Shown: positions 1-48,399 of the stretch, one piece after another
How the letters are laid out: every line of letters begins with the position of its first letter
How positions within the stretch are numbered: position 1 is the stretch's first letter
IMG/VR virus record: IMGVR_UViG_3300023184_007092
Span: 1 to 48,399 of that record
DNA length: 48,399 bases
Reading direction: 5' to 3' (one strand)
Source of the DNA: a virus
Program-made: the position numbers and the translations under genes
Notes under the pieces: model-generated
Told to the model about the DNA's origin: nothing
Database searches by the model: none
The model's input: only the letters and a program-made list of their open reading frames with translations

Positions 1-648
1 ATTATAAGCATTGCTTTTATGAATAATTGCTCTTATCATAGACTCATCGGAAAATCCATTTAAACCAGTAGCATCCGGAACATTTGTAAGGGATTCCTTG
101 TGGTCAAAAACATTTAGATTCTTCCAGTCTTTCCACATAATAAAGACATCTTCAGAAAATTTATTTCCTACTAAAAAGCTTTCAATACTAGAGGAAGGAT
201 CAAACAGATAAGAGAATTCAATTCCATTACCGGTCATATTACTTATTGGGATTTTTCCTTCATCTGGGGTGTTATTATAAACCTCATTACCTACAAATAA
301 TATTTTACCATCCTCGTATTCTTTACTCAGATTAGTAACAAAATCCGACTGAAGTGGAATTGTATCTATATCTTCAATCATTGATACTTCGTTTTTAAAA
401 AAACAAGCTAATACGTGTCTACAGATCTTGGCTTGATTTGCTGAAGGTATCGAGGGATCTTTTGGAAAAATATAAACCTCACCAAAAGAACTTATTTTCT
501 TAAATATTGGATCTTCTAAATCCCTGTTAGTAACAAATGCTAAGGTAATCTTAGCATTTGGTAAAAATTTATTCCATGCTTTGGCTACTATTGGCCAAAA
601 ATTTAAAAAATCTGAATCGTCAGAGCTTACAATTATTCTATTAATCAT
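1..648 (-). CDS. Glycosyltransferase-like protein, partial (C-terminus off left edge)
   Basis: An uninterrupted reading frame on the minus strand starts with ATG at 648 (MINRIIVSSDD) and runs off the left edge, so the C-terminus is missing. Its N-terminus (VSSDDSDFLNFWPIVAKAWNK) resembles that of the gene at 9219-9956, and it has an acidic EDIDTIPLQSD motif matching SDMDMLPISGD there, so the two look like paralogues. A DxD-type motif in a Rossmann-like N-terminal half suggests a GT-A nucleotide-sugar transferase. The start overlaps the stop of the preceding WbqC-like gene by 8 nt (ATGATTAA), the same overlap used by two other genes in this cassette. Substrate cannot be told from sequence. Confidence 0.75.
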   Translation of the reverse strand, partial: MINRIIVSSDDSDFLNFWPIVAKAWNKFLPNAKITLAFVTNRDLEDPIFKKISSFGEVYIFPKDPSIPSANQAKICRHVLACFFKNEVSMIEDIDTIPLQSDFVTNLSKEYEDGKILFVGNEVYNNTPDEGKIPISNMTGNGIEFSYLFDPSSSIESFLVGNKFSEDVFIMWKDWKNLNVFDHKESLTNVPDATGLNGFSDESMIRAIIHKSNAYN

Positions 649-1201
649 TTAGTATATCTATTATAGGTTTATTAATCATGGTTTCGGTATTCTGGAAAAC
701 AACTTCTATCCCGTTTTTTTTAAATAAAGGAAGATCTAAATATTTTTTTCCAGATACACCAGAGATATATTGGGTTGCTCCGTTTTTTAAACATATATCA
801 ACAAGTCTTTCAGTAGATAAAAGATCCGTTGGATAATCTAATACAATTTCGGTTTTCATTTGAAGCATCTCCTTAATCTTGACTATAATACCAACATTAG
901 TTGAAGATAGGTTATCAGTAATACATGAATCAAATTCGTTAAGTAATTTCCTATATTTAGGTAGAGAATTTTTAATTCTTTCCCAGTCTTTCAATGGATT
1001 AAGATATGATTTAGTATTAATAGGATCTAGTCCTTTATTTACTGACATTGTATACCATTTGCAATCCTTATTAAACCTGTTTTGATAATTATTTTTTTCA
1101 AATTGACAATGTGTAAGTATAACAAATACATCTGCATCATTCATTTTTTGAAAAAAAGGATAATAAGGAAAAAAATTTGGCTGGTGTATGGATATTATCA
1201 T
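641..1201 (-). CDS. WbqC-like family protein
   Basis: 186 residues that open with the WbqC signature MIISIHQPNFFPYYPFFQKM, followed by ADVFVILTHCQFEKNNYQNR and, near the end, CLKNGATQYISGVSGKKYLD and FKKNGIEVVFQN; all are conserved WbqC-family blocks. WbqC proteins occur in O-antigen and polysaccharide loci of bacteria; their reaction is not well settled, though amino-sugar modification or transfer has been proposed. Full length looks close to a compact family member. It lies within the glycan cassette, 5 nt downstream of a methyltransferase and overlapping the next glycosyltransferase by 8 nt, which fits a role in making or attaching an unusual sugar. Confidence 0.85.
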   Translation of the reverse strand: MIISIHQPNFFPYYPFFQKMNDADVFVILTHCQFEKNNYQNRFNKDCKWYTMSVNKGLDPINTKSYLNPLKDWERIKNSLPKYRKLLNEFDSCITDNLSSTNVGIIVKIKEMLQMKTEIVLDYPTDLLSTERLVDICLKNGATQYISGVSGKKYLDLPLFKKNGIEVVFQNTETMINKPIIDILND

Positions 1202-1206
1202 GTTCT

Positions 1207-1692
1207 TTATTTAATGTATCCCCAGTAATCAGAGGTTTCATAAAAAACTATATCCTTATTCAATATTCTTGAAATCTCTATTGCTAATTTTTTTTCAGAC
1301 TCCCTATAGGTATCATGAAATATAAAGGACGAATTTTTATCAAAAAGATCTATATTTTTAATTAACCCGTTTCTATTTCCCTCGCCCGATGGACCATCAA
1401 CAAAAACTAATGAATAATCTTTTGGTAAAAAATCCTTAACCAATTCCCTATTATACCATATTCCATCATTTGGAGCATGTAAATAATTAACACCAGGAAA
1501 TATATTTACGTAATCTTTATTCTCGTCTATTGAATAGGTATCGTAATATAAAGAGAAAGCTTTGGTACTACAATATCCAGCCCCGAGTTCTACTATAGAA
1601 GATCCTTCAGTGATTTTTGATATTATAAATTCAAAAAGCTCTTTTTCTATTCCTGATCCTCCCCATTTATGGTCGTTTAATTCTATTTTCAT
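1207..1692 (-). CDS. SAM-dependent methyltransferase-like protein
   Basis: 161 residues with a class I methyltransferase fold start: SSIVELGAGYCSTKAF is motif I (GxGxxS-type), followed by an acidic strand end (YSIDEN) and a motif IV-like FVDGPSGEGN. The HD in SFIFHDTYR is also typical of small class I enzymes of the Methyltransf_24 kind. It overlaps the upstream methyltransferase by 4 nt (ATGA) and so is translationally coupled. The substrate is unknown; in this context an O- or N-methylation of a sugar is plausible. The protein is short, with little beyond the Rossmann core, so it may work with a partner. Confidence 0.7.
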   Translation of the reverse strand: MKIELNDHKWGGSGIEKELFEFIISKITEGSSIVELGAGYCSTKAFSLYYDTYSIDENKDYVNIFPGVNYLHAPNDGIWYNRELVKDFLPKDYSLVFVDGPSGEGNRNGLIKNIDLFDKNSSFIFHDTYRESEKKLAIEISRILNKDIVFYETSDYWGYIK

Positions 1693-2246
1693 TTGTTCAT
1701 ATAAATTGTAAAATCATTATCCAGATAATCATGTCTAACAGTAAAAGATCTGCTTGTAGGGTAAATCATAGAAACAACCTCCTGAATCTTAGCATATTTC
1801 ATTACTTTATCCCTGTTTCCCTTTGTACGATCAGAAAGAAAATTAAAAGCAGTACCTTTTTTAGATAGCTCGTACATTTTATCAATATGTAAACGAGTGT
1901 TCTTTGTCCATTTATTCTTGAAGCAAAAAATTCCAGATGCAAAAACCCAATCGTAGCTATCAGTTATAGAAAAAATATCGCAATTTAGAAAATTGGCATC
2001 ATTGTATTTCTTCTTAGCTTTGTCTATAGCGATTCCCCTTAGGTCTATACCAGTATAGTTATCTACATATTTAGACAAATCCCCATATCCACATCCTACG
2101 TCAAGAACACTATCACCCCTTTTATAACCTGGTATTTGTAAAAGTATTTCAAATCTTTTCTCCTGTGAAAACTTACTTCCCCATCCTAGTGATTTTACAT
2201 CACTAGACGATTCAAATTTATCTCTATAAATTTTATCTAAATTCAT
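1689..2246 (-). CDS. Class I SAM-dependent methyltransferase
   Basis: 185 residues. Motif I is VLDVGCGYGDLSKYV, the motif II acidic residue is in YTGIDLRGIAID, and NCDIFSITDSYDWVFASG matches motifs III-IV of Methyltransf_25-type enzymes. These are the SAM-binding parts; the acceptor-binding C-terminal region (FTVRHDYLDNDFTIYM) is not diagnostic. 4-nt overlaps with both neighbours place it firmly in the minus-strand glycan operon. Likely role: methyl transfer to a sugar or other small acceptor during glycan synthesis, inferred from context only. Confidence 0.85.
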   Translation of the reverse strand: MNLDKIYRDKFESSSDVKSLGWGSKFSQEKRFEILLQIPGYKRGDSVLDVGCGYGDLSKYVDNYTGIDLRGIAIDKAKKKYNDANFLNCDIFSITDSYDWVFASGIFCFKNKWTKNTRLHIDKMYELSKKGTAFNFLSDRTKGNRDKVMKYAKIQEVVSMIYPTSRSFTVRHDYLDNDFTIYMNK

Positions 2247-2800
2247 TTAAACCATTCAATAAATTGATCAAAATTAAATTCTCTAGCATGCAAATACCAT
2301 TTTTTGTGATTTGAATCAAAATTATTATATTCCATGCATAGCCACCCATCCTCAAATTTAATCAATTCAATTCCGTGCTCCTTACATATATCATCAGTAT
2401 CATTGTTCCATTTATTAAAAGGAGGTATGAATATTTTTGATTTTGCAAGACTTGAGCTTACCAAAATGCTCATCTCCTGAGCTTCTTTATTTAGAAGTCT
2501 GTGGTCTACGTGAACTAATCCATGTGAAGCCATTTTAGCTCTAGAATGAAGATCAGGTAAACCTGCTTTATCCACGTCATAAAATTTCCTATAATCTGAA
2601 TAAGCATTTAAGATCTTAGGAAATATCCTTTGCTTACCTATTTCAGTTTTTTCTGAGGACATATCGTTAACTAATGGAGAAACTCCCCATAATACTTCAC
2701 ATTCAGGAAATCTATCAAAAAGGAAGTCAGTCATAGAATTTATTAATTCCATATCTGCATTTATACAAACGTCATCAAATCTAAATATTATTTTTTCCAT
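2243..2800 (-). CDS. Polysaccharide deacetylase (NodB)-like protein
   Basis: 185 residues. FRFDDVC near residues 6-12 gives the NodB motif 1 Asp pair (D9, D10); ASHGLVHVDHR near 91-101 supplies the HxxxH metal ligands (H93, H97) and FIPPFNKWN near 124-132 matches motif 3 (usually RxPxG/Y, here PPFNKWN). The C-terminal WYLHAREF resembles the His motif 5. The enzyme would remove N- or O-acyl groups from a sugar. Similar short NodB-like proteins are common in polysaccharide loci. It overlaps the neighbouring genes by 4 and 13 nt. No signal peptide is seen, so it would act in the cytoplasm on a precursor. Confidence 0.8.
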   Translation of the reverse strand: MEKIIFRFDDVCINADMELINSMTDFLFDRFPECEVLWGVSPLVNDMSSEKTEIGKQRIFPKILNAYSDYRKFYDVDKAGLPDLHSRAKMASHGLVHVDHRLLNKEAQEMSILVSSSLAKSKIFIPPFNKWNNDTDDICKEHGIELIKFEDGWLCMEYNNFDSNHKKWYLHAREFNFDQFIEWFK

Positions 2801-3633
2801 AATTGATCAATCAGTTGTTTAACTCTTATTTTATATGTGTGGGATTTAGAAAGCTCGTATCCGGAATCACCTATTGTTTTTAAAATAGAAGGATTTTCTT
2901 TTACGTCTTTTAATATCCTCCTAATGTCTTCTATACTATTATAGATTAAACAGTTTTTTTCGTTTATAAATCCAAGGCTTTCATAAACATCGTTATTGCT
3001 AGTTAGAAGAACAGTTCCAGTTCCTATTGTTTCAAAGTTTCTATAGTTTATATCATTTAACATGTTCTTGTTAAAATGTATTCCATATTCATTAATAGCT
3101 CTAACCATAGATTCTCCTATAACAAATATATCTTGCTTCATGCTGAATTCGGAAGTAATCGTATCTATAAGATCTTTTCTGTTAACATAATTACCACAGA
3201 ATCCTATGAAGTGTTTTTTATCTACGTTCATATTTTTAACTAGATCATCATCAAAACAATTAGGAAACCATATATGATAATTCTTCCTTACAAAATCTTT
3301 GGTAGAGTGTAACAAGAAATTATATCTACCAGAAGAGAATGTATTTTCGTATATTTCTTCGCCTCTACAATGAGCATCTATACTCCAAAGCAATTTAATA
3401 GGTTTATTGAATTCAGATAAATTAGGTACCCATCCGATAGAATCATAATTCTCTATATTCATTATTAGATCATAGGAATTCCAATCCGGGGTATTATTAT
3501 AATTTGAATGTCCCAATCCCCATACATCACACCAATGGCCATTATTTATAAATGCTCTTTGAAGGCTTAAGCATTCTCTAAAATTTTTATTCTCCTCGTG
3601 CCTTCCCGCTTCTTGTATAATAATAACTCTCAC
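2788..3633 (-). CDS. CgeB-like glycosyltransferase
   Basis: 281 residues starting at a GTG codon (3633) within a GTGA overlap with the upstream gene. The C-terminal part NYRNFETIGTGTVLLTSNN, YESLGFINEKNCLIYNSIEDIRRIL and HTYKIRVKQLIDQL follows the CgeB/Glyco_trans_1-like pattern (conserved E of the GT-B C-terminal domain, then a spaced Arg near the end). The N-terminal half has LLWSIDAHCRG and HSTKDFVRKN, like other proteins of this family. It probably transfers a sugar from a nucleotide donor. Position between a deacetylase and another transferase supports a place in one glycan pathway. Confidence 0.8.
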   Translation of the reverse strand: MRVIIIQEAGRHEENKNFRECLSLQRAFINNGHWCDVWGLGHSNYNNTPDWNSYDLIMNIENYDSIGWVPNLSEFNKPIKLLWSIDAHCRGEEIYENTFSSGRYNFLLHSTKDFVRKNYHIWFPNCFDDDLVKNMNVDKKHFIGFCGNYVNRKDLIDTITSEFSMKQDIFVIGESMVRAINEYGIHFNKNMLNDINYRNFETIGTGTVLLTSNNDVYESLGFINEKNCLIYNSIEDIRRILKDVKENPSILKTIGDSGYELSKSHTYKIRVKQLIDQLWKK

Positions 3634-4301
3634 GATCCTTGTAAATATTTTCTAAGTATATCGGAATTTTCCTTAACTGGCTGATCCTCGTCATTGTATT
3701 GTTGACCAATAAAATCGTCAAAATCACATCTTTCCTTTGGAAATTTTAATCCGCCAAAAAATTCATCATGTATCATACAATTATTATTAACCCTTGGCCA
3801 TATTTGCTCTCTAAGATACCTTTGATCCTCCTGATATTCATCTTGGTAAGTACTGATAATTTCAAGACTAAGTGGATCCCCTAGATCTATCATTTTATTT
3901 TTAACTCCCCACATACCTCCAAGTATTTCAGTATTATGATAAGGATGATCTCTCATTATATGAAATGCCTTATCACTTCCAATCCATTGATTTACTGCCA
4001 GTAATTCTCTTTCGGAAAGACGTGAATCGCAATCCCTTACAATTGTAACATCTATTGATTTATCAAAAGCAGGTATAAACCTCCAGAAGAGTCCTCTTTT
4101 CTCATCAGATGATTCTATCTCGATAACTCTAGCATTTGGATATGATTTTAATTTATCAACATGTTTTTTATTAGAATCTGATCTTATATAAAAAAAGCAT
4201 ATCCATTCAGGATACAACTGTAAAGCTAATTCGCAATTTCTAAAAGCACCTATAAAGTATCTCTCGTGTTCTCCCCAAAGAGAAAAAGATATTATTTTCA
4301 T
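3630..4301 (-). CDS. Putative glycosyltransferase (GT-A like)
   Basis: 223 residues beginning MKIISFSLWGEHERYFIGAFRN, which resembles a family of uncharacterised proteins in capsule and LPS loci. TIVRDCDSRLSERE gives a DxD-like triad after a beta strand, and AFHIMRDHPYH followed by ILGGMWGVKN looks like the acceptor side of a GT-A enzyme. The DxD would bind a divalent metal and nucleotide sugar. Product and donor are unknown. It follows the FkbM-like gene by 1 nt and overlaps the CgeB-like gene by 4 nt. Confidence 0.65.
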   Translation of the reverse strand: MKIISFSLWGEHERYFIGAFRNCELALQLYPEWICFFYIRSDSNKKHVDKLKSYPNARVIEIESSDEKRGLFWRFIPAFDKSIDVTIVRDCDSRLSERELLAVNQWIGSDKAFHIMRDHPYHNTEILGGMWGVKNKMIDLGDPLSLEIISTYQDEYQEDQRYLREQIWPRVNNNCMIHDEFFGGLKFPKERCDFDDFIGQQYNDEDQPVKENSDILRKYLQGS

Positions 4302-4302
4302 T

Positions 4303-4989
4303 TTAATATATTAAAAGCTCTCTTTCCTTTGTAGGCCATACTTTCATTACAGATATTTCTTCTAGATTATATTCGTAAAATTCAGAAGCCAATTCATTCT
4401 TACAAAATACTAGGTTTAACCCGTCAGTAAATCCTACTAATTTATATCCTTTCTTATCAGCTAATTTCTTATATGCACCAGCTGTAGCGCTATAGTAAGA
4501 GTCTAGTTGATGTATATGATCCTTATCGTACTTTATAGCTAAACTAGCTGTTGATGGATAATTAGAATTATATTCAACCATTACTACTTTTGGTGAATAA
4601 TTCTTTAATGATTCCCATACCCAAAGATCATTTCCGTCTATATCTATGGATACAAAATCAAAATCTTTTTTCAGTTTGGTAGGCTTTAAAATTTCGTCCA
4701 AGGTACTTCCTGACTCGCAGCTAATAAAGCTATCTAGGATTTGAATATTTTTATACCCCTTAATATTTTCTTTTATCCTATCAGAATATAATGGATCTCC
4801 TTCGATTAAAACACCACCCCATCCTTCTTCTCTCAATTTTCTAGTATTACAATATGACATTCCATCTGATGCTCCAAATTCGCAGAATTGTCCTTCTTTT
4901 ATTCCTAATGTTTGGAAGAGTTTTTCTAGTATACCATCTTCTCCAGATTGTGAGTATTTACTATTTCTGTATTCGTTAAGTCTTATCAT
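4303..4989 (-). CDS. FkbM-like SAM methyltransferase
   Basis: 228 residues. The opening SKYSQSGEDGILEKLFQTLG with GQFCEFGASDGMSYCNTRKL is a typical start of FkbM-related proteins; the E and G-rich loop are the SAM site. FDFVSIDIDGNDLWVWESL carries the IDIDG motif of the family and KVVMVEYNSNYPS matches the next conserved strand. FkbM relatives methylate hydroxyl groups in natural products and glycans. The protein is about the usual length for a complete domain. It sits between two glycosyltransferases, so an O-methyl sugar cap is a reasonable guess. Confidence 0.8.
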   Translation of the reverse strand: MIRLNEYRNSKYSQSGEDGILEKLFQTLGIKEGQFCEFGASDGMSYCNTRKLREEGWGGVLIEGDPLYSDRIKENIKGYKNIQILDSFISCESGSTLDEILKPTKLKKDFDFVSIDIDGNDLWVWESLKNYSPKVVMVEYNSNYPSTASLAIKYDKDHIHQLDSYYSATAGAYKKLADKKGYKLVGFTDGLNLVFCKNELASEFYEYNLEEISVMKVWPTKERELLIY

Positions 4990-4992
4990 AAA

Positions 4993-6234
4993 TTATTTTT
5001 TTGGTAATATAAAAATACATCCTCTCATATTTTGTTCTGAGTATGTATTATATTCAATCTCGTATCCATCAGATCCGTAAATTCCTTCTATTTTTTCTTT
5101 GATCCATTCCCATTCGTACACAATTCCTTGGTTTGGATATTCATCATATCCAAGATCTGGTCTTTCAGGAACCTTAAAATCATGTATAGCAAGAACTGGC
5201 TTTAATCCAGATTCTTTAATTCTGTCAAGTTCTTGTAAAACAGGATTAGCATACCAATGTGCATCTAAAAAAATTATAGAATTGCAATCTTTAGTCTCAT
5301 CTAAAAACTTACCTAAATAATCTGTACTACTACCAAGATAGCTATGGATATTGGGATAATCCGATATCTGTTGTTTAGCTACATCTAGATATCTCTGGTC
5401 GTATTCCACTGTATAGACATTTTCAAAATTTTCAGCTAACCATTTTGTAGTGTCCCCGTGATATGTTCCAGTTTCTATTGCGGATTTAATTTTATATTTT
5501 TTCTTAAAATCTAAAAACCTTTTTGCCAATTTTGCGTCTGTATTAAACGCTCTGATTTGTTCGCTCATTTTTGTTTTGTTTTTTTCTATATATTTTATTG
5601 CATCAGGCAATAGATGTTTAGCATGGAATCCGAAAGAATTATTTATTGTATGATCAGAATCTATAGATATTTCAACCGAAAACTTTTTTGCTAATTCTAC
5701 AGGAGCAATTTTTAGGTTAGCTACATTAACAGATTTTCTATTGGTCTCCAGTATATACTTATCCTCATTTTGCATAGTGGGGAAAAGCTTAGAGCTAAAT
5801 TCAAGAAACCTTTTGCTCCTTATACAGAATCCTCCGTTTCCTACCTGTGTTTCTTCTGTTGTATTACCAAGGCCAATTGGCCAAGGAGCTCCTATATAAT
5901 CATAATCCAAAAAAGAAGAATCCCAAAGATTATGATTTAATATGAACCCATCATCTTGAATAATCATACAAAAATCAGTACTAATATAAGGGTTTAGCCT
6001 TCTCATACAAAAATTAGAATACTCAGAAATACTATGTAGCTTTTCTATTTTTACTATCTCAACACCCGCAAAATCATAATCAATATGACTAAAAAATAAA
6101 GACTTTTTAAAATTAAATCGATTAAATATATGTGCAAAAATACTCCGATATAAAAGAGTCCTTTCTTTATTATAATCCCTACCGTCTATACAAACTAGGG
6201 TTACGTTATCTAAATTTATTTTTTGCTTACCCAT
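4993..6234 (-). CDS. Two-domain protein: DUF5672-like glycosyltransferase plus SAM methyltransferase
   Basis: 413 residues made of two parts. Residues 1 to about 215 resemble DUF5672: NLDNVTLVCIDGRDY, then FCMIIQDDGFILN (metal-binding-like DD), YDYIGAPWPIG and VGNGGFCIRSKRFLEF, all conserved in that family. Residues about 245-413 are a class I methyltransferase with SAIETGTYHGDTTKWLA as motif I, VYTVEYDQRYLD as motif II and SIIFLDAHWY as motif IV. One chain could add a sugar and methylate it. The start overlaps the upstream GT2-like gene by 19 nt. Confidence 0.8.
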   Translation of the reverse strand: MGKQKINLDNVTLVCIDGRDYNKERTLLYRSIFAHIFNRFNFKKSLFFSHIDYDFAGVEIVKIEKLHSISEYSNFCMRRLNPYISTDFCMIIQDDGFILNHNLWDSSFLDYDYIGAPWPIGLGNTTEETQVGNGGFCIRSKRFLEFSSKLFPTMQNEDKYILETNRKSVNVANLKIAPVELAKKFSVEISIDSDHTINNSFGFHAKHLLPDAIKYIEKNKTKMSEQIRAFNTDAKLAKRFLDFKKKYKIKSAIETGTYHGDTTKWLAENFENVYTVEYDQRYLDVAKQQISDYPNIHSYLGSSTDYLGKFLDETKDCNSIIFLDAHWYANPVLQELDRIKESGLKPVLAIHDFKVPERPDLGYDEYPNQGIVYEWEWIKEKIEGIYGSDGYEIEYNTYSEQNMRGCIFILPKK

Positions 6235-6938
6235 TCTATTATTTCATTAGGTATAATTCCTTTTATTATAGAATTGTCTATATCAAAATTATTAGCTAAT
6301 CTCAAAATAAAATTATCCATTCCCTTATAAAATGTTGATTGATTCTTATCATCTACTGAATCCCTGTCATGATGTAGTTTAGAGTAATGCAGATGATTGA
6401 ATGTAAATTTATTTCCATCAATCACGCATCCTAGTAAATGTGCAACACATGTTAATTCGGTATCGCAAAACATATGATTATAAGACGGATGATAGATGTA
6501 ATCAAAACTATCTAAATATTCTCTAGAAAATATAGGCATAGTTATAAGGATTTCCCCTATTCCATCAGATGTTTTAATCACATATTTTCCTTCCAAATTT
6601 TTAGAGAAATTAATAATATCCATATCCCAATCTAAAAAACAATCGGTGTCATCAGAAAATATTAAAATAAGATCACCGTCTATGTGAGATTTTCCTGCAT
6701 TTATTGCATTTACTGTGCATCTATTATCATTTACTATTATAGATAGTTCTGTATTATATTCCTCAGAAATAGGGATAAGTAAAGAATGGTATTGCTCTAC
6801 TGTAGGATCATCTGAATCAATTGATATTATAGTTTTTATTAACGATGGATTTTTTGAATTCTTCATCCATTTTTTAAAAACCTTTGCCATTCTTACAGGT
6901 CTTTGTCTGGAAGCAGCTATTAAATTTATTTTTTTCAT
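6216..6938 (-). CDS. Glycosyltransferase family 2-like protein
   Basis: 240 residues. The N-terminal KINLIAASRQRPVRMAKVFKKW, a strand ending in IISIDSDDP, then AINAGKSHIDGDLILIFSDDTDCFLDWD form a GT2-like GT-A layout: the second acidic set (SDDTD) is the DxD equivalent that holds metal and nucleotide sugar. The SRxRP opening is typical of phage and LPS-locus relatives. It overlaps the fucosyltransferase-like gene upstream by 4 nt (ATGA). Donor and acceptor are not visible from sequence. Confidence 0.75.
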   Translation of the reverse strand: MKKINLIAASRQRPVRMAKVFKKWMKNSKNPSLIKTIISIDSDDPTVEQYHSLLIPISEEYNTELSIIVNDNRCTVNAINAGKSHIDGDLILIFSDDTDCFLDWDMDIINFSKNLEGKYVIKTSDGIGEILITMPIFSREYLDSFDYIYHPSYNHMFCDTELTCVAHLLGCVIDGNKFTFNHLHYSKLHHDRDSVDDKNQSTFYKGMDNFILRLANNFDIDNSIIKGIIPNEIIEWVSKK

Positions 6939-7780
6939 ATATTTTTTATCTTGTCAAAAAGAAGTGAATCTGACGAAATTTGGTTTTTTACTCTTTCTAA
7001 GTTATCCTTTATCGAATCAATCTTTGATTCATATAATTCCCTAGTCAATTTGCTAAAATCAAATCCCTCTTCCCATTTAATAATACCGTCTGGATTAAAG
7101 TCCTCAAATATTTTATCAGTGCCCCAATAAATTGGAATTGTTCCAAGTGCAAAACAGTCGGTAATTTTTTCGGTATAGTACTTGTCTATTTTAGCATTTT
7201 CAAATACAATAGAAAACATATAGTTAGATAAAGCATCTTCTTTAGACCTCCACCAATCCCTGTTTGGCCCTAATCCCTCTCCTATACGTAAACTACCAGA
7301 AGCACCGCCAAAAAGATCAAAATTAGTTCTATGTTTTTCTGCAACATCTAATCTTATTTTATGCCCACTGGTCATACTTTTAGAACTACAGATCATAGAG
7401 CAAATCCTAGTTTTATCTGGTATTCTAAATTTTTCTTTAGGTGTCCACGGAAGATTTGATCCTGGGGGATTAAACATAAAGAAATCAGAATCCCATGAGA
7501 TTATTTCATAATCAGATGTGAATATCTTTACAAACTTTCTTTTAAGCAACTGGATATTGTTTTTGATATATTCTTTTAAAGAAGGAAGGATTTCACTAGA
7601 TTCGCAAAACCATCCAAAGCTTCTTTCTTGTGATAATAGATTAAATGACATTATCTGGTTGTCTATAACAACATTAGCTATTCCCTCACTTCTCGACCAT
7701 TCAAAATTCTCTGGTTTAAAATTAGAGCAAGAGGAATACTCTATTGGGAATGGCGCCCAATTGGTTTTTAGTTTGTTCAT
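6935..7780 (-). CDS. GT10 (alpha-1,3-fucosyltransferase) family protein
   Basis: 281 residues. The C-terminal block is diagnostic for GT10: YMFSIVFENAKIDKYYTEKI followed by DCFALGTIPIYWGTD and FNPDGIIKW. The Glu of FEN and the Lys of TEKI are the donor-binding residues in known family members. Upstream, RICSMICSSKSMTSGHKIRLDV matches the segment before that domain (S.R...R in relatives). GT10 enzymes transfer fucose from GDP-fucose; whether this one uses GDP-fucose is not shown. No GDP-fucose synthesis genes are in view, so the donor would come from the host or another region. Confidence 0.9.
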   Translation of the reverse strand: MNKLKTNWAPFPIEYSSCSNFKPENFEWSRSEGIANVVIDNQIMSFNLLSQERSFGWFCESSEILPSLKEYIKNNIQLLKRKFVKIFTSDYEIISWDSDFFMFNPPGSNLPWTPKEKFRIPDKTRICSMICSSKSMTSGHKIRLDVAEKHRTNFDLFGGASGSLRIGEGLGPNRDWWRSKEDALSNYMFSIVFENAKIDKYYTEKITDCFALGTIPIYWGTDKIFEDFNPDGIIKWEEGFDFSKLTRELYESKIDSIKDNLERVKNQISSDSLLFDKIKNI

Positions 7781-8589
7781 ACTAAATTATAATTTGTTAC
7801 GTTTCCAGGAAAAGGCCTGTTCATATTTACTGCTCTCATTTTCAAAAGTATTTCCCTTTTATTTGGTACATCAGAATTTACATTTTCTAAATTCTCTCCT
7901 TTATGTAGATTAGAGCCACATAGATTTATTCTAACCCTATCCCTGTAATATGGTAAAATAGAATGCTTTAATGCGTCATGATCTAATTCGCATTCTCCCC
8001 TTTCTACTCTTCCTGTACAATGAGATTCCCATTGATTAACAATAAGATTTGTTACCTCAGTATTAGAAAAGTACACAGGGGAGGCAACAAAACAATCCAT
8101 TGAATTGCTATAAGAAACAAGTCCCAGGTCAAAGGATTTATTCTTATCGGTTAATTGACTAAGGTTTGTTTTTAAAAAAGTATCTCCATCGATCCAAAGG
8201 ACATTCTTTTTTGTGCTATTTAACATGGATTGAATAAAATAAGGTTTATAACAGCAGTTTTGGAAATAATTACGGTCACTTTCATAATGACAAAAAATGT
8301 AATCGTATCCTAGTGAATCTACTTTATTTACTAGCTCCGTGAATTTTTCGGAATAGAAATTAGAACCGATTGGATCAGAAACAAACGAAATAATTACATC
8401 ATCCTTTCCAGTTATTTTTTCCCATTTTTTTACAATTTTTCTTTCTCTTGAATTTTTAAATGGTTTAAATAATTCTTCACTCGCGTCTTTTTTATTTATT
8501 TGATTATTAATGACTGGTGTAGTTTGAGGTTGAACTTTGTCTAAATTTACTATTCTACTTCCTACTCTTTTTATTTTAAAGTTACTCAT
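7777..8589 (-). CDS. GT-A nucleotide-sugar transferase-like protein (paralogue 1 of 3)
   Basis: I place the start at the ATG at 8589 (MSNFKIKRVG), because it gives the same ATGAGTAA overlap with the upstream stop as the next gene; the longer frame from 8607 would begin with TTG. The core has YKPYFIQSMLNSTKKNVLWIDGDTFLK, where WIDGDT is a DxD motif. The same layout (KxxFI......WIDADT / YVDVDA) is seen in the genes at 8582-9226 and 9958-10581, so the three are paralogues. A Lys/Arg-rich N-terminal extension of about 60 residues precedes the domain. Donor is unknown. Confidence 0.7.
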   Translation of the reverse strand: MSNFKIKRVGSRIVNLDKVQPQTTPVINNQINKKDASEELFKPFKNSRERKIVKKWEKITGKDDVIISFVSDPIGSNFYSEKFTELVNKVDSLGYDYIFCHYESDRNYFQNCCYKPYFIQSMLNSTKKNVLWIDGDTFLKTNLSQLTDKNKSFDLGLVSYSNSMDCFVASPVYFSNTEVTNLIVNQWESHCTGRVERGECELDHDALKHSILPYYRDRVRINLCGSNLHKGENLENVNSDVPNKREILLKMRAVNMNRPFPGNVTNYNLV

Positions 8590-9226
8590 AATTTTTAAAA
8601 TTTTCAAGGGACAAAGAATTAAACAAATCAGATCTTCTTTGGTTCTTTGTCATGGTTATTTTGGTTTCAGCACCTTTATTAAGTGCACGGGAAACACCAT
8701 TTCTAATATATTTTCCGTCAGTATAATCTACCGAGGAACCCCCGCATCCTAATATCTCTATACTTATTTTTTCTTTGAACAAAGGAAGTATCTCATATTT
8801 TAATACATCGTGATCGAGATCTACATCATTTACAGAAATCTTAGAATTACATATTTCTGAAAATCTAGAAAATAATTCTAGATTCCTCTCGTTGTATTTT
8901 ATACCAAGTGGGGATGCCTTTATTCCATGAAGATCTCCTGTATGTGATGCAGCTAATATATCGAATTTCCAATTTTTCATACAATCTGTATATCCCAATA
9001 AATTAGTATCAGCATCTATCCATATAATATCTTCCTTTATTTCATTTAGCTTATCCAATATAAATTTTGGTTTCCTGAGTGTATTTTTCCAATAATACCC
9101 AGTATCCTGAATCCTGTCCATTATAATCTTACCCCCTAGTATTTCTATTTGAGAAACTAGTTTTTCTGCACATCCAATATAATAAGGTGAGCCTGTATGG
9201 TAAGAAACAAATATAGGATTACTCAT
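8582..9226 (-). CDS. GT-A nucleotide-sugar transferase-like protein (paralogue 2 of 3)
   Basis: The preferred start is ATG at 9226 (MSNPIFVSYHTGSPYY), overlapping the upstream stop by 8 nt (ATGAGTAA); the longer frame to 9235 would use TTG. The core RKPKFILDKLNEIKEDIIWIDADTNLL contains the WIDADT metal-binding motif, and VNDVDLDHDVLKYEILPLF matches the VERGECELDHDALKHSILPYY segment of the gene at 7777-8589, which shows clear common descent. It is a soluble enzyme without membrane segments. Reaction and acceptor are unknown. Confidence 0.7.
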   Translation of the reverse strand: MSNPIFVSYHTGSPYYIGCAEKLVSQIEILGGKIIMDRIQDTGYYWKNTLRKPKFILDKLNEIKEDIIWIDADTNLLGYTDCMKNWKFDILAASHTGDLHGIKASPLGIKYNERNLELFSRFSEICNSKISVNDVDLDHDVLKYEILPLFKEKISIEILGCGGSSVDYTDGKYIRNGVSRALNKGAETKITMTKNQRRSDLFNSLSLENFKNYE

Positions 9227-9956
9227 AAATTCCAAGTTTTATAAAAAGTGTTTTACAAATTTCTAAATTAGATGTCAGTGGTCTTGGCAAATGACAATCT
9301 ATATATTCCCATGCGTTATAGTCAGTTTTTGGCCAGATTGCTTTATCTAATCTCTTAGTAGCATATTTTTCTTCTATCCATCCTCTATCTAAATGTCTGA
9401 TCCTAACATTATGTTTTTTTAATGTTTGATTATAAAAGAACTTCTGGTCTGTACCAAATCTTAAATTCTTTTTAATAAGTCTTCTGAAAAATTGTTTATG
9501 GTCTTCATCTCGAAGCTCTAATAGATCAATAAAAGATTGCGGATCGCCTGCCAGATAACACATAGGATATTGAGGATTGGTCCTGTACCACCTGTAATTT
9601 ATAACGTCAGAACTATAAGAAACTATTCCTTTGTCCTCTATTTTAGCAGCTCCCTCTTTATAATAATCTCCAGATATTGGGAGCATATCCATATCAGAAA
9701 TAATAAATGGACCATCTAAAAGCTTTGCAGCCCAAAATCTAATACATTGTGCTTGTTGTGATATTTCCCATTCAGGAATAGATTCTAAATATATTGTTCT
9801 GCCACATTCTGCCACATTATCTGGTGGCGGAGCTGAATCTATATACAAAAGAACAGGTTCTATTCCGATCTTCTGCCACATTTTTGCCACATAGGGCCAA
9901 AAATCTAGATATTCTTTATTGGAATTAGAACTGACTACTGCATACTTTAATTGCAT
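9219..9956 (-). CDS. Glycosyltransferase-like protein, paralogue of the partial gene at 1-648
   Basis: 245 residues. N-terminal KYAVVSSNSNKEYLDFWPYVAKMWQKIG resembles the partial protein at the left edge, and LDGPFIISDMDMLPISGDYY carries the DxD triad. FGTDQKFFYNQTLKKH and HLDRGWIEEKY lie where GT-A enzymes bind the acceptor. Two members of this type at opposite ends of the same cassette suggest successive sugar additions by duplicated enzymes. The start is the first gene after a 1-nt gap from the gene at 9958. Confidence 0.7.
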   Translation of the reverse strand: MQLKYAVVSSNSNKEYLDFWPYVAKMWQKIGIEPVLLYIDSAPPPDNVAECGRTIYLESIPEWEISQQAQCIRFWAAKLLDGPFIISDMDMLPISGDYYKEGAAKIEDKGIVSYSSDVINYRWYRTNPQYPMCYLAGDPQSFIDLLELRDEDHKQFFRRLIKKNLRFGTDQKFFYNQTLKKHNVRIRHLDRGWIEEKYATKRLDKAIWPKTDYNAWEYIDCHLPRPLTSNLEICKTLFIKLGIYE

Positions 9957-9957
9957 T

Positions 9958-10581
9958 CTATCTTTTTCTAATTATACCTCTAGATTCTAAATTATTTCGA
10001 TGTACGTTCCTTGATTCTTGATAATGCTCTATTACAGGACGAAGTCCCGGGTACATTGTTCTGGTGTGGTCAAAAATATAAGTGTATTCCGGAGGTAAAT
10101 TGTAATACACTAAATCCTTAAACTCCCTATGCGAGGTTTGCATATTTTTTTGTTCCCATGTCTCAGGCTTCATTCTTTCAGCAGGGACGGATTCATTTAT
10201 TTGGATCCATCTATCAACAAAGGCTTTAACCTTATCGTTGTTCTTTAGAAATATCGTACCAGATAAGGCTTCATCCTTTCTCCATCGGAAGTCTTCTGTT
10301 CTGTATGCAAGATCACAACTTAATGTATCAATAAGACTTGGGTAGTTCTTAAATACTGCGTCCACATCAACATAGAGAAGATCTAGATTTCTGTCGTTTA
10401 GACATTTCTTAATAAAATAAGCTTTGTAGTGTGTATTCTTCTCCCATGAACCCTGATCTTTAATTGGTTCTAAATAATGGGGTAATCCAAAGTCTTGAAG
10501 CGATTTTTTTAACTTCTCTGCTAAGACTTGGTAAGAAGTGTTTTCTGTGTAATATGCGATGACTAAAAATTGGGGGCTCAT
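9958..10581 (-). CDS. GT-A nucleotide-sugar transferase-like protein (paralogue 3 of 3), first gene of the cassette
   Basis: 207 residues. PIKDQGSWEKNTHYKAYFIKKCL and LDLLYVDVDAVFKNYPSLI match the two paralogues downstream, with DVD as the metal-binding motif; LAYRTEDFRWRKDEALSGTIFLKNN follows as in nucleotide-diphospho-sugar transferases. It is the most upstream gene of the 15-gene minus-strand cassette, so the cassette promoter should lie in the 160-nt divergent gap to its right. No host-type TAnnTTTG box is obvious there on the minus strand. Confidence 0.7.
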   Translation of the reverse strand: MSPQFLVIAYYTENTSYQVLAEKLKKSLQDFGLPHYLEPIKDQGSWEKNTHYKAYFIKKCLNDRNLDLLYVDVDAVFKNYPSLIDTLSCDLAYRTEDFRWRKDEALSGTIFLKNNDKVKAFVDRWIQINESVPAERMKPETWEQKNMQTSHREFKDLVYYNLPPEYTYIFDHTRTMYPGLRPVIEHYQESRNVHRNNLESRGIIRKR

Positions 10582-10705
10582 AGGAATACTATATTATATG
10601 AATCATAGCCCGGGATTTACAAGATAAATATTTTAGTCCCTGTTTGCAGGTAAGTTTCATGTTAGAAAAAAATATTTCTACAAGTCGAATAATTTCCGGA
10701 CTTAC

Positions 10706-10714
10706 TATATATAA
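10706..10714 (+). promoter_or_regulatory. Candidate late-type promoter box (TATATATAA)
   Basis: The box lies 27 nt before the ATG at 10742 in the divergent gap 10582-10741. It matches the (G/A)ATATATA(A/G/C) element found before ten other genes of the window. TATATA is nearly palindromic, so it might also serve the minus-strand glycan cassette that starts at 10581. No other gene or structure was found in this gap. Confidence 0.45.
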
Positions 10715-10741
10715 GTTTAATGAATACTTAAATTCACAAAG

Positions 10742-11452
10742 ATGATTAAACCCTATTGGTTTCTAGATTCTCCTATTGACGCCGAGCATAAGTACTACAT
10801 TCTTATGGACTTTCTTGTAAAAGTAAAAAACAAAATGAACAAGAAAGGATTTGAAAAAGCATATAAAGAATTATTATGCTTAAGAAAGGATCTAGAAAGT
10901 TTTGATAAAAATACCGAATTCACACAAAGAACTGTTATGAGTATGACAGATTCTGAAAAAAATACGTTTTACAACCTATTAGATAAAAATCTAGACAGTA
11001 TAGAAGAGATTACAAAAATTGTAAAAAATTCAATAGAGGTTATAGATAAATTTATAGACGAAAACAAAGATGCACAGGAAAAATATAACTCACTGGTCGA
11101 AGTTGAAAGCTATTGTCAAAGATACAATCTTTGGGACCAAGGATTTCTTATTGTAAGAAAAAAGGAGGAAAAATTTATGAAGGTGTTTAGTTGGTTTTTT
11201 TCTATGATAAAAGTAGAGGATAAAGAAAAAGTAGCTTTACTAATGACAGAAATGCTAGATCCTAGATGTGAAACAACAGCAGAAATTAAATCAATAAAGT
11301 CTTTTTTAGAAACTAATATAAAAGATTTTTCTGAAAAATTCGATTGTTTATTAATAGCAGATGTAAATAAAGGTGTAGATCTAGAAGTTGGAACTGAAAT
11401 AGGGAAGGAGAAATCTATAGAGATTATTCTACGAAATTTTAAAAATGCTTAA
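10742..11452 (+). CDS. Hypothetical coiled-coil protein
   Basis: 236 residues, not recognised. It is rich in Lys, Glu and Asp, with long predicted helices at about 20-60 and 75-130 (heptad-like EEITKIVKNSIEVIDKFIDEN) and a Trp-rich patch FMKVFSWFFSMIKV near 145-160. No signal peptide or clear transmembrane segment. It is alone on the plus strand between the glycan cassette and a minus-strand pair, and its stop overlaps the stop of the next gene by 4 nt in a convergent arrangement. It lacks the capsid-targeting-like N-terminus of its neighbours. Confidence 0.7.
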   Translation: MIKPYWFLDSPIDAEHKYYILMDFLVKVKNKMNKKGFEKAYKELLCLRKDLESFDKNTEFTQRTVMSMTDSEKNTFYNLLDKNLDSIEEITKIVKNSIEVIDKFIDENKDAQEKYNSLVEVESYCQRYNLWDQGFLIVRKKEEKFMKVFSWFFSMIKVEDKEKVALLMTEMLDPRCETTAEIKSIKSFLETNIKDFSEKFDCLLIADVNKGVDLEVGTEIGKEKSIEIILRNFKNA

Positions 11453-12006
11453 ATTATACCTTTTGCTTTTATTAGAGATTTTAGCTCCTCACTTTCCTCT
11501 TGAGTAAATTCGTATCTCTCAAATGGAAATTTAGTTGTTTCGTATATAACAACCTTTTCTTTTCCTCTTGAATCCTCTGTAACAACCTCTATTTTCGTTC
11601 CTTTTTTGTTTATATAGAAATCTGCTCCTGATCCGTCTTTCATTATTTTATTTCTTATAAACAATAAAGCACCACCAGGCATTGTTAATTCTGGTTCATA
11701 TTCACCAGCATCTATGATTCTTTCTATTTCTGGAATTATATCAGTAATAAGAGAAAATGGCTTATCTCCTAATTCATCTATTTTAGATATTCCTATATTT
11801 TGTACAAGGAAAGAAGTAATTTCATTTTTAAGCTCTGGCTTTTCAACAAAAATAGATTCTAAGTCAGAAACAAAGCTTTTACTTGTGTATCCGTATCTAG
11901 GATCATTAGAAGTATATTTAAAGGGAATTTTATAGGAAATACCCATGTTTCCTGCAGCAGAGCTTTCGTTTACTACGAAATCATTAAAGCTTCTAATATT
12001 TTTCAT
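11449..12006 (-). CDS. Hypothetical protein with capsid-targeting-like N-terminus
   Basis: 185 residues beginning MKNIRSFNDFVVNESSAAG. The segment SFNDFVVNE|S resembles the T4 internal-protein leader YQEFIAE|A, which is cut by the prohead protease after Glu; here the cut would follow E14. The rest (ISYKIPFKYTSNDPRYGY, then an acid/basic C-terminal part with TMPGGALLFIRNK) is not recognised. It is coupled by a 4-nt overlap to the gene at 12003-12413. I infer that it is a head-packaged or prohead protein. Confidence 0.65.
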   Translation of the reverse strand: MKNIRSFNDFVVNESSAAGNMGISYKIPFKYTSNDPRYGYTSKSFVSDLESIFVEKPELKNEITSFLVQNIGISKIDELGDKPFSLITDIIPEIERIIDAGEYEPELTMPGGALLFIRNKIMKDGSGADFYINKKGTKIEVVTEDSRGKEKVVIYETTKFPFERYEFTQEESEELKSLIKAKGII

Positions 12007-12413
12007 AATCCTCTTGTTGTTGTAATTTTTTTCCTGTCTTCAAATGACATAGCTCTAATTCTATATAGATCCTTTCCTATTTTGTTAATAGAGTCTTTAG
12101 GAAATGTATCCATATTTGGTTCCTGTTGATTTGAGGATCTAGCAGGCCTACAGTCAATATATCCTTCAGAATTCTTAAGTATTATAAAAGCCCCATTTTT
12201 ACTAGAAAGTATAACATCACCATCTGATGTTGTAAAATCCTCCCATATAGGATCTCTATAATTAATTCCTTTTTTATTAGCAGGTTCTGTGTATCCAGAT
12301 AGAATTTCTATCTTGAACGGGGTTATAACTTCGTAACAAGATCCATCTGAATCCAACCCATATTTAGTGGGGAAGTTTTTTTCAAAATTATCTATTTTTA
12401 GAATCCTTTCCAT
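12003..12413 (-). CDS. Small hypothetical protein
   Basis: 136 residues, not recognised. The N-terminus MERILKIDNFEKNFPTK has the I..x.F..F spacing of the leader seen in neighbours but no NE(S/G) cut site. The middle has GDVILSSKNGAFIILKNSEGYIDCRPARS, which looks like a small beta-rich domain. A GATATATAG box lies only 7 nt before its ATG, so any late transcript would have almost no leader. It precedes and overlaps the gene at 11449 by 4 nt. Confidence 0.65.
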   Translation of the reverse strand: MERILKIDNFEKNFPTKYGLDSDGSCYEVITPFKIEILSGYTEPANKKGINYRDPIWEDFTTSDGDVILSSKNGAFIILKNSEGYIDCRPARSSNQQEPNMDTFPKDSINKIGKDLYRIRAMSFEDRKKITTTRGL

Positions 12414-12420
12414 TTGTAAT

Positions 12421-12429
12421 CTATATATC
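12421..12429 (-). promoter_or_regulatory. Candidate late promoter box (GATATATAG)
   Basis: On the minus strand the sequence CGATATATAGATTA precedes the ATG at 12413, and the identical 14 bases precede the RimK-like gene at 14147 on the other strand. In the T4 model the start of transcription would be about six bases after the box, which gives a leader of roughly 3 nt. Confidence 0.55.
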
Positions 12430-12448
12430 GGATTTTAGTAGATAAAGT

Positions 12449-12457
12449 GATATATAG
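12449..12457 (+). promoter_or_regulatory. Candidate late promoter box (GATATATAG)
   Basis: It precedes the ATG at 12475 by 17 nt and stands back to back with the minus-strand box at 12421-12429, making a compact divergent promoter pair between two genes with capsid-targeting-like starts. Confidence 0.55.
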
Positions 12458-12474
12458 AATAAAAGTAAGCTGAT

Positions 12475-13185
12475 ATGATATACAGATACTCACAATTTGT
12501 TAATGAGTCAAACAATACTCCAGTAAAATCGAATAGAACTGAAGTAGTATCTCTTCTTGAGAATGAATACTTAAGAATGAAAGAAGAAGGTTTAGCAGAA
12601 AATGAAATTAATGAAAACATTTTTTCGTCACTTCTAGGATCTTTAGGAGGGGGTTTTACTGATACCTTTAAAGATTATATAATCGATTGGGCAGCAGAAA
12701 AACTTGGAATTGAGCCTTATGACGAGCAAGGACAAACTACCTTTTTCTACCAACTAATAAGAAACGTTATCGAAGGCGTTAGTATCACAGAGCTAGGAAG
12801 CTATTTTGGTAAAGGATCTTGTAAAAATTGGGCAAGAGCAATAGTAGAAGGATTAAGTGAAACACTTCAAGAAAGAGGTATAGAATATTTATTACCTAAG
12901 CTTGGTCTTAGAATGGATATGAATACAGGATTAGGTGGTACAATTTCAGCAGGATTAAGAGAAGCTTTAACTAATGCAATAAACAACACAAACTTCATGA
13001 ACAACGTTGAAAAAATGATTGGTGATAAAATTTGTGGTTTTAGTATTGGTGATGTTTTATCTGGTAAAATCTCACAAGGAGACAAACAAAAATTATCAGG
13101 AGAAATAGAAAAAGCAGAAACAAGAGATCCTAATATCTTTGCAAAAGCAATGAAATCTGGATTATCTAATATTCTTCAGTTCTAA
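12475..13185 (+). CDS. Probable head-internal protein with capsid-targeting-like leader
   Basis: 236 residues starting MIYRYSQFVNESNNTP. YSQFVNE|S aligns residue for residue with the T4 internal-protein leader YQEFIAE|A, so I expect cleavage after E11. After a charged linker with a predicted helix (VVSLLENEYLRMKEEGLAE) there is a glycine-rich amphipathic region (FSSLLGSLGGGFTDTFKDYIIDWAAEKLG) and further helical segments up to the C-terminus. Function not recognised. It is the first of four plus-strand genes that may be one late operon. Confidence 0.7.
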   Translation: MIYRYSQFVNESNNTPVKSNRTEVVSLLENEYLRMKEEGLAENEINENIFSSLLGSLGGGFTDTFKDYIIDWAAEKLGIEPYDEQGQTTFFYQLIRNVIEGVSITELGSYFGKGSCKNWARAIVEGLSETLQERGIEYLLPKLGLRMDMNTGLGGTISAGLREALTNAINNTNFMNNVEKMIGDKICGFSIGDVLSGKISQGDKQKLSGEIEKAETRDPNIFAKAMKSGLSNILQF

Positions 13186-13199
13186 ATAAAATATAAAAA

Positions 13200-13451
13200 A
13201 TGAACCAGAAAGACGTAAAAAAAAGAGAAATTCTTAACTATAAGGATTTTATGAAAGTTGCTAAAGATCCTTGGAACCCTGATAACTTCAGTAAAGAGGA
13301 CAGAACAGGATTTCATAAAATGACTCCGGAGCCTGCATATTCCTATGTTGGTTTTCAGGATCCAATTTTTAAAGGAGTTTCTAAAATAGATGTACCAGGA
13401 TACGGAGCTACTGAATCAGGAAGCGCTCAATCTATTGGTTTAACAGAGTAA
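13200..13451 (+). CDS. Small hypothetical protein with leader-like motif
   Basis: 83 residues. After a basic start (MNQKDVKKRE) comes ILNYKDFMKVAKD, which has the (I/L)xx(F/Y)xxF spacing of the leader motif. The remainder is Pro/Gly-rich (DPWNPDNF, HKMTPEPAYSYVGFQDPIF) with no predicted long helix. It lies 14 nt after the preceding gene and 12 nt before the acidic protein, so it is probably co-transcribed with both. No known family. Confidence 0.6.
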   Translation: MNQKDVKKREILNYKDFMKVAKDPWNPDNFSKEDRTGFHKMTPEPAYSYVGFQDPIFKGVSKIDVPGYGATESGSAQSIGLTE

Positions 13452-13459
13452 AATATATA
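13452..13459 (+). promoter_or_regulatory. Candidate late promoter box (AATATATA)
   Basis: The box ends 4 nt before the ATG of the acidic repeat protein at 13464. If used as in T4, the transcript would begin at or within the start codon, so either the mRNA is leaderless or the box is fortuitous in AT-rich sequence. Confidence 0.35.
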
Positions 13460-13463
13460 CAAA

Positions 13464-14081
13464 ATGGAAAAAAAGATATTATCATTCGAGGAGTTTAGCT
13501 CTAGAAAATCTCAACAAATACCAGAAGATAAAGAATTCTGGAAAGATATGGAAGTAGAAGAGGAAGAAGAAACTGAGGACGAGGAAGAAACTGAGGACGA
13601 GGACGAGGAGGAAAAGACTGTATCTAAAAAAGAATCTGAAGAAGAAACTGAAGAAGAATCTGAGGACGAAGAAGAATCTGAAGAAGAAACTGAGGACGAG
13701 GAAGAATCTGAAGAAGAAACTGAGGACGAAGAAGAATCTGAGGACGAAGAAGAATCTGAGGACGAAGAAGAATCTGAGGACGAAGAAGAATCTGAGGAAG
13801 AATCTGAGGAAGAATCTGAGGAAGAATCTGAGGATGAGGAAGAAACTGGGGAAGAATCCGAGGACGAGGAAGAAACTGAAGAAGAAGATGACGAGGAAGA
13901 ATCTGAAGAAAACGTTTACCTGGATGTTCCTGCAGATAACGGTGATACAGAGAATCAGGAAGAGGATGATGATAAAGAAGCTGAAGACGACGATGTCGAA
14001 GATGAGGATGAATCTGATTTAGAGGACGAAAAAACTGAAGAAACCCAAAGAGTTATAAGATTTGATAATTTTTTTAACTAA
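13464..14081 (+). CDS. Highly acidic Glu/Asp/Ser/Thr repeat protein, possible prohead core protein
   Basis: 205 residues. The start MEKKILSFEEFSSRKSQ carries the leader-like ILSFEEF motif. Residues about 29-150 are almost entirely E, D, S and T in a short repeat (variants of EESEDE and EEETEDE), and the end is VIRFDNFFN. Such extreme acidity recalls T4 gp67 (Pip), a prohead core protein with an acidic C-terminal half, so a role in the head core is the best guess. Alternatives are a substrate of the neighbouring RimK-type ligase or a DNA mimic. It ends before a strong terminator. Confidence 0.75.
   Translation: MEKKILSFEEFSSRKSQQIPEDKEFWKDMEVEEEEETEDEEETEDEDEEEKTVSKKESEEETEEESEDEEESEEETEDEEESEEETEDEEESEDEEESEDEEESEDEEESEEESEEESEEESEDEEETGEESEDEEETEEEDDEEESEENVYLDVPADNGDTENQEEDDDKEAEDDDVEDEDESDLEDEKTEETQRVIRFDNFFN
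13555..13900 (+). repeat. Degenerate 15-nt tandem repeat within the acidic gene
   Basis: Units like GAAGAATCTGAGGAC and GAAGAAACTGAGGAC recur many times, with nearly identical adjacent copies from about 13730 to 13860. The in-frame unit codes E-E-S/T-E-D. Tandem identity at the DNA level points to recent expansion by slippage or recombination, so copy number probably varies between isolates. Confidence 0.85.
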
Positions 14082-14097
14082 ATAAAATACAAATACC

Positions 14098-14124
14098 AAG
14101 CCTAGATAATTTCTAGGCTTTTTT
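14098..14124 (+). terminator. Rho-independent terminator after the acidic gene
   Basis: AAGCCTAGA, a 5-nt loop TAATT, and TCTAGGCTT form a perfect 9-bp stem followed at once by TTTT. It lies 17 nt after the stop at 14081 and before the promoter box of the RimK-like gene. Confidence 0.9.
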
Positions 14125-14134
14125 GTGTTTCGTC

Positions 14135-14143
14135 GATATATAG
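14135..14143 (+). promoter_or_regulatory. Candidate late promoter box (GATATATAG)
   Basis: It is placed between the terminator and the ATG at 14147, with only 3 nt (ATT) between box and start codon. It shares CGATATATAGATTA with the element at 12421-12429. The short distance implies a nearly leaderless transcript. Confidence 0.55.
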
Positions 14144-14146
14144 ATT

Positions 14147-15631
14147 ATGGAAGATGCTTTACTAGAAAAATTTATTTTCAAAGGCGTAAAGGGAAAAGAA
14201 AGACCTTTAACTGTAGTTATTTTAACTACAAAGTTGGGTAAGAGTTTAAAAAATGCGCCAACTACAGAGAAGATAACTAAAATATGCGAAGAACGTGGAG
14301 TTAAGTGCATAATCGTTGATACCGAAAAAGGATCAATACAAAAAACTCCTAAAGGAACTTTCCTTATATCCAGCAGAGGTGATAAGCAGCAAGAAATTTA
14401 TTTAGATAGAACAATAGTTCTAACAAGAAGATCTTCTATTAAAAATAATGCAGCAAAGGGGTTTTTTAAGAAAATGGAGGATTTAGGCTTCCCTTGTGTA
14501 AACTCATATGATTCTGTTATAATATGTGAGGATAAACTCCAAACTACTAGAAAATTACAACTTAATAATATACCTGTACCAAAAACATCACTTATATCTT
14601 CTGAAGCTGATATTGACAAAGCAGTTGAAGATGTTGGAGGTAAATACCCTGTAGTTTGTAAATTCCTTTCCGGAACTAAAGGTATTGGTGTATTTATGAT
14701 CGATTCAAGACCTTCTCTAGTTTCTACACTACAAGCTCTTTGGCACTTAGCTCCTGAAACTGAAATAGTTTTACAGGAAAAAATTGATGCTGAATATGAC
14801 CTTAGAATACACGTAGTTGCTGAATCTGATGGTATGTCTGGTAGAGAGTACAAAGTCATCGCAGCGATGAAAAGAATTAAGATTGAAGGCGATTTTAGAA
14901 CTAACTTCTCACTAGGTGGAGACACAGAAACAGTAGAACTTCCTAAAGAGATAGAAAAAATTGCCATTGAGTCAGCAAAAGCTACTGGATGTCTATGGTG
15001 TGGTGTTGATATTATAGTAGATAAAGCAAACGAATCTCCATATGTACTAGAAGTTAACGCATCTCCGGGTACAACAGGCATAGAGAAAACTACAGAAATT
15101 CCTGTTACTGATCTTATATTAGACTTTTTATTAGATAGAAAAAACTGGGTTAAACCTAAAAAGGTTACAGGATTTAGGGAATTAGTTACCGTTCCTGGAG
15201 TTGGTACATTTGTTGGAAAACTTGATACTGGAAACGGAGCATCGTCTTGCTCTTTACACGCAGATTCAATTGAAGAAGCTGATGGACAAGTAAATTGGAC
15301 ATTGGGCAATCAGCAGTTTACTAATAAAATCGTAGGACAATCAAAAGCAGAGGTTGGCGAAAAAATTCACCACAGAGCAGTAGTAAATCTTGATATCGAA
15401 TTTAATGGTATAGTTTATAGAAAAGTTAAATTCTCCCTTGTTGATCGAACAGAAAAAAGCACTCCTCTTTTATTAAATAGAGATTTCTTAAGTTCAGCGG
15501 GTTTAATAGTAGATCCATCGGAGGACTTTGTAATTACTGATAGACCGGAAGGATATTCACCAAAAGATGCTAAAGGAGATCCTATAGCAGGTGTTGAAAT
15601 TGTTTTAGGCGGTAATGCCCCTAAGATATAA
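14147..15631 (+). CDS. RimK-type ATP-grasp ligase fused to a RimB-like (retropepsin-fold) domain
   Basis: 494 residues in two domains. Residues about 85-335 are RimK-type: FPCVNSYDSVIICEDK, IPVPKTSL, then the ATP-grasp core with KYPVVCKFLSGTKGIGV and the metal-binding YVLEVNASPGTTGIE. RimK ligases add glutamates to protein S6 or join other amino acids. Residues about 343-475 resemble the ATP-dependent zinc protease/RimB family (PF05618-like): GKLDTGNGASSCSLHAD supplies DTG at 360-362 and PLLLNRDFLSSAGLIVDPS the LLGRxFL-like block. The joined domains in one phage chain could add and trim peptide tails. It overlaps the convergent asparagine synthetase by 27 nt. Confidence 0.85.
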   Translation: MEDALLEKFIFKGVKGKERPLTVVILTTKLGKSLKNAPTTEKITKICEERGVKCIIVDTEKGSIQKTPKGTFLISSRGDKQQEIYLDRTIVLTRRSSIKNNAAKGFFKKMEDLGFPCVNSYDSVIICEDKLQTTRKLQLNNIPVPKTSLISSEADIDKAVEDVGGKYPVVCKFLSGTKGIGVFMIDSRPSLVSTLQALWHLAPETEIVLQEKIDAEYDLRIHVVAESDGMSGREYKVIAAMKRIKIEGDFRTNFSLGGDTETVELPKEIEKIAIESAKATGCLWCGVDIIVDKANESPYVLEVNASPGTTGIEKTTEIPVTDLILDFLLDRKNWVKPKKVTGFRELVTVPGVGTFVGKLDTGNGASSCSLHADSIEEADGQVNWTLGNQQFTNKIVGQSKAEVGEKIHHRAVVNLDIEFNGIVYRKVKFSLVDRTEKSTPLLLNRDFLSSAGLIVDPSEDFVITDRPEGYSPKDAKGDPIAGVEIVLGGNAPKI

Positions 15632-17026
15632 ATCAACTATTTTTTTTCTATAAGAAATCTGATCCTCTACGATCATTTGGTTTTTTAATGCTAATTTTTT
15701 TCTTTCAATTACAGAATCAGGAACTAGTCCTTTAAAAGTATCCTTTAATATTTTCTTGTGCTTTCTTTCCTCGAATGGTAAGCTTAAAGCAAATCTTATA
15801 ATATCGTGATTTAAAAAAGGGCTTCTTAGTTCTAATGTGTGAGCCATTGATAGTTTATCAAGTCTAGGAAGATGATAAGAAGTTAACTCGTGAAAAATAT
15901 CAGAATCCTGTGAATCATATTCATCTATTCTTCTATAACCGCCAAATAGTTCATCTGCTCCGTCTCCTGAAATTACAATACGTGTATTTGATCCTTTTTT
16001 AATTGCGTCAAATAAATGATATTGTGGGAGAACGCTTCCCATATCAACCGGTGATTCGTTCCATTTTCTATAAATCTCTATGATTTTTTTCTTACTCTCT
16101 TCACTCTCAATATCTACACTGTAATCTAGTCTTGTTGATTTTACGTCCCAATAATTTTCGCAGTCCTTTACAAACTGTTCGTCCTCCCCGTTTGATATTG
16201 AATAGAATTGAACATCTGCACCTAACTTAAGTAATAGCCCAGCAATAATCGATGAATCTAGTCCTCCTGATAATAAAAGAGACGTGGGGTAATTTTTTGA
16301 TAAAAGCCTAGATCTTACGGAGTTTTCTAAATTTTCCCATAGCCAATCCATTCTGTCTTCGTACGTTTCTAATCCTGCATCAAACGAATAAAAATTATAA
16401 TATGGATCGGATACTTCCATATTAGCAGGATAGTCAAAGCTCCAATGGTAGAACCTATTAGGCTCTAGCTTTTTGATAGCATTAAACGGAGTTTGGTTTG
16501 TAGGTAAATACCCCCATTTAACTACACCGCTAAAGAAAGAGGGATCAAAAGGTTCTTCAGCTTCTTTTTCGTAAAGCCCTTTTATTTCTGAACATATTTC
16601 ACCATCCTCGTTTTTATAAAGAACCTTTTTACCTAACGGATCAGTAAATGCGTAAACTTCTCTTGATTTGGTATCAACCAAAACAATTGCCCAAAAGCCA
16701 TCCCAAGATACTATACTTGGCTCGTATAAAGCTTTTAGCATTCCTATACCGCTAAAATTAAAGCTACTAAATAAATTCTGAAGATATGCAGTATCGGACT
16801 CAAAACGATTGTCATAATTAAAGATTTCTCCATTAAATAACATCCATCTGTTTTCCCCTATCTGTATAGGCTGTGACCAATTGTCTCCATCTAATGTTTG
16901 GATAGGTAATCTGTGATGTACCAAATAAAGATCCTGATCATTTACAATTGAATGTTCCGTACCTCTGTGAGCGATTGACATTATTCTTTCCTCACTGGGA
17001 TTTTTAGCAACTAAAATTCCACACAT
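15605..17026 (-). CDS. asnB: Glutamine-dependent asparagine synthetase
   Basis: 473 residues with both domains. Class II glutaminase: MCGI with nucleophile C2, then AHRGTEHS, LVHHRLPIQ and LFNGEIFNY. Synthetase: LLLSGGLDSSIIAG is the PP-loop (253-259) that binds ATP, and ISGDGADELFGGYRR (353-366) is the conserved aspartate-binding region. It would convert Asp, Gln and ATP to Asn. It is somewhat shorter than E. coli AsnB (about 554 residues), mainly at the C-terminus. Relatives also act as amide or lactam synthetases, so a role beyond Asn supply is possible. It is 2 nt from the next gene upstream. Confidence 0.9.
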   Translation of the reverse strand: MCGILVAKNPSEERIMSIAHRGTEHSIVNDQDLYLVHHRLPIQTLDGDNWSQPIQIGENRWMLFNGEIFNYDNRFESDTAYLQNLFSSFNFSGIGMLKALYEPSIVSWDGFWAIVLVDTKSREVYAFTDPLGKKVLYKNEDGEICSEIKGLYEKEAEEPFDPSFFSGVVKWGYLPTNQTPFNAIKKLEPNRFYHWSFDYPANMEVSDPYYNFYSFDAGLETYEDRMDWLWENLENSVRSRLLSKNYPTSLLLSGGLDSSIIAGLLLKLGADVQFYSISNGEDEQFVKDCENYWDVKSTRLDYSVDIESEESKKKIIEIYRKWNESPVDMGSVLPQYHLFDAIKKGSNTRIVISGDGADELFGGYRRIDEYDSQDSDIFHELTSYHLPRLDKLSMAHTLELRSPFLNHDIIRFALSLPFEERKHKKILKDTFKGLVPDSVIERKKLALKNQMIVEDQISYRKKIVDLYLRGITA

Positions 17027-17028
17027 AT

Positions 17029-17565
17029 TTAAAATTTGTTTATGTCTGTTTTAAAGCGCAATACTGAGTCCAAATCATGATTATTAGTGAAAGTCCTTAC
17101 ATCTACGCCTAAGTCCCGTAACAGCAAAGAAAACGATGTAAAAAGTGATTTTTCTTCTTCTCCTCTTATATCATCTTGATCCCAGATGTCTTTTGTTCTT
17201 TTGTCCTTTGATTGTCCCTCTATTAGGATTATTCTTGTACGCTTAAACAAGCCTCTTTCGTAAAATTTAATAAGATCGTTTTTTGCTTGCTTTTCTGTTA
17301 TTCTTTTTTGAAATACTCCCCAAACAGAGTTAGTTAAGATTCCTCTATCGACTATCATCTTTGGTAAAAATCCGGAATTGTCTAATTCATGAAGCATAAC
17401 TTCTTTACCTAAACCAAACCAATGTATATCTTTACCTTGCTTGTCAAAATTCCATGTAGCAAAGTTTGAATTAAAATCAAACTTAAAAACAGGAAGGGAA
17501 TCCTGCTGTGATATTAAATAGCTTTTACCGGACTTCCTTGGTCCTTCTACAATTAAAAGGGGCAT
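17029..17565 (-). CDS. P-loop NTPase, kinase-like
   Basis: 178 residues. LLIVEGPRKSGKSYLI contains a Walker A motif (GPRKSGKS, 8-15) and MIVDRGILTNSVWG resembles the DR box of dNMP/thymidylate-like kinases, with RTRIILIEGQSKDKR further on as the strand before a basic lid. Family assignment beyond P-loop kinase-like is uncertain. The start codon lies inside an 11-bp hairpin at 17559-17586. It lies upstream of asnB by 2 nt, so both are probably translated from one mRNA. Confidence 0.75.
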   Translation of the reverse strand: MPLLIVEGPRKSGKSYLISQQDSLPVFKFDFNSNFATWNFDKQGKDIHWFGLGKEVMLHELDNSGFLPKMIVDRGILTNSVWGVFQKRITEKQAKNDLIKFYERGLFKRTRIILIEGQSKDKRTKDIWDQDDIRGEEEKSLFTSFSLLLRDLGVDVRTFTNNHDLDSVLRFKTDINKF

Positions 17566-17586
17566 AATCTTTATTGATTATACCCC
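17559..17586 (-). promoter_or_regulatory. Hairpin that contains the start codon of the P-loop gene
   Basis: On the minus-strand RNA, GGGGUAUAAUC pairs with GAUUAUGCCCC through 11 bp (one G-U pair) around a 6-nt loop. The AUG at 17565-17563 is in the 3' arm and the stem is followed by UUUU. It could be an intrinsic terminator after the gene ending at 17610, a block on translation of the P-loop gene and asnB, or both. Confidence 0.7.
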
Positions 17587-17609
17587 TAAATTAATAAAAA
17601 TTTCTTTTA

Positions 17610-19271
17610 TTAGATCTTTTTCACTCCGTCGGGAAGATAACTGTTTAATCTAGTTATTTCGCCATCACTAAAATACTCAGAAAATAATTGTCTTAAAGAA
17701 ATACCATATTGACGAGATTTATTTCTTTCTGTCATTGAATCTACATCATAATTTTTCCATGCTACTTCAGCTTTTTGTAATTCCATTGTAGTAGATATTT
17801 TCATATCTTTCCAACATTTTTCAACGGCTTCAAATTCTTCTTTAGTGTCTATTTCCTTAATCTGCTCATAAACTCTATCCTCGTCCTCGTAAGCACCTGT
17901 CATAGCTAAAAAGATCTTCCAAGTTATTCTTTTAATTTTTGCCATGTCAATTTTAGGCTCCTCTTTTTTAGGCTCCTCTTTTTTATCATTCTTTTTAGAA
18001 TAATCGTCTTTAAATTTCGCCCATGCTTTAAGAATGTAAGAATTAGTATAACTTCCGCTTGGGTCTAGCTGATTTTCGGTTGCCCAATCTTTGTGTGTAT
18101 CATTTACCCATTTTCTAAATGCGTCACCTTCTTCTTTAGATTTGAAAGTTGTATCAACTACTTTTTTAGTTTCCGTATCTTTCTTTTTTTCTGTTGGTGA
18201 TGTAGAACTTCCTAATGATGACTTTAAAGCTGACATATCTACTTGCTCGTTTGTTTTTCTTTTAACTAAAAACGTATCAAAGCTAAGTAGCTTTCCTTCT
18301 GAAAATTTAGGTAATACTATAGACTCTTTAACAACTTCCGAAGCTGATAATTTATCAACAAGATCTTGTGTTAGACTACCTGTTGCATCTTTTAAACCGT
18401 AAGCAGCTTTAATGGCTTTTATACAAGCAGTTCTGCTAGGTCCAATAATTAATTTGTTTGGTGCACAGAATCCAGATTTTTTCCATACATCTGATGCAGT
18501 TAGTGTTTTTGAATCTTTCCATTTTTCACAGATTAATGCAAATACTTTTTTAGCAATCTCTGCATTATCACCTGTTGGAGTCGTTCCTTCTTTAATTGTA
18601 TTTGTTATCTTAATGTCGCTTGTTGTCACATTAGCATTAGATCCAGTTGATCCTCCGTCTTTTGGAGCTGAAAATATCTGAATAGCATTAAGAATATTGC
18701 TTGACATTATAGTAGCTTCCATAAATGACTTGTTTGCTGCTTCTAAAGGTTCTTGAATTCCTTTATAATCAATATCATCTAATTTGGCAATAACCATTTT
18801 TCCTGCTTCATCATTATAAGACTTTGTTGTTTTATTAAACTCGTCTAATAAAGTTTTATATCCTTCTCTAAAAGATTCTATAGTAGTAAGGTCGTCTCCA
18901 CTTTCTAGCTTTCTGCCCTCACCCTTATCTTTTCTGTATGTTGCTTCTCCTAAAAGAACTGCCACCTTTTCAAGGTGTCTCATGAATTCAGGCTTGTATT
19001 TTTCTGCTGATTTTTTACCACCTAGTACTTTACTTCCTATTCTGTTATCACAATCTTTTAATTGTGAAATTATAGAATTCTTAAGAGTAGTTAAAGAATC
19101 TATGAAAGTATTTAGATTAAAATCTTTACGACTAGAGTCCATAAATTTTCCTTCTCTTCTTTCTTCTCTTCTTTCTTCTCTTCTTTCTCTTCTTGTTTCT
19201 CTATCTTCGGAAATAGGTGTAGATCTTTTTAGATCCTCCATTAATTTTTTAAAATTGTTGCTTATCGACAT
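17610..19271 (-). CDS. Large hypothetical structural protein with internal leader-like motif
   Basis: 553 residues, not recognised. Visible parts: a coil-like N-terminus; an Arg/Glu tract at 22-42 (repeats of RREE coded by TTCTCTTC repeats); long helices to about 200; a small domain with CAPNKLIIGPSRTACIKAIKAAYGLKDATG near 269-298; KLLSFDTFLVKRKTNEQ at 327-343, which copies the leader motif inside the chain; a Lys-rich linker; and DAFRKWVNDTHKDWATENQLDP with GSYTNSYILKAWAKF near 383-420. The last gene in the post-capsid series of the head operon; probably a virion or prohead protein. Confidence 0.7.
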   Translation of the reverse strand: MSISNNFKKLMEDLKRSTPISEDRETRRERREERREERREGKFMDSSRKDFNLNTFIDSLTTLKNSIISQLKDCDNRIGSKVLGGKKSAEKYKPEFMRHLEKVAVLLGEATYRKDKGEGRKLESGDDLTTIESFREGYKTLLDEFNKTTKSYNDEAGKMVIAKLDDIDYKGIQEPLEAANKSFMEATIMSSNILNAIQIFSAPKDGGSTGSNANVTTSDIKITNTIKEGTTPTGDNAEIAKKVFALICEKWKDSKTLTASDVWKKSGFCAPNKLIIGPSRTACIKAIKAAYGLKDATGSLTQDLVDKLSASEVVKESIVLPKFSEGKLLSFDTFLVKRKTNEQVDMSALKSSLGSSTSPTEKKKDTETKKVVDTTFKSKEEGDAFRKWVNDTHKDWATENQLDPSGSYTNSYILKAWAKFKDDYSKKNDKKEEPKKEEPKIDMAKIKRITWKIFLAMTGAYEDEDRVYEQIKEIDTKEEFEAVEKCWKDMKISTTMELQKAEVAWKNYDVDSMTERNKSRQYGISLRQLFSEYFSDGEITRLNSYLPDGVKKI

Positions 19272-19291
19272 CGGATTATTATTTTTTTTAT

Positions 19292-19894
19292 TTACTTTTT
19301 AGAAGCAGAAGCTATTTTGTTTTTTAAGTCTTGTAAATCTTTTTGAGCTTTTGTCATTGTAGCTTCCATTTCGGTATTTACAAATGCTAATAGATCTGGA
19401 TTGCTTACCTTATCTCCTGAAGATTTTTTTAGGTTCTCGTAAGCAAGATTAATACTTTGCATACCCTCTTCTATTTTATTAAAAAAATCTTTAACCTGAG
19501 ATGATATACCAGCATCGGAAAGCCATGAAGTATTTTTTTTTGCTTCCGCTGAGGACATAACAGTTTCTGCAGCTTTTTTTGAATCTGACCATACAGAATT
19601 TAGCTCTTTAAAAATATCGTCAACCGATGAATTCTTTTTAAGTTTTTCTGTTTTTTCCATTAGTACTTTTAAACTCTCGTCTCTTGCAGAAGCTATTGGA
19701 CTTCCCAAAACAAATTTAAACACATTATCTTGTAACGTTTGGATTATCATCATAAGATACTTTTGAACCTTATCAGCTGGCATTTCAACTTTTTCTTGTT
19801 CGTATATAGAAAAAGTATGAGTAGGAGTTGAATATTTTTTCGCTTGATTTGAAAGTGATTCAAAAACCGGATTATTTAGAGATTTATTTGTCAT
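19292..19894 (-). CDS. Hypothetical helical protein of the head region
   Basis: 200 residues, mostly helix with charged coiled-coil character (MEKTEKLKKNSSVDDIFKEL, EATMTKAQKDLQDLKNKIASASKK). N-terminal MTNKSLNNPVFESLSNQ has no NE(S/G) site in the usual place. No family recognised. A candidate AATATATAA box precedes it by 19 nt. It is one of five helical proteins that follow the capsid gene, where T4 encodes none, but T4 internal and core proteins are of the same kind. Confidence 0.65.
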   Translation of the reverse strand: MTNKSLNNPVFESLSNQAKKYSTPTHTFSIYEQEKVEMPADKVQKYLMMIIQTLQDNVFKFVLGSPIASARDESLKVLMEKTEKLKKNSSVDDIFKELNSVWSDSKKAAETVMSSAEAKKNTSWLSDAGISSQVKDFFNKIEEGMQSINLAYENLKKSSGDKVSNPDLLAFVNTEMEATMTKAQKDLQDLKNKIASASKK

Positions 19895-19913
19895 CTTTGT
19901 TTTTATTTGTTTC

Positions 19914-19922
19914 TTATATATT
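19914..19922 (-). promoter_or_regulatory. Candidate late promoter box (AATATATAA)
   Basis: Minus-strand GAATATATAAG between the stop at 19926 and the start at 19894; an A-rich 19-nt stretch follows. It fits the shared box and would give a leader of about 14 nt. Confidence 0.5.
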
Positions 19923-19925
19923 CTA

Positions 19926-20204
19926 TTATTGGAGGCTTTCCATCTTTTTAACAGCAGCAGATTTCTTTTGAAATTCAGCTACTTTTTTTTGAAGCTCTAT
20001 TGCCTGCTGTGCTAAAGATTCACTTTTTTTAAGACTTCCGTCTTTTTCTCTTTTTGCAAGATTAGCCAAAGCTAAATCTACATCAGCAAGTCTTTTGTCA
20101 ATCTCCATTATTTCTTTATCTATTGTAGTCTTTGCCTGCATGTCTTTAACTTTATCCGCAGTAGATTGCTCAAAAACAAAATCTTTAATTTTAGTAACTA
20201 ACAT
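19926..20204 (-). CDS. Small coiled-coil protein
   Basis: The ATG at 20204 (MLVTKIKDFVFEQ) is preferred; a longer frame to 20234 would start with TTG and overlap the upstream gene by 44 nt instead of 14. About 92 residues, nearly all helical: DKEIMEIDKRLADVDLALANLAKRE and QQAIELQKKVAEFQKKSAAVKK show heptad spacing. No known family. It probably interacts with its helical neighbours in the prohead core or virion. Confidence 0.6.
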   Translation of the reverse strand: MLVTKIKDFVFEQSTADKVKDMQAKTTIDKEIMEIDKRLADVDLALANLAKREKDGSLKKSESLAQQAIELQKKVAEFQKKSAAVKKMESLQ

Positions 20205-21063
20205 ATCTTCTTGATTTAATTTCTTTTTCAACAAGCATTATTTTTCTTCTAAGCTTATCAATTGGTTTTTTTGTTTGATATCTAAGCTTCATTTCTTCTT
20301 GTTCAAGAGTTGGTATTAGCCAATCCTGTCCATCTTTTCTTGCTTTTTTAATATCTTTTCTAATTGCGGAAATGCTATTGTTTAATTCTATATCAAGATC
20401 ATACATTAGATTTTTAATCTTTGAATACATTTTTTCGATACCGTCTTGATCTAAGCTTTTTAGCATTGCTGACGATTCTTCTGTAGACATATCTATAAAA
20501 GAAACTAAATCCGCTGGCATTTTTTCACCGATTACAGTGGGATTATAATAATCTCCTCGCTCTGAATAGTCTTTATAAAATTCTATTTTTCTGTTAGCAT
20601 CCTTTACTAAAGAATCAAATTCAGCATTTAATTGATCAAGGTATGTTTTTTCCTTGTAAGGCTTAAGGTTCTTAATTAATTTTTCAGTATTTTCTGCCTC
20701 TATTTTAGCAAGACCTGCACTAAATAATGCACGTAATTTTGGATCTTCCTCAATAATCTTGTCTGCTTGTTTAATTAAAGAATTTAATTCTTGTCCTTTT
20801 ATCGAGCTATAGGTTCTTGATTGCCTATTTAGATTAGTTATTTGGAATCTATATTCAGGAGTATCCTCCTTTGGTGTATTCCATATCTCTTTCTCAATTG
20901 AAACAGTGTGATCTGTATCTTCTTCTTTTGCTTTTTTAATATCCTTTAGAAGAGATTCAATTTTAGATTTTTTGCTTTTAAAAAGGTTACTAACACCACC
21001 AAAAAGCGACGAAAGAAATCCTTCGTTTAGATTATCGAATTCGTCTAGTTTTTTGATCGACAT
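20191..21063 (-). CDS. Coiled-coil protein with predicted protease cut site after LNE
   Basis: 290 residues starting MSIKKLDEFDNLNEGFLSSLFGG. LNE14|G15 is a consensus gp21-type cleavage site and the sequence before it has leader character. After the site a short hydrophobic segment and SNLFKSKKSKIESLLKDIKKAKEE lead into long helices. DNAs upstream and downstream are separated by 2 nt and overlap by 14, so it is in one operon with the other helical proteins. Function unknown; likely a processed head-internal or core protein. Confidence 0.7.
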   Translation of the reverse strand: MSIKKLDEFDNLNEGFLSSLFGGVSNLFKSKKSKIESLLKDIKKAKEEDTDHTVSIEKEIWNTPKEDTPEYRFQITNLNRQSRTYSSIKGQELNSLIKQADKIIEEDPKLRALFSAGLAKIEAENTEKLIKNLKPYKEKTYLDQLNAEFDSLVKDANRKIEFYKDYSERGDYYNPTVIGEKMPADLVSFIDMSTEESSAMLKSLDQDGIEKMYSKIKNLMYDLDIELNNSISAIRKDIKKARKDGQDWLIPTLEQEEMKLRYQTKKPIDKLRRKIMLVEKEIKSRRYVSY

Positions 21064-21065
21064 CT

Positions 21066-22034
21066 TTATTTAACTTTTTTTTCTTCTCTTTCTAGCTCTT
21101 TAAAAAGAGTATCTGCTTGTGCATAAACGTTACTAATATTTTTCTTTTTTTCGTCTGAGAATTTTTTATAATCATCTGAAGCAAAAATATCTTCTATTTT
21201 AGATTGAATTTTTTCAATGTCTTTACGTTTAGAATAGAATCCTCCAGGAGCATTTCTAATTTTTTCTAATTCGTCATCAATGCTTTTTTCAGGATCTTCT
21301 AAAAAGCTTCCTCTAGGACCAGGTGTTGTTGTTTTAGTGTTTGTTAATGTGTTAACAGCCTTTGATGCTTTCTCTTTAGCTTTACTAGCATCTTTTTCTA
21401 CACCTGCAACACTAACGCCAAAGAAATCTTCTAGATCTTTAGATCTTTCTGTATTTTTAGCTGTTACTGCTTTTATTTTTTCGTATCTGTCATTTTTAGT
21501 TTCTAGTACGTCAGTAGCTCTTTGCGCATTAAAATATCTTTTCTTTCTGCTGCTATCTTTGGTAAGGCCTTTTACTTTTTCTTCCAAAGCATTAAATATT
21601 TCATTATGTGCTTTAGTTAATTCTTTCATTCTAGTATTTAAAGAATTTCTAGATTGAACAATTTCTTTACTTAGATCCTGATAGCTAGGATTTTCTTTGT
21701 CTTTATCTAAAGCTTTTTGATCTTGTAGTAAGCTATAGAATTGGTTGTAAATTTCAAATTCTTCTCTATTGAACTTAAGTTCCTGATCTTTCATTTGTGT
21801 TAGTACAGTTTTAATATCTGCAATATCACCACCCAATTTAGATCCTAAGAAGTTAAGAATTTTTTCGCCAAGTCCTTCGTTTAATTCAGTTAATGATAGG
21901 ATTAATTGTCCTTCTGAAATGTTTCTAAATTCTTTAGAACCTTTTAATTCAGCAAGCGCAATATCTATATTACCTTCTGATTCTATTAGGACTTCTTTTG
22001 CTTTTTTATATTGTTCTAGATTTTCAAATAGCAT
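21066..22034 (-). CDS. Coiled-coil protein with internal LNE site
   Basis: 322 residues. The first 50 residues are a helical region (KKAKEVLIESEGNIDIALAELKGSKEF), then SLTELNEGLGEKILNFLG places an LNE|G site at 51-54 with the same following pattern (glycine, then a hydrophobic stretch) as the next gene. The rest is charged helix, with a Pro-rich break TTTPGPRGSFLEDPEKS near 230. It is the first gene after the capsid terminator and has its own GATATATAC box, so it starts a new transcript. Likely head-processed. Confidence 0.7.
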   Translation of the reverse strand: MLFENLEQYKKAKEVLIESEGNIDIALAELKGSKEFRNISEGQLILSLTELNEGLGEKILNFLGSKLGGDIADIKTVLTQMKDQELKFNREEFEIYNQFYSLLQDQKALDKDKENPSYQDLSKEIVQSRNSLNTRMKELTKAHNEIFNALEEKVKGLTKDSSRKKRYFNAQRATDVLETKNDRYEKIKAVTAKNTERSKDLEDFFGVSVAGVEKDASKAKEKASKAVNTLTNTKTTTPGPRGSFLEDPEKSIDDELEKIRNAPGGFYSKRKDIEKIQSKIEDIFASDDYKKFSDEKKKNISNVYAQADTLFKELEREEKKVK

Positions 22035-22050
22035 GGAACTTTCTTTTATT

Positions 22051-22059
22051 GTATATATC
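22051..22059 (-). promoter_or_regulatory. Candidate late promoter box (GATATATAC)
   Basis: Minus-strand GGATATATAC lies 16 nt before the ATG at 22034 and just downstream of the terminator of the capsid gene. The leader after a T4-like spacing would be about 12 nt (AAAGAAAGTTCC). Confidence 0.6.
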
Positions 22060-22081
22060 CAATTGAAACCCTAAAACAAAG

Positions 22082-22107
22082 AAAAAGGTCTCCGAAGAGA
22101 CCCTTTT
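22082..22107 (-). terminator. Strong rho-independent terminator after the major capsid gene
   Basis: On the minus strand GGTCTC, loop TTCG, GAGACC form a 6-bp GC-rich stem with the extra-stable C(UUCG)G loop, followed by TTTTTC. The A-rich side before it would lengthen the stem. It is 25 nt after the stop at 22132. Confidence 0.92.
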
Positions 22108-22131
22108 CCTAGTATTTATACTGTTTATCTA

Positions 22132-23844
22132 TTAGATAATAGAAGTAGCAGTTCCAGTGTTAACGTGGAATGTGAAATACATTGTTTCTGGTAAGTGACC
22201 AGCCTCAACTAAAGAGTAACGAGATTTAACCGCGATCTTAGGAGACATAGTACCTTCAGAGATAGTCTGAATTGATTCAGCCATCATGTAAGGCATGAAT
22301 TTCATACCTGGCTCATCATCAGCACCTTTTCTACCAACTAATACTCTAGTGTCACCGAATGACATGTTTTGATCAACATATACTGTCATACCTGCAAGTG
22401 AACCTACTGGGTATAAAGTACCGTTGTTTTGAGTAAGAGTGTTAGTGAACGGAGCGAATGTGAACTGACTGATGTCTTGTAAAGCAGACGCAAGTTGAGA
22501 GTTTGTAACGATGAAGTTAGCAGGACCTCTACGACCTCTGTTAGCAACTACGTTAGCAGCAGCTAAGATACGGCTGTAAAGTCTTCTTTGAACTGTTGAT
22601 AAGTTCTCGAAAGTACCTGAAACTGGACCAGCAACTGAACCTGGTGCAGCATTACCTAAACTAGAACCAGCCTTACCGATGTAAGAAGGAACTGAATAAC
22701 CAGCAGCAGCACCGTTGATTACTAAGTTAAGGTTAAGGTTAGTGCTTTCAGTTGCTAAGAACTGAGAGTGGTTTGACCAACCAAGAGCAAAACCTCTTGA
22801 AAGAATGTGCTTGTTAATAGCTTGAGAAACCTCGTTAACAAGTGCGTTCTCGATCATAGAGATTACGTCGATACCGAATTGCTTGTTAAGATCTTGGATT
22901 TGCTCAGTAGTAACAGAAGCAGCCACTTGGAAAGTACCAGCCTCTACGAACTTAGTGAAAGTAGATAAACCAAGAGACTTGTAATAAGTTGTCTCAGCTG
23001 TACCTCTGTTCATTGGGTCGTAGTTTTGTGTACCGTCTACGTATGGACCTTGCCATGTGTTGTTGTTAGTTAAACCAGCACCAGAGAAACCTTGAATGTG
23101 ATCTTCTAACGTTTTAACTAATACAGCAGCACCACCAGAATAAGCAACAACTGCACCTGATGTGTTAGTTGCACGAATTTCTGAGTTTGCTGTAACAGCT
23201 TGAGAAACAGATTTACCTGTAGTCATTAACGTGATACGGAAGATAGGGAAACCATCGATACGTGAGTAACCAACGAATAAACCAGTAGCAACAGCAGAAG
23301 TGTCACCAGTTACGAAAATTACGTAAGTAGCACCTACTGTTAATGCAGTAATTACTGGAGAAGCAGCTGCGATTGGAACTTTAATAACATCCGGAGTGTT
23401 AGCTGTGAAAGGAGTAGTTGTATCTGAACCACCTAATGTACCACCAGCATAAACGTAGTCTAGGTAAGATAATACCCCAGTTGGACCGCTCATTGGAATA
23501 ACAGGAACGATGTCAAAACCTACGGTTTTAGCAGCTACCTGAATAGCCAATGGAAGTAATGATGGGAATTTATCACCAGAACCGTTTAAAGAGTTGCTGT
23601 ATGAGTTACCGTAGTAAAAACCAGCAGGACCACCGTTAGTGTTACCGTAGTTACCTGGAGGGGTTACGTTACCCATACCATTTAATACTGAAAGAGAGTT
23701 ATAAGCTCCAGCAGATTCGTTTAATGAGTGGAAGTGGCAATATTTAGAAAGCCATTCTACTTTTGAACGATCAGTCATGCCGGTCTTGCCCTCAATGATT
23801 GGAGACCATGTTTCGTAGATCTCGTTTTGATTTAAGAGTTGCAT
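22132..23844 (-). CDS. Major capsid protein, T4 gp23-like
   Basis: 570 residues (T4 gp23 has 521). Conserved HK97-fold blocks include FVEAGTFQVAASVTTEQIQDLNKQFGIDV, ENALVNEVSQAINKHIL, RGRRGPANFIVTNSQL, LYPVGSLAGMTVYVDQNM, TRVLVGRKGADDEPGMKFMPYM and SPKIAVKSRYSLVEAG. SLNE43|S44 matches the prohead protease site, so the mature protein would start near residue 44. Its bases are visibly richer in G and C and its codons look more selected than those of the neighbours, as expected for the most abundant protein. Downstream of the protease-scaffold gene by 11 nt. Confidence 0.95.
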   Translation of the reverse strand: MQLLNQNEIYETWSPIIEGKTGMTDRSKVEWLSKYCHFHSLNESAGAYNSLSVLNGMGNVTPPGNYGNTNGGPAGFYYGNSYSNSLNGSGDKFPSLLPLAIQVAAKTVGFDIVPVIPMSGPTGVLSYLDYVYAGGTLGGSDTTTPFTANTPDVIKVPIAAASPVITALTVGATYVIFVTGDTSAVATGLFVGYSRIDGFPIFRITLMTTGKSVSQAVTANSEIRATNTSGAVVAYSGGAAVLVKTLEDHIQGFSGAGLTNNNTWQGPYVDGTQNYDPMNRGTAETTYYKSLGLSTFTKFVEAGTFQVAASVTTEQIQDLNKQFGIDVISMIENALVNEVSQAINKHILSRGFALGWSNHSQFLATESTNLNLNLVINGAAAGYSVPSYIGKAGSSLGNAAPGSVAGPVSGTFENLSTVQRRLYSRILAAANVVANRGRRGPANFIVTNSQLASALQDISQFTFAPFTNTLTQNNGTLYPVGSLAGMTVYVDQNMSFGDTRVLVGRKGADDEPGMKFMPYMMAESIQTISEGTMSPKIAVKSRYSLVEAGHLPETMYFTFHVNTGTATSII

Positions 23845-23855
23845 TGTTTTAGATT

Positions 23856-25916
23856 TTATTTTTTAAATCTTTTGTCCAATTCTGCTGCGATGTTTTGAAG
23901 ATAGCTATTGCTAACTCCTGTTTTAACAGCATTATTTGGAACTTGATGGGATTCGTTTAATTGTTCTAGATTAGCAGCAGGAGCTGAAAAGCCAGGACGT
24001 GTTTTCCAGAAATTGTTAATCTGATAAGGAGTGTCTAATTTGTAGAATTTACTCTGAGCAACAATTGATGCTTTTTGTGATTCGTTTAGACCTTCCCATG
24101 CAGATACCAATTCTTTCGGCATCATGTCAAGGAATTTCTCGCCTGAGTTAACTTGTTCAGTTAAAGCAGATCCCATTATTTGAACTACGTCCATACCTGA
24201 ATTATAGTTCTGCTCGTTAAGAGCTTTTACGACCTTTTGTTTTTCGGCCTCGTTCAAAGAAATAAATCCTTTTTTAGTGTTGTCATCGACAAGTTTTAAG
24301 AAGGAGTATTTATTTTCGTTAATAATTTCGTCAGTTTTATTCTTGTTAAGATTTTCAATCAATTGATCAACTTTACCCGAAAGTGAGTTGTAATCTCCAG
24401 AGAATCCTGAAGTTCTTTTACCAGTCTTAATTGACTCGTTAACTTCTTTTCCTAAATCAGATTTAGGTGAACCACCTCTGTTAATTGATTCTGCAAGATA
24501 TTGTGTATATTCAATTCCAGATTTAACTTTTTCTGAGATATAATCTGAGTAATTAATGTTACCGTTTAATTTTTCTCCTAGATAATCAGAGTAAGAAATA
24601 CTCTTATCTAGATTTTCTGCTAAGTAATCAGCATAAGAAATGTTTCTGTCTAAGTTCTCAGCTAGATATTCAGAGTAAGAAATATTCTTATCTAAGTTTT
24701 CAGCTAGATATTCAGAGTAAGAAATATTCTTATCTAAGTTTTCAGCTAAGTACTCAGAATAAGAAATGTTCTTGTCAACATTTTCAGCTAGATATTCAGA
24801 GTAAGAAATGTTCTTATCTAAGTTTTCAGCTAAATATTTGCTATAAGCAATATTGTTGTCAAGATTTTCGGCAATGTATTCAGAGTAAGAAATGTTACCA
24901 TCTACATGCTCAGCTAAATATTTTGCATAAGAAATAGCTTTGTCAAGATTTTCAGCTAAATATTTATTATAAGAAATAGATCCTTCTAAATTCTCAGCTA
25001 AATAATCTCCATGCTTAATAGCAGATTCTAAATTCTCAGCTAAATATTCTGAATATTTTTCGAGTCTTTGTACTCTTTCTTCTAAAGCCGAACTGTTACC
25101 AGTAGAAGCAGACGGTGAACCTTTTGACATAGATTTCATTTCATTCTTTAAAGAATCCATTTCTTTTTTAAGAATTAATGAATATTCGTTTAGTTCTTCT
25201 GCAGTGACAAAGTTATTGTCCATGTTTTTTGAATTATTTGTTGTATTTTCTTTCAAGAGTCTAGAGATTTTCTCTGTATCTTTAATTCTATATATCTGCG
25301 TGTTGGAATTTTTCCTTAGGCCAAAACTTTCATTTATGTTGGTAAGTGTAGAAATTACAGACATTTTTTGTGTATCGTTAAAAGATCCAAATCCTAAACT
25401 CTCATATAAGCTTTCTTGAACTCTTTCTAATTGAGCATTTTCAAATCCTGGATCAGCAACTAAATCATAAGTAAATATTTTTTTAATCTCTACTTGTTTA
25501 TTGTCTTTTACGTTACCAGCTGCTCTAGATGAAATAGAAATAGGAATACCAGCATCAACTAAACTCTTAGCAATTTTACCTGCTGGTGTATCTAGAAGTT
25601 TAACTTTAATTCTTACTACTCTTTTGTTATCATCGTAGTCAAGATTAGTAATAATGTGAGAAATGTTCTTCAAAGAAACATCAAACTCTTTTGGGTGATC
25701 TAATTCACCAACTAGTCTATTTTGATCAATCTTCTTTTTAAGATAATCTAAGTGTGGTAGATACTCTTTTTCTTCGTATATTCTATGATTAGAATTTTCG
25801 ACTCCAAAAACAGCTGCTACGCCTTCTAAAAAGTAATCTCCGCCTTCCTTAATTGAAGAAAGGTTCTTAGAAGATTTTTCTAATATTAATACGTAATCTA
25901 GGTTTTTTTCCATCAT
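23856..25916 (-). CDS. Prohead protease-scaffold fusion (gp21/gp22-like)
   Basis: 686 residues. N-terminal part to about 180 is a U9/S78-type prohead protease: LVGELDHPKEF gives His74, GIPISISSRAAG Ser129/130, and LVADPGFENAQLE the last conserved strand. Residues 291-472 are thirteen 14-residue repeats (YLAENLDKNISYSE type), and the C-terminus holds several INE/LNE sites (NINE|S near 196, LNE|S twice). T4 makes the protease (gp21) and the scaffold (gp22) from separate genes; here one chain seems to carry both. Self-cleavage would free the protease and degrade the core. Confidence 0.85.
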   Translation of the reverse strand: MMEKNLDYVLILEKSSKNLSSIKEGGDYFLEGVAAVFGVENSNHRIYEEKEYLPHLDYLKKKIDQNRLVGELDHPKEFDVSLKNISHIITNLDYDDNKRVVRIKVKLLDTPAGKIAKSLVDAGIPISISSRAAGNVKDNKQVEIKKIFTYDLVADPGFENAQLERVQESLYESLGFGSFNDTQKMSVISTLTNINESFGLRKNSNTQIYRIKDTEKISRLLKENTTNNSKNMDNNFVTAEELNEYSLILKKEMDSLKNEMKSMSKGSPSASTGNSSALEERVQRLEKYSEYLAENLESAIKHGDYLAENLEGSISYNKYLAENLDKAISYAKYLAEHVDGNISYSEYIAENLDNNIAYSKYLAENLDKNISYSEYLAENVDKNISYSEYLAENLDKNISYSEYLAENLDKNISYSEYLAENLDRNISYADYLAENLDKSISYSDYLGEKLNGNINYSDYISEKVKSGIEYTQYLAESINRGGSPKSDLGKEVNESIKTGKRTSGFSGDYNSLSGKVDQLIENLNKNKTDEIINENKYSFLKLVDDNTKKGFISLNEAEKQKVVKALNEQNYNSGMDVVQIMGSALTEQVNSGEKFLDMMPKELVSAWEGLNESQKASIVAQSKFYKLDTPYQINNFWKTRPGFSAPAANLEQLNESHQVPNNAVKTGVSNSYLQNIAAELDKRFKK
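24501..25046 (-). repeat. Thirteen tandem 42-nt repeats coding for YLAEN-type scaffold units
   Basis: Residues 291-472 of the fusion protein are 13 units of exactly 14 residues without gaps, consensus YLAENLDKNISYSE. The central six units are nearly identical while the outer ones have drifted (YLGEKLNGNINYSD, YISEKVKSGIEYTQ). 14 residues are two heptads, so a long continuous coiled coil or helical rod is likely. Confidence 0.95.
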
Positions 25917-25923
25917 TTATTTT

Positions 25924-25932
25924 TTATATATC
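25924..25932 (-). promoter_or_regulatory. Candidate late promoter box (GATATATAA)
   Basis: AGATATATAAAAA lies between the stop of the 842-residue gene at 25933 and the ATGATG at 25916. Box to ATG distance is 7 nt, so the leader would be about 3 nt. Confidence 0.55.
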
Positions 25933-28461
25933 TTATTCTTCTGAAGATTCTCCCCCTTCGGCTTGAGCAGATACTCCTTCAGTTATCTCTCCCATTCCTT
26001 CAGATAGCATTTCAAGATCTTCTTCTGATATATGTTTACAGTTTTCTGCTATTTTAGTTACGTTTCCTTCTAATAGCTGAACTCCATTATCACAAGCATC
26101 TTTTGCACCTTCAAAATCTATTGGACCTCCACTTGTAGGATTTTTAGTTTTAAATGACATTGGGAATCCTGGTATATCGTCCATATCTGTTACCATATCT
26201 TTAAAGAATCCTCCTGCACCTCCAGATGTAATGCTATTAATTTCTGATCCTAAGCTTCCACCGCCCATTGCGACATAATCTTTTTTAATTTTTTCCCAAA
26301 CTGATACTGCTTTACCTGATCCGTCGTCTGTATAAGTACCTCTACAAAGAATTAAAGTTGAATAGATTGCTAATAAATCTGGCGATGATACTGTTCCACC
26401 TAAGCTGTTGTATAATCCTCTAGCCATTGCTCTAACAGCTAAATTTTCAATATATCCGTTAAATACGATTATTGATACTGGATGTCTATCATCTCCTGCC
26501 CATTTAGCTACAGCCGAACCTCCAACAGCACCTGTTGCTAAGGTAATTGATCCTGCTGCAGTTGCAAGACTACCTGCTCCACCTATTGCTCCTGCTACTC
26601 CACTTGCTCCTAAAGAAGAAGCTCCTAAAAGAGTACCTCCCACTGGTACGGCAATACCAGCAGCTCCAGCAGTAACTACTAAAGCTCCAATTACTAATCC
26701 TGTTACTAAAGCTCCTTTTCCAACGTCTCCCCACCAATCTGCCCAACTTTCGTCAAAGTAAATTGTATAAGCTCCGTCGTTAACCGGTTTTAAACCTTTC
26801 CATTTAATTTCTTCGCCTCCAGTACCTCCAGTTTGGCCAGTACCTCCTGTTCCTCCAGTTGATCCTGTTCCTCCAGTTGCTCCTACACACGGTAATACTT
26901 TGCCTTGTGCAATTGAGTCTTTAATACATGAATCTTTTAATTTAACTGCTGCATAAGAAGGAGTTACAACTGAAGAAGGTTCTGTTTTTGAACCCGTATC
27001 CTGTCCTTTAAGTCTATCAAATACTTGTTCGTCTAATTTTGCAAAGCTGTATGATTCTTCTATTACTGAATAGAAATCTTCAAATGATAAAATTGGAGAG
27101 CCTTTAATTTCCTCTCTTTCTTGGATTTTGTCTTCGATTGACATTTCCCATTTTTTGCTATCTTTAATAGCTGCACCTACGATCTGACCTGTAGTAACAT
27201 CAATATCATTAGCTGTTAAAGCCATAATAGCGTGGTACATTTCTTCGGTAAGATCTGATTCTAATGATTGACCAGTATTTCCTGAAAGGTAACCCCAAAC
27301 AATATTTGCTACTGTTGCAGTACCTTTACCGTAGATTTTATCTGCTCCACCTTTCTTTGGTAGATATTCTTTAACTGATGGTATAATTTCCATCAATTTG
27401 TTTTGCATTTCACCAATCTCGTTACATTTAATATTTAACTTAACAGGGAAAGTACATGCAGATGTAGTTTTTGGAGCTGGTGTTGGTTTTTTATCGCCAC
27501 CTCCAGTTCCATTTCCTCCTGATCCTGTAGGACCAGGAATTATAATAGGTGCAACTACTGGTGGGGGTGTTAATCCACCTGCCTTTAAAATTCCATCCTT
27601 AATTCTTTCGTATTCTTTCTTTTGTCTGATAATATCATTCAAAAGGTTATCTTGTTGCCTAACGTAATCTTTTCTTTTAAATTCTCCAGATGGTGTAATA
27701 ATGTTAATTATACCTTTTCTGTCGATCATTTGTAGATCTTGAGCTTTTTTATAAAGTCCAGCTGCAACTTCAGTAAATCTTTTTACGTCTTCGTTATTTT
27801 TTAAAACTGCAACGTATTTGTCTCTGTCGATCATACCAACAAAAGCACTAGCAGCATCTAAAGATCCTTTAGATTTATTAAAAGCTTTGCCTCTAAATTC
27901 TGCATCTTCTACATCAGTTTCATCGCCTGATCTACCCTCTTTAACTATTAATCCTTGTTTAACAACTTGACCAAGTAATGAAGGGTTTGTTTTCTTCATT
28001 TGTGCTTCTCTTTCTTGAAGATCGCTCTCAAAGTTTAACAGAAGCTTAGTGATTGTATCTTTCTTAGCACTATCAAATAATTTAGGATCAGATAATGTTT
28101 GTTCTGTTCCTGCTAAAAGATCTGTAATGTATTGGATGTTTTTCTTGTAAGCATCTTTTTGAGCATTGTCCATAGCTGCTAAAGAGTCAATTACTGAAAT
28201 TAAATATTGACGGAAGGTACCAAAATTGTTAGTGCCTAACACCTTGTTTTTAATTTCCTGAAATCCTCTGACTGTTTTAATACTTTCGTTTTTCCCACTT
28301 AATAAAATGGTAAAAAATGTATTCATTGCATTTGATAGCAACGAAATTGTATCAAGAGCTTGAGTTTTCTTTTCTGCTCCTTTGTCCTCCGAAATAGAGG
28401 CCATCATGCTTTCGTAAATAGGATTTATACCTTTGTAGATGTCTTTCATGTTCTTATTCAT
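25933..28461 (-). CDS. Large virion protein with glycine-rich hydrophobic segment
   Basis: 842 residues. Visible parts: helical N-terminal third; Pro/Gly linker at 297-330; a peptidoglycan-binding-like stretch at about 345-395 (GEMQNKLMEIIPSVKEYLPKK with IYGKGTATVANIVWGYL); SPILSFEDFYSVIEES at 455-470, an internal copy of the leader motif; a GTGG-rich linker 526-549; and a Gly/Ala hydrophobic region at 582-652 that could cross or perturb membranes (LVTGLVIGALVVTAGAAGIAV). No known family. I infer an internal head protein that may help DNA entry. It overlaps the nucleotidyltransferase gene by 8 nt. Confidence 0.7.
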   Translation of the reverse strand: MNKNMKDIYKGINPIYESMMASISEDKGAEKKTQALDTISLLSNAMNTFFTILLSGKNESIKTVRGFQEIKNKVLGTNNFGTFRQYLISVIDSLAAMDNAQKDAYKKNIQYITDLLAGTEQTLSDPKLFDSAKKDTITKLLLNFESDLQEREAQMKKTNPSLLGQVVKQGLIVKEGRSGDETDVEDAEFRGKAFNKSKGSLDAASAFVGMIDRDKYVAVLKNNEDVKRFTEVAAGLYKKAQDLQMIDRKGIINIITPSGEFKRKDYVRQQDNLLNDIIRQKKEYERIKDGILKAGGLTPPPVVAPIIIPGPTGSGGNGTGGGDKKPTPAPKTTSACTFPVKLNIKCNEIGEMQNKLMEIIPSVKEYLPKKGGADKIYGKGTATVANIVWGYLSGNTGQSLESDLTEEMYHAIMALTANDIDVTTGQIVGAAIKDSKKWEMSIEDKIQEREEIKGSPILSFEDFYSVIEESYSFAKLDEQVFDRLKGQDTGSKTEPSSVVTPSYAAVKLKDSCIKDSIAQGKVLPCVGATGGTGSTGGTGGTGQTGGTGGEEIKWKGLKPVNDGAYTIYFDESWADWWGDVGKGALVTGLVIGALVVTAGAAGIAVPVGGTLLGASSLGASGVAGAIGGAGSLATAAGSITLATGAVGGSAVAKWAGDDRHPVSIIVFNGYIENLAVRAMARGLYNSLGGTVSSPDLLAIYSTLILCRGTYTDDGSGKAVSVWEKIKKDYVAMGGGSLGSEINSITSGGAGGFFKDMVTDMDDIPGFPMSFKTKNPTSGGPIDFEGAKDACDNGVQLLEGNVTKIAENCKHISEEDLEMLSEGMGEITEGVSAQAEGGESSEE

Positions 28462-29209
28462 TGTAGATATTTGTATATGCTCTAGAGATTAGCTCTATGA
28501 TCTTTTCTATATATCCTTCATTCCTCAGTTTTTTAAACACTAGATTTTCAACAGAAAACTCGCCTTCTCTAAGAAGTCCTTGTTTTCTCATATCTAATAT
28601 TTTTTTCTTGATGGATAAAGCGTGGTTGTAAATCTCAACCTCCGTTGTTGATGAAAAATCTGATGCTGTCATCATATTTTCCATTTGGTTGATATCAGAA
28701 ACTATTCCTTGGAATTTTTTATCAACGTCTCTGTAATCTATATCTGGCGGATTATAGTTAGGAATTCTAATCCATTCATTATTTAATAGTGAAAATAATC
28801 CAGAAGCTGCATGTGGTTCATTAACGTCTTGAATGTATAATTCAACGTCATGATCCCTTAAAACTATTTTGTGACGGAGATTCCATATGAATCTCATTCC
28901 GTCTACTGCTTTTTTTACTAGTTCTACGTTGCTGTCAATGTCTGCAAAATCTACAAGAACATGAACATCTAGATCAGATTTATCTGTCCAGTTATAGTTT
29001 GCTAAAGATCCTGTTAATTGGATATCTTTGATTGGTGCATTAAGTTTTAATGCCTCGTAAAAATCTTGTGCTATCTTTAATAGCTTTTCCCTAATCTGAG
29101 GGTCAAATTTTTGATCTGTCCAAAAAGATGTGTTTAATTCCTTTTTATAGAAATCATTTCTTTCTTCACCCTCTGAAAGCCATCCTGTAAAATTTAATAT
29201 ATTCTTCAA
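28454..29209 (-). CDS. Nucleotidyltransferase-fold protein with capsid-targeting-like leader
   Basis: 251 residues from a TTG start at 29209, the only start that keeps both the leader and the domain in one frame. MKNILNFTGWLSEGEE resembles the head leader with a cut at LSE13|G. LTGSLANYNWTDKSDLDVHVLVDF then gives the pol-beta superfamily motif GS (67-68) and DxD (79-81), and HDVELYIQD the third carboxylate (E123). The C-terminal part is helical. Such enzymes transfer nucleotides to RNA, protein or small molecules. A head-packed catalytic protein would be an analogue of T4 Alt. Coupled to the 842-residue gene. Confidence 0.8.
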   Translation of the reverse strand: MKNILNFTGWLSEGEERNDFYKKELNTSFWTDQKFDPQIREKLLKIAQDFYEALKLNAPIKDIQLTGSLANYNWTDKSDLDVHVLVDFADIDSNVELVKKAVDGMRFIWNLRHKIVLRDHDVELYIQDVNEPHAASGLFSLLNNEWIRIPNYNPPDIDYRDVDKKFQGIVSDINQMENMMTASDFSSTTEVEIYNHALSIKKKILDMRKQGLLREGEFSVENLVFKKLRNEGYIEKIIELISRAYTNIYNE

Positions 29210-29241
29210 ATCTGGATATTATACTGATTATATATCCAGAT
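29210..29241. promoter_or_regulatory. Promoter box within a 10-bp inverted repeat
   Basis: Arms ATCTGGATAT (29210-29219) and ATATCCAGAT (29232-29241) are perfect inverted repeats around 12 nt. The minus-strand box GATATATAA (29228-29236) overlaps the outer arm and the inner arm touches the TTG start at 29209. A regulator could bind this dyad to control the nucleotidyltransferase gene. Confidence 0.6.
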
Positions 29242-29254
29242 CTAAACGGAAAGA

Positions 29255-29956
29255 TTATGAAGAGAGTCTTTTAAAACAATTCATTGTACAATAAACGTCC
29301 TGTTCACAATAATTTTTAATCTCTTCTAATCCATCTTTGTCCCAGAAATGACTATGAACCATTGAACCATCAAGATTGTCTTTTGATGTAGGAACACCCA
29401 AAACATGAGAAATTAAATCGAGGGAAGAAAAAGTTTGTCCCCATGAACCAAATGCAAATATTTCTGCTAGATCAACAAAAGATGTTTCCCATGGTTTTTT
29501 ATTCCACGTCTGTATAATAGGATCTGGGGTTAATCCTTGTATAAGCATTCTTTTACCTAAATATGGTATATCGAAATTCTTAATATTTTGTCCAGCTATT
29601 TTAAATCCTTTGGTCCTAGCATTTGAAAGTACCTTATTAGTTTTTTCCAATACGTCTTTTTCGTCGTTTCCGTAAAAACTTGTTACTCTTTCTAATGACA
29701 AGTCGTTTGTAAATACTCCAAAGCTTACACATACTATTTTACCAAACTCCGGGTGTAGAGAAGCTTTTGCTATCCATAGATCATCAGGATTGGTTGGTTC
29801 ACCCGGTTCTATATTTTTTTGTAGCCATTTGCATCTTTTAACCCAAAGCTCTGCAAGATGAGGATCTTTACTTTTGCAATCCTGTAATGTCGGATAAAGA
29901 CCTACTGTTTCTATGTCAAAGAAAGTATAACCTTCAATTAGATTTTTTTGTATCAT
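29255..29956 (-). CDS. DEDDy-type 3'-5' exonuclease
   Basis: 233 residues, RNase H-fold exonuclease: FFDIETVGLYP is ExoI (D14, E16), GQNIKNFDIPYLGKRM is ExoII (D129), and YCEQDVYCTM is ExoIII with Y216 and D220, so the Tyr (DEDDy) subtype. It resembles the PolB-like exonuclease 2 group rather than a polymerase-linked domain. Residues 25-60 are an insertion between ExoI and the next strand. It may proofread, degrade host DNA or process RNA. Its start is 16 nt from a gene on the other strand. Confidence 0.88.
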   Translation of the reverse strand: MIQKNLIEGYTFFDIETVGLYPTLQDCKSKDPHLAELWVKRCKWLQKNIEPGEPTNPDDLWIAKASLHPEFGKIVCVSFGVFTNDLSLERVTSFYGNDEKDVLEKTNKVLSNARTKGFKIAGQNIKNFDIPYLGKRMLIQGLTPDPIIQTWNKKPWETSFVDLAEIFAFGSWGQTFSSLDLISHVLGVPTSKDNLDGSMVHSHFWDKDGLEEIKNYCEQDVYCTMNCFKRLSS

Positions 29957-29957
29957 G

Positions 29958-29966
29958 AATATATAA
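29958..29966 (+). promoter_or_regulatory. Candidate late promoter box (AATATATAA) in a 16-nt divergent gap
   Basis: The whole space between the ATG of the exonuclease (29956, minus) and that of the small protein (29973, plus) is 16 nt and consists of this box plus TTTACT. TATATA reads the same on both strands, so one box may serve both genes, although the minus-strand distance is only 2 nt. Confidence 0.5.
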
Positions 29967-29972
29967 TTTACT

Positions 29973-30239
29973 ATGGAAAAATACGGTTATAAAAATATAA
30001 GTAGCAGAAACGGATTTGAAGAAGCTTCTAAGAGAGACACACAAATCCCTAATAATCCTGTTGACACAAAAAATCTTACCAATTATGATTTTATTGATTG
30101 GTCCACTAAAGGAAATTTTGGAATGCCGGGACAAACAAGATACTTTGTTAAAGAAGTTAACGATCTTATAAAGGCAAGTGATAAAGCTTCTTCTGCTATT
30201 ATGGGAGAAAGAGATCCAAAAGGATATGTTGGTTGGTAA
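29973..30239 (+). CDS. Small hypothetical protein
   Basis: 88 residues on the plus strand among minus-strand genes. It is polar, with NFGMPGQTRYFVKEVNDLIKASDK and a C-terminal GERDPKGYVGW. No known family. The isolated plus orientation, a proper ATG 6 nt after a promoter box, and a stop 2 nt short of the convergent next gene argue that it is real rather than a chance frame. Likely a late accessory or structural protein. Confidence 0.65.
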   Translation: MEKYGYKNISSRNGFEEASKRDTQIPNNPVDTKNLTNYDFIDWSTKGNFGMPGQTRYFVKEVNDLIKASDKASSAIMGERDPKGYVGW

Positions 30240-30241
30240 CA

Positions 30242-30997
30242 TTATCTAGGATCTGGAAGATTATTATCAAAAGCCACATCTACAATTAAATTATAAGGAT
30301 TTAGATCCTTTACTGTAACTGTTTCCTCCTGGTTTGAAGGACAATAAAACATTATAGGATTAGCTCGTTCTGCCCAAGTAGAAGCTGCCAAAAAGAAACT
30401 TTCCTTGTAAGTTAGTCCCCCTTGATTTGTTCTATGAGAAGATGTTCGGAAAACTATAGGAATTTTCTTTTCGATATATGTAACGGAAAGTAAATCTTTT
30501 ACAGAAAAAAGACTAGGTTTTTCGTCGTTTATTAAGCAAATCTTTTTTTGTGTTCTCCATGGAAGATTATCAAAAAATTTACAAAACTCAGTCATGCTTT
30601 TTCTTCTGTTACCTTTTGCACCACCAATATGGCAAATCAAAGGGACATCAAATTTACCACCATCTAATTCGTCAATAAAATCACCAATCCTTAAAATTTC
30701 TTCTCTTGCTTTTTTCTTTGACTCGTTATCCGTGGAAATTATATTGTGTTTGCTTTTAATATAAAAAGCTATTCTTATGTCAAGATCGTCCAAGAAATAA
30801 AAAAATCTTTCCTTCTCCGGAGCAAGAACCTCTAAATTGCTTTCTATATCTTTTTCCGATAGCTCAACAATAAACATTTTATACCCCAAATTTAACGATC
30901 CTTTTATTTGATCACAAATTTTTCGGATTAAAGAGGATTCCTTAGAAATTATTGGGTCGGGAAGTCTAATGACAATCCCATTACGTATTAAATCCAT
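30242..30997 (-). CDS. UvsE/UvdE-like TIM-barrel protein, divergent
   Basis: 251 residues. VPLICHIGGAKGNRRKSMTEFCKFFDNLPWRTQKKICLINDEKPSLFSVKDLL follows the UV-damage endonuclease pattern (HxGG..G....RF......LP......L.ENDD.....LL). Expected metal ligands are partly lost: the usual LEND Glu is Ile in LINDE, and the usual D..HH site reads RTSSHR. It may have another activity or be inactive as a nuclease. The neighbouring UVR-motif protein also has a repair flavour. Confidence 0.7.
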   Translation of the reverse strand: MDLIRNGIVIRLPDPIISKESSLIRKICDQIKGSLNLGYKMFIVELSEKDIESNLEVLAPEKERFFYFLDDLDIRIAFYIKSKHNIISTDNESKKKAREEILRIGDFIDELDGGKFDVPLICHIGGAKGNRRKSMTEFCKFFDNLPWRTQKKICLINDEKPSLFSVKDLLSVTYIEKKIPIVFRTSSHRTNQGGLTYKESFFLAASTWAERANPIMFYCPSNQEETVTVKDLNPYNLIVDVAFDNNLPDPR

Positions 30998-31029
30998 ACT
31001 AATTTTATTGATTTAATTAAATAAGTTTC

Positions 31030-31839
31030 TTAAAGCAAATCGAAAGCCTCTAGATTCATTTTTGGCCAAGCCTCTAGCTGACTTATCGGAGAAAGATTAG
31101 CAACCTTTACCCCCTTCTTTTCTAGCTCTCTTCTAAGCTGCATATACTCGTTGTCTATATTAACAACATGTTTTGCTAGTTTGTGAGTTCCCGTTTTTGA
31201 AAAAAAGTGGTCGCTTGTAAAATCTACACCAACCATACCAATTTTCTTAGCTCCTAATTGATAAGCTATTATTACTGCCATGTAGGGTGAATTCATTGTG
31301 TGATCAACAAACTGAAATTGATCCAGCCTTGGATTATTTCTTTCCCCAACTTTTACTTTTACTAAATGAGAGCTTCTTACAATTGGCCCTGGATCGTCTA
31401 AATGAGAAAATATAACAGGGCTTAAAGAATTCTGTACGTATTCCCATCTCCCCCTCATAAATGTTCTATTATCGTTAACAACTACTAAAAAGTCAGGAGT
31501 TAATTTTCTTTCGATATCATTTACCCCAATTACATAATATTTGCTAAAATCCGAATAAAGATTAAGTGACGAACCACACCCTGCAACTATAAACGTTTCC
31601 CCTGAAAATTTACCAATATAATCCGGATATAGATTGTGACCTAAATATTGACTTTTTACCTCAGTCTTTATTCTATCAGTTGAAAGCTCATTCATAACAC
31701 TATAATTCTGATTATTAATAGGTATTATAGTATTTTGTTTGGTTTTATTTCCTAAAGTACTAAAATCCCCATTAAAATTAGGATTTCTAGCTTTCTCTCT
31801 GCTAATCCTTAAAAGGTTTCTTTTTCTTTCTATTGACAT
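31030..31839 (-). CDS. MptE/DUF115-like putative glycosyltransferase
   Basis: 269 residues. ETFIVAGCGSSLNLYSDFS is a glycine-rich nucleotide-binding start, GVNDIERKLTPDFLVVVND follows, and NSPYMAVIIAYQLGAKKIGMVGVDFT is the typical C-terminal block of DUF115/MptE-like and sialyltransferase-like (GT42-like) proteins. These bind a nucleotide sugar or pterin. A 75-residue polar N-terminus precedes the domain. It sits away from the glycan cassette but next to the fiber gene, so a role in fiber decoration is possible; this is inference. Confidence 0.7.
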   Translation of the reverse strand: MSIERKRNLLRISREKARNPNFNGDFSTLGNKTKQNTIIPINNQNYSVMNELSTDRIKTEVKSQYLGHNLYPDYIGKFSGETFIVAGCGSSLNLYSDFSKYYVIGVNDIERKLTPDFLVVVNDNRTFMRGRWEYVQNSLSPVIFSHLDDPGPIVRSSHLVKVKVGERNNPRLDQFQFVDHTMNSPYMAVIIAYQLGAKKIGMVGVDFTSDHFFSKTGTHKLAKHVVNIDNEYMQLRRELEKKGVKVANLSPISQLEAWPKMNLEAFDLL

Positions 31840-31843
31840 TCTA

Positions 31844-32722
31844 TTACAAAAAGCTGTTAATAATCTCCTTTGCTTTTTCTATATGCTCGTCCCTAGATTC
31901 CCCATATGACCTTCCTGAAAGATCTGGAAAGTTCTGAATTAAGCTTTTCTTTGCTTCGTGCTCGTTTTTTAGTTCTAAAAAAACGATACCTATTAATGTT
32001 CTTAAATCTATAGGATAGCTATTAAGCTCTGGATGATAGAACATGAAACAATAAGCTTCTATTGCTTTTAAACGATTTTTAAGCTCCTCTATATCATTAG
32101 ATCTTATAGAAGTAATTAAGTTGCTTGTAGGGTCAATTACAGCTGAATTAAATATGGTATCTCCTGATGGCAATTCATCTTCTATTTTAATTTTCCAACC
32201 AGTCCCCATTGGCCCATCGATAAGATCATTATTCTCCGGATCTACCATTAACATAGATGTGTCTTCGTTCTCTAAAGAACCCCAAACAACATTGCCACCG
32301 TCATATTTAGCATTTTGAGCCATTTTTTCTCTTGAGCTTACTGCCAATCCCATTGAGTTTGTAGAATTTCCTCTATCCTCCTCAAATTCTACAGATCCTG
32401 GTATAAGCGAATATGCTTTTTTTGTTCTTTCGCTTTGAATTTTAATCTTGTAGGATTTTCCGTCTTGAGCCTTTGTTATCTCAATTACCTCCCCACTAAT
32501 TTTTTTCTTTTTCCCTTGAACATTCCCTTTAACAAAATCACCAACCTGAAATCTAGAGTCTTTTATTAATAAGCTAGGATCTGGATCTCTTCCCACAGCA
32601 ATAGAAAGGTCAGAAAATGGCTTATAGTTAACTTTAAAAACCCCATTGGAGCTATTGTACCCATCTCCACTTAATGTCTGTGAGAAATACTCATTTAATG
32701 ATTTAATTGAAGTTTTTTTCAT
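31844..32722 (-). CDS. Hypothetical protein with leader-like N-terminus and KOW-like domain
   Basis: 292 residues. MKKTSIKSLNEYFSQTLSG has the leader spacing (I..L.EYF). FQVGDFVKGNVQGKKKKISGEVIEITK, residues about 58-85, looks like a KOW or SH3-like barrel with a basic loop, followed by beta strands to about 112. The C-terminal part from about 215 is helical. A similar KOW-like stretch is in the large protein at the right edge. It overlaps the UVR-motif gene by 4 nt. Function is unknown. Confidence 0.65.
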   Translation of the reverse strand: MKKTSIKSLNEYFSQTLSGDGYNSSNGVFKVNYKPFSDLSIAVGRDPDPSLLIKDSRFQVGDFVKGNVQGKKKKISGEVIEITKAQDGKSYKIKIQSERTKKAYSLIPGSVEFEEDRGNSTNSMGLAVSSREKMAQNAKYDGGNVVWGSLENEDTSMLMVDPENNDLIDGPMGTGWKIKIEDELPSGDTIFNSAVIDPTSNLITSIRSNDIEELKNRLKAIEAYCFMFYHPELNSYPIDLRTLIGIVFLELKNEHEAKKSLIQNFPDLSGRSYGESRDEHIEKAKEIINSFL

Positions 32723-33267
32723 TTTTGCTTTTTGTAAATTTCGATAAGATCTCTTATCTTGGAAGCTAGCTCGTAATTTTCGTCTGCTAATGCTTTTTCT
32801 AGTTGTCTTTGAAGATCTACAGTTTCTGGTTTTTCTTTTTCTGCTTCTTCGTCTTCATCAACTACTATTTCTTTTGATATAACTACCATTGGTGAAAAAT
32901 GCAATTCCAATATTGATTCAATTATTGGTAAAAAGTTACTTTCACCATTAGGTATTTCTATACCATTTTCGTCAGTTTCTGGAAACTCCATTTCCCATTC
33001 TCCGTTAACCCATATAACATTCCATGGCCCGTACATGTATTGGGAGATATCGTTTTCTATTATGTGATTTATAACACAATTTACTTCTTCCCTTATATGT
33101 TCAACAGATAATTTAGTACCCTTCACTAATTTTTTAACTCCTGGTATCTGAGTTGTTTCCGTCCCTACGCTTCTTCCTACTAGCTTATAAAATTTGTGTA
33201 TTAAAGCCCAGTCGATAGTGTCAAGAACACGGTTAATTAGTATTTTGTTTTTTTCCGATATTACCAT
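32719..33267 (-). CDS. Protein with C-terminal UVR motif
   Basis: 182 residues. The C-terminus LQRQLEKALADENYELASKIRDLIEIYKK is a clear UVR motif, the two-helix hairpin by which UvrB and UvrC interact. An acidic linker VVDEDEEAEKEKPE precedes it. The N-terminal 130 residues (WALIHKFYKLVGRSVG, YMYGPWNVIWVNGEWEMEF) are not recognised. It could contact host UvrB/C or another UVR protein. Operon with the KOW-like gene and the fiber gene, 9 nt downstream of the latter. Confidence 0.75.
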   Translation of the reverse strand: MVISEKNKILINRVLDTIDWALIHKFYKLVGRSVGTETTQIPGVKKLVKGTKLSVEHIREEVNCVINHIIENDISQYMYGPWNVIWVNGEWEMEFPETDENGIEIPNGESNFLPIIESILELHFSPMVVISKEIVVDEDEEAEKEKPETVDLQRQLEKALADENYELASKIRDLIEIYKKQK

Positions 33268-33276
33268 AGTTCTTTA

Positions 33277-36200
33277 TTAATTTGTAGCCAGATCCGTCTG
33301 AATTGTTCCTGTGCTGTCTATGTAAAGAACATAAGCAGACCCTGATGTCCCCATGACGCTGGTTGCTGTCCCTGCAGTATTGTAGATATAAGTAGCAGCA
33401 GTAAGATCTGTTGATGCTGCTGAGCTACCTAATTTTTGTATTTTTGTTTCTGTCATTATCTTATTTGCTGCATAATATCCAAGGTAGCATCTATAAACAT
33501 ACGAAAGCTCACATAAGGTAATTCCAGTAAAAAGATAAGTATAAAATATATAATTTAATTTACTACCTGTGATTAATCTAGATGAAGTTGAGTATTCGAA
33601 TCCATTTATTTCTGAATATGTAACTGAAGTTAATATTGAAAAATTAGCACCTATTATTTTAGAAGAGCGTATTCCATTAGCTCCTGGATTAATAAATACC
33701 GCGGAAAGATTTTCTATTGTAACATTTTGAAAAACAGTAGGTCTTTGAATAATTGCTGCTACACTTCTTTTAAATTCTATAGAATTAATATATGTTACGG
33801 ACGTTGAAGCTAATGCTAAAGTATTCCCTATAGATCCTCCATCAAATAAAACATCTGACAAAGTGGTGGAATTTCTTGGTCCTATAATAACGTTATTAGG
33901 TATTGTGGTAGCAGCAAAAGAATTCCCTGTAAATTCATTTTTAAATGAATCATTTAATGGTCTTGGCTTAATTGATATATTTTTTACATCAATAAAATCA
34001 TCATTGGCTGTAGTTAAAAAATCTGTATAGCTTGATGTGCTTACTGAAATATTTATACTAAGTGGTGAAGTTGCAGGTCCTACTGAAGTACTATAATTAG
34101 CCGGTTGAGCAAATACATAAGATGTACTAAAGTCAATTAATTTTATCCATTTATTATTACTTCCTCCTGATGGGTCTATTGTAGATGAAGCATCTGCAAC
34201 AAGACACACATACCATCCCTTTGAAGGCGCTGCACTTCCACAAATTACTATATCACCTGCTGAATAAGAAGTACCAGAAGCCCATACAGCACTATGAGTA
34301 GTGGTATTAATCCTCCATCTTCTAAATTTAAAAGCTCTCCAGTCATAATATGCTTCAATATTATTTACCATGTCTTTTCTGTAAGTAATAACCCCAGTAA
34401 ATCCAGGAACTATTTGATTAGGTGATGATGTAGGATCGCTATAAGCAGAATCAGCATAGAAATTAGATGGTTCTGGATCCCAATAGATTAAATCCTCCGG
34501 ATATGTTTTAGAAATTACCCTCTGATCTATTGTAGTAGCACTAGTTGCTAAAACGTATATTGATTCTACTGATGCTGAACTATTAATTGTTGGGGTTAAA
34601 GCCTCAAGAATATAATGTACAGTTTTGTAATTGTTTATTTCATAAAGCGTACCACCTACTAATGATCCAGCAGAATATAGAGAATAGAATGCAGAATATG
34701 TAAGAGATACTGTTGAAATTGTTCCAGTAGCTCCAGTAGATCCTGCTGTACCCGTTGGCCCAGTTGCTCCGCTATTTCCAGTTGCTCCAGTAGGTCCAGC
34801 ATTACCTGTTGTCCCTGTAACTCCAATTCCTGTAGGTCCAGTTGGTCCAACAGGTCCTCCTGAAGGTCCAGTTTCCCCTGCTTGTCCAGCAGGTCCAGTT
34901 GGTCCCATTTGACCTGTTAAAGAAACTATCGATATTCCAGTATCGCCTAATGTAATAGTTACTGTTCCTGTTCCTGGAGATTGATAATATGCTCTAACCC
35001 ATACTTTATCTCCTGCTGTTACATCTATAATACCTGTAACAACTATAAGATCGTACGGAAGCTGAGCACCTCCTGCTACATCTTCTGATGTGAATTTACC
35101 AACAAAATTAGAAACTACAACAGGTGATGTCGTGCTTCTGTATAAATCTGTTTGTATATAACAAGAAGAATTGCTGTCTGTATTTACACCAACTTTATAG
35201 CTAATAAAATATTTTCCGCTTTGCGAGAATTGAATATAAGTACCGGTTACTCCGCTAGGCGCATAATCACCAATTGTATAAAAAGAAGAATCAATTAGGT
35301 TTGTTGTATCAAATTTTACAGGAACATTACCTCCTGATGCTAAAGTTTGACTTGTACTTGTATTAGTAAGATCTAAATAAGGCATTATTCCTGGTGCTCC
35401 CGTAGGTCCTGTAATACCAGTTGCTCCAGTAGGACCAGCTGCTCCTGTAACCCCTGCGCCTGTAGCTCCAGTAGCTCCTGGATCTCCATTATTCCCCGTT
35501 GCACCTGCTTCTCCTGTAGCACCAGTAGGTCCTAATAAAGTATAACCGGTATCATTCCAAACTCCTCCTGATTTAGTCCATACCTCTCCTGTTAATAGAT
35601 CTATATAAGAATCCCCATTTGTACCAACCCCCGAAAGAGGGGATCCTGATCCAGTGTACCATGAAGATCCATTTGGTCCGGTTCCTCCAGTAGGACCAGT
35701 AGCTCCTGTTCCTGTCGCTCCTGTCGCTCCAGTAGATCCTTTTGCTCCAGCAGTACCAGTTGCTCCAGCAGTACCAGTTGCTCCAGTAGATCCGTTGTTT
35801 CCTGCACTCCCTTTTGGTCCTTGACCTCCTTGAGGTCCAGTTGCTCCTGTTTCTCCAGTAGGTCCAATTGGTCCAGTAGCTCCTGTTCCAGTAGCTCCTG
35901 TAGATCCAGTAGGTCCTGTAACTCCAGTAGGTCCAGGAGTAGTAGATGTAGGTCCAGTTACGCCAGTTGCTCCAGTAGGTCCACCTGCAGGTCCAGTTGC
36001 TCCGGTAGCTCCTTGACCTCCAATAGATCCAAGAAAAGAAACCCATGTACCTATTCCGTCTGCTCCACCTGACATAGTACCACTTGAGGCACTTACAGGA
36101 ATTGAACCAGATATTGTTATTGTATCAGTATTTGCTGAAGCCCCTTTTCCGTCTAAAGCAATAATTGTAATGGTGTTTAAAAAGTATTCAGCGTAACAAA

Positions 36201-36816
36201 GTGGTGTTAATGAGCTAGCTATAGCATCAACTACCGCTTGAGCAGTTAAAACTGAATTATAAGTCCAGCTTGCAGTACCAGCAGTAGCTCCATTATAAAG
36301 AACTGTTAGCGATTGGCCAGTAACTCCTCCAGTAATATCAAAGGAGAAAGTTGCTTTAACTTCTCCTATTTGTAAATATCCTTGATAATCGTTACCAATA
36401 AATCTTACTTGCCCTGTTTTGCCTGGTTGTAAAGCAGGATCTGTATATGTTCTGTCTAAAATTAATCTTAATCTACCACCAGTATCTTTGTTACCTACAA
36501 TAGCATGTCTTCCAATGAAAGCATCATTTGTGGTATTAAGACCATTAGCTAAAACTTCGCCGTTAGACCCATTTAACTGAATAGATGTATTCCCTGAAAT
36601 AGGAAGTCTAATAAGATCTGCTTTTAGATTGCCTACGTTTAATTTCCCTGATGGGAAATTCATTGATTTATCTTGAATTGAAATTCCAAACGCAGTATTT
36701 AGAAGTTGTATTCCTTCATTTAACTGCGAGAAATTAGAATTGGTTACCGAATTATTGGCTCCAATCGTATTTGATGCAAGAAGTTGCTTTATTGTAATTT
36801 GGTTTAATTCCTTCAT
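33277..36816 (-). CDS. Collagen-like fiber protein with three Gly-X-Thr segments
   Basis: 1179 residues. The N-terminal 260 residues form beta-rich domains; QLNE34|G35 is an LNE|G site near the start. Collagen-like GXY segments lie at 267-383, 429-477 and 637-699, rich in GPT and GAT. Between the second and third is a C1q/TNF-like region (about 480-630: [28 protein letters not shown]). The C-terminal 480 residues are beta-rich with many Ser/Thr. This resembles the BclA exosporium fiber layout. Could be a tail fiber or a head fiber. A GATATATAA box lies 19 nt upstream. Confidence 0.88.
34720..34908 (-). repeat. Collagen-like repeat segment 3
   Basis: Residues 637-699 of the fiber protein are Gly-X-Y triplets, mostly GPT, GAT and GNA/GNS, with a single interruption (GGPV). 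This follows the C1q/TNF-like region. Confidence 0.9.
35386..35532 (-). repeat. Collagen-like repeat segment 2
   Basis: Residues 429-477 of the fiber protein are Gly-X-Y triplets ([15 protein letters not shown]), with one break at GAGVTG. Confidence 0.9.
35668..36018 (-). repeat. Collagen-like repeat segment 1
   Basis: Residues 267-383 of the fiber protein are Gly-X-Y triplets with GPT and GAT most frequent, and with GPK/GAK basic triplets in the centre. Threonine at the third position dominates, as in spore and virus collagens that carry O-linked sugars. Confidence 0.92.
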
Positions 36817-36834
36817 TCCCGGAAGTGTTTTGCT

Positions 36835-36843
36835 TTATATATC
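36835..36843 (-). promoter_or_regulatory. Candidate late promoter box (GATATATAA)
   Basis: CCGGATATATAAAG between the gp62-like stop (36863) and the fiber start (36816) gives a leader of about 14 nt. It marks a switch from the replication genes upstream to a structural gene. A palindrome TATCCGGATA overlaps its upstream edge. Confidence 0.6.
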
Positions 36844-36862
36844 CGGATAAGAATTATCAACC

Positions 36863-37264
36863 TCAACTAAGCAGTGATTCTATCTCCTTGTAAAACGTTT
36901 TAAATTTTGTTGGGAAAAATTCTATCATTTCATTAATCTCTCTGTCAGAGATCTGATGTTTAGCCTTTATAAAATCTAGGATCTCCTCTTTGTATTTGTT
37001 TTCCTCTTTAACCTTTTCCCCTTTTATTGTTTTTGTCCATACCCATTGAGGACTTTTTTTGTTATGGTGGGAAATAAAAACTTTCCAAAAATCAATAACC
37101 TTTTCTGGTTGTATTTTTAGATGATTAAAAGAATTAGCCTGAATAGGATATGCAATAGAACATATTCTATTAATCATAAAAAAATTTCTGGCCTTATCAC
37201 GGTCAGAAATTTTTTCCCAATCTTTGGTATGGAAAGCTTTTATTATTTCGAATGGATTATTCAT
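36863..37264 (-). CDS. Clamp loader small subunit, gp62-like
   Basis: 133 residues. The start NNPFEIIKAFHTKDWEK and FFMINRICSIAYPIQANSFN resemble the cyanophage gp62 pattern NPFDFVKAIN... FMVNRSLSYF...LANEMN, and the end ISDREINEMIEFF fits the helical C-terminus. The subunit would join with the gp44-like AAA+ protein encoded two genes upstream and load the sliding clamp. It is shorter than T4 gp62 (187). No clamp or polymerase gene is in the window. Distance from the RNase H gene is 2 nt. Confidence 0.65.
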   Translation of the reverse strand: MNNPFEIIKAFHTKDWEKISDRDKARNFFMINRICSIAYPIQANSFNHLKIQPEKVIDFWKVFISHHNKKSPQWVWTKTIKGEKVKEENKYKEEILDFIKAKHQISDREINEMIEFFPTKFKTFYKEIESLLS

Positions 37265-37266
37265 AA

Positions 37267-38397
37267 TTATTCAAATAATGAGAATGGATCATATCCCTTT
37301 GGAGGAGTAGTATCTTTAGCCCATGGGGATTTTTCAATCATTGTTTTCTTTTCTAATAGTGGGGATTTTGTTTCTTCACCCCCTAAAACGGAGACATGGT
37401 TTTTTAATGTCCTTACCATATCTTCTGGTATTGCATTTTCATTAAGCCAAACTAGTCTAGCATTTTCTTCGTAATACTGCTTAAATTTGTCTCTATTTTC
37501 CGAATTGTCTGTTTGTCCTAATAATCTTAAACAAAGTCCGGCTAACCATCCTAAAAACTCTTCGTTTTCCCATAATTCCTCCATCGTGTAGGATGCCCAA
37601 GGAGATTCAATGTATAGATCCCATATTTTTTGTGACTTACCCTCTGCAATGTTTGAGATCTTTCCATTTTTTGTTGCATGTGGAAATACACCAGGTACGT
37701 CGTCTTTTTTATCCCCCATTAGAATTTTTTTAAAAATAAATTCTTTAGTTGGAATTTTTTCCACTATACAAGATGATATTAACTTGTCTATTTTAGAGTC
37801 GCTAGATCCTGATACAGGTGTTACGTCAAAAATAGTTGGTTCCGCTTCTTCTTGTATTTTCCAATCATCAGAAACAATAAATCTATTATTTTTTGAATTA
37901 CTATTCCAAATACCAATCCAATTTTTTTCAGTAGTTCTTACTAATTGGTGCATATCTTTATCACCACTTAATACCACAACGCAATCGTCTTTATCTTTAA
38001 GATAATCACACCATGCCCAAATTAAATCATCACCTTCTGCTCCCCCTAGTGTACTATAGATAAATCCGTTTTCTTTTAAGAATTCACCAAACTCGTCCAT
38101 AAGCTTAAAAAAAGATCCCCAATCTACACCTTCGCTTTTTATACGACTTTCTTTGTAAACACTTCTTGTAATCTTATAATCTTTTCTCCATGACCTTGAA
38201 TCCTTACAAAAAATAACTCTACTAATATCAGGTACCTGATTTAGAGAGTAACAAAGATCCGTCATTACTTTTCTCATGAACATATTTCTCTCTGCCTCTG
38301 ATGATAATACATCACCAGGGCTTTTACTACCAAATCCGGAAAATATACCGAATGTTTTATGAAAAAGGTAGTTACCGTCTATACAAACTGTTACCAT
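37267..38397 (-). CDS. FEN-type 5' nuclease (T4 RNase H-like)
   Basis: 376 residues (T4 RNase H has 305). VCIDGNYLFHKTF has the first metal Asp (D7); GAEGDDLIWAWCDYL the E121/D123/D124 set; VVLSGDKDMHQLV D146 and D148; and KKILMGDKKDDVPGV the helix-hairpin D229/D232 region. The enzyme would remove RNA primers from lagging-strand fragments. The tail ends in GYDPFSLFE, a hydrophobic-aromatic C-terminal peptide like those that bind sliding clamps; this last point is inference. It is in the replication operon next to gp62, GMP kinase-like and gp44 genes. Confidence 0.88.
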   Translation of the reverse strand: MVTVCIDGNYLFHKTFGIFSGFGSKSPGDVLSSEAERNMFMRKVMTDLCYSLNQVPDISRVIFCKDSRSWRKDYKITRSVYKESRIKSEGVDWGSFFKLMDEFGEFLKENGFIYSTLGGAEGDDLIWAWCDYLKDKDDCVVVLSGDKDMHQLVRTTEKNWIGIWNSNSKNNRFIVSDDWKIQEEAEPTIFDVTPVSGSSDSKIDKLISSCIVEKIPTKEFIFKKILMGDKKDDVPGVFPHATKNGKISNIAEGKSQKIWDLYIESPWASYTMEELWENEEFLGWLAGLCLRLLGQTDNSENRDKFKQYYEENARLVWLNENAIPEDMVRTLKNHVSVLGGEETKSPLLEKKTMIEKSPWAKDTTPPKGYDPFSLFE

Positions 38398-38868
38398 TTA
38401 AAAATCTTCATTTGTTATCATTATATCATAGTCGGAAAAATTTAAAAAATCCTTTCCGTCTGCGATTAATCTTCTTTCAACATTATCAGCATCATTTCTT
38501 TCTCTAAGTCTTTTTACTCTGGTCTCCTCAGATGGATTCAAATAAATTATAAATGAATCATCTCTAAATTCCTTTGATAAGCTTTTAAGCCCTGCTGGGC
38601 TAAGTATAAAAAGATTCTTTACTGAAAATTCTCCTTTAGAAATTCCATACTTCCATCCATTGAATTCCTGTAGTTCTAGAAATATGTCAGAGTTATTTTT
38701 AAAAAAATCTTCGTCTCTATAGTAGTAATCTACTCCTTCAGATTCACCTTCTCTCGGAGGGCGACTGGTAAAAGAAACACCATATTCAAATCCTCTTCCT
38801 ACCATCTTCTTCCTTAAAAAGTCCTTTCCAGAGCCTCCTGGTCCAACTATTATAATTTTTCCGTTCAT
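38398..38868 (-). CDS. Guanylate kinase-like dNMP kinase
   Basis: 156 residues. KIIIVGPGGSGKDFL contains a P-loop (9-16), VSFTSRPPREGESEGVDYYY matches the guanylate kinase block TTRxPRxGExxGxDY that holds GMP, and FLELQEFNGWKYGIS the next block. The final RVKRLRERNDADNVERRL is the lid and helix. Shorter than a usual enzyme (about 205), mainly at the C-terminus. It would phosphorylate (d)GMP for DNA synthesis. Operon with RNase H and gp44 genes. Confidence 0.85.
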   Translation of the reverse strand: MNGKIIIVGPGGSGKDFLRKKMVGRGFEYGVSFTSRPPREGESEGVDYYYRDEDFFKNNSDIFLELQEFNGWKYGISKGEFSVKNLFILSPAGLKSLSKEFRDDSFIIYLNPSEETRVKRLRERNDADNVERRLIADGKDFLNFSDYDIMITNEDF

Positions 38869-38881
38869 ATTTTATCAATTT

Positions 38882-38940
38882 CGTCTAGTATACTACTCAT
38901 TAAGTGTGGTTTTGGTGCCTAACGGGTAGTATACTAGACG
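38882..38940. repeat. Perfect 15-bp inverted repeat between the gp44-like and GMP kinase-like genes
   Basis: Arms CGTCTAGTATACTAC (38882-38896) and GTAGTATACTAGACG (38926-38940) surround a 29-nt loop; each arm contains the palindrome TAGTATACTA. On the plus strand the right arm runs directly into TTTTTTAGTTTTT, a terminator-like end, though no plus-strand gene precedes it. It could be an antisense terminator, an operator, or an RNA structure in the minus-strand mRNA. Confidence 0.85.
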
Positions 38941-38944
38941 TTTT

Positions 38945-39895
38945 TTAGTTTTTATTTACCATTTGCTGTAGTGTAAATATTAGAGCCAATAAACTAACTA
39001 TTGGATCTATTACCATATTTCGTTCAGCTTGGTATTTAGCTACTGTAATGATTATACCAGGTATAAGATTAGATTTTTGTGGATTTTTTTCCTGTATCCA
39101 TTTAATAAAATCAGAGCTTAAAGCTGACATAACCTCATCTGTTCTTGATGAATATTGTCCAACTATATACTGGTAATTTTTTACAGGCTCAGGGGAAGTA
39201 AAGATTAAATTAAAAACCTCTTCGTGATCCCAAAGAACTTCGTTGATTTTAGATTCAGTAAGATCTGTAACCCCATCAATATTCCATCTTTGTATTGTGT
39301 TCAATGCTGAACGCATATCAGGGAAATATTTTTTGGTAAAAAGATCTAAGTTTTTATCATCGTGGTTAATTCCCAATGCTCCTAGAATTTTACTAATCCT
39401 ATCTTTCCATTGCTGTTGAATCTCCATTTCCTCTTCTTTGTTTAGAGGATCAAAATCATAAAGTTCAAATCTTGAACGGATTGCATCTGGTATTTTATTT
39501 AGATAATTGCAAGTTGCAATAAATCTTGTACCCTTAGCATACTTTTCAATTGTTCCGCGTAAAGCTTTATAGAACTGTTCAGATGCTCCATCAAACTCGT
39601 CTAGGATAACAATTTTTGTTTGATTGCTACCATCCATAATAGAAACGGTAGAACAGAAATCGTGGACCTTTGTTCGTATTGTTTCAACTGAACTTTCATC
39701 TGACACATTAATAAAAATGTGGGGATGGTTTTTCATTAGGATCTTAGCCATGCTGGTTTTTCCTGATCCTGGGGATCCTGATAATAAAACGTTCTGTTGA
39801 AGTCCTCCCTCAAAAGAACTTTTAATCCTAGCTGGTAGGATCATATGCTTTAATTCTTTTGGTCTTAGTTTTTCTGTTAGTAATTCTTGTATCAT
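38945..39895 (-). CDS. Sliding clamp loader AAA+ subunit, gp44-like
   Basis: 316 residues (T4 gp44 has 319). LLSGSPGSGKTSMAK is Walker A, KIVILDEFDGAS Walker B, and FIATCNYLNKIPDAIRSRFELYDFDP holds sensor 1 and the SRF arginine finger region of the RFC family. It would hydrolyse ATP to open and load the clamp with gp62. It overlaps the upstream ligase gene by 4 nt. T4 has 44 and 62 side by side, while here two nuclease/kinase genes lie between. Confidence 0.93.
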   Translation of the reverse strand: MIQELLTEKLRPKELKHMILPARIKSSFEGGLQQNVLLSGSPGSGKTSMAKILMKNHPHIFINVSDESSVETIRTKVHDFCSTVSIMDGSNQTKIVILDEFDGASEQFYKALRGTIEKYAKGTRFIATCNYLNKIPDAIRSRFELYDFDPLNKEEEMEIQQQWKDRISKILGALGINHDDKNLDLFTKKYFPDMRSALNTIQRWNIDGVTDLTESKINEVLWDHEEVFNLIFTSPEPVKNYQYIVGQYSSRTDEVMSALSSDFIKWIQEKNPQKSNLIPGIIITVAKYQAERNMVIDPIVSLLALIFTLQQMVNKN

Positions 39896-41214
39896 TTACA
39901 TTTTTCTTTTAAATCGTCTGCTTGAGTTTTGTCGTGTCTTATCTCTACAAATCTTGGTAGAAATAAAGACCAGTTATTGTGTTTGTCGTTAATTATAACA
40001 TTGTATAAAACTGAACACACTTTGTTTATATGAGAATCTGGGTCTTTACTTAATTCTTGTAAATCTTGGTCTGTAAATCCCGATCCGACCTTTACCTTTA
40101 ATGTACCGGATAAATCCTCGCAAATGAATCCCCCAATAAATCCTTCTCTTTTACCTTCCCCTGGGTACCATCCTTTAATTATAAGATCGCACTCATTAAC
40201 TTCTTTTAATTTAATCCAGTTCTTAGATCTTTTACATTCGTAAACGTGTTCTGGATTTTTGAGAATAACACCCTCGCCTCCTTTATCTACTATCATCTTA
40301 TAATAAGCGTAGATGTCTTCTTTTTCTTTTGTTAAGAAAGATTCTGCTAGAGTGACCGAAGTTGTCTTATTTGCTTTAAAAACGCCTTCTAATGATTGTC
40401 TTCTTGTCGTGAATGGTATGATCCCTTTTCCGTTCTTTAATGTATCAGCATCTTCTAGATCAAAAACATTAAAAATAAGTTCGTCACCAATTGAATCCAT
40501 TGGTTTACCTTTTAACATCTGTGTTACTTTACCTGAAACACTTTTTCTGTTTAGATCTGTTAGTTCACCATCAAAAAACCAATCCCCCTGAAGACCCGAG
40601 CTTTCTAAAAGCATAATACATTCTGCTCCTATTTTTTCCAAATAGTTTGAAGGTAGTTCATTAAATGCTCTTGTAAAGAATTTTACATCCTTACCTGAAA
40701 TAAAAGCAATAACACGTACACCGTCGTATTTTTCTTCACAAACTATATTTTCCCATTTATTAATTTCATCTTCGTCATCTTGAGCAAGCATAAGACTTGG
40801 ATCCGGAATTAATTCCTCAGAAAGGGCTTTGTTAATTAGCTTAGCACCAATTCCAATGTTTAATTTTTTTGTCAGGATTTTTCCTAACATTTTTCTGTGT
40901 TCAAATGGAATATCAATGCAGTTTACTAGTTCAAAAGCTTCTTCCCTTAATCTATCATTAGCAGCAGGAGCAATAAAAAGCCTTTCTGCTAGATCCTTTA
41001 GCTTTTCAAAGGGATCAAAGCCTGCAATGTATAGAGTATTTTCTAATACCTCTAGTTTACTAAGCTTGGTGGTGAGAAATGGATTTAATGCTACCTTTAA
41101 AAGATAGTCAAATATTTCACCTCTATTTTCTTTAATAAGTTCCTGTTTTGCTTTCTGTGATCCGTTTCCAGATGCAGATTCGATTTCTAGGAATATTGAT
41201 AATTCATTCTTCAT
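39892..41214 (-). CDS. ATP-dependent DNA ligase, gp30-like
   Basis: 440 residues (T4 gp30 has 487). CEEKYDGVRVIAF is motif I with the adenylated K162, RAFNELPSNY motif Ia region, FDGELTDL motif III, NVFDLEDAD motif IIIa, EGVILKNPE motif IV, and NWIKLKEV motif V. The C-terminal OB part (FICEDLSGTLKVKVGSGF) is present. It seals nicks in replication and recombination. It is the first gene of the replication operon, 11 nt downstream of a plausible host-type promoter. Confidence 0.93.
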   Translation of the reverse strand: MKNELSIFLEIESASGNGSQKAKQELIKENRGEIFDYLLKVALNPFLTTKLSKLEVLENTLYIAGFDPFEKLKDLAERLFIAPAANDRLREEAFELVNCIDIPFEHRKMLGKILTKKLNIGIGAKLINKALSEELIPDPSLMLAQDDEDEINKWENIVCEEKYDGVRVIAFISGKDVKFFTRAFNELPSNYLEKIGAECIMLLESSGLQGDWFFDGELTDLNRKSVSGKVTQMLKGKPMDSIGDELIFNVFDLEDADTLKNGKGIIPFTTRRQSLEGVFKANKTTSVTLAESFLTKEKEDIYAYYKMIVDKGGEGVILKNPEHVYECKRSKNWIKLKEVNECDLIIKGWYPGEGKREGFIGGFICEDLSGTLKVKVGSGFTDQDLQELSKDPDSHINKVCSVLYNVIINDKHNNWSLFLPRFVEIRHDKTQADDLKEKCK

Positions 41215-41231
41215 AATAGATCTATTTAGGG

Positions 41232-41258
41232 CAAATGTAGAAATTTATACCGATACAA
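41232..41258 (-). promoter_or_regulatory. Bacteroidota-type promoter before the ligase operon
   Basis: On the minus strand TACATTTG (41239-41232) fits the -7 element TAnnTTTG of Bacteroidota, with TTG (41258-41256) 16 nt upstream as the -33 element; the usual spacing is about 17-23, so it is slightly short. The ATG is at 41214. It would let the host polymerase express the replication genes early. Confidence 0.6.
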
Positions 41259-41290
41259 AAAAATGAAATCGATATTTCTTTTATAGTCCT

Positions 41291-41313
41291 AAAAAAACCT
41301 AAGTTTTCTTAAA
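41291..41313 (-). terminator. Weak rho-independent terminator after the second portal gene
   Basis: TTTAAG, loop AAAA, CTTAGG (two G-U pairs) followed by TTTTTTT, 10 nt after the stop at 41323. It would separate the structural operon from the ligase-replication operon. Confidence 0.55.
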
Positions 41314-41322
41314 TTAAATAAA

Positions 41323-42975
41323 TTATATGGCGGGAGGTGTTGCTTCACCCTCAGCTGGTGGAGTTTCCTCCTCTGCTGGTGTTTCTTCTGCTGCTGGTGC
41401 TTCTTCAGCTGGTGCTTCTTCTCCTTCCGCAGGAGCTTCACCTTCACTTTTTTCTTTATATGCTTTGTTAGCCATAATATCCTCATAAGAAAGTCCACAC
41501 CATCTTTCGATAAGAAAATCCTGATTATAAAATTGTGTTTCCTCGTCGTTTACGGTTTCTTTAATCTCTCCTAATGATTTTATAAAATCTATGTGCTTAA
41601 GCAATTGTTCAATTTCTCTAGACTCACCAAATGTATTATCGCTTTCAAACTTAACACCTATTTGGCTTCTAAATTCTGAGTCGTTTTTAAGGTGCGGAAA
41701 ATCCAAACACATTTGAATCCATAATGGCTTAATAACTATCTCTTGGAATATAGATCTTAAACGAGTTATGAATTTAGAAAATCTTACTTCGTCTCTTTCA
41801 GATCCGTCTGCTGGAATTTTCCATGCTGCAGCATTACCAGATCCGAATCTTGCTGCAAATCTATTAAAAGGTATTTTTGAATCCTGTCTTAACTTATTAT
41901 AAAAATAAACAACCGAATCCATAATATTTAGATTTGGTCCTTGCCCATTAATGGTTTCTATTTTTGTTGCTTCGCCTCCGCTTTGAGGGAAAAGGTAGTT
42001 TTTATAAAATTGAAGATCTGGTCTACCATTAATTGCAAGTTCACCTGATATGGTATCTAACTTAATATCTTCCTTGTATACTGACATTAACTCTCCTAAG
42101 GTTTCTTTTGCCTTTTGTGGAGATTTACTACCAATAGGAACTGTCATTTTAATTCTATACTGTGCATTCATTACGTTCCAGATAATTCTAGAATGCTCCA
42201 TAATTTTTAGTAAGTTATAAGATCTAACTAGTCTTTCGCAATACGATGTTCTAGCAGCAGTATTTGATTTAGCATAAGAAATATAGATTACCTGAGCATC
42301 TAATAATTTTCTTTGTCTAGGCATATCCCCGTAATATTGCCACCAAATTGATTCTCTTGTTCCGTCTTCTTTTTTTTCGACACTAGGAGTTAAACTTGTC
42401 GGGTCTAATTCTTTAAATCCAACAATGTTTCTACCATCGCTAGAATAGATTATCTCAAATGCTAAGAATCCTTCTACTAATAATTGTCTAAAGTACTGCC
42501 AAGCAGTTAAACCATTAGCAAAATTGTGTAATACGTATAACTTTCTAAAGTTTGTTCTTAAGGATTTAATGACATCATCTTTTAAATCCATATTCATTGT
42601 AGCGGGATGACAGAAAAAATTCTTTTCGTCGTAAACTATACCCTCATCACATATTGTATCTAAAATGTATTCTATTTCTGCATTTAATGCAAATGTTTTT
42701 AAAAAATCTCTTCTAACTGGATAATCTTTATCGAAATAAGCAATATACTTCCTGTTTGAAGTATCCTGAGCAGCTATACTATAGATGAAATCCTCATCGT
42801 CTTGTGAGAATCCAAACCTTTCTCTCATATTAGCTTCGGAAATACCGATAGCCATAGAGTCTTGAATAACCATGTCCTTATATTCCATACCAAAAGACCC
42901 AAGTCCACTAATGGACTTTATGATCCTAGAAATATTAGGGTTAAACTTTTGTAAATTATCTACGAATCCTGCCAT
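41323..42975 (-). CDS. Portal vertex protein, gp20-like (second of two)
   Basis: 550 residues. It shares with the adjacent gene MAGF, SFGMEYKDMVIQDSMAIGI, RKYIAYFDKDYPVRRDFLK, DTICDEGIVYDEKNFF, NIVGFKELDPTSLTPSVE, QVIYISYAKS, RSYNLLKIMEHSRIIWNVMN, VPIGSKSPQKAKETLGELMS, FSKFITRLRSIFQE and IKPLWIQMCLDFPHL, all in the order of T4 gp20 (524 residues). The end is a 40-residue Glu/Ala/Pro tail not found in T4. It would form the DNA channel at the head vertex, as one of two portal chains. It lies 3 nt downstream of its paralogue. Confidence 0.92.
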   Translation of the reverse strand: MAGFVDNLQKFNPNISRIIKSISGLGSFGMEYKDMVIQDSMAIGISEANMRERFGFSQDDEDFIYSIAAQDTSNRKYIAYFDKDYPVRRDFLKTFALNAEIEYILDTICDEGIVYDEKNFFCHPATMNMDLKDDVIKSLRTNFRKLYVLHNFANGLTAWQYFRQLLVEGFLAFEIIYSSDGRNIVGFKELDPTSLTPSVEKKEDGTRESIWWQYYGDMPRQRKLLDAQVIYISYAKSNTAARTSYCERLVRSYNLLKIMEHSRIIWNVMNAQYRIKMTVPIGSKSPQKAKETLGELMSVYKEDIKLDTISGELAINGRPDLQFYKNYLFPQSGGEATKIETINGQGPNLNIMDSVVYFYNKLRQDSKIPFNRFAARFGSGNAAAWKIPADGSERDEVRFSKFITRLRSIFQEIVIKPLWIQMCLDFPHLKNDSEFRSQIGVKFESDNTFGESREIEQLLKHIDFIKSLGEIKETVNDEETQFYNQDFLIERWCGLSYEDIMANKAYKEKSEGEAPAEGEEAPAEEAPAAEETPAEEETPPAEGEATPPAI

Positions 42976-42978
42976 TTT

Positions 42979-44574
42979 TTATAATTTGAATTCTCCTCCG
43001 CCTTCAGAGCCACCTTCTGGTTTTTCACCGCTTTCTTTTTCTTCTGCTTTCTTTTCTGCAGCTTTCTTTTTAAATGATTCATTATCGCTAAAGTCTTGAG
43101 ATGACATACCAAGCCATCTAGCTAATGCAAACTTTAAATCAAAATATGGTTTTCCTTCAGCATTTTTTAGATCTATAATTTTTAATATCTGATCTTTTCT
43201 AGCTGACATAACCTCCATCTCTTTTGCTTCTTTAAACATGTTCTCTTTTACGTAGTCAAGTCCAAATTCTGACTTTATTACATAATCACCTTTTAATTGT
43301 GGATAATCTAAACAAAATTGAACCCATAAAGGTTTCATTAATATTTCTTGGTAGATTGATCTAAGTCTGTTTACGAATTTACTAAATCTTATTTCCTCTT
43401 GATCTAGTCCATCTGCTGCAAAAGATATTGCTCCTTCAGATCCTGAATCTTCTCTACCAAATCTTGATGCAGGTACTTTAGAATCTAATCTTAATTTATT
43501 TGCAAAATATTGAAGAGCTTTTGTATCCGAAAATGCTGTTGCATCCCCTGCACCAGCTAAAGGCTGTATATCAGGAGTTCCGTTAGGAGAAGAAGGCATT
43601 AAATAGTTTTTAAAGAATTGTATCTTTGGTCTTCCGTCTACTGTTAATTCCCCACTGTCAGTATTTAATCTAACATCTTCCTTATAGATTGACATAAGTT
43701 CACCTAAGGTTTGTTTTGCCTTTTGCGGGGATTTAGTACCAATAGGAACTGTCATCGCCATACGATAAGAAGAGTTCATTACGTTCCAGATAATTCTGGT
43801 GTGCTCCATAATCCTTAACAGGTTAAAAGACCTAATTAATCTTTCTATGTAGCTAATTCTTGTAGAACTTCCTCCTCCTTTTGCATAACTGATATAAATT
43901 ATCTGAGAGTCGTATAATTTTCTAGTTAATGCTGTATTGTCTGGATACTGAATCCATATATCTACGAAACTACCATCTGGTTGTTGTTCAACAGTAGGTA
44001 CTAAAGAAACAGCATCTAATTCTTTAAATCCTATAATATTTTTACCTTTTTTGTCAAAGATAATCTCAAATGCTAAGTTACCTTCAACTAAGAATTTTCT
44101 AAATAAATGCCAAGCAAGAATATCTTGATTAAATCCAAACAAGTTATAAATTTCTTTATATCTTTTTTGAGTTTTTTTAGACACCTCCTCATCAACATCA
44201 TCGTGTTGCATAAAGGAGAAATATGCCCAAAAGTTTTTTTCGTCGTAGACAATTGATTCGTCACAGATTGTATCTAGAATAAATTCGATCTCAGGATTCT
44301 GTGCAAAGCCTTGTACATAGTGTCTTTTACTTTTAAAGTCCTTATCAAAATAAGCTATGTATTGTTTTGTTGTTGTATCAGACTTTCTTAGTCCATATAA
44401 AAAAGCTTCGTCTTTAATTCCGCCTTTCTTTAAGAACTCTGCCTCAGTAACACCAACTGCTTGTGAATTTTTTACGACTAGATCGCCATAAGCCATACCA
44501 AAGCTTCCTACCTTTTTAACGCTTTCGATTATCGAGCTAAAGAATGTTTTATTTGAATCTGTAAATCCAGCCAT
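42979..44574 (-). CDS. Portal vertex protein, gp20-like (first of two)
   Basis: 531 residues. T4 gp20 pattern throughout: SFGMAYGDLVVKNS, YIAYFDKDFKSKRHYV, DTICDESIVYDEKNFW, GFKELDAVSLVPTVE, IIYISYAKGGGSSTRISYIERLIRSFNLLRIMEHTRIIWNVMN, VPIGTKSPQKAKQTLGELMS, KFVNRLRSIYQEILMKPLWVQFCLDYP. Its C-terminus ends in a Lys/Glu then Gly-rich tail. All conserved blocks are intact, so neither copy is a pseudogene. Start overlaps the upstream stop by 1 nt (TAATG). Confidence 0.92.
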   Translation of the reverse strand: MAGFTDSNKTFFSSIIESVKKVGSFGMAYGDLVVKNSQAVGVTEAEFLKKGGIKDEAFLYGLRKSDTTTKQYIAYFDKDFKSKRHYVQGFAQNPEIEFILDTICDESIVYDEKNFWAYFSFMQHDDVDEEVSKKTQKRYKEIYNLFGFNQDILAWHLFRKFLVEGNLAFEIIFDKKGKNIIGFKELDAVSLVPTVEQQPDGSFVDIWIQYPDNTALTRKLYDSQIIYISYAKGGGSSTRISYIERLIRSFNLLRIMEHTRIIWNVMNSSYRMAMTVPIGTKSPQKAKQTLGELMSIYKEDVRLNTDSGELTVDGRPKIQFFKNYLMPSSPNGTPDIQPLAGAGDATAFSDTKALQYFANKLRLDSKVPASRFGREDSGSEGAISFAADGLDQEEIRFSKFVNRLRSIYQEILMKPLWVQFCLDYPQLKGDYVIKSEFGLDYVKENMFKEAKEMEVMSARKDQILKIIDLKNAEGKPYFDLKFALARWLGMSSQDFSDNESFKKKAAEKKAEEKESGEKPEGGSEGGGEFKL

Positions 44575-45170
44575 TAGATCTGTGCATTTTTCTTATATAT
44601 CTCTTCAATCGGGGACCCTTCAATTGATCTTGTATGAAGATATACTATTCTAGTCCAGTCCTCGTAAGGAATTTCTTTTATTCCCCTAATTTTTTTAAAG
44701 TCCCATACTCTATAGGCATTTTTAAAACTTATTCCAGTAAGTATAGTATTTAAAGTTTCGTAATCTGTTTTTAATGGTAACTGTCCAAGAGCATCCCCGT
44801 TTTCAATTCTTTTTGAGTTTGTGTCTATTTGTGATTGATATACACTTTGTATTCTAGTAAGAAAAGGAATTCTCATCATGGGTGGCATTAATACTAGATC
44901 TATACCGTTAAAAGAACTTTTATCCATTGGATTAAAAAACCCAGTAAAAAAAACTATTGGCCTTTTATTTATAAATTTTTTTCCCTTCTCCATTCGGTCA
45001 ACATATTCAAAAGAATATATTTTACCTGATAAAAAATTATAAGGATTAAATTCATCATGTACCTTATTAGCAAAGTTATTCATCCAATAATGGAATGAGT
45101 CATCAGCTAATGATGATAGCCCAGAAACTTGTAGTTTGTAATCTTCGAATCTTTCTTTAAAGGGTTTCAT
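44574..45170 (-). CDS. Hypothetical morphogenesis protein between gp4 and portal genes
   Basis: 198 residues, not recognised. MKPFKERFEDYKLQVSGLSSLADDSFHYWMNNF and a hydrophobic-to-Pro segment IDLVLMPPMMRIPFLTRIQSVYQSQ stand out; the C-terminal DFKKIRGIKEIPYEDWTRIVYLHTRS is basic and aromatic. It overlaps gp4 by 4 nt and portal by 1 nt, so it is translated with head-assembly proteins. In T4 the gene after 4 is baseplate gene 53, but no gp53 motif could be found here. Confidence 0.65.
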   Translation of the reverse strand: MKPFKERFEDYKLQVSGLSSLADDSFHYWMNNFANKVHDEFNPYNFLSGKIYSFEYVDRMEKGKKFINKRPIVFFTGFFNPMDKSSFNGIDLVLMPPMMRIPFLTRIQSVYQSQIDTNSKRIENGDALGQLPLKTDYETLNTILTGISFKNAYRVWDFKKIRGIKEIPYEDWTRIVYLHTRSIEGSPIEEIYKKNAQI

Positions 45171-45655
45171 CGCATTATGAAGCTTTCGTTTATAGCTCCA
45201 AATTTGTACCCTCTAGCTTCTGCAAATCTAGTTGCTGCTTCAAACTTAGACCTATTTATAATCCAGGTCTTTAGTTTTTCGTTATATGCTCTAATCTTCT
45301 TCTCTGTAAGATTTCCTTTAGGCTCTTCAGGTCTTTTGCTAAGCTCGTATTGATTTTCGGGTTTAATCTCTATAAACCAATTTTCTATTACATCATTAGG
45401 TTTTTTAACCTGTATGTAGTAGTCAACATAATACTTATGTTCTTTTTTATCAATAGGACTCCAATAAGGAATAGGTAAAGGTTCAGAGCTCCATTTAGTT
45501 ATATTGGGATTCATGTCGCAATATTGACAGAATTTTCTTTCCCACGAACTTCTAAAAATTATATTATGGATATCCCCAACATACTTTTCAGTATTGACAG
45601 GCATATACTTGCCTGACTTCCATTTTCCGTTGGGTTTTAATTTTTTTATATCCAC
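45167..45655 (-). CDS. Head completion protein, gp4-like
   Basis: 162 residues from a GTG start at 45655. NIIFRSSWERKFCQYCDMNPNITKWSSEPLPIPYWSPIDKKEHKYYVDYY aligns with T4 gp4 (RSLWERTFMRYLD... WNSEEIVIPY...MRRYFVDFW) and WFIEIKPE with FIIEIKPK; D and E-x-K there give a nuclease-like fold. gp4 is needed to finish heads and attach tails. T4 gp4 is about 150 residues, so this is full length. It overlaps its downstream neighbour by 4 nt. Confidence 0.9.
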   Translation of the reverse strand: MDIKKLKPNGKWKSGKYMPVNTEKYVGDIHNIIFRSSWERKFCQYCDMNPNITKWSSEPLPIPYWSPIDKKEHKYYVDYYIQVKKPNDVIENWFIEIKPENQYELSKRPEEPKGNLTEKKIRAYNEKLKTWIINRSKFEAATRFAEARGYKFGAINESFIMR

Positions 45656-45657
45656 TG

Positions 45658-46014
45658 TTATACATTATAGTTCGAATTCTCTTCTCTTACTATTCTAGAA
45701 AAAGGGATTGTTTTAATTGATTTGGGCGGATGAATTTTTTTCCATCCTTTTTTCATTCCGTTATGTGCTATCTGTGAAATGAATGCAAAAGGATTATCAG
45801 ATTTTTCAGGATCGTAACGATTCCAATATTTAATAAGATCTTCTAATCCGGAGGAAATACAATCTTCGCGATCTTCAGTATCTCTGTATGAATGTGTTTT
45901 AGACATCCCGTTTACAATAAGAGTAAACATTTTTACGGTTTCGCTAGTAAGCTCCCCCTTTTCTTTGCTTTCTTGTAAAGCTCTTTTAAGCTCTTTGTTT
46001 TTTACGTATATCAT
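45658..46014 (-). CDS. Late sigma factor, gp55-like
   Basis: 118 residues (T4 gp55 has 185). YVKNKELKRALQESKEKGELTSETVKMFTLIVNGMSK and EDREDCISSGLEDLIKYWNRYDPEKSDNPFAFISQIAHNGMKKGWKK match T4 gp55 from YVNNKELLQAI to NPHAYITQACFNAF. That is the sigma2-like part that recognises the -10 box and binds polymerase. The T4 C-terminal clamp-binding SLDFLYE is absent; this protein ends about 20 residues after the core. It presumably reads the TATATA boxes found here. Start overlaps the frameshift extension stop (ATGA). Confidence 0.88.
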   Translation of the reverse strand: MIYVKNKELKRALQESKEKGELTSETVKMFTLIVNGMSKTHSYRDTEDREDCISSGLEDLIKYWNRYDPEKSDNPFAFISQIAHNGMKKGWKKIHPPKSIKTIPFSRIVREENSNYNV

Positions 46015-46259
46015 TCGCTTTCGGGTAAATTATTTTGAAGTTTTTTGATCTGATTTTCTAAATTTTTCTCTAAATCTTCTAAATTTTCCCTAGAATTCTT
46101 AATTACGTCTATTCCAATCTTACCATTTTCCTGACTGGAAGTTTCCAATTCTTTTAATTTTGTTAGACAATCTTTTAAATCGTCTAAAACAAAACTGAGT
46201 CTGTTACCAATTCCCTCATCAGGAGTGGTTGCAGACTCAGCTAATTTTATACTATTTAC
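46011..46259 (-). CDS. 82-residue -1 frame extension of the large upstream protein
   Basis: An open frame of 82 codons lies in the -1 frame at the end of the gene ending at 46256 and stops at TGA, which overlaps the gp55 start (ATGA). In this frame no ATG, GTG or TTG comes before its middle, so it is hard to start on its own. It codes a helical coiled-coil-like peptide (LSFVLDDLKDCLTKLKELE, NLEDLEKNLENQIKKLQ). The end of the upstream frame has A AAA AAG, a classic -1 slippery site, just before its TAA. A base-call error in the A9 run would give the same picture. Confidence 0.7.
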   Translation of the reverse strand, partial: VNSIKLAESATTPDEGIGNRLSFVLDDLKDCLTKLKELETSSQENGKIGIDVIKNSRENLEDLEKNLENQIKKLQNNLPESE

Positions 46260-48399
46260 TTTTTTTTTGATTTCGATCCAGGTGCAGCTGCAAGAGTTGC
46301 ATCTTTTAAATCCTCAACGAATTTTTTACCGTTTTTCTTGTGATCTCCAGGAGCTTCAACAAGAGCAGCATGTTTTTCGTTTTCAACGAATTTTTTAGGC
46401 TTTGCTACTTTAGGATTAGGAGCTTTTTCTGTGTGTGTATTTTTTTGACTTTCTTTTAAAGTCAAATCGTGATTTTTAAGATCCTCAATAAATTTAGCTT
46501 GCGTCTTAATATTGGCAGAAGGTGCTTTAGCAAGATTTGAATCTTTCATATCTTCTATAAAGTTTTTACCTTTATTTGCGCTTTTTCCTGGTGCAGTATC
46601 AAGACCTTGTTTTTTTAAAGAACCTTTACCTGTAGTAGGTTTAGCTTTTTTACCGATTGTTGGAGTTTTTGCTAGACTGTGGTTTTTCTCATCTTCTAGA
46701 AATTTAGCACTTCCTTTAGCATCTTTATCTGGTGCAGCAGCCATGTGCTTTTTAACCATATTCATAAATGCTCTGTCGTACTTATTACCTCCTCTTTCCT
46801 CAGGTGCTTCAGAAAAATTAGGATTTTGAGCTTCGTTAGCAGTATCGTCGCTAAACTCAAGATCTAATTCTGGGGCTTTAATATCATAATTGTTAACTTC
46901 GTCTCCTAAGTCTTCAACGTCAGAGAAGAAATATTCCCCTGTTTTACCTTCCTTAAAAAGAATAGTGTAAGTTTTAGATCCTCCATCTACACCAATTACT
47001 CTACCTTTAACTCCATTTCTTTTAACTCTAACTTCCGTATCAATTGGATATCCAAGTTCTTCGTTAACTGAAACCGTTTTTGCTTTGTTTTCAAATCTTG
47101 AAATCTCTACGTTAATTTGGTTCCATTTATCTTTTAGAGTTTCTAGTTCATTTTCTAAAGATTCTTCTAAGCTTACCAATTCTGGTGAATTAGCAATAAG
47201 AGGATTTTCAAATTTTACGCCCTCGATTTTTTTAAGTTCGTTTTCAAGAATTTCGATGTTTTTAATTATCTCTTTCTTGTCGTTTTTCATAATGCTTAAG
47301 AAAGCTTGTTCGCCTTCTAAAAATTCTGTTAAAGATTCAGAAATATCATATTTAATAAAATCCTTTACAATACCAATAGCTTGTGTAGCATTAGCTTCGT
47401 AAATTCTGTTTAATTTCATTGAAGGATTAACAGTTTGTACATAGATTTTGCCATTCATCTTAAAGATGTTAGCCTCTACGCCTTCGTATACCTTAGATTT
47501 AATTTTCTTACCAAAATCGATATCTACGATTTCTTCAGATGTCTTAGCTACAAAAATTGCTTTAGAAATTCTGTTATTGTTACCTTCTAAAAGACTGTTA
47601 GTTGAAACGCTAACTGCTGCAGGAAGATCTGACTCTTTGATTTTCATTCCATCAAAGTAAACTTCTTTAGATTCTCCTTCAAATACGATCTCCACTCTAT
47701 TGTTTCCAATATTTAATGAGATTTTATTGTTTTCGATTTTAACATCTCTATCAGCTACCATAGCAGCTTTATTTTGGAATTCCTCTGGTACTTCGTCCAT
47801 TTGACATTCTACTATAGATTTGTCGGACTCGTTAACTTTAAAGAATTTACCACTTGCATAAAAGATTGATCCGCTTTCAGTAACCATTACTGGCGAATAA
47901 ATGCTAGAAATCTCGCAAACGTTATTATCAAAACCAACATGGTATTTTCCTGAATTTTGACTTTCATAAACTGATAAAAAGCTAACTAAGTTTCTTACCA
48001 TTGGATTGAATCCAAATCTTTTTAAGCCATGAATAAGCGAATCAGAGGCTCTTTTTTCAGAAACTAACCAGTTTTTCATTTGTGTAGTAGCATCAGAGAA
48101 TAATTCTTTACCTGGTGCATTCTTTACATTTTCATAGGTTTTAATTACCTCAATTTCTCTTCTTCTGTTTTCAAAAACATTATTTACATTTTCTAAAACA
48201 GTAGCTACTGAAGTTTCCCAAGAGAATGATTTAAGATCATTTAAGAATCCTTCAATTAAGAAAGCTTCCGGGATATTTTTCTGAATAAGTAGTCCGTCAT
48301 ATTTTTCTAGCATGATTTTACCAGCTGGTAAATCAACTAAACTAGAATTTTTAAGTGCTGATACTGTATTAATTAAACCAAAGCTAAAAACTGTATCAG
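46256..48399 (-). CDS. Large repeat-containing protein, partial (N-terminus off right edge)
   Basis: At least 713 residues: the frame is open to the right edge, so the ATG at 48313 is probably internal. It has a beta-rich middle part, a coiled coil near 350-405 (counted from 48313), a KOW-like segment VRVKRNGVKGRVIGVDGGSK, an acidic linker, then a Lys-rich C-terminus with about five repeats of the type AKFIEDLKNHDL..AP (KNFIEDMKDSNLAKAP, KKFVENEKHAALVEAP, KKFVEDLKDATLAAAP). The frame ends at an A9 run with a -1 slippery site. Function is unknown; the location beside gp55 and the assembly genes suggests a virion protein. Confidence 0.75.
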   Translation of the reverse strand, partial: DTVFSFGLINTVSALKNSSLVDLPAGKIMLEKYDGLLIQKNIPEAFLIEGFLNDLKSFSWETSVATVLENVNNVFENRRREIEVIKTYENVKNAPGKELFSDATTQMKNWLVSEKRASDSLIHGLKRFGFNPMVRNLVSFLSVYESQNSGKYHVGFDNNVCEISSIYSPVMVTESGSIFYASGKFFKVNESDKSIVECQMDEVPEEFQNKAAMVADRDVKIENNKISLNIGNNRVEIVFEGESKEVYFDGMKIKESDLPAAVSVSTNSLLEGNNNRISKAIFVAKTSEEIVDIDFGKKIKSKVYEGVEANIFKMNGKIYVQTVNPSMKLNRIYEANATQAIGIVKDFIKYDISESLTEFLEGEQAFLSIMKNDKKEIIKNIEILENELKKIEGVKFENPLIANSPELVSLEESLENELETLKDKWNQINVEISRFENKAKTVSVNEELGYPIDTEVRVKRNGVKGRVIGVDGGSKTYTILFKEGKTGEYFFSDVEDLGDEVNNYDIKAPELDLEFSDDTANEAQNPNFSEAPEERGGNKYDRAFMNMVKKHMAAAPDKDAKGSAKFLEDEKNHSLAKTPTIGKKAKPTTGKGSLKKQGLDTAPGKSANKGKNFIEDMKDSNLAKAPSANIKTQAKFIEDLKNHDLTLKESQKNTHTEKAPNPKVAKPKKFVENEKHAALVEAPGDHKKNGKKFVEDLKDATLAAAPGSKSKKK

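Follow-up and report, generated by a model that had tools for sequence, protein, structure and literature searches.

What a phage builds with fifteen adjacent genes of glycan assembly, from which donor sugars and on which acceptor, is the question raised by one end of the 48,399-nt IMG/VR record IMGVR_UViG_3300023184_007092, a fragment without end repeats that is referred to here, over its whole length, as the window. Positions 1-10581 are tiled by 15 minus-strand ORFs in one dense run, the predicted content being about ten glycosyltransferases (GTs), four methyltransferases and one WbqC protein (Table 1). With the longest ORFs taken, the spacing between them ranges from -26 to +5 nt and includes five exact 4-nt overlaps; the overlaps of g3 and g4 amount to 8 nt if their ATG starts are used. 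An earlier note on this DNA had proposed a 15-gene glycan cassette with overlaps of 4 or 8 nt, and both statements stand, the former in agreement with profiles, folds and homology. A terminator scan around the cassette gave values at the level of shuffles and a promoter scan values slightly above them.

Table 1. Predicted features of the window, with position, strand and evidence.
Feature	Position	Strand	Evidence
g15: GT, g2 homolog, cut by contig end	1..648	-	hhalign to g2 96%
g14: WbqC family	641..1201	-	PF08889 1.9e-27
g13: methyltransferase-like by eye	1207..1692	-	without significant match
g12: class-I methyltransferase	1689..2246	-	PF13847 9e-8
g11: NodB-like by eye only, unconfirmed	2243..2800	-	84% identity in G002
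g10: CgeB/GT4-like GT, GTG start	2788..3633	-	PF13524 (Glyco_trans_1_2) 1.7e-12
g9: putative DxD GT, by eye	3630..4301	-	75-90% conserved in 3 relatives; without profile match
g8: FkbM-type methyltransferase	4303..4989	-	PF05050 6e-6
g7: DUF5672 (putative GT) + methyltransferase fusion	4993..6234	-	PF18922 2.3e-20, Methyltransf_24 0.002
g6: GT2-like (weak)	6216..6938	-	PF00535 E 0.04, under cut-off
g5: GT10 fucosyltransferase-like; conserved FEN..YYTEKITDCFA.G..PIYWG motif	6935..7780	-	PF00852 2e-7; alignment; 2nzw 2.6e-11
g4: GT of g1/g3 family; TTG start, or internal ATG	7777..8607	-	hhalign to g3 99.9%
g3: GT of g1 family; TTG start, or ATG 3 codons on	8582..9235	-	hhalign to g1 98.4%
g2: GT-A-like transferase, SDMDM motif, invariant second gene	9219..9956	-	20 contigs at 68-75% identity; model
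g1: GT-A glycosyltransferase, DxD (D72-x-D74), invariant first gene of locus	9958..10581	-	AF2 model, PDB fold match; 18 contigs
Constant left-border gene, divergent from cassette	10742..11452	+	in 18 contigs
Virion-gene block, left of locus (head, portal, fibre, head closure)	15605..46014	-	PHROG matches

The labels that had been given to the individual genes fared unevenly. Those of WbqC, CgeB-like, DUF5672-like, FkbM and GT10-like proteins are supported by profiles. For g5, the GT10 profile match lies over the cut-off, the donor motif is invariant, and the match to the alpha-1,3-fucosyltransferase of H. pylori (PDB 2nzw) was obtained with a family profile. The several DxD transferases that had been named are in line with the GT-A fold of g1 and with hhalign comparisons, which place the enzymes in two families, one of g1, g3 and g4 and the other of g2 and g15; against PDB sequences, g3 and g4 gave nothing significant. 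The methyltransferase label is carried by profiles for g8 and g12 and by inspection alone for g13, and the two halves of the g7 fusion are separate genes in contigs G001 and G002. The GT2-like label of g6 was not borne out by its profile score, and the GT or methyltransferase labels of g6, g9 and g13 are weak calls, g9 having no profile match. A NodB deacetylase, and with it deacetylation of the glycan, had been read from a pattern seen by eye in g11; Pfam, NCBIfam, PHROGs and PDB sequences gave no match for it, and any homology to NodB would be remote.

Among 50,697 phage records, almost nothing matches the first two genes, g1 and g2. The AlphaFold (AF2) model of g1 has a pLDDT of 84, and its best match in the PDB is PBCV-1 A064R-D1 (Z 16.0, rmsd 3.0, ~180 residues), followed by glycogenin as the next group (Z 14.5). 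Sequence identity between g1 and A064R-D1 is 11-14%, and a common fold alone does not show function. The g2 model (pLDDT 74) has a GT-A/nucleotidyltransferase fold with tied top rows at Z 10.8. This tied list is headed by KdsB and also holds GlmU, IspD and a fucosyltransferase; a role of g2 as CMP-Kdo synthetase was not adopted because, by eye, the protein is without the nucleotidyltransferase N-terminal signature and has the GT-A-like motifs SDMDM and TDQ.

Viral contigs were scanned with g2, which gave 19 loci, and most of their sequence was taken; the genomes are metagenomic fragments throughout. ORFs were called simply (longest ORF, greedy) and protein families were clustered at 38% identity and 60% coverage. 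A second phage (L020/G002) carries the same 15 genes in the same order at 47-84% identity, so the cassette is more than a chance assembly. The left border of the locus is constant in the relatives, where the divergent gene found at 10742-11452 in the window is followed by g1 and g2. Little variation is seen at the right border, in which GMD (GDP-mannose 4,6-dehydratase) precedes a KdsD-type sugar isomerase, KdsA and a GT2, with small genes, a NUDIX gene and genes of the baseplate beyond them, and the distance from g1 to this border is about 9 to 19 kb across contigs. Full-length g15 comprises 276-284 aa in the relatives and is directly followed in G002 by the genes for GDP-fucose synthase, GMD, KdsD and KdsA, which indicates that the window probably stops just short of the donor genes. 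The earlier note had seen no synthesis of nucleotide sugars and had assigned the donors to the host or to other loci. For the system this is wrong, since these four enzymes close the locus in relatives and their seeming absence results from truncation of the window. It had also called the oligosaccharide long, a property that the number of enzymes cannot give. Hence a glycan-building phage operon is retained from that description, and its statements on donor origin, length and deacetylation are not.

The content between the borders is highly diverse. The 17 closed cassettes hold 94 protein families, 25 of which were seen once, and g1 and g2 are the only families present in at least ten of them. 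Near-duplicate contigs (G005/G006/G007, G004/G020, G014/G016 and G010/G018) leave about twelve independent cassettes. What follows g2 is g3-g4-g5 in 11 contigs, one of which has an intervening small ORF, and the GT2-like gene c47 in 8 contigs. The flanks of G013 and G016, which on the right side cover 31.5 kb, are 94-98% identical, and the two contigs have nothing in common from the end of g2 to the GDP-fucose synthase gene. Likewise, G012 and G002 have flanks at 91-92% identity and unrelated cassettes. In the reverse case, G001 and G003 are 98.0% identical over 10,370 bp of their cassettes and only 66-75% alike in their flanks.

Such variation could be an artefact of metagenomic assembly, given that the contigs are metagenomic and that one further contig from a MAG, L110, is most likely a chimera. 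We find this barely credible, because both left junctions recur in the numbers given above, G014 and G016 stem from different metagenomes and are alike at 98-99% in flank and cassette, G006 and G007 are identical at the locus, and the window and G002 keep one gene order at the identities stated. Whole-cassette swaps have their breakpoints at g1, where g2 ends, and within the gene of GDP-fucose synthase, so that the border genes look like recombination anchors; in the part-cassette transfer between G001 and G003, the left breakpoint precedes g8 and is internal to the cassette. The two cassette types require 4 changes on a tree built from nine proteins of the right flank, compared with a mean of 5.2 for shuffled labels, 22% of the shuffles giving 4 or fewer. 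Cassette type is tied to phage descent loosely at most. Judged from these alignments, whole or part cassettes are exchanged by recombination in common borders, and the window carries one of many alleles of an exchangeable, polymorphic locus of predicted glycan assembly with fixed borders, which belongs to a lineage of large aquatic phages.

Among the donor enzymes of the relatives, GMD exceeds the equivalog cut-off set for it in NCBIfam, and KdsA, the core of which aligns to solved KdsA, exceeds one of its own; GDP-fucose synthase is matched at 5e-130, yet under the strict cut-off. GMD is found at 15, KdsD at 16 and KdsA at 13 of the 17 right borders, and GDP-fucose synthase often. A GT10 or GT11 fucosyltransferase is encoded in every contig (19/19). 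Other alleles contribute a nucleotide-sugar dehydrogenase, aminotransferases, a cytidylyltransferase, a GT29-like gene, a sugar-phosphate cyclase and a PIG-L deacetylase. We infer that the alleles have a glycan with fucose in common and differ in how it is decorated. The cytidylyltransferase, found only in G005-G007, was considered as KdsB and proved to be closest to PseF instead. No paper on kdsA, kdsD and fucose synthase in combination in phages was found in the literature collection searched.

The genomic setting bears on the acceptor, for which the earlier note had allowed virion, host surface and DNA. The virion-gene block of the window contains T4-like genes for the major head protein, head closure, a fibre and two portal-like proteins encoded next to each other; among named records, the uncultured 462-kb phage LR756500 comes closest to the portal (42% identity). 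In relatives, the locus has head genes on one side and baseplate/tail genes on the other, and the cassette is on the same strand as the surrounding virion genes. Two fast-evolving ORFs of the block (17610-19271 and 19292-19894; 25-54% identity versus 70-90% in their neighbors) were considered as glycan acceptors and dropped, being among proteins that resemble internal head proteins by eye and are without family match. A hydropathy scan found two membrane segments in none of 306 cassette genes, from which it follows that a flippase, a polymerase, a ligase and a membrane priming enzyme are lacking. The glycan acceptor is probably cytosolic.

In the pathway that we propose, the cassette operon would be expressed together with the late virion genes, and the cytosolic acceptor would receive from g1 and g2 an inner sugar unit that is the same in all alleles. 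The variable enzymes, always including GT10 or GT11, would add allele-specific, often methylated outer sugars. Donors would be supplied by the right border, GMD and GDP-fucose synthase yielding GDP-fucose, and KdsD and KdsA yielding Kdo-8-phosphate. A virion protein would be the likeliest acceptor, and each phage would then bear a coat akin to a serotype. The position in the virion block and the A064R fold of g1 favor, but do not prove, a virion protein as acceptor. That the swappable locus builds a fucosylated glycan in the cytosol, with a virion protein as the likeliest acceptor, appears to us evenly balanced between true and false. We advance only tentatively the fuller proposal of virion serotypes, according to which a constant g1/g2 inner glycan on a virion protein carries an exchangeable outer cap, one recombination event between the border genes switches the coat, and selection acts on the virion surface.

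The main rival to a virion glycan is remodeling of the host surface (LPS O-chain, core or capsule), by which the cassette would exclude other phages or prevent virions from sticking to debris. This is how the clusters of cyanophages and pelagimyophages have been read (PMC7824862, PMC7029224), and lipid A-core can also be extended by cytosolic GTs. KdsD and KdsA of the right border are enzymes of the LPS core. A CMP-Kdo synthetase was looked for and is missing in most contigs, which leaves unexplained what the Kdo branch is for; it could contribute to host LPS. The location within the virion-gene block on the same strand and the want of any gene for lipid-linked assembly or export among the 306 argue against remodeling, which we consider doubtful, albeit a serious contender. 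Glycosylation of the phage DNA, as in hypermodified phages, is very improbable. DNA-modifying viral GTs exist (discussed in PMC12619734) and G013 and G017 carry a gene of the thymidylate synthase family, but PF00303 was found in just 2 of 17 partial contigs and the family also serves ordinary nucleotide metabolism. Moreover, the virion-block site, the synthesis of nucleotide sugars and the allelic swapping of at least ten enzymes would be unusual for such a function.

In bacterial O-antigen and capsule loci, conserved flanks enclose a variable middle, types are switched by recombination and nucleotide-sugar genes lie beside GTs. The present locus follows the same evolutionary pattern and is not itself one of them, the flippase, polymerase and priming transferase of a Wzx/Wzy-type locus being among the functions that the 306 cassette genes lack. 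As in clusters of the cyanophage and pelagimyophage type, it contains several GT families and its content differs between related phages; nucleotide-sugar enzymes lie beside the GTs in relatives, a site that is cut off in the window. A 15-gene polysaccharide/LPS-type cluster is present in the T4-like jumbo cyanophage P-SSM2 (PMC7824862) and GDP-fucose genes are present in S-SCSM1 (PMC9602691); S-SCSM2R encodes KdsA, KdsB, GT10 and GT11. The clusters of jumbo cyanophages thus resemble the present one in combining many GT families, nucleotide-sugar dehydratases/epimerases, GDP-fucose genes, fucosyltransferases and Kdo genes and in being polymorphic among related phages. In contrast to them, we find a single fixed locus in the virion block of a different lineage, with constant border genes and breakpoints that show replacement of the whole cassette. 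The host recognition cluster of pelagimyophages is a hypervariable island with GTs and tail fibres in the structural region that has been described as diverging gradually and not as being replaced outright (PMC7029224), whereas here the variable part consists of glycan genes without fibre genes and its replacement is complete and recent. A064R is a GT of the major-capsid glycan of chlorovirus PBCV-1, which has a conserved core, including fucose, with variable outer sugars (PMC9614988). Like the present phages, PBCV-1 encodes soluble GTs and methyltransferases, and g1 shares the A064R-D1 fold; however, PBCV-1 is a eukaryotic virus with scattered genes and shown attachment to the capsid, whereas attachment to a virion protein is proposed here.

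In moraphages, the GTs of the core fall into four groups, and there are variable islands with unexplained content (PMC12619734). They and the bS21 phages (PMC9723584) are also large and aquatic with T4-like structural genes, and their predicted hosts are Bacteroidota. Contig G004 carries a bS21 gene; HSP70 was found in none of 14 partial contigs and glutamine synthetase in none of 17. In freshwater Bacteroidota phages, an FkbM methyltransferase is among the most transcribed genes, along with the capsid gene (PMC9723584), and these phages may be related to the present contigs. L110, a Bacteroidetes MAG contig and the single one returned by a g2 profile search of genome contigs, was not used for host assignment, as its phage part is a 1.5-kb piece inside an interrupted hsdR and the contig is most likely chimeric.

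Glycan clusters of large phages are known already and are usually listed as auxiliary LPS genes. As far as the predicted genes go, what is new is the fixed-border replacement of whole cassettes with direct breakpoint evidence, together with the constant g1-g2 start, fucose as the one theme in common and a set of enzymes that is soluble throughout. This suggests that such phages are able to change a sugar coat, on a putative acceptor. Phages that are 94-98% identical outside the locus and have wholly different sugar-coat genes constitute a natural experiment, and a 10.4-kb part-cassette has moved between phages with flanks only 66-75% alike. The purpose of the cluster thereby becomes testable through phages that differ in the cassette alone, and the locus may account for some of the variable islands of moraphages, if the contigs belong to these.

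Within the window, the gene for a RimK-like ATP-grasp protein, which apparently carries an additional C-terminal domain and is 67-92% conserved among relatives, adjoins one for a 205-aa protein in which Glu, Asp, Ser and Thr make up most of the residues. One idea is that the RimK-like protein acts as a Glu-ligase on an acidic virion protein. By eye, several proteins encoded at window positions 11449-14081 and 20191-21063 begin with a motif that resembles the capsid-targeting sequence of T4 (MKNIRSFNDFVVNES, MIYRYSQFVNES, MSIKKLDEFDNLNEG); because of this N-terminal resemblance they may be head proteins that lie inside the capsid or are ejected from it.

Two proteins encoded beside the head genes (window 17610-19894) are variable in length and share 25-54% identity, compared with 70-90% for their neighbours; they evolve much faster than the latter. 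The pair of neighbouring portal-family genes is also kept in the related viral contigs G001 and G004. An ATP-dependent DNA ligase gene is located within the virion-gene block.

Locations of individual features
Feature	Position	Remarks
RimK-like ATP-grasp protein and adjoining acidic protein	window 13464-15631	RimK-like: phrog_2599 match
ATP-dependent DNA ligase gene	window 39892-41214	phrog_114, 5e-79
Two neighbouring portal-family genes	window 41323-44574	both phrog_213, 9e-58 and 3e-56
Ribosomal protein S21 gene	G004 contig 105196-105348 (IMGVR_UViG_3300013132_005385)	
1.5 kb of phage locus inside interrupted type I restriction gene	L110 6893-8567 (JAQCAB010000017.1)	Bacteroidetes MAG contig

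The phage insert in L110 is probably an assembly chimera. G004 resembles the freshwater bS21 phages in carrying a ribosomal protein S21 gene (PMC9723584).

In the related contig G012, two genes of families c204 (aminotransferase-like) and c205 adjoin the fibre gene at about 10.5-12.4 kb. Since both families are cassette genes in the relative G008, glycan genes can also sit beside the fibre gene. In the 110-150 kb region of LR756500, a distant 462-kb phage, a domain like g1, the glycosyltransferase that opens the locus, lies inside an 837-aa ORF and is followed on the same strand by KdsA and a KdsD-like domain. Given this arrangement in so distant a phage, g1 and the Kdo genes may have been associated for a long time.

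Follow-up and report, generated by a model that had tools for sequence, protein, structure and literature searches.

A candidate head-packaged nucleotidyltransferase of a large phage, with a capsid-targeting-like leader and a late promoter inside a start-region hairpin

Gene order and enzyme family at the front of the head block

The window, that is, the whole 48,399-nucleotide stretch of viral DNA analyzed here, carries a gene for a 251-residue nucleotidyltransferase (NTase) as the first gene of its head block. The gene, its neighbors and the sites discussed below are as follows.

22132-23844, minus strand: major head protein (gp23 type), with a propeptide-like N terminus ending in ...SLNE/SAG
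23856-25916, minus strand: prohead protease (Peptidase_S77) with a long scaffold-like C-terminal part (phrog_207, 1.9e-37; PF03420, 40.1 bits, cut-off 27)
24489-25055, minus strand: 13-14 tandem 14-residue repeats YSEYLAENLDKNIS within the prohead protease, each with Y-x-x-Y-[LI]-x-E
25933-28461, minus strand: 842-aa protein, family unknown, with an 8-nt overlap with the end of the NTase gene
28454-29209, minus strand: NTase gene, 251 aa, TTG start, phrog_36119
28841-28843, minus strand: E123, predicted third catalytic acid (18-sequence alignment)
28967-28975, minus strand: D79-x-D81, predicted metal-binding acidic pair (18-sequence alignment and 85 relatives)
29006-29011, minus strand: G67-S68 of the NTase motif (18-sequence alignment and 85 distinct relatives)
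29171-29209, minus strand: leader, residues 1-13 LKNILNFTGWLSE, predicted capsid-targeting propeptide with a predicted cut after Glu13
29210-29241, minus strand: hairpin enclosing the late promoter, with arms at 29232-29241 and 29210-29219, the 3' arm abutting the TTG
29229-29236, minus strand: GATATATA late promoter element, 19 nt before the TTG
45658-46014, minus strand: late sigma factor (gp55 type; phrog_234, 4.2e-17)

In near relatives the order is exonuclease, NTase, 842-aa protein, S77 prohead protease and major capsid protein, and more distant relatives retain the exonuclease-NTase-protease-capsid frame. Peptidase_S77 is the family of T4 gp21. The prohead protease of the window resembles a protease fused to a repeat scaffold. 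Its tandem YSEYLAE (YxxYLAE) repeats are kept across the clade and may serve the prohead core as sites of cleavage or docking. Elsewhere in the window, two adjacent portal-protein paralogues (41323-42975 and 42979-44574, minus strand) both belong to phrog_213, and about a dozen consecutive genes form a block at 641-10581 (minus strand).

PHROG 36119 matches the NTase over nearly its full length (E 2e-36); it is annotated as of unknown function and carries no recorded virion role, whereas we propose the member described here as head cargo. A single-sequence scan of IMG/VR recovered 23 relatives and an alignment scan at least 573, and the family extends over at least 570 viral contigs. Named relatives include the Maribacter phages Molly and Colly, the Prevotella Lak megaphages, Synechococcus phages and Caulobacter phage Cr30; others occur in uncultured phages of 634-735 kb. 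A 914-aa relative (L121:3790-6531) joins the NTase domain to PARP-like and KptA-like domains, both below Pfam cut-offs, and a 544-aa relative from a 735-kb phage (L030:11074-12708) has an N-terminal leader, MLKYNSFIKE, with the NTase at its far C terminus.

The assignment to the pol-beta NTase fold class is secure, as judged from the active site and a structure model. G67-S68, D79, D81 and E123 are invariant in an alignment of 18 family members, and GS/GG with DxD is intact in all 85 distinct relatives. The third Glu is matched automatically in 73 of the 85; by eye the remaining 12 also have it, within VE[CF]Y in 11 and VEVS in one (L123). The complete GS...DxD...E motif described in an earlier sequence-only reading of this DNA is thus borne out. 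An AlphaFold2 model has a mean pLDDT of 82, with residues 1-18 of low confidence and unstructured, and its top Foldseek neighbors in the PDB are the pol-beta NTases ANT(9), LinB, AadA and MNT (best E 7.7e-4). TM-scores to solved structures are low, so the substrate class is not readable from the fold. Against Pfam PF01909 (NTP_transf_2) the window protein scores 18.7 bits (cut-off 21), and the relatives L018, L121, L093 and L030 score above the cut-off.

SidM/DrrA, poly(A) polymerase, aminoglycoside NTase and MntA were rejected as function names, similarity being weak or below curated cut-offs: the SidM_N and MntA similarities of the window protein fall under the Pfam/NCBIfam cut-offs, and the MntA profile NF047752 gives 12.6 bits against a cut-off of 60, which places the protein outside that family. 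T4 NrdC.11, an annotated nucleotidyltransferase, was likewise discarded as a relative after BLASTP returned no similarity. The ART catalytic domain has no match in the window NTase, which places it outside the T4 Alt family.

The N-terminal leader

The N terminus of the NTase has the form F-x-x-W-[LIV]-x-E. The leader, read as LKNILNFTGWLSE/G, is genuinely coding, with codon-position differences of 121/98/235 and a pN/pS of 0.37, and the pattern of codon differences indicates that it is under motif-specific selection: across nine relatives, pN/pS is 0.15 for the four motif codons, 0.89 for the codons between them and 0.25 for K2-N6. When ten near relatives are aligned on the Glu, P9 Leu and P1 Glu are invariant, P7 is Phe or Tyr, P4 is Trp or Phe and P3 is Leu, Ile or Val, while P6, P5, P2 and P1' are free to vary. 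The aromatic, hydrophobic and Glu positions are those that matter in T4 IPIII, whose capsid-targeting sequence (CTS) is MKTYQEFIAE. Mutagenesis of that sequence assigned residues 4 and 7 mainly to targeting and residues 8 and 10 to processing (PMC9026906); counted from the cleaved bond, they are P7, P4, P3 and P1, the same four as in the NTase leader.

The strict motif [FYW]xx[FWY][LIVMF]xE occurs in the leaders of 27 of the 85 relatives, versus background rates of 1.1% in core windows and 1.7% in shuffled leaders. As a control, a strict N-terminal scan of T4 returned only IPII, IPIII and one ORF extended past its annotated start. Sensitivity of the strict form is partial, for T4 IPI and Alt both escape it. 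A relaxed pattern showed no enrichment in T4 (7 versus 4.8 expected), and N-terminus scans of that phage were therefore confined to the strict form. Sister clades retain the aromatic pair and [LIV]xE at wider spacing, with the LNE one residue further or up to about 9. In a phylogeny of the enzyme core, 51 of 84 rows have a leader form that is looser than the strict motif and has no chance rate attached. Six changes are required to explain its distribution, which takes in the head-block clades and also a clade located elsewhere. The cyanophage relatives and Caulobacter phage Cr30 carry the NTase among DNA-metabolism genes and without a clear strict leader, and therefore the NTase is not always head cargo.

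No in-frame ATG, GTG or TTG other than this TTG precedes residue 67 in the window, and the same holds up to the matching site in eight near relatives. As the lone start before the GS motif, it leaves no downstream start that would lose the leader yet keep the active site. The sequence-only reading had pointed to an LSE/G leader and had named a real start excluding it, combined with an assay showing no nucleotidyl transfer, as grounds for refutation; the leader stands, and no such start is found in these nine genomes.

Comparable leaders extend beyond the NTase. A 175-kb relative, G001, has CTS-like leaders on 17 of 214 proteins, where 5.5 would be expected. Of its late-promoter genes 8 of 28 bear one, versus 9 of 186 others (Fisher p 3e-4); its ORFs were called mechanically and these counts are approximate. 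Many ORFs of other large phages have similar MKxLKxFxxF N termini, including genes away from recognizable head genes; either the cargo set could be large, or the motif could have a broader role. Within the window, the genes at 11449-12006 (minus strand) and 12475-13185 (plus strand) have CTS-like leaders, SFNDFVVNES and YRYSQFVNES, and are candidate head cargo; a 205-aa protein with many acidic E/D-S/T repeats (13464-14081, plus strand) has a leader-like N terminus, MEKKILSFEEFSSRK.

Late promoter and start-region hairpin

GATATATA is enriched in front of ORFs, where nine of its ten copies in the window and 30 of its 42 in G001 are located. The copy at the NTase gene is at the right distance before the start, as would fit late expression of the enzyme. 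It is enclosed by a hairpin just outside the coding region (28454-29209). Folding z-scores, calculated against shuffles with the promoter held fixed, make the window hairpin the strongest among 51 GATATATA sites (-5.0), and the NTase hairpin of G001 ranks second (-3.2). A promoter-spanning hairpin with z below -2 is present in 31 of 31 syntenic relatives, and 30 of these 31 loci have a non-ATG start (GTG or TTG). Tight control by the TTG start and the adjoining dyad, as first suggested from the single sequence, is supported and extends to the 31 syntenic relatives.

The arm sequences differ between clades, and in several of these a U-run follows the stem. Among ten near relatives, four pairs have changed on both sides, a covariation score reached by 0 of 500 shuffles; these shuffles ignore relatedness, and slid pairings give a far lower score. 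The window dyad matched no canonical terminator, sister clades having the U-run form, and no Rfam family. Four sigma-70-like matches lie around the start, one overlapping the dyad, a number within the shuffle level (2.6 +/- 1.6).

Late promoters within start-region structures are familiar from T4. For gene e, the early read-through RNA hides the start and the RNA from the late promoter does not, and inhibitory structures of a related kind occur in soc, 49 and I-TevI (PMC3014915). At the NTase gene, too, the late promoter lies within the predicted start-region hairpin, and by analogy this is the known gene e/soc arrangement that silences read-through mRNA. The tail-fiber gene of the window (33277-36816, minus strand) also has a late promoter in a hairpin, there before an ATG, and likewise in G001.

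Proposed head cargo and its known counterparts

We propose that the NTase is a head cargo enzyme expressed late and at low abundance. Early mRNA that reads through from the exonuclease gene would form the hairpin over the start codon, so that no NTase is made early; sister clades would use a full U-run terminator instead. Late in infection, the gp55-type sigma factor would initiate within the hairpin, at GATATATA; the 5' arm would be lost and the weak TTG would allow a little protein to be translated. The F-x-x-W-L-x-E leader would then dock the enzyme in the prohead core, where the protease-scaffold bears the same motif in tandem, and a cut after Glu13 by the S77 protease would free the mature NTase in the head. 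At the next infection it would enter with the DNA and nucleotidylate a host target; AMP is the likeliest group to be transferred and a protein the likeliest target.

We infer the packaging, cleavage, injection, use of AMP and target of the enzyme from its features and its parallels. Two elements of T4-type CTS head cargo are present: an N-terminal [FY]xx[FW][LIV]xE leader and, in the same phage, a gp21-type (S77) prohead protease. Packaging as head cargo is likely in our judgment, and the match of the leader to the T4 tag suggests that the particle probably carries the enzyme and delivers it along with the DNA; the whole chain of packaging, injection and nucleotidyl transfer to a host target we favor with less assurance. 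Head packaging had been proposed from the single sequence, and it is well supported, though indirectly, by the selected CTS-like leader, the late promoter, the place at the front of the head block and the adjoining S77 protease. The literature yielded no virion proteomics for any leader-bearing member, none in the parts seen of the flavobacterial phage paper on the cultured relative Molly, and nothing usable on packaged or injected NTases or AMPylation.

The same packaging step could serve a different end. Rather than an agent of host takeover, the enzyme might be an injected counter-defense factor aimed at a host toxin or immune protein, which it would silence by nucleotidylation in the way that MntA AMPylates HEPN toxins. 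Weak MntA matches in 7 of 18 members and MNT-HEPN complexes among the Foldseek matches are consistent with this, and T4 IPI is an injected counter-defense protein (PMC9026906). However, every MntA-type match is far below its curated cut-off and no toxin partner was identified; we consider this version, which differs from the favored one in its target alone, rather unlikely. The NTase might instead be a cytoplasmic late enzyme whose N-terminal motif does something else, for instance bind a partner from the phage or the host. Distant relatives do lie among replication genes, and the MKxLKxFxxF termini are common in large phages, also away from head genes, but motif-specific selection, a cleavage-type Glu, protease repeats, a head-block position and a late promoter coincide here, and we judge an unpackaged enzyme improbable. 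A repair-type NTase that modifies RNA or DNA ends, like RlaP or the CCA-adding enzyme, is very unlikely whether packaged or unpackaged, for despite weak similarity to palm-domain profiles of poly(A) polymerase and the carriage of such NTases by large phages (PMC7824862), no RlaP, CCA-adding or poly(A) polymerase family is matched above its cut-off and T4 NrdC.11 is dissimilar.

If head packaging and delivery are right, nucleotidyl transfer would join ADP-ribosylation as an activity carried in T4-type heads and delivered at time zero, and the leader motif with the late promoter would provide a sequence rule for predicting cargo in uncultured large phages; the T4 CTS system offers a ready assay for such leaders. 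More speculatively, the family may comprise widespread virion-borne nucleotidylating effectors, within a larger arsenal of late-expressed, CTS-leader enzymes recruited by the YxxYLAE docking array in large, probably Bacteroidota-infecting phages, a generalization we hold only tentatively. MAG titles and some cultured relatives are the only basis on which a Bacteroidota host is suggested.

By analogy, the NTase would add an enzymatic variant to a known class, the CTS-targeted head cargo to which T4 Alt and the IPs belong. T4 Alt is a head-packaged, injected ADP-ribosyltransferase that has a cleaved propeptide and modifies the host early. The sequence-only reading had drawn this parallel, and a head-borne enzyme with a cleaved propeptide and early host modification is what we propose for the NTase. 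Alt, however, has another fold and chemistry, is also cut at its C terminus and is missed by the strict leader scan; for the leader it is the looser parallel, and the closer one is with IPII and IPIII. These share the short N-terminal tag (aromatic, aromatic, hydrophobic, x, Glu) at the same spacing, and they too are late head proteins of a gp21-type protease system. The IPs are small and to our knowledge are not enzymes, whereas the cargo here is a predicted enzyme, with mostly Trp at P4 of the leaders and a predicted cleavage.

The control region resembles T4 gene e, soc and 49 in that a helix would hide the start region in long early transcripts, and gene e in particular in placing late promoters in the 5' strand of the start-covering structure. 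It differs in its promoter (GATATATA here, TATAAATA in T4), in its TTG or GTG starts and in the U-run terminator form of its sister clades. The earlier suggestion of a new type of early effector holds only in part, as an earlier study (Iyer et al., 2017; PMC5512222) had predicted that the proteins which mobile elements transfer include pol-beta NTases. Those polyvalent-protein NTases are likewise proposed to travel with invading DNA and to modify proteins, but they are mainly minimal domains, fused to ArdC-N, from firmicute mobile elements, in contrast to the two-domain NTase described here. The elements first noted in the single sequence are all real, and their conservation goes beyond what one sequence could show.
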